A stretch of 25,942 nucleotides of DNA from a virus. Shown here one piece after another: positions 1-25,942 of the stretch. How positions within the stretch are numbered: position 1 is the stretch's first letter; each line of letters starts with the position of its first letter. Location: positions 1-25,942 of IMG/VR virus record IMGVR_UViG_3300029258_001786; one strand, given 5' to 3'. Made by a program: the position numbers and the translations under genes. The notes under the pieces are model-generated. The model had not been told where the DNA came from. It saw nothing but the letters and a program-made list of their open reading frames with translations, and did not search any database.

Positions 1-42
1 AAAAGGGCGGTAAAATATTTTGCTAAAGAAATCAGAAAATAA
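1..42 (+). CDS. C-terminal end of an upstream gene (partial)
   Basis: Frame 1 is open from the window edge to a TAA at 40-42 and encodes 13 residues with a basic, amphipathic look (RAVKYFAKEIRK). The other two forward frames hit stops by base 24, so this is the only frame that could carry an upstream gene across the edge. It would overlap the next gene's TTG start by 23 bases, a spacing common in this window. Too short for any functional call. Confidence 0.4.
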   Translation, partial: KRAVKYFAKEIRK

Positions 43-253
43 AGATAAACATGTAATACATACCAGGGTTAATACATTTGTAATTGAAAAATTATGTGAA
101 AAATGCATGAAGGGGGTTATGGTGTTTATAGGACAGGAAAGCCCGCTTAGTAAGAATAAATGGACCCATGTTTGTAGCGAGTGTAAAAATCAAGAATATT
201 TATTTGATAGGTATCCACGGGTTGATTATCAGAAGGTTGTGAAAGATGAGTGA
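20..253 (+). CDS. Small zinc-ribbon protein, function unknown
   Basis: A 77-residue protein with two CxxC knuckles, CEKC (Cys26, Cys29) and CSEC (Cys52, Cys55), the four-cysteine pattern of a treble-clef or zinc-ribbon fold. The sequence is lysine-rich and has no signal peptide or membrane segment, so it is probably cytoplasmic. The start chosen is TTG at 20, because the frame is closed by TAA at 11-13 and no ATG lies between; a purine-rich stretch (AGGGCGG) precedes it. It overlaps the next small gene by 8 bases, suggesting coupled translation. Similar small metal-binding proteins recur at 7031, 11238 and 15005. Such phage proteins can bind nucleic acid or host factors, but nothing here shows which. 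Confidence 0.6.
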   Translation: MLKKSENKDKHVIHTRVNTFVIEKLCEKCMKGVMVFIGQESPLSKNKWTHVCSECKNQEYLFDRYPRVDYQKVVKDE

Positions 254-350
254 GCGCAAAGAAAGGCTAACAGATCAGGAAATAGGGTGTTTATCGATAA
301 TTGATTATACTATTGCAGATAAGGGGGCCTTGAGTATAAATGAATTGTAA
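246..350 (+). CDS. Small hypothetical protein (34 aa)
   Basis: ATG at 246 opens a 34-residue reading frame beginning MSERKERLTDQEIG and ending at TAA 348-350. An AGAAGG stretch about ten bases upstream could serve as ribosome binding site, and the start overlaps the end of the preceding gene, as with most genuine genes here. No cysteine motif, membrane segment or recognised family. The charged, helix-prone N-terminus could be a small regulatory peptide, but that is only inference. It could also be a decayed remnant, because non-coding DNA follows directly. Confidence 0.4.
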   Translation: MSERKERLTDQEIGCLSIIDYTIADKGALSINEL

Positions 351-553
351 GCCCGAAATAATCTGTTTTTTTAAATTGCTTAATAATACTTTACAAGCAA
401 GATTTGAGCAAACAATAATTGAATTGACTGGTAGTTATGGCAAAATACAATAGCAATATAAAAAACACTTGAAATAATCGCACATTATAATTATATTGTA
501 TATAATCTTTTACAGCCATAGAGATAAATCCCAAAGTCCCGGTCTTTGCTCCC
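351..553 (+). other. AT-rich non-coding spacer upstream of the terminase operon
   Basis: The only gap over 150 bases near the left end. It lacks a convincing ORF and is clearly more AT-rich than the flanking genes. A run of seven T at 366-372 follows a weak bulged stem (GGGC near 325, GCCC at 351-354) and could be a weak terminator for the small genes before it. An inverted repeat TTGCTT/AAGCAA lies around 375-400. A sigma70-like promoter candidate is listed separately. From about 512 the base composition rises and the frame of the next gene is already open. Confidence 0.5.
424..451 (+). promoter_or_regulatory. Candidate sigma70-type promoter for the packaging operon
   Basis: TTGACT at 424-429 and TACAAT at 446-451, separated by 16 bases, each one mismatch from the bacterial -35 and -10 consensus. 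It points toward the terminase genes and lies in the AT-rich spacer. Further TATAAT boxes occur at 486-491 and 501-506 but lack a well-placed -35 element. AT-rich DNA throws up such matches by chance, so the call is tentative. Confidence 0.3.
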
Positions 554-570
554 ATGAAGGCCGGGCACTT
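534..570 (+). promoter_or_regulatory. Inverted repeat enclosing the start codon of the gene at 554
   Basis: Bases 534-542 (AAGTCCCGG) can pair with 561-570 (CCGGGCACTT) to give nine base pairs with one bulged C at 566 and an 18-base loop. The ATG at 554-556 lies in the loop. In mRNA this could limit access to the start; as DNA it could be a recognition site just upstream of the small terminase gene, where cos or pac sites often lie. Neither role is shown by sequence alone. Confidence 0.35.
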
Positions 571-742
571 ACCTAAAAATATGAAATTAACAGAGAAACA
601 ATTCAACCAAATCAAAGACAAATTACCAGCTTTTCCACACATAACGTTTAAACCCACAGGAGAGAAAAGAACAATTGAAGAAATGGACAAAGTTCTTTGC
701 TCGTTTTATGAGATGGTTACAGGTGAGGAAATAAAAAGATAA
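554..742 (+). CDS. Small hypothetical protein upstream of terminase
   Basis: A 62-residue, lysine- and glutamate-rich protein with no recognised domain. Its TAA overlaps the ATG of the small terminase gene by one base, so the two are probably translationally coupled. The ATG at 554 is the first usual start in frame but has no Shine-Dalgarno sequence. The frame stays open upstream to TAA at 503-505 and reads plausibly (IEINPKVPVFAP before the Met), with only ATA codons as possible starts. Either initiation is unusual here or the original 5' end has been lost. A packaging accessory role is suggested by position only. Confidence 0.55.
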   Translation: MKAGHLPKNMKLTEKQFNQIKDKLPAFPHITFKPTGEKRTIEEMDKVLCSFYEMVTGEEIKR

Positions 743-1149
743 TGGCAGAGTTAGAAAACAAAAAACATGAAGCATTTTGTCAGGCCTACATTAACAATCA
801 AGAAACTAATTACAACGGTGTTAAGTCATACCAACTAATTTATACGGACGTTAAATATGATTCAGCATGTGCTGAGTCTTCCAGATTGTTAAGAAATGAT
901 AAGATAAAAGCCCGTATTGACGAACTTGTCAACGAAAACAGAGAACTGAATAGGCATAAAGCAGAACAAATTGAGGGCGAGTTCTGGAAGATGTATAATA
1001 ATACAAAGTATAGTGAGCACACAAAAAGCCGCGCACTTGAAAACATATCTAAACTCCACGGTTTATTCATAGACAAAAAACAAATAGACGCTACAATATC
1101 CGGCAAGGTAACTATAGAAATATCAAAAGATTTCATTACAGATGAATAG
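742..1149 (+). CDS. terS: Terminase small subunit
   Basis: A 135-residue protein of the Terminase_2 type. The N-terminus has the family's helix-turn-helix pattern: KKHEAFCQAYINN (about 7-19), then a helix around SYQLIYTDVKYDSACAESS and RLLRNDKIKARIDEL. Small terminase subunits form rings that recognise viral DNA at cos or pac and hand it to the large subunit. The central part (about 63-105) is charged and helical, fitting oligomerisation. Start ATG 742 overlaps the previous stop, and its own end overlaps the large terminase start by eight bases, giving the usual terS-terL pair. Length is normal for the family. The recognised DNA site is not evident, but the inverted repeat at 534-570 is a candidate. 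Confidence 0.85.
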   Translation: MAELENKKHEAFCQAYINNQETNYNGVKSYQLIYTDVKYDSACAESSRLLRNDKIKARIDELVNENRELNRHKAEQIEGEFWKMYNNTKYSEHTKSRALENISKLHGLFIDKKQIDATISGKVTIEISKDFITDE

Positions 1150-2353
1150 AGTAAACATAAATCAGCACCTTAATATCAATCATAAAGAATTCTTTAAGTC
1201 TACAAAGCGAACAGTTATATTTTTCGGCGGAGCCGGAGCCGGAAAAACCTACTCAATAGCTGATAAACTACTAATACAGTGTTGTATTCAAGAGAAATTA
1301 GGAATACTGGTTATTAGAAAGACTTTCCCATCATTAAGACGGACATGTATACCAATAATAGAATCTAGGGCTGAAACGCTTAAAATTCCTTATTCAATCA
1401 ATAAATCAGAGTACACAGCAACTGTGAATAAAGATTCACACATATACTATCTATCCATGAATAATAAAGGCGATTATGACAAGATCAAGTCAATCACTGA
1501 CATTGATATGATATGGATTGAGGAAGCCAATGAACTATCAGAGCCTGCCTATGATCTTATTGACATGAGACTGAGGGGAGGCAAAGGGGCATTCAAGCAA
1601 CTAATAATGAGCTTCAACCCGGTGGGTATGACATCGTGGATATTTCAGAAGTTCTTCACCAATGGAAATGGAGCGCACAAAATACAGACAAATGCCTATG
1701 ACAACCCATTCATAGAGAAAGAATACATTGAACAATTAGAAGCGCTTAAATACACTAACAAGAATTTACATAAAGTGTATTGTCTGGGAGAGTGGGGACA
1801 GCTCCAGGGTGTTATATACGAGAATTATCGGATTGTGGATAAAAAACCCGATAATATAGATGAGGTCATTTATGGATGTGATTTTGGGTTCAATAATCAA
1901 ACAGCAGTAGTCAAGATATGCATATCTGACCAGGTGTTATATATTGAAGAGGTGCTATATCGTACACGTATGACTAACAACGATTTAATTGAATTTTTAA
2001 AACCGGTAATTGTAAACCATAGAATATACTGCGATAGCGCAGAGCCACAGAGAATACAGGAAATGAAAGAAGCTGGATTACAGGCCTATCCAGCTGACAA
2101 GAAAGTGGTTGTCAAAACACAGATTGATTATGTCAAGACATGCGATTTGAATATACTGGCAGGTAGTGAGAATCTAATCAAAGAGATTCAGTCTTATGTG
2201 TGGGCGGAAGACGCGAATGGAAAGGCTATGGATGAACCGGTTAAATTTCAGGACCATTTGGTCGATAGTATGCGCTATGCTATATTTACACATATTAAAA
2301 AGTCTTTTAAATTTAAGCAAATAGGGCCGGATGGATTGATTAAAAATACTTGA
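1142..2353 (+). CDS. terL: Terminase large subunit (ATPase-nuclease)
   Basis: A 403-residue packaging motor of the Terminase_3/PBSX-like type. The N-terminal ATPase has Walker A GGAGAGKT (29-36), Walker B IDMIWIEE (121-128, catalytic Glu after the Asp-containing strand) and coupling motif SFNP (157-160). The C-terminal RNase H-like nuclease has its acidic residues at Asp247 (GCDFGF), Asp298 (YCDSAEP) and Asp371/Asp375 (QDHLVDSMRYA). It docks on the portal, pumps DNA into the procapsid and cuts concatemers. All key residues are present and the length is typical, so the enzyme should be functional. It starts inside the end of the small subunit gene. A 134-base spacer follows, the largest gap between here and the lysis genes. 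Confidence 0.95.
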   Translation: MNRVNINQHLNINHKEFFKSTKRTVIFFGGAGAGKTYSIADKLLIQCCIQEKLGILVIRKTFPSLRRTCIPIIESRAETLKIPYSINKSEYTATVNKDSHIYYLSMNNKGDYDKIKSITDIDMIWIEEANELSEPAYDLIDMRLRGGKGAFKQLIMSFNPVGMTSWIFQKFFTNGNGAHKIQTNAYDNPFIEKEYIEQLEALKYTNKNLHKVYCLGEWGQLQGVIYENYRIVDKKPDNIDEVIYGCDFGFNNQTAVVKICISDQVLYIEEVLYRTRMTNNDLIEFLKPVIVNHRIYCDSAEPQRIQEMKEAGLQAYPADKKVVVKTQIDYVKTCDLNILAGSENLIKEIQSYVWAEDANGKAMDEPVKFQDHLVDSMRYAIFTHIKKSFKFKQIGPDGLIKNT

Positions 2354-2416
2354 CAAATGGCAGTATATGTCTTATTTTATAAATGATAAATCACTCGCTT
2401 TGTTGTTTAAGCACGT

Positions 2417-2462
2417 TTAATACACGACACGTATTAGCTCGGCTGCCTCACGATACGAGGCA
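2417..2462 (+). promoter_or_regulatory. Twin hairpins with near-identical 7-base loops
   Basis: Two inverted repeats lie between terminase and portal. The first has stem TAATAC (2418-2423) / GTATTA (2431-2436) and loop ACGACAC; the second has stem TGCCTC (2444-2449) / GAGGCA (2457-2462) and loop ACGATAC. The stems differ but the loops with closing C-G pairs share the 9-mer CACGAYACG, spaced 26 bases apart. The second stem is followed by TTTT at 2465-2468 and might also terminate transcription weakly. The conserved loop suggests recognition by a protein or RNA partner, or a DNA site. Function is inferred. Confidence 0.5.
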
Positions 2463-2487
2463 ACTTTTAAAATATAAATAGGTTACT

Positions 2488-4038
2488 ATGGTCGAGCAAG
2501 ATATTTATTACGCAACAAACCAAACGCACCCCACATACGATGATAAACTTGATATTTGGAAATTGATTAGTGATAGTTATGCAGGTGGCCAGACATATAT
2601 GGATGGCGACTATCTGCATAAATTTACGCTCAGAGAATCAGATTTATCATATACAGAACGGAAAAAGAGAGCGGTATTTTTTAATAATGTTCAACCTCTT
2701 GCGGATATGCTAACTGGCTTTCTCTTCACCAATGATGTGATAAGAACAGATTATAAACAGGACGAATTGATTGAGAGAGCATCCAGAACACAAAATATTG
2801 ACAATTTTATGCAGATGATAGCTGTCAATAGTCTCATGTACACAGTGGGTGTATTGATTGATTCACCATCTTTCGACACTGAATTTGTGAGAACTGAGGC
2901 GGACCGAAAAAACTTAAATCTCAATGCATACGCGGTTATGTATCAACCATGGCAGATACGAAATTACTATTGTGATGAAAACGATTCCTTGCAGTGGGTT
3001 ATTCTGGATAACACATATTATGACAATGCTGACCCATACAAAAAAGCAAAATATGTAATATCGTACCGATTATGGACTAAAGATTATTTTCAAGATTTTA
3101 TATCAATTGATGAAATTGACCAGATAGAAAATTTATCTGCCAATCAAACTCTGAGGACAATAACCACAGGCCAAAATTTTCAGGCAAGCGAGCAAGTCCC
3201 TCACCCGGTTGGAGAGGTCCCTTTTGTTTTTGCAAACTGGCATGATAGGACGACAGAGAAGGTCCAGGATACTATATTTGAAGATATAGGGTTATTTGAC
3301 CAGGCGGTTTACAACTATATGTCTCTGCTTGATGAAATGCTGGTGGGTGGAACGTTCAAATATTTGTTCTATCCGGGTACAGTGCCTAAAGAATTGGAGG
3401 CTCAATCATTCAGTAATTACGCAGTGATCCCATTTCCAGATGCTACTCCGCATAAGCCGTTTTTCGATGGGCCTACACTATCGGACACTACCCCATTTTT
3501 GCAGGCTATGGAGTTTTATCTCTCAGGGATATTGAAGAAGCTCGGTCTTGATACTGATGCTACAAAGAACTATGTCCAGAGTGGTGCGGCTAAGTTTTTT
3601 GATTTCACAAAAACAAGGGCTCTTCTGGCAAGCGGAGCCTCTTCAATGGAAGAGGTGGAAAAAGAAATATTCAGGTTGTCCGGGTTATGGATGGGGATAG
3701 ATGATACCAGCGCAACAATAGAATATAAAAAAGATTTTCTTGGCGAAGAGATGCAACAAGAGCTTGAAAGGTTATATAACATGCTGACAGCTCTGTCATC
3801 GTATCCGAAAGTTAAAGAGCATGCGGTAAAAAGAATTGTTGATCTTAGCTTTGATGATTCTGTTTCTGAAAAAGAAATGGAAGAAATCAGGGAATCAATA
3901 GAAGAAGAAATTGAACTTAGTGAAGAAACGCGTGAGAATGCGCGTCTTAATATAGCCAATATGGCACAACAACAACAAAGTGAGGAACAAGATGGACCAG
4001 AACAACCAGGAACCGAAGGAACCGAAGGAAGCGATTAA
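2488..4038 (+). CDS. Portal protein
   Basis: A 516-residue protein with the pattern of DUF4055-like phage portals: HPTYDDKLDIWKLISDSYAGG near residues 14-34, then YL...LRESDLSYTERKKRAVFFN around 42-67 and a central stretch with many aromatic residues. Portals form the twelve-subunit ring at one capsid vertex through which DNA enters and leaves, and they seat the tail connector. The C-terminal 80 residues are strongly acidic and helical and end in a Gln-rich, disordered tail. Start ATG 2488 has only a weak AGG upstream, and the spacer hairpins lie just before it. The 3' end overlaps the scaffold gene by 47 bases. Position between terminase and scaffold/capsid supports the call. Confidence 0.88.
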   Translation: MVEQDIYYATNQTHPTYDDKLDIWKLISDSYAGGQTYMDGDYLHKFTLRESDLSYTERKKRAVFFNNVQPLADMLTGFLFTNDVIRTDYKQDELIERASRTQNIDNFMQMIAVNSLMYTVGVLIDSPSFDTEFVRTEADRKNLNLNAYAVMYQPWQIRNYYCDENDSLQWVILDNTYYDNADPYKKAKYVISYRLWTKDYFQDFISIDEIDQIENLSANQTLRTITTGQNFQASEQVPHPVGEVPFVFANWHDRTTEKVQDTIFEDIGLFDQAVYNYMSLLDEMLVGGTFKYLFYPGTVPKELEAQSFSNYAVIPFPDATPHKPFFDGPTLSDTTPFLQAMEFYLSGILKKLGLDTDATKNYVQSGAAKFFDFTKTRALLASGASSMEEVEKEIFRLSGLWMGIDDTSATIEYKKDFLGEEMQQELERLYNMLTALSSYPKVKEHAVKRIVDLSFDDSVSEKEMEEIRESIEEEIELSEETRENARLNIANMAQQQQSEEQDGPEQPGTEGTEGSD

Positions 4039-4774
4039 AACTTTTACGGTTACCGATCCAATTAGCAATCAGGAACGACAGGTTCCTGAAGATTTGCAGG
4101 ATTTAATCGGACACATCATAAGTTTTAATCGCAACAAAGGCAAGGAAGACATTAGCCCGGAGATGAACGATTTAAGGACACAAATTGACCAAATGAAAGC
4201 GTCTTTGTCTGAGCATGAAGAAAATAAAAAGAAGGACAAAGGGAAAAGTTCGGAGGTTGAAGAACTTAAACAGGAATTTCAGACAGTACTGGACCAGTTG
4301 AACAAAGAAAAAGAAGCAATACAGAGCCAGAAAGAACAGGCAGAAAATCGTTATAAAGATGAGAAAATTATGAACGATATTCAAGAGGCACTTGCAAAAC
4401 ACGACGTACACAATAGAAACCAATTAGTTTCAATTATGCGCACAATTGGTCAAGCACGTCTAAAAGAAAACATTGATTTGAGTACAGGCGAGAAACAGGG
4501 AACATATTCAACAGTATTGACGTTGAATTTCCCTGATGAATCCGGGGTCGTAAAACCAATGGAATTATCTGCAATGGTAGCAGTGGAAAAGTTTTTGAGT
4601 TTGGACGAAAACAACTTTCATCTTAAAAACAAGCTTTCACCAGGCGGTGGTTCTAGTCCAGGTGGTGGTATGACATCCGGCAATAAATTTGACAAACAAT
4701 TTGAAGAAGCGACAAAAGCAGGTGATTTAGTTGGGCAGGTAGCAGCTATGCAGGCTCAACAAAAATCAAACTAG
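3992..4774 (+). CDS. Scaffolding protein
   Basis: About 260 residues, highly charged, with a long coiled coil (roughly residues 50-125) and a Gly-rich linker (PGGGSSPGGG) before a short helical C-terminus, the classic make-up of a head scaffold. Scaffolds direct major capsid protein into a correctly sized procapsid and are then removed. The start chosen is ATG 3992 because GAGG at 3983-3986 sits at ribosome-binding distance; an in-frame GTG at 3980 would add four residues. The first 47 bases lie inside the portal gene and include a 9-base tandem repeat that gives EPKEPKEA here. No protease domain is visible, so scaffold removal may need another factor or occur by release. Confidence 0.8.
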   Translation: MDQNNQEPKEPKEAIKTFTVTDPISNQERQVPEDLQDLIGHIISFNRNKGKEDISPEMNDLRTQIDQMKASLSEHEENKKKDKGKSSEVEELKQEFQTVLDQLNKEKEAIQSQKEQAENRYKDEKIMNDIQEALAKHDVHNRNQLVSIMRTIGQARLKENIDLSTGEKQGTYSTVLTLNFPDESGVVKPMELSAMVAVEKFLSLDENNFHLKNKLSPGGGSSPGGGMTSGNKFDKQFEEATKAGDLVGQVAAMQAQQKSN

Positions 4775-4784
4775 GAGAAAATAA

Positions 4785-5726
4785 ATGGCACAGATAACAG
4801 GTAATGCCACAATATGGGACCTTCCAAATTATTCTGGTTTGCTTATAACTGCCGATGCTGAAAACACACCTTTTTTTTCTATGATAGGTGGTATGAACGG
4901 CGGCAAGCAATCAAGTAATTTTGAGTTCCCAATTTCAAGTCAATATGACTATCCAGCCGCAGCACAGCCGGGAATAACTGAGACTGCGAGTTTAACGGCT
5001 CCAAATGGGAATGAGGCAGTCAGAACACAAAATAAAAATGTATGTGAGATTCACCACCAGGCTATTGATATTAGTTATGAAAAATTGGCTAATCAAGCCA
5101 GGCTTTCAGGTATCAATACACAGGGACAGGTGAATAATGTAACTGATGAGGTTAATTTTCAAATCGCCTATAATCTCAAAAAAATTGCACGCGATATTGA
5201 ATACTCATTTATAAATGGAACGTATCAAATTGCTATAAATGCAGGTGTAGCAAATCAGACGCGGGGAATGCTTGCGGCGTGTACCACAACGTCAATCAAT
5301 GCATCTGCGGCAACTTTGACTAAAGACATGATTGATGAGGCACTCAGGACCATGGCCGGTGGCGGGGCCCAGTTCATGAATATGGTTCTATTTGCAAATG
5401 CTTTTCAAATTCAGAAAATATCTGATATTTATGGCTATGCGCCTGAAGACAGGAACGTTGGCGGAGTGGCGATAAAACAAATATTGACTGATTTTGCGAC
5501 TCTTGGTGTGGTGTATGATAGATTCATGCCTACTGACGACATATTGATAGCAGATGTGTCTTCATGCGCGCCAGTATTTCAACCCGTCCCAGGAAAAGGA
5601 AATTTCTTTTATGAGGATTTAGCGAAAGCCGGAGCTGCAGAAAAGGGTCAAATTTTTGGTAAAATCGGTCTGGATTATGGAGTTGAATTCCTTCACGGGA
5701 AAATTCATAGTCTGGCAACGAGTTAA
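4785..5726 (+). CDS. Major capsid protein (HK97-fold family)
   Basis: A 313-residue protein whose N-terminus (WDLPNYSG at 11-18, NTPFFSMIGGMNGG at 27-40) matches the pattern of a common phage major capsid family related to the SU10/DUF5309 type. Hundreds of copies build the icosahedral shell. A strong AGGAGA ribosome site eight bases before ATG 4785 fits high expression. It sits directly after the scaffold gene, the canonical order. The length is normal for a capsid protein without a fused protease or decoration domain, and no obvious N-terminal delta domain is present, which fits a separate scaffold. Assignment as major capsid protein is firm; the exact subfamily is from memory and less sure. 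Confidence 0.85.
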   Translation: MAQITGNATIWDLPNYSGLLITADAENTPFFSMIGGMNGGKQSSNFEFPISSQYDYPAAAQPGITETASLTAPNGNEAVRTQNKNVCEIHHQAIDISYEKLANQARLSGINTQGQVNNVTDEVNFQIAYNLKKIARDIEYSFINGTYQIAINAGVANQTRGMLAACTTTSINASAATLTKDMIDEALRTMAGGGAQFMNMVLFANAFQIQKISDIYGYAPEDRNVGGVAIKQILTDFATLGVVYDRFMPTDDILIADVSSCAPVFQPVPGKGNFFYEDLAKAGAAEKGQIFGKIGLDYGVEFLHGKIHSLATS

Positions 5727-5737
5727 GGAGGTACAAT

Positions 5738-6628
5738 ATGGCTTTTGAATGGAGAGAGCTTTATCCGGGTGTTCGCCCAGCTACCAGAGAAGCAATAGTG
5801 GAGCTGAGAGCTTTAATTGAACCTTATGGGAACGTTTATTACGTAGACGGTTCTGTTAATTCAAGCGGTGATGGTAGTACATGGGAAAAAGCATTTAAAA
5901 CAATTCAGGAAGGTCTTAATAAGGCCAGATATACGGCAGGAACGACTAACATAAATACTGACAAAGACAGGCAAGTTTATGTTTATGTTGCTCCGGGTCA
6001 GTATAACGAGCAAGTATTATGGAGTGCTTATAATGTTCACCTTATAGGCGTCCAGGATATTGGAAATATTGATTATGGGGTTGTTGTTAATTACGATGGT
6101 TCCAGTGGATCACCGGCGGCGATGGCTTTTAGTGGCGCCGGTTGCTCAATACAGAATATCCAGATCAATATGGCAACCGCTTATCCGGCGTTGTATTTGT
6201 CTGTTTTCGATGGGTGCCTGCTTAAAAATGTCACTCTCAAAGGTGACGGCACAAACGCAACCATTGGAATATGGGGAGCAAATGTTAAAGAATCCGTAAT
6301 TGATAGTTGCCACGTGCATGACTTCCAGACGGCTGGTATTCATGTTGGACAGGGCGATGGTGGTGATACGTATTTCTGTACATCAGAGATAAAAAATTGT
6401 AAAGTCTCAGGTGATGGTACTACCGGAATAATGGTTCATGCTAATGCGGTAGCCACCGCTGCTCTTGGGAGTTTTATACATCAGAATAAAATTGTCGGCA
6501 CTTGTACGACAGGCATACATCAGGATGCGGCTGGAGCTTATGTGCTTATATCCGATAACTGGATACAAGCGGGTACGGCAGTTACTGACGATGGAACTGG
6601 CGCAGCCGATAATCATACGGCCAGCTAA
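5738..6628 (+). CDS. Right-handed beta-helix virion protein
   Basis: A 296-residue protein. After a short helical N-terminus (1-30), it has a DUF1565-like opening (YYVDGSV 34-40, then WEKAFKTIQEGL) and short Gly/Asn/Val-rich rungs from about 70 to 285, typical of a pectate-lyase-like parallel beta-helix. Such folds form capsid decorations, head fibres or tailspikes, often with carbohydrate binding or cleavage. No catalytic residues can be assigned. A perfect AAGGAGG ribosome site at 5726-5732 suggests high-level expression like the capsid gene just before it. Its place next to the capsid gene, far from the tail genes, favours a capsid-surface role, but this is inference. Confidence 0.7.
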   Translation: MAFEWRELYPGVRPATREAIVELRALIEPYGNVYYVDGSVNSSGDGSTWEKAFKTIQEGLNKARYTAGTTNINTDKDRQVYVYVAPGQYNEQVLWSAYNVHLIGVQDIGNIDYGVVVNYDGSSGSPAAMAFSGAGCSIQNIQINMATAYPALYLSVFDGCLLKNVTLKGDGTNATIGIWGANVKESVIDSCHVHDFQTAGIHVGQGDGGDTYFCTSEIKNCKVSGDGTTGIMVHANAVATAALGSFIHQNKIVGTCTTGIHQDAAGAYVLISDNWIQAGTAVTDDGTGAADNHTAS

Positions 6629-6882
6629 TGATTGCTAAGATTTGGTATATAAGGGAAATATCAGACAGACCGGGGGAATATATTTATAGGGATTTTGACA
6701 TCCCGTATGTTCTCCCGGATAAGTCTTATATCAATGATGAATATGGAGAGATTTATAAATTTGAAGAGCCTAGTTATAACGTTACAGAGGGTAGACTTGA
6801 ATTTATATTAGATTCTATTTCATATTCAGAGATTGGCAGTTATACAGCAATAGGCTGGAAACATTACGAGGTGATAGAATGA
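6628..6882 (+). CDS. Hypothetical small structural-region protein (84 aa)
   Basis: An 84-residue acidic protein rich in Tyr, Glu and Ile, with alternating hydrophobic/polar segments suggesting beta strands (EYIYRDFDIPYVLP, RLEFILDSISYSEIGSYTAIGW). No family recognised. ATG 6628 overlaps the stop of the beta-helix gene (TAATG), so it is probably translated by coupling and may be a partner of that protein. No cysteine, membrane or signal feature. It could be a small beta-barrel accessory or decoration protein. Confidence 0.55.
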   Translation: MIAKIWYIREISDRPGEYIYRDFDIPYVLPDKSYINDEYGEIYKFEEPSYNVTEGRLEFILDSISYSEIGSYTAIGWKHYEVIE

Positions 6883-6992
6883 AAGAAGAGAAAAAAGAAG
6901 AAGTAAAAGAAGAGAAAAAAATGTCTGAAGCTGAGGCACTCTTTTATAAGGAGCGTGATGAGCTTCAGGAACAATTGAAGAATAAAGAATAA
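6879..6992 (+). CDS. Tiny charged helical protein (37 aa)
   Basis: ATG 6879 overlaps the preceding stop and opens 37 codons of almost entirely Lys/Glu-rich sequence (MKEEKKEEVKEEKK, then MSEAEALFYKERDELQEQL), which should be one amphipathic or coiled-coil helix. An in-frame second Met at residue 15 could be an alternative start. A terminator-like hairpin follows a few bases after its stop, so it is probably the last gene of the capsid transcription unit. Function unknown. Confidence 0.5.
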   Translation: MKEEKKEEVKEEKKMSEAEALFYKERDELQEQLKNKE

Positions 6993-6998
6993 ACTAGC

Positions 6999-7018
6999 TG
7001 GGGGGCTCTTGTCCCCCA
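6999..7018 (+). terminator. Candidate intrinsic terminator after the capsid gene block
   Basis: T6999-A7018 closes a stem of five G-C pairs (7000-7004 with 7013-7017) plus a G-T pair and a six-base loop CTCTTG. The downstream TTATGTTTTATT is U-rich but not a clean U tract, so termination may be partial. It lies just after a run of coupled genes, where attenuation of later structural genes would make sense. Confidence 0.55.
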
Positions 7019-7030
7019 TTATGTTTTATT

Positions 7031-7135
7031 ATGAAAGTGATGTGTATTAGATGTAACATATTTTATGATTTATTGAAGCATAACGATTTATATTTTTGTA
7101 AAAAATGCAGAGACAAGATATTTAAAGTGAGGTGA
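7031..7135 (+). CDS. Mini zinc-ribbon protein (34 aa)
   Basis: ATG 7031 opens 34 codons with two knuckles, CIRC (Cys5, Cys8) and CKKC (Cys23, Cys26), spaced as in a minimal zinc ribbon, followed by a basic tail. No good ribosome site precedes it. The paired CxxC motifs argue that it is a real gene despite its size. The next gene's GAGGTGA ribosome site lies at its 3' end. Function unknown; a nucleic-acid or protein-binding role is possible. Confidence 0.5.
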   Translation: MKVMCIRCNIFYDLLKHNDLYFCKKCRDKIFKVR

Positions 7136-7138
7136 TTT

Positions 7139-7420
7139 ATGAAATTTTATGGAATTGGCCAGGTCTGGAATAAGGAAATGAAAAAAATACTCTGCTCGTT
7201 TGGTGGTACCAATTTTGATGGTAATGGGTACACTATTCCAGGAGCATACGAGACAAGCGACGAGAAAGAAATCAAATTATTAAAAGAATTAGGATATGAA
7301 ACTGATTTTCAAAGGGCAATTGAAAAATTAAGGAAATCAGACAGCGATAAAGTCAAAGAACAAAGAGCAAAAAGCCCAACGCTGAAATCACAGGTTGAGG
7401 CTGATCAGGGGGAAAAATGA
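7139..7420 (+). CDS. Hypothetical protein (93 aa), capsid-accessory region
   Basis: A 93-residue protein with a strong GAGGTGA ribosome site before ATG 7139. The first half is compact with aromatic and Gly residues (FYGIGQVWNKEMKKILCSF), followed by a motif GAYETSDEKEIKLLKELGYE that resembles short phage domains in which a strand and helix pack together. The C-terminal third is Lys/Glu-rich and probably disordered. The stop overlaps the next start. No certain family; a small virion assembly or minor head protein is the likeliest reading from context. Confidence 0.55.
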   Translation: MKFYGIGQVWNKEMKKILCSFGGTNFDGNGYTIPGAYETSDEKEIKLLKELGYETDFQRAIEKLRKSDSDKVKEQRAKSPTLKSQVEADQGEK

Positions 7421-7767
7421 GCGAAGCAAGAACAACCGATATATTAGAGGACCAGTTCGGGGGTACTGATAAGGCGCCAACGGCCGCACCGGTTACGGTA
7501 AATACAACCGTAGGGGGTATTGAAATTGCAGCGGCTTCAGCTACAAGGAAATCTATCACACTGCAAAATTGTGGAACAGAGCCTTGCATAATTCGATTGG
7601 GAGGTGATCCCAGTACGGCCGCATATAATTTTGTATTGAGCGATGGCACAGCGGCAAGGGATGGTTTAGGGGCGTCAATAACTCTTGATACATGGAAAGG
7701 TGCTATTAAGGGCATAACGGCGGCAAATAGCACAGTAATAGCAGTACTGGACATCTTGGAGGATTAA
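7417..7767 (+). CDS. Beta-sandwich-like structural protein (116 aa)
   Basis: A 116-residue Thr/Ala/Gly/Ile-rich protein. Residues about 25-112 read as alternating beta strands with a pattern often seen in phage decoration or fibre-cap proteins: TVNTTVGGIEIAAAS, then RKSITLQNCGTEPCIIRLGG, then a loop and two final strands ending in VLDILED. No catalytic or metal motif. ATG 7417 overlaps the preceding stop and a GGGGG run sits upstream as ribosome site. Probably a virion surface protein; the small size and beta content fit a capsid decoration trimer, but this is inferred. Confidence 0.55.
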   Translation: MSEARTTDILEDQFGGTDKAPTAAPVTVNTTVGGIEIAAASATRKSITLQNCGTEPCIIRLGGDPSTAAYNFVLSDGTAARDGLGASITLDTWKGAIKGITAANSTVIAVLDILED

Positions 7768-8304
7768 ATGTCAATTATAAATCCAGGCCGTAATAATATG
7801 GAGACGTATCATAATGTGCCGAGTGCTGATAGTGCTGATAATGTTATTATGTCAGATGTGATTGGAAATAAAACGGATACGCACGACGGAGATAGTATAT
7901 ATTCTCTTGTTGTAACAATAAAAGAACATCACAACACGTCCAGTAAAGTTATTCCCTCATTGGCTACAGGTATAACTGTTACCTCTGATGGAGCGGCGTG
8001 GACACTGGGAAATTTTTCTAATGATATTGTCGCAGCAAACGCTATAACACATATTTTCGATATTCATAATGTTAGTGTCGAAAATATAAGCGCGAACGCA
8101 GTTTATGAATTAGTTTTGTATTACGGTGCTACTGATATCGAATGCGGTCGAGTGAGATTTGTTAAAAATGCAGTTCAGGACGGGACCATGAATGTCCCAA
8201 TTCAATCATGCGAAATACCCGCCAATAGTAGAGTGCGTGCAAAAGTAGCTGATAGCACAGGCGGGAATAATGTGACCATAAGTTTATTTTATTATGAATA
8301 CTAG
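7768..8304 (+). CDS. Hypothetical structural protein (178 aa)
   Basis: A 178-residue protein rich in Ser, Asn, Val and Ile without membrane or signal segments. After a polar N-terminus (about 1-45) it has alternating strands (YSLVVTIKEHH, GITVTSDGAAWTLG, YELVLYYGATDIECGRVRFV, VRAKVADS, NVTISLFYYEY), suggesting a beta-sandwich. It starts directly after the TAA of the beta-sandwich-like gene before it (GAGGATTAAATG) and is probably cotranslated with it. Context within the accessory structural block suggests a fibre or decoration component. No known family is recognised with confidence. Confidence 0.5.
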   Translation: MSIINPGRNNMETYHNVPSADSADNVIMSDVIGNKTDTHDGDSIYSLVVTIKEHHNTSSKVIPSLATGITVTSDGAAWTLGNFSNDIVAANAITHIFDIHNVSVENISANAVYELVLYYGATDIECGRVRFVKNAVQDGTMNVPIQSCEIPANSRVRAKVADSTGGNNVTISLFYYEY

Positions 8305-8321
8305 GAGGGCAATGAATACTA

Positions 8322-9455
8322 ATGGATGTGCGCAATTCAATATCACAGGCCATTGCCGATGGACGTTATCTGAAATTAGATTGTACAAATGATCCTTTAA
8401 CAAATGATTTAGACATGGGTGATAATAACTTGAATAATTGCCCGGTGATTTATGGTGGCGATTCTATTAGTGATAATCTGGAACTTAGACCAAACACAGT
8501 AGCCCCACCCGTACAGGCAGGCGCGACTGATGGTAGATGTCTCGTTTATGGAGGGATTACTTTTCTCGGGTTTGATGACATGTCGGCTGGCGCATCAGCT
8601 ACCCAGGGAGCAATTATGAAGTCAAACGAAACATCAGATTGTACAGGATCGGCTTTTGTACTATTTGGCGGGTTTACTTATACTAATATAATTCAATATA
8701 ATACAGCTCAGACTTTTGGAGGGTCTGCCGTATTTCAGGATGCGTCAACGTGGGCTGAGACATCAGCACCAGGGGCACATGCTAATTTTTCACTGAGTTC
8801 TTTTCTTGGTGGTCCGAAGTACCGTGTTGACCATTCAGGCGTAGGGGTGCCTCCCACGGAAGTATCGGCGTTTAATGCAGGGACATCAACTGACAAATAC
8901 AATGGGTCAGCTCTAACAATGGGCAGAATGATAGGATTTCAGACCAATGGGATTTTTGCACTTAAAGTCTTTTTGGGCACTGAGGAGTTGAGGGGCGGCG
9001 TGGTATGTACTAATTATATGCATTTTCTCGCCAATTCTGATATCGCGGGTGGACTGACTTTGCATGGTGGATCAAGTATAGTAAATGAATACGGATTGAA
9101 ACTTGAAAATATTGATCATGGTACTAATGTGTGGTCTATCTGGAGTGACTCTGTAAACGCTGTACTCTATCACAAAGCAGATATCCAAGTGGCGACTGAT
9201 GATAAGAGTGTAATTTGGGGAACTGGTCAAGATGCAGGTATCTCTTATGATGGGACCGATTTGGTGGTAAATAGCTCTCTTCAGGGTTCTGGAACGGTTA
9301 AATTGACAAGTCCTAATAATTGGACAAATAATGGTGCGCAAACTGTGACTATTACCAATGTGGCACCTGCCGGAGTTGGGACAGCTACTATATCGCGATG
9401 GTTGACTGTTAAGGATAATACAGGTACCGTTTATTACATACCGGCATGGACGTGA
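8322..9455 (+). CDS. Fibre-like structural protein (377 aa)
   Basis: A 377-residue protein. The N-terminus (DGRYLKLD 13-20, then DPLTNDLDMG 24-33) matches a repeated theme in phage fibre proteins, where an LDMGxxxLxN element marks a trimeric beta-rich shaft. The rest is Gly-, Asn- and Ser-rich with short strands, and its C-terminal part resembles fibre proteins that carry variable surface domains. The in-frame start is ATG 8322, although the AGGAGGG at 8303-8309 is better spaced for an out-of-frame ATG at 8312; it is 12 bases from the start used here. Probably a head or tail appendage; location near the capsid genes leans to head fibre. Host binding is possible but unproven. Confidence 0.55.
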   Translation: MDVRNSISQAIADGRYLKLDCTNDPLTNDLDMGDNNLNNCPVIYGGDSISDNLELRPNTVAPPVQAGATDGRCLVYGGITFLGFDDMSAGASATQGAIMKSNETSDCTGSAFVLFGGFTYTNIIQYNTAQTFGGSAVFQDASTWAETSAPGAHANFSLSSFLGGPKYRVDHSGVGVPPTEVSAFNAGTSTDKYNGSALTMGRMIGFQTNGIFALKVFLGTEELRGGVVCTNYMHFLANSDIAGGLTLHGGSSIVNEYGLKLENIDHGTNVWSIWSDSVNAVLYHKADIQVATDDKSVIWGTGQDAGISYDGTDLVVNSSLQGSGTVKLTSPNNWTNNGAQTVTITNVAPAGVGTATISRWLTVKDNTGTVYYIPAWT

Positions 9456-9458
9456 TGA

Positions 9459-9689
9459 ATGAATTATTATCACTTAATAATAACACTCGATGGTGGGCCG
9501 TTTTCAAATCCGGCCTTTCCGACAGAACAGGCGGCAAGAGATTACGCACTAGGGTTGATTGCATACGGAGAGTTTTATGGTTCTCCAATAATATGGACGT
9601 ACAACCCTAATGTTGGGCTGGGTACGTGGTACGGTGACCACCCGACGGATGATGAATTGAGGGTAATATTTTTAGGGATTATACCATGA
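9459..9689 (+). CDS. Hypothetical protein (76 aa)
   Basis: A 76-residue protein beginning MNYYHLIITLDGGPFSN, with a strand, a helix (PTEQAARDYALGLIAYG) and further strands, a small alpha/beta fold. It begins four bases after the fibre-like gene stop and its end overlaps the next start. No ribosome site is evident, so coupling is probable. Its N-terminus resembles that of the following gene (a strand, then a helix starting with acidic residues), so the two may be diverged relatives. Function unknown. Confidence 0.5.
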   Translation: MNYYHLIITLDGGPFSNPAFPTEQAARDYALGLIAYGEFYGSPIIWTYNPNVGLGTWYGDHPTDDELRVIFLGIIP

Positions 9690-10000
9690 TAGAAGTCAAG
9701 TTAACAATAGGCGGACAAGACATTCAGAATGATTTTTTTGATTCACTGGATGAGGCAGAAGATTTTGTGAAAATTCTTTTGAATGCCTCTCCGCACGGCT
9801 GGTATTATGAGCCGCTTAAAAATGAATGGATATGGGAAAACCACATAATCCATTTAATTGGTGAAGAAATAGAAAAGAACTCAGAAAAAAAGATTAAAAT
9901 AGTAATGGATCAAATTGATAAAGAAGAGAAAAAGATAAAAAAGAGCCAGGACAAAATAGTAAGACTTAATAATCAGATTGAGGTTTTAAATGGATTTTGA
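9686..10000 (+). CDS. Coiled-coil accessory protein (104 aa)
   Basis: A 104-residue protein with a compact N-terminal half (VKLTIGGQDIQNDFFDSLDE, then helix EDFVKILLNAS and GWYYEPLKNEWIW) and a long Lys/Glu-rich coiled coil from about 58 to 100. The domain order suggests a small folded head on a helical rod. Weak AGGG upstream; overlaps its neighbours on both sides. May be an assembly chaperone or fibre connector for the surrounding structural proteins. No family recognised. Confidence 0.5.
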   Translation: MIEVKLTIGGQDIQNDFFDSLDEAEDFVKILLNASPHGWYYEPLKNEWIWENHIIHLIGEEIEKNSEKKIKIVMDQIDKEEKKIKKSQDKIVRLNNQIEVLNGF

Positions 10001-10184
10001 AGAAAAAAGAATAACCCGTGAAAATAGAATAAAAGAAATTGAGCAAGAAATCAATATGTTGACTCAACAAAGAAATCAGATTGACAAGCAGTTGCAATTG
10101 CTAAATATCGAAGGATTGAGAATACAGGGACAACTAGAGTTAATAGGTGAGATGGATGGGCAGCCGGAAAACAAAACAAAATGA
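9990..10184 (+). CDS. Short coiled-coil protein (64 aa)
   Basis: A 64-residue protein that is almost wholly predicted coiled coil, with heptad-like Ile/Leu spacing (IKEIEQEINMLTQQRNQIDK, then LQLLNIEGLRIQGQLELIGE). A good GAGG ribosome site lies just upstream of ATG 9990. Overlaps the preceding coiled-coil gene by 11 bases and the next gene by 29, so the three are probably translated together. It may pair with the preceding coiled coil. Confidence 0.5.
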   Translation: MDFEEKRITRENRIKEIEQEINMLTQQRNQIDKQLQLLNIEGLRIQGQLELIGEMDGQPENKTK

Positions 10185-10743
10185 GCTTGTATATATACCA
10201 TTTACGGTATTTGGTACAGACGGGATCACTCCATTAACTGGTCAGGCTGGATCATGCACATATAATTTGACGTTAAATAATGCTAATGCGCCAGAGGTCG
10301 TAACGATAGCAGAAATAGGATCAACAGGATATTATTATGCCTCATTTACGCCGCTATCGCTCGGCACATACGATTTAGAGATAACATGTCCTGACGACAG
10401 GGTTTTGGGTGAGACGTTATTTTGTGAGACTAATGATTTGGATGATATTAAAACTGATACGGCTGCGATTAAAATTGTGACAGATAATTTGCCTGATTCT
10501 GGCGCACTAACAGATATAGTTAATACGTTAACCAGATCGTTGGGATTGGCGCAAGAAAATTATTATTTGGATAACACCAGCTATGATACATATAGCGGTG
10601 CTAAATTATTAACGAGTGGAAGATTGAGAATATATAGTGCGGCTGGTAGTGTTGGGACTGCTAATGATGTTCTGGCAACATATACAATTACTGCGATATG
10701 GAATAATGACGAATTGCAAACATACAAGGTTGTTAAACAATGA
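10156..10743 (+). CDS. Beta-rich structural protein with helical linker (about 195 aa)
   Basis: About 195 residues. Residues 10-90 form an Ig-like beta domain (VYIPFTVFGTDGITPLTG, ..., GYYYASFTPLSLGTYDLEI). A linker DDIKTDTAAIKIVTDNLP follows; this DIKTDT...DNLP element is common between phage structural domains and probably forms a trimerising helix. The C-terminal half is a second beta domain. The start is taken as ATG 10156 because GGTGAG at 10146-10151 is suitably spaced; GTG 10147 would add three residues. Likely a baseplate- or fibre-type virion component. No precise family assigned. Confidence 0.55.
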   Translation: MGSRKTKQNELVYIPFTVFGTDGITPLTGQAGSCTYNLTLNNANAPEVVTIAEIGSTGYYYASFTPLSLGTYDLEITCPDDRVLGETLFCETNDLDDIKTDTAAIKIVTDNLPDSGALTDIVNTLTRSLGLAQENYYLDNTSYDTYSGAKLLTSGRLRIYSAAGSVGTANDVLATYTITAIWNNDELQTYKVVKQ

Positions 10744-10895
10744 GCCTGGGATTAGCGACAAAGGGCATAATTAGTATGAATGGATCATGTGATGTCATAT
10801 TGTACGGTGCTGATATAGAGATTGAGGATAATGAACCTGATGTAATTATTGATGATACAGAAATTGTTATAGAGGTTAAGTGTTATGTCAAATGA
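10740..10895 (+). CDS. Small acidic hypothetical protein (51 aa)
   Basis: ATG 10740 overlaps the preceding stop and opens 51 codons with Asp/Glu/Ile-rich beta-prone sequence (GADIEIEDNEPD, VIIDDTEIVIEVKCYVK). The 3' end overlaps the next gene by 11 bases, consistent with coupled translation along this block. It could be a small beta-strand accessory to the flanking beta-domain proteins. No family recognised. Confidence 0.5.
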   Translation: MSLGLATKGIISMNGSCDVILYGADIEIEDNEPDVIIDDTEIVIEVKCYVK

Positions 10896-11241
10896 AATAG
10901 AATTGCGCAACGGTGAGGGCCGATGGATACAATGGACATTTAGGCGGCGCAATCAGACTACAGGCAAATTAGAGCTATTGGATGTATCTAGTGCAATATT
11001 TACATTCAAGGCTAAAGCTAAATTGACGGATGATACTTATTTAATTGAGAAAACCGACGGAAATTTTGATAAAACAGGTGGGGCGAATGGGGTAGTGTTG
11101 GTAAACATACCGGCGAGCGAGAATACATCAACGTTGCTGCCTCCTGGTAAATATATATCAGAAATTCAGGCAATAATTACCGTAGATACTGACGTAATTA
11201 GGTATGAATCGCCATTAATAATAAAGGAGAGTATATTGTGA
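10885..11241 (+). CDS. Beta-sandwich protein resembling BppU N-terminal domains
   Basis: A 118-residue protein with a pattern like the N-terminal domain of phage BppU/DUF2479-type proteins: WIQWTFRRRNQTTGKLELLDVSSAIFTFKAKAK, Gly-rich turn, VVLVNIPASENTSTLLPPGKYISEIQAIITV and a last strand. In known phages such domains attach appendages to a baseplate or connect fibres. An AGAGG ribosome site lies upstream of ATG 10885. No catalytic motif. Its place in the block after the capsid gene suggests that it joins an appendage to the virion, but the BppU resemblance rests on pattern recognition only. Confidence 0.5.
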   Translation: MSNEIELRNGEGRWIQWTFRRRNQTTGKLELLDVSSAIFTFKAKAKLTDDTYLIEKTDGNFDKTGGANGVVLVNIPASENTSTLLPPGKYISEIQAIITVDTDVIRYESPLIIKESIL

Positions 11242-11453
11242 AAAAATACGTTATTAAATGTTATCGATGTAAAAAAAGATTTGAAGGTACTTCAATATCG
11301 CAAATGGTAAGAGATTATAATCTCGTCAAGAAAGGGAAATACTATAGTTGCGATTGCAAGGGTGTGATTGATAATTTTATTAAAAAGACTGATAAGAAAA
11401 AGAAGAAATCATTTTTTGAGGCAGAAAAAGAAATAGAAAATGCCGATATTTAA
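11238..11453 (+). CDS. Small zinc-ribbon protein (71 aa)
   Basis: A 71-residue basic protein with CYRC (Cys8, Cys11) and CDC (Cys38, Cys40), a three- or four-cysteine zinc site with a shorter second knuckle than the classical CxxC. Residues 42-71 are Lys-rich and helical. The start is GTG 11238, which overlaps the previous stop; AAGGAGAG at 11224-11231 is the ribosome site. Its end overlaps the MuF-like gene by 14 bases. Function unknown. Confidence 0.55.
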   Translation: MKKYVIKCYRCKKRFEGTSISQMVRDYNLVKKGKYYSCDCKGVIDNFIKKTDKKKKKSFFEAEKEIENADI

Positions 11454-12420
11454 AGACAAAATAAGCAAGAAAGACCTGAAGCGTTACGAAGAAGTGGCGC
11501 GGAAAGGAAATCCGCAAAGGGCGATCGATTTATTTATTGCTAAATATATTGTCTCGCTAGCGGAGCAATATCAGACGCTTATGAAAAAAGCACTTCGCAA
11601 AGGAGAGAATTTACTTTCGTCAAAAGAGACAAGGGCTCTATCAATTAGAATATCAGGAGCGTCAACCGGGGTGAGTGCTGCAATGGAAAAGCTATACAGA
11701 AAATTCATGAGGTTTGTTTATTCGGAGGCAGTTTTCAAAAAGCTTAAAATTACTAATCCACTGGCAAAAAAAACTATAATAAACAATTCAATACAACTTT
11801 TCAAAGAAAATATTGAGGGTGCTTTATCAAGAACTAATAATTTGATATTATCAAATATTAGAAAATATCAAACTAAATTGATTTCAGAAAGTGCCAGATT
11901 TGATGCACTTGTAAAAACAGGCGAAGCATTTCAAAAAAATAAAGCTGCTTTCATGGAGAGAGTAAAAAAAGATATTTTAAAAGCGAATCCAGATTTCGAG
12001 AAAATGCTTGATAAAGACCAATTCATAATTTATAGAGATGGCAGCAAACACAGGTTTGATGATTATTCAGAGATGGCAACCAGGACAACCGCGCTTAATG
12101 TAGAAAGAAATGGCGTGGAAATGCAGGAAATAATAAAACAAAGGCGAGTGAGTGAGTATTTTAGGCGGGATAAAACACCGTATAAAACCAGCATACGTCG
12201 TCAAGTGTGCGCGGAAATACTCTCAAAAAGATTTAAAGGTAAAAGCTTAATTGCCCATGATCCAGGGGCAGCAGCTATTTTTAGAATACTCACTATTAGT
12301 GAGGCACGGGCAAGAGGTGCATTCGGGCCAAATTGCAAACATAGCATTCGGCCATTGTCCAAAACCGATTATAACAGAATTGAAACATTATTATTTCTTG
12401 CTGAAAAGGAGGCTGTGTAA
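11440..12420 (+). CDS. MuF-like minor capsid protein
   Basis: A 326-residue protein. The N-terminal two thirds are helical; the C-terminal third has the motif pattern of phage minor capsid protein 2 / MuF domains, with YRDGSKHRFDDYSEMATRTT near 198-216 and the terminal Cys/His signature FGPNCKHSIRP near 295-305. MuF-family proteins sit inside the head near the portal and help assembly, and some are ejected with DNA. In many phages the gene lies next to the portal gene; here it is about 7.4 kb downstream and directly before the adaptor gene. No toxin domain is seen at the C-terminus, which ends shortly after the signature. Confidence 0.75.
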   Translation: MPIFKDKISKKDLKRYEEVARKGNPQRAIDLFIAKYIVSLAEQYQTLMKKALRKGENLLSSKETRALSIRISGASTGVSAAMEKLYRKFMRFVYSEAVFKKLKITNPLAKKTIINNSIQLFKENIEGALSRTNNLILSNIRKYQTKLISESARFDALVKTGEAFQKNKAAFMERVKKDILKANPDFEKMLDKDQFIIYRDGSKHRFDDYSEMATRTTALNVERNGVEMQEIIKQRRVSEYFRRDKTPYKTSIRRQVCAEILSKRFKGKSLIAHDPGAAAIFRILTISEARARGAFGPNCKHSIRPLSKTDYNRIETLLFLAEKEAV

Positions 12421-12887
12421 TGCTCAGTGAAACGTATGAGATAGAAGACATGAAAAAGGAACTAGAGGCGTTTCAGACGTATGGCTATGACAATGAATCT
12501 AAATTTCAAGAAGACCTTGAATATGCAATTGATATAGCCAAATTAGAGCGCATGGAACCGGTAATAGGTGAAGACACCTATGATGCACTGGAAGCACTGG
12601 ACAAAACGGGATTAAGTACAACTGAATTATATGTTTATCGGGCGGAAGTATATTTTTCGATAGCAGAGTTTTATTTATTACACGGTAGGCGCGATAAATA
12701 CCGAAGAAGAGCGGCAAGGGAATCCCGGACGCAGGGAGACGTTACTTTTTCCACTCTTGGCACCATAGGCAAAGAAATGGCCGCAAATGATTATATTGAG
12801 AAAGCAAAGTGGAGTCTGGCCGAGGGTGGTTATGATTTTCAGCAAGGTGCGAGATTGCAAAGGAGAGTCTCTATTCATGGCAGTTGA
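12420..12887 (+). CDS. Head-tail adaptor (connector) protein
   Basis: A 155-residue all-helical protein with the sequence style of gp6/gp15-like head-tail adaptors, including LYVYRAEVYFSIAEFYLLHG (about 70-89), followed by an Arg-rich segment and a polar C-terminus. Adaptors form a twelve-subunit ring below the portal that receives the tail. A perfect AAAGGAGG lies upstream of ATG 12420, which overlaps the MuF gene stop. The end overlaps the next gene. Position between MuF and tail genes matches the usual connector order. Confidence 0.65.
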   Translation: MLSETYEIEDMKKELEAFQTYGYDNESKFQEDLEYAIDIAKLERMEPVIGEDTYDALEALDKTGLSTTELYVYRAEVYFSIAEFYLLHGRRDKYRRRAARESRTQGDVTFSTLGTIGKEMAANDYIEKAKWSLAEGGYDFQQGARLQRRVSIHGS

Positions 12888-13389
12888 AAATGTTATAAAA
12901 ATACAGGCTAAAAAGCCCGGGGGTAAGGCCACATTTGAATATATAATCGCACGATTAGAAAAAGGTGCGCGTGACGCCTCTGATATGAAAGACGTTTTTT
13001 CGGTTATCACGCCCTGGATTAAGGACACTATGCGGCACGTATTTAGTGAAGCCAACCCAGCAGGGTGGGCAAAATTGACTACCAAATACAGAGCATGGAA
13101 AGCAAAAAAAGGATACCCGGTAACAATCGGTATTATGACAGGTGCTTTAAGAACAGCCGTATCAACTAAAGCTATTACTAAATACAAGAAAAAAAGCATG
13201 TTATATCAACTTAATCCGGCTGTCTCAGGCATGCAAAGAGGAACGGCAAAATCAAGAAATGTGCGAGTAAGAGAATATGCTAAATACTTTAATCGAAAGC
13301 GGCCTATTTTTGAATATGCTAAAGAGTTTTTAAATAAAAAGATAAAAGAATTTGTTGAAAAATATATAGCGGATGAAATGAAATCATGA
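12877..13389 (+). CDS. Virion morphogenesis / tail completion protein
   Basis: A protein of 170 residues from ATG 12877, chosen because AAAGGAGAG at 12859-12867 precedes it; an upstream in-frame ATG at 12787 has no ribosome site and would lie inside the adaptor gene. The pattern GWAKLTTKYRAWKAKKGYPV, then MTGALRTAVSTKAITKYKKK resembles the Mu gpG / P2 gpS-like family (phage virion morphogenesis), which acts at the head-tail joint or tail end. Basic overall. Its end overlaps the next gene by four bases. Likely role is connector completion. Confidence 0.65.
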   Translation: MAVENVIKIQAKKPGGKATFEYIIARLEKGARDASDMKDVFSVITPWIKDTMRHVFSEANPAGWAKLTTKYRAWKAKKGYPVTIGIMTGALRTAVSTKAITKYKKKSMLYQLNPAVSGMQRGTAKSRNVRVREYAKYFNRKRPIFEYAKEFLNKKIKEFVEKYIADEMKS

Positions 13390-13856
13390 GTGAAGCCAAT
13401 GACATAATACAGGCAATAAGTGAACAATTGCAGAATTATAGTACATTAAACTATATTAAATCCTGGACTGAGTATGAGGATGAATTGTCACTTGAAGATA
13501 AGGCAAATTTTCCGTATGTTAATTTTGATTTAACTGATTTCAGAGTTGAAAGGGCCGGGACTTTATCAGAACATCAGGCAGAGCGCAGAATTTACCCTGT
13601 AATAATAATGTTTTCAAACTGGCACAAAGAGAAAGTAAAGGTCAAAGAGGGAAAGGGATCATTTAAAGGACTCTTTGATATTTACGATGATATAAAAGCA
13701 GCGATTTATCAAGATTTGACCTTCGGGGAGGTCGTTAATAAATACCCCTTTAGGCCAGATTTCGCGACGGATATTTCAAAGCATCCGAATGGTGAATTCT
13801 GGATCGGGCGAGCGGTGATATTTTTTGAGGTTTATAAGGATGTATTTTTTTGTTAA
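13386..13856 (+). CDS. Tail terminator-like protein
   Basis: A 156-residue alpha/beta protein with an N-terminal helix (NDIIQAISEQLQNY), central strands (NFPYVNFDLTDFRVER, RIYPVIIMFSNW) and a C-terminal strand (AVIFFEVYKDVFF), the arrangement of gpU/gp17-like tail terminators and tail-completion proteins. Such rings cap the tube and join it to the connector. Position immediately before the tail tube gene fits. It starts inside the preceding gene's stop region, and the perfect ribosome site of the tube gene overlaps its own stop. Confidence 0.6.
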   Translation: MSEANDIIQAISEQLQNYSTLNYIKSWTEYEDELSLEDKANFPYVNFDLTDFRVERAGTLSEHQAERRIYPVIIMFSNWHKEKVKVKEGKGSFKGLFDIYDDIKAAIYQDLTFGEVVNKYPFRPDFATDISKHPNGEFWIGRAVIFFEVYKDVFFC

Positions 13857-13869
13857 AGGAGGCAAGTAA

Positions 13870-15008
13870 ATGAGCGAAAGCCAAAAGCGATCCATTTTTG
13901 GGATACATGATATACGGTAAAAATTGCCGCCTCATGTGGTAACGCATGTTGCAAACCCGGTGAACTCAGGGGAACTCTAGACCAGACAATCCTGAGCCAA
14001 GCCTCAATTGAGGAAGGTGCAACGACTATCCCGAAAGGGAGTACACTACAAGTCGGTAGTGGAAGCGCCGGGCAACCTGTAAAGGTTGGTGATATAGTCT
14101 AATCTTGTAGGGGACTACAAGCAGCGAAAGCGGTTATTGATTGACGACCAATAGCGAATATAAATGTTTTTAGTAGAACTACATGGCTCAGTCAAGCATA
14201 TTACCGAGTACTCGGGGATGTTATGATTGAAATGCCCGCAGAATTTGCTCAGCTTAAAGGTGGGTCAAACCTTTTTGTCTGGGATTCAGCGATAAGTTCT
14301 TTTGAGCCAACGGTATCAATAGTAGCAAGAGAAATGACAGGTGACATTATAGCTACTAATGTAGCTGGTAATGTTACGGAATATGCAGCTGACACGGATG
14401 GGGATGTTATAGATGAGGATAACGTAAATGGAACGTCTGTAATTGATGCAGCTGAAGGGATAGCAACCATTACAGTTAAGGCAAGCACTGGAAAGGATGA
14501 ACTGAAAGAAGGGTGGTATGTAATTAAGGCTACAGCGGCAGCAACAGTAGACATTTATGCTATGAGCAGTTCAAATTTCGCAAGGGGAACAGATGAGGCG
14601 TATGAGGATGATGACGGCAAAATTACGGCGTCTCCGATTACTGTGCCGGCCTCGGGGGCAACGGTTGATGTAGATAATTTTGGACTTACCCTTACCGGCG
14701 GCAGTTCATCAGCAATAGCCATGACCACCGATGATACGGCGAAATTTTATGTACAAAAGCCGCATGGTGGTAGCTATAGCGCCATTATAGGCGAGCAACC
14801 TATGGATTTTCAGGAGTATGGAATGACAATATTTTCGGAGACTAACGCGGGCACTCTTTACAATATGTTGCTGTATAGAGTCAAGCCAGCGGGAATGAGC
14901 TTTCCGTTTCCCGAAAAAAATTATGGTGAATTTAATGTTAATGTTCAGGTTATGTACGATAGTACAGAAAATAGAATAGGAATTTTCAGCAATACGACAC
15001 CTGAATGA
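13870..15008 (+). CDS. Major tail tube protein, split by a group I intron
   Basis: The gene is best read as exon 1 13870-13918 joined to exon 2 14167-15008 (891 spliced bases, 296 residues). Exon 1 has a perfect AAAGGAGG ribosome site and encodes MSESQKRSIFGIHDIR plus one base. Without splicing a TAA (13918-13920) follows at once. Exon 2 reads FFSRTTWLSQAYYRVLGD and continues into the long frame. FGIH...YxxxxxLGDV near the N-terminus and the ELxGGSN-like element (AQLKGGSNLFVW) match the pattern of siphovirus major tail proteins, which form the tube. The internal ATG 14223 lacks a ribosome site and would drop conserved N-terminal residues. The Gly/Thr/Ala-rich beta content fits. The C-terminal half (about 125-270 of exon 2) may include an Ig-like extra domain. 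Confidence 0.8.
13919..14166 (+). ncRNA. Group I self-splicing intron (IA-type), 248 nt
   Basis: The conserved core can be folded by eye. P1: exon CGGU (13915-13918) with GCCG (13926-13929), giving the U-G pair at the 5' splice site. P2: 13933-13948 with a GTAA loop. P3: CCCGG 13956-13960 with CCGGG 14068-14072. P4: CTCAGG 13965-13970 with CCTGAG 13991-13996. P6: CCTC...GAGG 14002-14013. P7: GACTAT 14024-14029 with ATAGTC 14094-14099. Two hairpins, P7.1 (14030-14039) and P7.2 (14044-14061), mark subgroup IA. P8 (14073-14088) has a GTAA loop. P9 lies at 14104-14121. The terminal G is 14166. The first five intron bases AAAAA can pair with the exon 2 start TTTTT as P10. There is no homing endonuclease ORF. 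Confidence 0.9.
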
Positions 15009-15268
15009 TGGATGAGATAAGAGCGTTAATAACTGAGGAAGAAAGAAGCTTAAAACACATGGCCGCGGGAAAGCAAATTATCCCGCGGCTTATCAAGGGT
15101 TCTTCAATGGTTAAGCGAGCCGGGCGGCCGTTGGAAATTACAGAGCCATTGTTTAACGCTTTTAAGCTCAGGTATTGCCCGGCCTGTCATGAGGGGGAGA
15201 AGTTTTTGATTTTTAAATATGTGGCGGTTTGTATGATTTGCAATGAATTTTATTTTATAACGAGGTAG
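15005..15268 (+). CDS. Small zinc-ribbon protein between tail tube and chaperone
   Basis: An 87-residue protein with CPAC (Cys58, Cys61) and CMIC (Cys76, Cys79), a classical four-cysteine zinc ribbon in the C-terminal half. The N-terminal half is basic and partly helical (RALITEEERSLKHMAAGKQ). ATG 15005 overlaps the tube gene stop, with a second in-frame ATG at 15008. It ends one base before the chaperone gene. Its position inside the tail assembly block suggests a role in tail assembly or a small regulatory factor; no family was identified. Confidence 0.6.
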   Translation: MMDEIRALITEEERSLKHMAAGKQIIPRLIKGSSMVKRAGRPLEITEPLFNAFKLRYCPACHEGEKFLIFKYVAVCMICNEFYFITR

Positions 15269-15269
15269 T

Positions 15270-15620
15270 ATGAAAGACACAATGGTAATCGGGGGAAAAG
15301 AAGTTGAAATTATTTTCAGGTATGTGCATTACATGAAATTCATGGGCGTGTATAACAGGCTCATAGAAGTTGATAGAAAACTGCAGGCGAAAGGGCAAAG
15401 ATACAACTTTGATTATTTTGTTTTCAGGTGTATATGGAAATGCATTCCAAAAAAAGGATTTTGGCCTTTCAAAAAGCCATTCCGGTCATTAAGAAAAATG
15501 ATTAAAGAAGTCAGGGTTAACGAATATAAAGTAGTAACCAATTTTTTTAATGATAGAGTTTTAAATCCTGTGAATGAATTAGAAGAGGATAGGGAGCAGG
15601 GAAACTTGAAAGCGGTATAA
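15270..15620 (+). CDS. Tail assembly chaperone, short form (gpG-like)
   Basis: A 116-residue protein lying between tail tube and tape measure, the invariable place of gpG-type tail assembly chaperones. N-terminal strands (TMVIGGKEVEIIFRYVHYMKF) precede a basic helical region. Such chaperones coat the tape measure protein and recruit tube subunits. Near the 3' end it contains the heptamer G GGA AAC at 15599-15605 in the phase needed for -1 slippage, so most ribosomes end at TAA 15618-15620 and a minority make the longer product. GAGG lies at ribosome-binding distance before ATG 15270. Confidence 0.75.
   Translation: MKDTMVIGGKEVEIIFRYVHYMKFMGVYNRLIEVDRKLQAKGQRYNFDYFVFRCIWKCIPKKGFWPFKKPFRSLRKMIKEVRVNEYKVVTNFFNDRVLNPVNELEEDREQGNLKAV
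15599..15605 (+). promoter_or_regulatory. -1 ribosomal frameshift site GGGAAAC
   Basis: The heptamer falls as G_GGA_AAC relative to the upstream frame (codons 15600-15602 and 15603-15605), the X_XXY_YYZ phase of a canonical -1 slippery site; lambda uses G_GGA_AAG for gpG-T. The -1 frame is open from 15593 through 15997. AGGGAG at 15591-15596 lies just upstream and could act as an internal Shine-Dalgarno element, though closer than in dnaX. No strong downstream stem is apparent. Confidence 0.85.
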
Positions 15621-15997
15621 GTTTTGACGAGTATATATTAAAATTGGATGATATAATTGATAATCAGATTATGATATTACAGACAAAGGGGTGGAATAAA
15701 AAAGATATTTATAGTACTGAGATAAGAAAAGCGGTTTTATATTTGATTGAGGAAGAGAAAAGAGAATACGAGAAAATAATGAATGATAATATTTTATTAT
15801 ATAGAGTTCATGGGATAGAGCCAACAAAAGACTTAGATACTGATATTTATAAAGATTACTTAAATGAAAAGATCAATCAAAGAGATGAAAGGATGCTACA
15901 AGATTTCAACAAAAAGAAGAATCATGATATTGGTTTTGACGAGCAAATAAAGAATGAAATAATAGGCAAGCAATTGAAGGCACAGGGCAATGGCTGA
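15605..15997 (+). CDS. Tail assembly chaperone, frameshift extension (gpT-like)
   Basis: The -1 frame product: after Asn at codon 15603-15605 decoding continues at 15605 with LESGISFDEYILKLDDII, giving a fused protein of about 242 residues (112 from the first frame, 130 from the second). The extension is acidic and helical and ends in a Lys-rich tail, as in other gpT domains that bind tube subunits. Independent initiation is unlikely: the first candidate start is a TTG at 15644 with no ribosome site. Its stop overlaps the tape measure start (ATG 15990). The arrangement duplicates the lambda G/GT logic. Confidence 0.75.
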   Translation, partial: LESGISFDEYILKLDDIIDNQIMILQTKGWNKKDIYSTEIRKAVLYLIEEEKREYEKIMNDNILLYRVHGIEPTKDLDTDIYKDYLNEKINQRDERMLQDFNKKKNHDIGFDEQIKNEIIGKQLKAQGNG

Positions 15998-17981
15998 GCG
16001 AATAGAACTAGAGATAATATTAGAGAATGGTCAACTAATAGCAGCCACAAAGAAAAGCGCGGCTGCTTTAGAGGATACCGGAGAGGCTGCCCAAGAGGCC
16101 GGTGACAAAGGCTCAAAGGGCATGAAAAAAATGGCCGGTGGCGTTGGTATGCTTGGAAAAGCATTAAAAGCCTTTCTTGCTCTTGGAATTGTTCGGTTCT
16201 TTATCGATATTGGCAAAAAGGCATTTAAAGCAGCCGCACAAATGGAGCAATTTGAGGTTGCATTTTCCACTATGTTGGGGAGTGCAAAAAATGCAAAAAA
16301 CCTATTAAAAGAAATAAAAGATTTCTCTGCGGAAACACCTTTCCAACTACCGGGATTGGTTGAGACGTCAAAGCAACTTTTAGCGTTCGGGGTTGAACAA
16401 GAAAAGATTGTTGAAACTATGCGTAATCTTGGAAACGCAGCCCAGGGTAATCAAGAAATACTTTCCCGGTTAGGCCTTGCTTACGGTAAAGTTAAAACTA
16501 TTGGCAAAGCAAGTATGGAAGAGATTCGTCAATTTGCTGAAGCTGGGGTGCCAATTATCCAGGCGCTTGCCGATAAATTTGGGGTGACTACAACTGCTAT
16601 TGTTAAGATGGTAAGTCAGGGCAAAGTAGGTTTTGCTGATGTTGATATGGCACTCAAAAATCTTACCACTGGAACCGGCAAATTTGCGGGCATGCTTGAA
16701 AAACAATCCCGCACCATGTCAGGTATGTTTTCAACTCTTAAAGACAACTTTACTTTAGTTTTAATTGATATGGGTAAAAAGATGGGTCCGGGTATAAAGG
16801 ATCTAATTAAATCTTTTGGTTTGCTTACAAAATCGGGTGGTGTTTTAGGTAAAGTTCTTGGCAAGGTCGGAAATATTGTTTCTATTATTGGTTCTGCTAT
16901 AGCTGGACTTGTTACCGGTATATCATGGTTAATTAACAAAATAACAGTGGCAGGTAATTCATTAGTAATTTTAAATAATAAAAGAAAATTATTAACTGCT
17001 ACAGGTGAAAAACAATTACAGTTAGAAAAAACGATTAAAGAAGCTGAAGACGAAAACGTTAAATCCAAAAAGGAATTGATAGAGTCAGAAAAACAATTAT
17101 TACAAATTAAAAATAATCTTGTAAAGTCAGGACGGGAATTGGTCGGGCTTGAAAATGCTCAAAGAGTGGCAATAATGGAACAGGCTAAATTATTGGCAGA
17201 TGCAACAAAGACCCTTGATCCTACAGCCGGAAGAAAAGGGGAAAAAGAAGATAAGGGAAAAAAAGGCGTTGACCCATTCCAGGAAAGACTTGATAAATTT
17301 GCTAATTATTCAAGCTCTTTAATTTCAATGGCAAGTAGTTTATCCGGTCAGCTTGGGGACATCTGGGATGCAGAGCAACAAAGGGCAATGGCTAACCTTG
17401 AAAACGGTTATAAATTTAGAAAGGCATTGATTGAGGCTACTGTCAAGGATGAGGATGAAAAAAGGAAGGCACTTACTGAGCAAGATAAATTATTTGAATT
17501 ACATCAGAAGCTAATCAAAAGACGCGAGGCAAAGCGTGAAAAGAAATTAAGAATAGCAAGCGCGATTATTTCAGCCCTTGCCGCTGGTGTCTCGGCCCTT
17601 GCCGCCATGAGTTCGATTCCGATCGTCGGGCCTATTCTTGGACTAATTTTTATGGGATTAACAATTGCCGCTGGTATGGCCGTTGTACAGCAAATTTCAC
17701 AAACGCCCGAACCGTCGATGTTTGCCAAAGGCGTCTTTGATTTACCAGAGAATAAGCTAGGCATGTTGCATGCAGGTGAAACAGTTCTCACAAAACCGAT
17801 AACCGAGAATTTAAAGAAATCAGAAATTACTTTATCAGGTCCAGAGGGCGGGGATGAAAGCCCGCGTATTGTTCAAGTGCTGCTTGACTCTAAAGTATTA
17901 GCTGAAGGAATAGAGGAACCAAGAACTGAGAAAGCCAGGTCAATGGGTGTTAATAATTATGGTGAAGAGGGTGTTTACTAA
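15990..17981 (+). CDS. Tape measure protein
   Basis: A 663-residue protein. The N-terminal region (about 50-265) has the phage tape measure domain pattern, including AAAQMEQFEVAFSTMLGSAK, FSAETPFQLPGLVETSKQLL, AFGVEQEKI, ASMEEIRQFAEAGVPIIQAL and FADVDMALKNLT. Hydrophobic stretches lie around 290-315 and 521-569, a coiled coil around 340-410, and the C-terminal HAGETVLTK near 594 is a usual closing motif. It spans the tube lumen and sets tail length; at roughly 1.5 angstroms per residue this predicts a tail near 100 nm (inference). It overlaps the chaperone gene by eight bases. The hydrophobic parts may enter the host membrane during DNA ejection. Confidence 0.9.
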   Translation: MAERIELEIILENGQLIAATKKSAAALEDTGEAAQEAGDKGSKGMKKMAGGVGMLGKALKAFLALGIVRFFIDIGKKAFKAAAQMEQFEVAFSTMLGSAKNAKNLLKEIKDFSAETPFQLPGLVETSKQLLAFGVEQEKIVETMRNLGNAAQGNQEILSRLGLAYGKVKTIGKASMEEIRQFAEAGVPIIQALADKFGVTTTAIVKMVSQGKVGFADVDMALKNLTTGTGKFAGMLEKQSRTMSGMFSTLKDNFTLVLIDMGKKMGPGIKDLIKSFGLLTKSGGVLGKVLGKVGNIVSIIGSAIAGLVTGISWLINKITVAGNSLVILNNKRKLLTATGEKQLQLEKTIKEAEDENVKSKKELIESEKQLLQIKNNLVKSGRELVGLENAQRVAIMEQAKLLADATKTLDPTAGRKGEKEDKGKKGVDPFQERLDKFANYSSSLISMASSLSGQLGDIWDAEQQRAMANLENGYKFRKALIEATVKDEDEKRKALTEQDKLFELHQKLIKRREAKREKKLRIASAIISALAAGVSALAAMSSIPIVGPILGLIFMGLTIAAGMAVVQQISQTPEPSMFAKGVFDLPENKLGMLHAGETVLTKPITENLKKSEITLSGPEGGDESPRIVQVLLDSKVLAEGIEEPRTEKARSMGVNNYGEEGVY

Positions 17982-20716
17982 TGCATGACTTTTATAATGA
18001 CATATACATGAAATTCGATTATGATCCACAGAATAATAAATTTGCATTCGAAAAAAATGTTATAGGCCCTGAAGAATGGATAGTGATTGATTTAGTCGAT
18101 TATACGTATACAGATGATAATTCAATATTTGTTAATGATTCATTGGGTAGTGATACCAACCCAGGAACGCAGGCACTACCGAAAAAAACATTACTCGCCT
18201 CTGCGAATGCGTGCACAAGCACAAAAACAAAAGTAGTTGCTCTTTTTAATGAAGAATATAATGAAGAGTTAGACACTATTGATAATAGTAATTTTGCAGG
18301 GTTTTATGGGAAGTTTTCTAATGCCAAATACACAAAAAGGGTGCTGGATTATACCCCGTCCGATGCGAATTCAATCTTTGTTGCAAAGACAGGAAATGAT
18401 ACTACTGGCAATGGTACGGAATCACTGCCTTATCTTACAATAGGCCACGCCGGTTCTCAGTGTGATGTCACACACCAGGCGGTTGTTATCAATGATGTTA
18501 ATGCCTCCCAGACGTATGTAGAGGAAGGCTTTTCTATGACAGGAAATTTTAAAAAGCTTGTTGCAAGGATAGGATTTGCCCCGGATATTCAATTACATGC
18601 CAATCCGTCTTTTGTTGATTCGATGAGTACAAAAAAAGCAATTTCTGAATTCACAGGTAATTCGATCACTGGAGCGTCATGTGGTGTTTTTTCAGATGAT
18701 AATTTTGTTGTTGCTTATTATGACAGTATCTCAACTGAAAGTTATTTTTCTATATATGATAGTGATGGAACTCTTATCACTGGTCCGACTTCATTCCACA
18801 CGCAAGGGACTGTTACAGTTAATAGTTGTACGGTGCTTGAAAATCAGAATTTTGTTATAATTTATGCTGACGCTTTAGATGCTAACGCTGGTGAATTCGT
18901 AATATATGATTCTTCTGGAACAATTGTAAAATCGTCGACTGAGTTTGATAGCGGGTCAGTAGCTTATTTTGCAGTAATTGGTTTATCTGACTCAAGTTTT
19001 GTAATTGCATATGTTGATACCGGAGACAACAAAGCATATTTTACAATATATGATTCTACTGGAACAGTAACAAAAGCAAAAACAGAATTTGATTCAGGGG
19101 TTGCGAGTTACATCAGGGTTAAATCAATGTCAAACGACAATTTTGTTATAATGTATAACGGAAGCGGAGGAAACGAGTATCAAATATTTGATTCTACTGG
19201 AACACAGGTAAAAGCAGCTACAAGCGTTGGTTATCAAAACCAGCATTATGATATGGATATTGATTCAAATGATAATATAATTATGGCAGGCCGGACGGCT
19301 GTTCCCGATGGTCGTTATCGTGTTTTGGATTCTGATGGAACTATTTTAACGTCCGGGAATATATGGACCGCAAATGATCCGAACGATATAAGAGTAAATG
19401 CAATGTCTAACGGTGCTTTTGTTATATCTTATAGTGATGCCGACGACGGCGACAAAGGAAAATTTACAATCATAGATCAATTATATAATCAGATAGTAAC
19501 GGCAACAGAATTTGAAGCCGGAGCGATCCAGGATTTATCAAGCTGTATGCAAAGCACAAATGATTTTGTCTTTACATATATGGACGACGACGATGGAGAC
19601 AAAGGGAAGTTTGTAATATATGATTCTTATAGATATGATTGTATTCAGATTGACGCAGATGCAATTATAAACGGTGTATCAATAAAGTGTTATGATGAAA
19701 ATTTTTGTTATAGAATGCTTTATGTAAATGGAACCGACCTTGATTTATTCTGGACTGAGCTTAAAAACGCTGAGAACGTAAATAGGGGAAATGATGCATA
19801 TGCTGTTTATTCTAACCATGAAGTTAATGCAAGTAATTGTACGATACATGACAGTGACCAGGGCATTTACTGCGAAAGCACAGCTGCAATATTTGAAGAT
19901 TGTCTATTTTATAGATGCAATAAAACGGGGTATGCTTTACACATAAAAGGTGCGGCGGCTGGTAGTGGGGATATAACGGTTGAACATGTGACATTTTTTG
20001 CCAATAATTCTGCAATGAGATTTGAAAATAATAACGGCGCTAATGAGACAATAATCAATAATATTATTCACGACAACTCAATTTACGGAATCAATGCAGA
20101 TGTGGCCGTCACGTTCTCATATTCAATAAATACGGACGTTCTTAATAATGCGACCGCTGGAACCTCGGTTGTTGCTGCCAATCCTCTTTTTGTGAATGAG
20201 GGGGCGCTCATCGAAGCGGATACGGATTTAAATTTGAAGAAAAGAGTGCTGGGGTATCCAGTGGACTCTCCAGGATATTTATTAGCTAATGACACCAATC
20301 CAGATAGGGACGGGGGGGCACACAATTCAACCCCGATAGGTGATGTTGAAAGCTGGACAAGTTTTTCCGTGGAGAAGCCAGGGGGCGGCTTTAAAGTTGT
20401 TCACAAAGCAGTCGGAAAAACAAAAACAGATAGAAAAGACGGATCAATCGCAAGCACGTACGAGGCTTGGCAAGAGGAAGTCACAATAAATTTTGGTGAG
20501 GGTATAAGAAACGCCGATTATGATAATATCATGCTTATGCTCAATAGTGGAAATGATGAAATAAGATTTTACCCTGATTCAGTAACAAACCCGAGTAATT
20601 TTAATGTTTATTTCTTAATTTATGATAATGTTAATGCGAGTGCTGACCATTACAAGTTAACTGAAACCGGGCGGCAAAATCTAAGGATTAAATTTGCGAG
20701 GGCGTACAGTCCATGA
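17981..20716 (+). CDS. Large tail-tip protein: beta-helix, seven-bladed propeller and tail-attachment domain
   Basis: A 911-residue protein. Residues 45-210 have a DUF1565-like beta-helix opening (FVNDSLGSDTNPGTQALPKKT). Residues 222-556 hold seven imperfect repeats of about 48 residues with the pattern NFVIxYxD...YFxIYDSxGT...TEFDSG, which fits a beta-propeller. Residues 557-760 return to Asn/Ile-rich beta-helix rungs (VNASNCTIHDS, IINNIIHDNSI). The C-terminus (about 790-911) has SWTSFSVEKPGGGFKVV, YEAWQEEVTINFGEG and a final strand, resembling the fold of distal tail or collar proteins. An AGAGGG ribosome site precedes ATG 17981. Position after the tape measure, where Dit is usually found, suggests that it combines attachment to the tail with a surface-binding head. 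Ligand unknown. Confidence 0.7.
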   Translation: MHDFYNDIYMKFDYDPQNNKFAFEKNVIGPEEWIVIDLVDYTYTDDNSIFVNDSLGSDTNPGTQALPKKTLLASANACTSTKTKVVALFNEEYNEELDTIDNSNFAGFYGKFSNAKYTKRVLDYTPSDANSIFVAKTGNDTTGNGTESLPYLTIGHAGSQCDVTHQAVVINDVNASQTYVEEGFSMTGNFKKLVARIGFAPDIQLHANPSFVDSMSTKKAISEFTGNSITGASCGVFSDDNFVVAYYDSISTESYFSIYDSDGTLITGPTSFHTQGTVTVNSCTVLENQNFVIIYADALDANAGEFVIYDSSGTIVKSSTEFDSGSVAYFAVIGLSDSSFVIAYVDTGDNKAYFTIYDSTGTVTKAKTEFDSGVASYIRVKSMSNDNFVIMYNGSGGNEYQIFDSTGTQVKAATSVGYQNQHYDMDIDSNDNIIMAGRTAVPDGRYRVLDSDGTILTSGNIWTANDPNDIRVNAMSNGAFVISYSDADDGDKGKFTIIDQLYNQIVTATEFEAGAIQDLSSCMQSTNDFVFTYMDDDDGDKGKFVIYDSYRYDCIQIDADAIINGVSIKCYDENFCYRMLYVNGTDLDLFWTELKNAENVNRGNDAYAVYSNHEVNASNCTIHDSDQGIYCESTAAIFEDCLFYRCNKTGYALHIKGAAAGSGDITVEHVTFFANNSAMRFENNNGANETIINNIIHDNSIYGINADVAVTFSYSINTDVLNNATAGTSVVAANPLFVNEGALIEADTDLNLKKRVLGYPVDSPGYLLANDTNPDRDGGAHNSTPIGDVESWTSFSVEKPGGGFKVVHKAVGKTKTDRKDGSIASTYEAWQEEVTINFGEGIRNADYDNIMLMLNSGNDEIRFYPDSVTNPSNFNVYFLIYDNVNASADHYKLTETGRQNLRIKFARAYSP
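18644..19648 (+). repeat. Seven imperfect ~144-base coding repeats (propeller blades)
   Basis: The repeats encode the propeller of the 911-residue protein. At DNA level several units share almost the same core, ATATATGATTCTACTGGAAC or close variants near 18900, 19045 and 19190, followed by AAAGC and GAATTTGATTCAGG-type sequence. Such local identity could allow blade number to change by recombination. The last two units are more diverged and share a GACGACGGCGACAAAGGAAA-like segment. Confidence 0.6.
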
Positions 20717-22560
20717 GTTTAACAGTGACAGTGAATGACATACTTATACCTGATGAGGATATACTAAAATATCCCAAATCAAAAGAATCGATTGCGTTCG
20801 AAAATAATAAAATGTTGCCGGATACTATAGAAATTTTGTTAACAAACTCAGACCCTACGATTTACGATGACCGTTATTCTGGTAGCTTGTTTTTTGGGAC
20901 TTCATTTTTTGGAGATATTGTGTCTGTTTTCGATAACGACATAAACAGATATACTTTTGAAGGCAAACTCAAAGACATCCCAATAAAAGAACAAAAACAG
21001 ACCATTAAGCTTGTCGCAACCAATTATATAGATGATTTAGCAAAAAGGACATGTATTTATAGCAATGCTATTAACAAAACAATAGCTGAGATTATATACG
21101 AAATATTAACAGACGTTGGGGGAATTCCTGCAAGTAATATTGTTTATGCAGGATTTCAAAATGCTATAAATATTCAGGCGGCAAACACAGCGTATATAAA
21201 CATTGATTATGATGCTAATACCAAAAAAAGTTGTATTGCAGTAGTGAACGAACTTCTCAGGATTTCACAGTGTCATGTTTACACTTATCAGAATTTAATA
21301 TATATGTATCAATGGCAACCATGGGGCGGACAATTCGGCACTGATTTAAAGAAAAAGAATGTAATTACTAAATCATACGAACATTTTTATAGTCAAAAAG
21401 ATATTGTCAATTATTATAGGATTGGTTATGATAACGCTGGCACGATAGCGTGGGAAAGCGATTCTGATGCTGAATCAATTGCACGATTTGGAGAAAGGCG
21501 TTTTGATGTGCCAAATCAAAAAGTTGATTCAACCACGTCCACAGATTTTAAAATTCATTTCAGAAATCAAGCCGGTGCGGCGTGGGCCGGGGACCTTGCA
21601 ATAGAACGGTATAAAAACATACAGAAATTTTGTGAAATGGTGATAGGGTCAGAAATGGAATTTGTTCCGGTTGCTGACCAACTTGATTTGAGGTTTACAC
21701 CTTTTGTGGGTGAGCCGGTCCAGATAGTTGAGAGAGAATACGACAAAGACAAAGACATAATAACCGTGAAAGCATTATTTCTGAATACACCTGAAGTGTA
21801 TTATGTCAGGGATTCAGAGCCGCCGGCCGCGCCTGAGTTAGTAAGCGCTATTCCTTTAGAGGATGGTGGGATATTACTTAAATGGACTGAGAGTCAAGAG
21901 GCCGACTGGCTAGGATATAAAGTATATTTTTCTTCAAGTCCAGGGGAATGGGAAGTTGAATCTTGTAATTTTGGCAGGAGCGGAATTGACAGAAAAATAA
22001 CTCAACAAACACCAGACGGTTATATTTACGAAATAATTTATCAGTTAAATATTGGTACTGAATACAGTTTTTATGTAGCGTCCTATGACACCAGTTTTAA
22101 TGAAAGCGGGCCGTCAAACATAGAAAAAGCTATACCATTTCTTGATACGGTTGATTTCAATATGTACAGGTGTCAGGGGAATATATATTCTGCGATAACA
22201 CTTGATTTGAATAATACATTGTCCGGGTCAGTTCCAGACGGATTTAACAAGTATTCGGATGGTGATGATTATGGATCAAAAGACTATCAACCGGCGGCTT
22301 TTTATGAGTCAGGGCAATATTATGATGAGGATGGATTTACTTTGTTTAGTTTTCGCGGGCAAGCTGACCCGGGTGATATAACGTATCAATATCGGACAAG
22401 TGATGACGACATAACGTATACAGCGTGGACGGCTGAAGCTGATGCAATCGGAAATGTAGACGTTACATTAAGTAGTGTAAAATATTTTCAATATAGATTT
22501 ATATTTAGGTCAACAAATTGGGGTGACACTGACTCAATCTATTTAAAGGAGCTCGAATAA
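20713..22560 (+). CDS. Tail hub / tail-associated protein with fibronectin type III domain
   Basis: A 615-residue protein. The first 360 residues follow the gp27/Tal-like hub pattern, with beta-barrel segments (SLTVTVNDILIPDED, YTFEGKLKDIPIKEQKQTIKLVATNYIDDLAKR) and IVTVKALFLNTP-like closing strand (VKALFLNTPEVYYV). Residues about 369-475 form a fibronectin type III domain: PPAAPELVSAIPLEDGGILL, KWTESQEADWLGYKVYFSSS, and YSFYVASYDTSFNESGPSN. Residues 490-615 add another beta-rich domain ending in SIYLKELE. Such proteins cap the tube and trigger ejection. The start overlaps the previous stop. No lytic domain was recognised. Confidence 0.7.
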   Translation: MSLTVTVNDILIPDEDILKYPKSKESIAFENNKMLPDTIEILLTNSDPTIYDDRYSGSLFFGTSFFGDIVSVFDNDINRYTFEGKLKDIPIKEQKQTIKLVATNYIDDLAKRTCIYSNAINKTIAEIIYEILTDVGGIPASNIVYAGFQNAINIQAANTAYINIDYDANTKKSCIAVVNELLRISQCHVYTYQNLIYMYQWQPWGGQFGTDLKKKNVITKSYEHFYSQKDIVNYYRIGYDNAGTIAWESDSDAESIARFGERRFDVPNQKVDSTTSTDFKIHFRNQAGAAWAGDLAIERYKNIQKFCEMVIGSEMEFVPVADQLDLRFTPFVGEPVQIVEREYDKDKDIITVKALFLNTPEVYYVRDSEPPAAPELVSAIPLEDGGILLKWTESQEADWLGYKVYFSSSPGEWEVESCNFGRSGIDRKITQQTPDGYIYEIIYQLNIGTEYSFYVASYDTSFNESGPSNIEKAIPFLDTVDFNMYRCQGNIYSAITLDLNNTLSGSVPDGFNKYSDGDDYGSKDYQPAAFYESGQYYDEDGFTLFSFRGQADPGDITYQYRTSDDDITYTAWTAEADAIGNVDVTLSSVKYFQYRFIFRSTNWGDTDSIYLKELE

Positions 22561-23456
22561 TGGCAGATGTATGGACAAGTATCCCAGATAGAACAACATC
22601 AGATAATTACAGCAATACAGACGCGAACGCATGGAGCCAGGCGGTTAGGATTTTAGGGGGCAATGGAACAAGCCAACCGTCAAGTGATATAGAATCTATA
22701 TGGTCGCTTGTATCAAGTCTGAACACAAATATTAAGTATCTAACCAGTGCCGACGATCCTTTTACTATTACAGATAGTGACGGATATGGGACATATATTT
22801 GTGATTCAAGCGGTGGTGATATAAATATCACTCTTCCAACGTTGGCAGACAATCAGAAGAGGGCTATTGAAATCATACATAGCGTCGGAGGTAATGTCGT
22901 TAATGTTGATGGGGAGGGAGCTGAGTCAATTGACGGTCTCAGCGATATAGACCTTCCAAAGCAAGCAGATAGGATAAAAATTCTTGGTAGTACATCTTTA
23001 TGGGCAATCCAAGAAGAAAGAATTTCTTGTCAATTGCGGTTAGATACATACGCCGGGTATGGATCAACAGACACTGATATTATGAGATTTACAAATAAGC
23101 GTGAAGGATACGGCAATATGTTTGCAGAAAATCACACATCTGGATATGCTTCAAATGCTGAAGGATTGGAAATTGTAGTCGCCAGACAGGGAAAATATTC
23201 ATTCACATTTTGGATACAGGTCGACACAAATATGTCGATAGGATTATCATTGAATTCATCACAATTGACTACTGGAATTGTGTCAATAAATATAACAGAT
23301 GCCCTGGCAATTGAAAAAAATGCAACGGCGGCGGATTATATCTCATGCTCATGGACCGGCTGGCTTGCTGCGAGTGACACAATCAGGGCTCATTCAAATG
23401 CAGTCGCACCGGTTGGAAATATTGCGGGATTTACCGCGACATACATAGGTAATTAA
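22560..23456 (+). CDS. Tail fibre / receptor-binding-like protein with C-terminal jelly roll
   Basis: A 298-residue protein. The N-terminal part (about 1-75) probably attaches to the tail; the middle (about 65-155) reads like a fibre element (FTITDSDGYGTYICD, INITLPTLADNQKRAIEIIH, VNVDGEGAESIDGLSDIDLP). The C-terminal third (about 165-298) has the strand pattern GKYSFTFWIQV, SIGLSLNSS, and ISCSWTGWLAASDTIRAHSN, resembling C1q/TNF-like jelly rolls of phage receptor-binding proteins. An AAAGGAG ribosome site precedes ATG 22560, which overlaps the hub gene stop. Likely the main host-recognition protein, although the 911-residue protein is a rival. Confidence 0.6.
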   Translation: MADVWTSIPDRTTSDNYSNTDANAWSQAVRILGGNGTSQPSSDIESIWSLVSSLNTNIKYLTSADDPFTITDSDGYGTYICDSSGGDINITLPTLADNQKRAIEIIHSVGGNVVNVDGEGAESIDGLSDIDLPKQADRIKILGSTSLWAIQEERISCQLRLDTYAGYGSTDTDIMRFTNKREGYGNMFAENHTSGYASNAEGLEIVVARQGKYSFTFWIQVDTNMSIGLSLNSSQLTTGIVSINITDALAIEKNATAADYISCSWTGWLAASDTIRAHSNAVAPVGNIAGFTATYIGN

Positions 23457-23457
23457 A

Positions 23458-23874
23458 ATGAAAAGATATATTAAAAAAAACGCAGAAAATTTAATAATAG
23501 ATTTATTTTTTGAATGGCAGAAAAATAAATTTGATGGGGCAGAAATTGAAATATCTGATGGTGATAAACTAAAAATTGATGGGAAATCGATATCAAATGA
23601 ATTCGGCACACCTATTTTTGAGATGATAGGAGACACACCCACAGAGCGAAGCCAGTTGGATATTGACAATGATCCAGATTTTATTAAACGGTATAAACAG
23701 CATTTGAAAAGTAAATTGAAATCTATTATTGATAATGAGATAATTGAGGTATCCAGAACGTTGGCAGAAATCAGAACAAAATGGAATGACTTCAAAACAA
23801 CAGCCGCCAGTGAGACAACGAAGTCTGGCTTAGATACGCTATATAATAACGCGATAACCTGGTTAGGATTATGA
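23458..23874 (+). CDS. Hypothetical protein (138 aa), possible fibre-associated
   Basis: A 138-residue, strongly charged protein. The N-terminus (NAENLIIDLFFEWQKNKFDG) is helical, a short strand segment follows (AEIEISDGDKLKIDG), then a long helix (DPDFIKRYKQHLKSKLKSII) and a C-terminal helix ending NAITWLGL. It follows the fibre-like gene by one base and may be a fibre-assembly chaperone, as small genes after fibre genes often are; no chaperone family was recognised. The stop is followed by the next gene's GAGAGGGGG ribosome site. Confidence 0.5.
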   Translation: MKRYIKKNAENLIIDLFFEWQKNKFDGAEIEISDGDKLKIDGKSISNEFGTPIFEMIGDTPTERSQLDIDNDPDFIKRYKQHLKSKLKSIIDNEIIEVSRTLAEIRTKWNDFKTTAASETTKSGLDTLYNNAITWLGL

Positions 23875-23889
23875 GAGGGGGACAATGAA

Positions 23890-24144
23890 TTGCCAGAAAA
23901 TCAAAGTAGTACATTATTTAACTATATTAGCCTTTTCGTTAGCATCTTTATCGCTGTTATTACAGGTGCTATTAGTTTTATTATAGCAACGTTAAGAAGA
24001 GATAGTAAAGAAATTAAAAATTCGTTAAAGGATATTGATACTAAATTTAGAAAAGATATAGTCAAATTATTTGATAAATGCGAAGATATAGGCAGGCATG
24101 ATGAAAGGATTAAAAATCTGGAGAAAAAAATAAATGGGTCATGA
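23890..24144 (+). CDS. One-helix membrane protein, holin candidate
   Basis: An 84-residue protein with one hydrophobic segment (about 13-34, ISLFVSIFIAVITGAISFII) followed by a Lys-rich coiled coil (about 36-82). This is the layout of small hemolysin-XhlA-like or holin-associated phage proteins. The start is TTG 23890, the only usual start in frame after TGA 23872-23874; GAGAGGGGG ends about eight bases before it. A different frame has ATG at 23885 with a shorter hydrophobic peptide. The gene is directly upstream of and overlaps the amidase, the typical holin-endolysin order. It could form or regulate the membrane lesion, but a true holin is not proven. Confidence 0.6.
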   Translation: MPENQSSTLFNYISLFVSIFIAVITGAISFIIATLRRDSKEIKNSLKDIDTKFRKDIVKLFDKCEDIGRHDERIKNLEKKINGS

Positions 24145-24716
24145 ATATAATTATTGATAATTCAATAAGGACACAAAGGCATCCGGGTTTTTTCAGGGGA
24201 ATGTCTGATACAAAAGAAATAACTGTCCATGCAACCGGTGGTGGTTCCAGTGCAGGGGCTCTGATAGCATGGCTATTAACACCCGGACAACGAAAAAAAA
24301 AGGCAGATGGATTGTTTCATTATTGTATAGATTATAATGGTGATGTTTATGAGTTGATTGATCCGGTAGAAAAATGGGTATACCATTCCAGCACGGGAAA
24401 ACGTGACCGTGCGACAATCGGAATAGAGATAATGAAAAAAGATGTTCGTAATGAAAGCGAGCCAACTATACAACAGTATAGATCATTATTACAATTGATA
24501 AATACATTGCTCGAAAATATAGATACTATCAATATTATTTGCGGCCACGGTAGACGAAAAAAGAGGTATGGGCTAAATTACAAAAATTGTCCGGGAAAAT
24601 TTGACTGGAACATAATAACTGATGAATTGATTTCGGAGGGACATAAATTCAAATATGAATCAGAATATATTTTTGAGATAGAGAGGTCCGATGAGAAAAA
24701 TAATACAGATAGCTGA
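24141..24716 (+). CDS. N-acetylmuramoyl-L-alanine amidase (endolysin)
   Basis: A 191-residue protein with an Amidase_2/T7-lysozyme-like domain. Zinc ligands are His30 (ITVHATGGG), His136 (ICGHGRR) and Cys150 (KNCPG); Lys148 two residues before the cysteine and Tyr61 (FHYCID) match the T7 lysozyme catalytic lysine and tyrosine. YELIDPVEKWVYHSS and ATIGIEI are further family elements. It should cut the amide bond between muramic acid and the stem peptide in the wall at lysis. The C-terminal 30 residues are charged and do not look like a wall-binding domain. There is no signal peptide, so release probably depends on a holin. It overlaps the holin candidate by four bases and the next gene by 26. 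Confidence 0.9.
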   Translation: MNIIIDNSIRTQRHPGFFRGMSDTKEITVHATGGGSSAGALIAWLLTPGQRKKKADGLFHYCIDYNGDVYELIDPVEKWVYHSSTGKRDRATIGIEIMKKDVRNESEPTIQQYRSLLQLINTLLENIDTINIICGHGRRKKRYGLNYKNCPGKFDWNIITDELISEGHKFKYESEYIFEIERSDEKNNTDS

Positions 24717-24888
24717 GTTCATTTTTGGCAAAAACGCAAAGACGCGCTACAAAAGAATAATAATATTATTAATTGTAATTGTATGCAGCATCATTTTGAT
24801 TCAAAATATATCTTTCGGAATCGGCCCGGACGGGTTTTATTTTAATTGGGGTCCAGCTGCTAAAATTGAGATAAAAAAGGGGGATTAA
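24691..24888 (+). CDS. Small single-pass membrane protein (65 aa)
   Basis: A 65-residue protein with a basic N-terminus (AKTRYKR), one hydrophobic helix (about 22-40, RIIILLIVIVCSIILIQ), and a short Gly/Pro/Phe-rich tail. A GAGAGG ribosome site lies before ATG 24691 inside the amidase gene. Its place after the endolysin fits a lysis accessory (antiholin, second holin or spanin-like factor), but there is no coiled coil or lipobox to support a spanin assignment. It ends directly before the next ATG. Confidence 0.55.
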   Translation: MRKIIQIAEFIFGKNAKTRYKRIIILLIVIVCSIILIQNISFGIGPDGFYFNWGPAAKIEIKKGD

Positions 24889-24996
24889 ATGAATTGGATT
24901 AAAAATAACTGGAAAACAATATTGATAGGTTTTGCACTTGGTTTTATTCTTGGCACTCTGGGATATATCATAATCGCGGTGATCATAAAATGTTAA
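24889..24996 (+). CDS. Mini membrane protein with glycine-zipper helix (35 aa)
   Basis: ATG 24889 directly follows the preceding stop, with a GGGGG-rich ribosome site upstream. Of 35 residues about 22 form a single hydrophobic helix with spaced glycines (IGFALGFILGTLGYIII), a pattern that lets helices pack in membranes. The end overlaps the SGNH gene by seven bases. Possibly a second holin-type protein. Its size and full burial in the membrane are unusual for a housekeeping gene and fit a phage lysis role. Confidence 0.5.
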   Translation: MNWIKNNWKTILIGFALGFILGTLGYIIIAVIIKC

Positions 24997-25715
24997 ATCA
25001 AATTTATCAGTTCATCTGGTTTAAGATATTAAAACCGGTTATTAAAAAATCCCCGTACGACGAACGCAACCCTATAAAATCAAAAGAACGGCGTATGCTT
25101 GCAGCCCTTCGCCTGGCTTCCCTATTTCCCGGTAAAAAATTGATACTTTGTGGTGATTCAAATAAAGGTGTATTTAAAACGTATGACATTATGAAACAAT
25201 TCAGACATGTCATAGTTGTCAATATTGCAATAGGTGGAACGATAGCCCATGATTGGAATATATTTTTTAAAACGAAAAAAGGGCAGAAAGTGAAACGATA
25301 TTTGAATAAATGGAATACTGTTTTTTCTATGGGCGGGAATTATGTACTGAAAGATTTAATGTCGATGGCATATTCCGGAATGTCAACATTAAAATTAGAA
25401 GTACCCGGCTCTTTCTGTGAAAACGTGCCATTTATAAAAACAAAAATCCTGGACAAGCTTGACGACGGACTGGTTAATAATCGAAATTTGAAAATCTGGA
25501 ATGAACAAGTCAAGCAGATCAATTCAATAATTCGTATGGTCTGGGAACCGTTTGTTATCAATATCAGAGATTTGCTTCGTGATCCCTATCAGGACACAGA
25601 ATGCTACTGGTGGTCTCTTCAAGATACGGTTCATTTTTCTGATGTTACGCAAAATATTTATGTTAAAATAGTTAATTTTATTCTTGAAAGATTAAAGGAC
25701 ATGGATAGACTGTGA
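24990..25715 (+). CDS. SGNH/GDSL-like hydrolase in the lysis region
   Basis: A 241-residue protein. Block I is LILCGDSNKG with the putative nucleophile Ser57; block II has the Gly of NIAIGGT (Gly82/83); block III is MGGNYV (Asn117); block V is DTVHF with Asp212 and His215. This is the full SGNH catalytic set for ester hydrolysis. Many such enzymes remove acetyl groups from sugars or peptidoglycan. The N-terminal 20 residues are hydrophobic with basic residues (FIWFKILKPVIKK) and may act as a membrane anchor. It sits between two mini membrane proteins downstream of the amidase, suggesting a cell-envelope substrate; substrate and family are not determined. It could alternatively modify host surface carbohydrate. 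Confidence 0.65.
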   Translation: MLNQIYQFIWFKILKPVIKKSPYDERNPIKSKERRMLAALRLASLFPGKKLILCGDSNKGVFKTYDIMKQFRHVIVVNIAIGGTIAHDWNIFFKTKKGQKVKRYLNKWNTVFSMGGNYVLKDLMSMAYSGMSTLKLEVPGSFCENVPFIKTKILDKLDDGLVNNRNLKIWNEQVKQINSIIRMVWEPFVINIRDLLRDPYQDTECYWWSLQDTVHFSDVTQNIYVKIVNFILERLKDMDRL

Positions 25716-25819
25716 TCGAAAGAATAGCAAACGCTGATAAATTTATTGTTTTGTTCTGGTTGATATACGCGGTTATTTTATGCGTTTTAACATATTTTGT
25801 TGTGAGGGATAAAAAATGA
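25712..25819 (+). CDS. Mini membrane protein (35 aa)
   Basis: GTG 25712 overlaps the SGNH gene stop and opens 35 codons with one hydrophobic helix (about 10-31, KFIVLFWLIYAVILCVLTYF) and a short basic C-terminus. The stop overlaps the next ATG. It has no coiled coil, so it is not a classical inner-membrane spanin. It may be a spanin-like or holin-associated protein. Coupled starts on both sides support it as a real gene. Confidence 0.5.
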   Translation: MIERIANADKFIVLFWLIYAVILCVLTYFVVRDKK

Positions 25820-25942
25820 AAAAACTAATATCTATAATATTGTTTATTTTAATTTCTGTTTTTGCTATGATATTTCTATCGGTAACTATGGGCTGTAAAT
25901 ATTATCAATCCAAACCAGATTTAAATGAAACGCTTGATAGAA
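25816..25942 (+). CDS. Lipoprotein-like protein, truncated by the window edge
   Basis: ATG 25816 overlaps the previous stop. The first 42 residues show a signal peptide: basic start (MKK), a hydrophobic core (LISIILFILISVFAMIFL) and then SVTMGC with Cys27 as possible lipidation site. The lipobox is non-standard (T-M-G-C instead of L-A-G-C), so lipidation is likely but not certain. A small lipoprotein at the end of a lysis cassette could be an outer-membrane spanin, which would imply a Gram-negative host. The rest of the gene is outside the window. Confidence 0.55.
   Translation, partial: MKKLISIILFILISVFAMIFLSVTMGCKYYQSKPDLNETLDR

Follow-up and report, generated by a model that had tools for sequence, protein, structure and literature searches.

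The 248-nt segment at positions 13919–14166 (+ strand) of the window, by which we mean the whole 25,942-nt stretch of IMG/VR record IMGVR_UViG_3300029258_001786 that was analyzed, is a complete, well-formed group I intron that carries no endonuclease gene. With a probability of roughly 0.9, we read this segment as a compact IA-type self-splicing intron that interrupts codon 17 of a gene in the tail-tube position of an uncultured phage, whose genome is probably circular and ~37.7 kb in length. The assignment of the intron draws on a match to Rfam family RF00028, covariation among relatives, the form of the 3′ end and the list of open reading frames (ORFs).

A sequence-only reading of this DNA had drawn the core helices of a group I intron and proposed a search with the Rfam group I model. 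The corresponding scan of the whole window returns an RF00028 match at 13908–14121 (+) that scores 83.3 bits against a gathering threshold of 50 (E = 4.2e-20) and spans the full model (positions 1–253 of 253), and RF00028 is the sole Rfam family above its gathering threshold in the 25,942 nt. The P3–P7 pseudoknot, P4–P6 and P8 are all present. In P1 (+), the internal guide sequence GCCG (13926–13929) pairs with the exon bases CGGU (13915–13918), such that the last exon base, U13918, forms a U·G pair with G13926 at the 5′ splice site, as had been proposed. P3 (13956–13960 with 14068–14072, +) encloses P4, P5, P6, P7.1 and P7.2 and is pseudoknotted with P7 (14024–14029 with 14094–14099, +), which we take to be the guanosine-binding helix. 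The hairpins P7.1 (14030–14039, +; helix 10 of the pair count) and P7.2 (14044–14061, +; helices 11–12) are followed by P9 (14105–14120, +), P9.1 (14124–14131, +) and P9.2 (14133–14155, +), which are covered by helices 14–16, and P2, P4, P5, P6/P6a and P8 were also drawn. The presence of P7.1 and P7.2 between P7 and P3 is the mark of subgroups IA1/IA2. The window intron carries both hairpins at this place and both form in the aligned relatives, in agreement with the IA-type features previously proposed. The ORF list holds no homing endonuclease gene inside the intron and no + strand ORF there of at least 60 codons with a start codon. One frame within the intron (13920–14099) is stop-free for 60 codons with no listed start codon, which we took for chance.

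Covariation was counted in an alignment of 28 introns, comprising the window intron and 27 relatives chosen from at least 120 loci for long or close nhmmer matches. The paired structure was taken from the window row and then counted across the alignment, with P1 countable in the window sequence alone. Among the 28 introns, 95.2% of 1,528 pair cells pair, compared with 72.0% in shuffles, and changes on both sides occur in 44 of 64 pairs. The covariation score is 0.500 versus 0.142 in shuffles; none of 500 shuffles reaches the observed value on any of five measures, and in controls with a slid structure only 30.9–39.9% of cells pair. At the level of individual helices, P3 is 100% paired with both-side changes in all five of its pairs, and both-side changes are likewise found in 6/6 pairs of P9, 6/7 of P9.2 and 6/6 of P7.2, the two helices of which (11 and 12) are 100% and 78.6% paired. 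P7.1 is 100% paired with both-side changes in one of three pairs and is partly fixed by the search pattern. Part of the reason why P7 is invariant across the alignment is that its 5′ strand is set by the search pattern, and the helix carries no covariation information; P2 pairs in just 71.4% of cells. Because the structure came from the window row, and because kin sequences may outscore shuffles even when no structure is shared, our reading leans on how large the effect is, together with the Rfam score. Covariation and Rfam score provide strong evidence for the intron.

Excision of exactly this segment restores a long reading frame. From ATG 13870, which is preceded by a strong Shine-Dalgarno-like AAAGGAGG at 13855–13862 (+), the frame without splicing stops at TAA 13918–13920 after 16 codons. 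Removal of the 248 bases joins exon 1 (13870–13918, +; 16 codons plus one base) to exon 2 (14167–15008, +), which encodes the rest of a putative tail-tube protein, so named by gene order, and yields 296 open codons from ATG 13870; removal of 247 or 249 bases instead yields stops throughout. The boundaries, the 296-codon frame and the good ribosome site of the sequence-only reading are thus all borne out. By itself, the restored frame is weak evidence, since seven G residues within 14100–14222 (14154, 14166, 14196, 14208, 14214, 14217 and 14220) would keep the frame open if used as the 3′ end. The sequence GAATATAAATG at 14156–14166 (+) lies directly after P9.2, ends in the terminal G (G14166) and is the one exact GAAYATAAATG that the window contains on its two strands. 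Among the IMG/VR matches listed, a compact P7 is found in 109 of 121 core matches, and 11 of these 109 sister introns (L024, L043, L049, L051, L054, L074, L077, L079, L097, L124 and L133) carry the exact GAAYATAAATG at most 115 bases after P7, against a background of 16 occurrences in 1,084,258 bases of at least 120 loci on both strands. A looser GAA form alone is present in 80 of the 109 and neither form in 18, so the 3′ end is backed by close relatives and not by all sisters.

These observations bear on two alternative readings of the same locus. An active intron could end at one of the six other in-frame G residues, each of which also leaves the frame open. However, G14154 falls within P9.2, the remaining five fall beyond the conserved 3′ end form, whose last base is 14166, and all six would forfeit a possible P10, in which AAAAA (13919–13923) could pair with TTTTT (14167–14171). 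P10 is itself only suggestive; taken with the other points, a different 3′ end appears most improbable. The intron-like RNA could instead be a remnant that no longer splices, with a 261-residue protein made from ATG 14223. This ATG opens a 261-codon frame with GGGG at 14214–14217, no homologue shows the true N-terminus, and codon usage ahead of the ATG is lukewarm: the 18 codons at 14169–14222 have a log-odds score of −1.0, compared with −2.2 in the next frame and 3.5 (sd 2.0) for coding segments, of 514 out-of-frame segments, 40 reach a score as high, and the value for exon 1 is −2.6, such that codon usage close to the junction is ambiguous. Had the intron decayed, some features of the locus should have been lost, yet every drawn core helix is fully paired, both splice-site features are kept, and the frame and the strong upstream ribosome site are intact, all of which argue for an active intron and make a remnant very unlikely. 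For annotation, a gene caller that places the start at 14223 would cut 35 residues from the tail protein.

If the intron splices as its structure predicts, the transcript would fold around P3–P9, and guanosine bound in P7 would attack after U13918, the base that P1 holds in a U·G pair. Exon 1, once released, would in turn attack after G14166, where P10 may align exon 2, and the ligated mRNA would encode 296 residues across a junction of CGGT to TTTTTAGT. Unspliced mRNA would give rise to just a 16-residue peptide that ends at UAA 13918–13920. Lacking an endonuclease gene, the intron is unable to home on its own; it may be kept vertically, or may have been moved by an endonuclease acting in trans or by reverse splicing.

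The phage is represented by further sequence. Two other IMG/VR contigs are 100% identical to the window over 9,674 and 10,783 bases, intron included. The longer record (IMGVR 3300017989_000228; L142/L143) has 37,832 bases, and the same 123 bases stand at both of its ends. On account of this exact terminal overlap, the genome is probably complete, a circle of ~37.7 kb that contains the window. Stretches 1–15000 and 30000–37832 of the longer record give no Rfam match above threshold and the remainder lies in the window, so the intron is the sole group I intron found in the phage at that threshold. The same phage encodes an 85-residue HNH-like ORF (L142:1104–1361; PHROG E = 6.6e-4; Pfam HNH 15.2 bits, cut-off 21.4) that overlaps an Hjc/VRR-NUC-like ORF, the two together spanning L142:1104–1614. 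It was considered as a homing endonuclease, and we infer that it is instead a gene of a recombination module. A 294-codon ORF at L142:2226–3110 carries a long Gly-Ser-Tyr-Asp repeat (GYGDGSGSGDG...).

Which virion protein does the interrupted gene encode? The major capsid gene (4785–5726; PF17236) lies far upstream, and the genes directly upstream, at 12420, 12787 and 13386 in what would be the terminator position, have no family match. The tail gene is the only long gene between the gene at 13386–13856 and two ORFs in chaperone position. It is followed by a small ORF (15005–15268) with a zinc-ribbon-like CPAC...CMIC pattern and only below-cut-off Pfam matches, and then, by gene order, by the putative tail assembly chaperones G and GT (15270–15620 plus a frame open at 15593–15997, +). 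At 15599–15605, the sequence G GGA AAC forms a slip site whose phase suits a −1 shift into the frame that is open from 15593; it is a putative −1 programmed frameshift that would join the ORF at 15270–15620 to the frame ending at 15997; we take this ORF pair with its slip site (15270–15997) to resemble lambda G/GT. The tape measure protein gene lies at 15990–17981 (+; PHROG E = 5.6e-60, PF20155 E = 2.3e-30). The annotated order in Mendokysei and Shambre1 runs from a tail terminator through the major tail protein and the chaperones, one of which is joined from two pieces, to the tape measure, and that in G4 is major tail subunit, hypothetical protein, chaperone and tape measure. Dulem virus 32 has a tail completion protein, a tail protein, two hypotheticals and the tape measure; no tail labels of this kind are given in Cellulophaga phi39:1 or PJN03. 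By its place before the chaperone-position ORFs and the tape measure gene, the interrupted gene is most likely the tail-tube gene, and it is gene order that supports the tube identity given in the sequence-only reading.

The intron could be real and the host gene encode a virion protein other than the tube. The 296-residue protein has no tube-family match in PHROG, Pfam, NCBIfam or PDB: its best PHROG match (E = 0.0064) is to a family of unknown function, Pfam returns none, the best NCBIfam score is 16.5 bits against a cut-off of 639, and the best PDB sequence match has an E of 0.053. An AlphaFold prediction of exon 2 alone, run on the single sequence with no alignment, failed to give a fold (mean pLDDT 36.1), and the upstream genes in terminator position are likewise devoid of family matches. 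However, the gene occupies the place of the major tail protein in Mendokysei, G4 and Shambre1, and we consider another virion protein unlikely. No homologue outside the same virus was found in viral and genome contigs, phages or PDB sequences with exon 2, with the full spliced protein or with its initial 79 residues as query; the contig searches rely on short exact peptides that distant relatives may escape. The phage matches, to Synechococcus S-CBS2 (E = 3) and Erwinia AH04 (E = 8) in two records apiece, are at chance level and were discarded. A phmmer search of 6,973 open stretches of the collected loci, with same-virus loci excluded, found no homologue of the tail protein. Relatives sought via the TMP, MCP, 20713 and 11440 proteins comprise nine MCP relatives (L008–L016) besides the same virus. 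None of these nine loci has RF00028 above threshold, and the spliced protein, searched in six records, matched in the same virus alone. The contig, phage and PDB searches returned neither an intron-less allele of the tail gene nor a homologue that could confirm the splice junction.

A blastn search with distant settings, using 13900–14190 as query, matched 471 of 50,697 phage records at 60–99% identity, none over more than 80% of the query, and a 24-base core pattern recovered at least 120 IMG/VR stretches (L020–L139). Among the matches listed, the best relatives by nhmmer score are L131, L042, L085, L083 and L054, and L131 shares 80.4% identity with the window intron over 199 aligned positions (intron bases 35–231). 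The host gene encodes a major head protein in L131, L085 and L054, judged by exon 1, and in L083, judged by exon 2, and gives no family in L042. The upstream exon was located in 15 loci, and nine of these, chosen by closeness or look, were scanned; seven are major head protein exons, that of L025 is of unknown function and that of L042 has no match. From the 121 matches listed, 83 downstream open stretches of at least 50 codons were obtained, 38 being dropped for lack of a compact P7, a contig end or a short exon. The 83 fall into 48 clusters, of which 40 (73 members) had their longest member scanned; the other eight hold 10 members. Assigned by cluster, the commonest downstream exon among the matches listed is major head protein (34/73), followed by DNA polymerase (8), ribonucleotide reductase (7), endonuclease (6), and RNA polymerase, Sak4 and portal (2 each), with one tape measure, one tail tube and 10 stretches with no clear name. 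The six endonuclease stretches are probably intron-borne and hence not hosts. Head proteins account for 13 of the 40 scanned clusters among the matches listed, and in a tally of all 83 members the largest family, at 12, is again one of major head proteins (best 25 of 65 families). In L110 and L138, several cores of the same intron subfamily lie close together, which suggests multi-intron genes.

The sample of host genes derives from one core pattern, covers only the matches listed and was not dereplicated by virus, and for this reason the excess of head proteins is a lead and not a rate. We hypothesize, at somewhat less than even odds, that this subfamily resides preferentially in genes for abundant virion proteins (chiefly the major head protein, with tail tube, portal and tape measure as further hosts) rather than chiefly in those for nucleotide and DNA metabolism. 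In a 2025 survey devoted to one phage subfamily, core genes of nucleotide and DNA metabolism are said to hold most split phage genes, and the question is raised why introns colonize them (PMC11878797). Among the matches listed here, head-protein exons outnumber DNA-metabolism exons. If the preference for virion genes is true, splicing would gate the supply of structural proteins late in infection; alternatively, virion genes, being essential, would be favored targets of homing.

Group I introns in tail-tube genes are already known, and the present intron is ordinary in kind. The location in a tube gene had been put forward as worth describing in itself; this claim is weaker than stated, since the tail-tube gene of Staphylococcus phage Twort has three introns, and we dropped novelty on this point in view of the Twort annotation and of PMC11878797. 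TwortDSMZ_105 is annotated as a tail tube protein gene joined from four pieces, and it contains three RF00028 matches of 63.6, 97.4 and 100.9 bits, a range within which the present intron (83.3 bits) falls. The Twort introns share 78–80% identity with it over stretches of 64 and 83 bases. The survey has Twort orf142 encoding a tail tube protein (PMC11878797), and we infer that orf142 is TwortDSMZ_105. All three Twort introns interrupt the same gene, and over 100 codons precede the first of them, whereas the present gene holds a single intron after codon 16 and encodes a protein of no recognized family. A sister intron with the same core pattern in L068 (IMG/VR 3300033144_005423; RF00028 87.6 bits) lies ~11 codons (MARAIDTDFYH) after ATG 1774 at L068:1774–2559. 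Its downstream exon matches PF06841 (Phage_T4_gp19) from profile position 2 (E = 1.6e-15; 57.6 bits, cut-off 28.2). The present gene is therefore not alone among tube genes in being interrupted close to its start. The L068 tube protein is of gp19 type, whereas the present protein has no gp19 match; L068 also holds a second gp19-type gene at 4474–4995.

Mycobacteriophages offer a further parallel. PMC3706429 describes, in a tail gene of BAKA (BAKA/Optimus, Cluster J), a 265-bp intron that has no homing endonuclease gene and whose splicing was shown by RT-PCR, and reports that the capsid gene of LittleE also bears an intron. As described there, the BAKA intron resembles the present one in the U that precedes it, the G at its end, its place in a tail gene and its lack of an endonuclease, and differs in its host gene, which encodes a minor tail protein of a mycobacteriophage (PMC3706429). 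To this known set, the single case presented here adds one compact, endonuclease-free intron.
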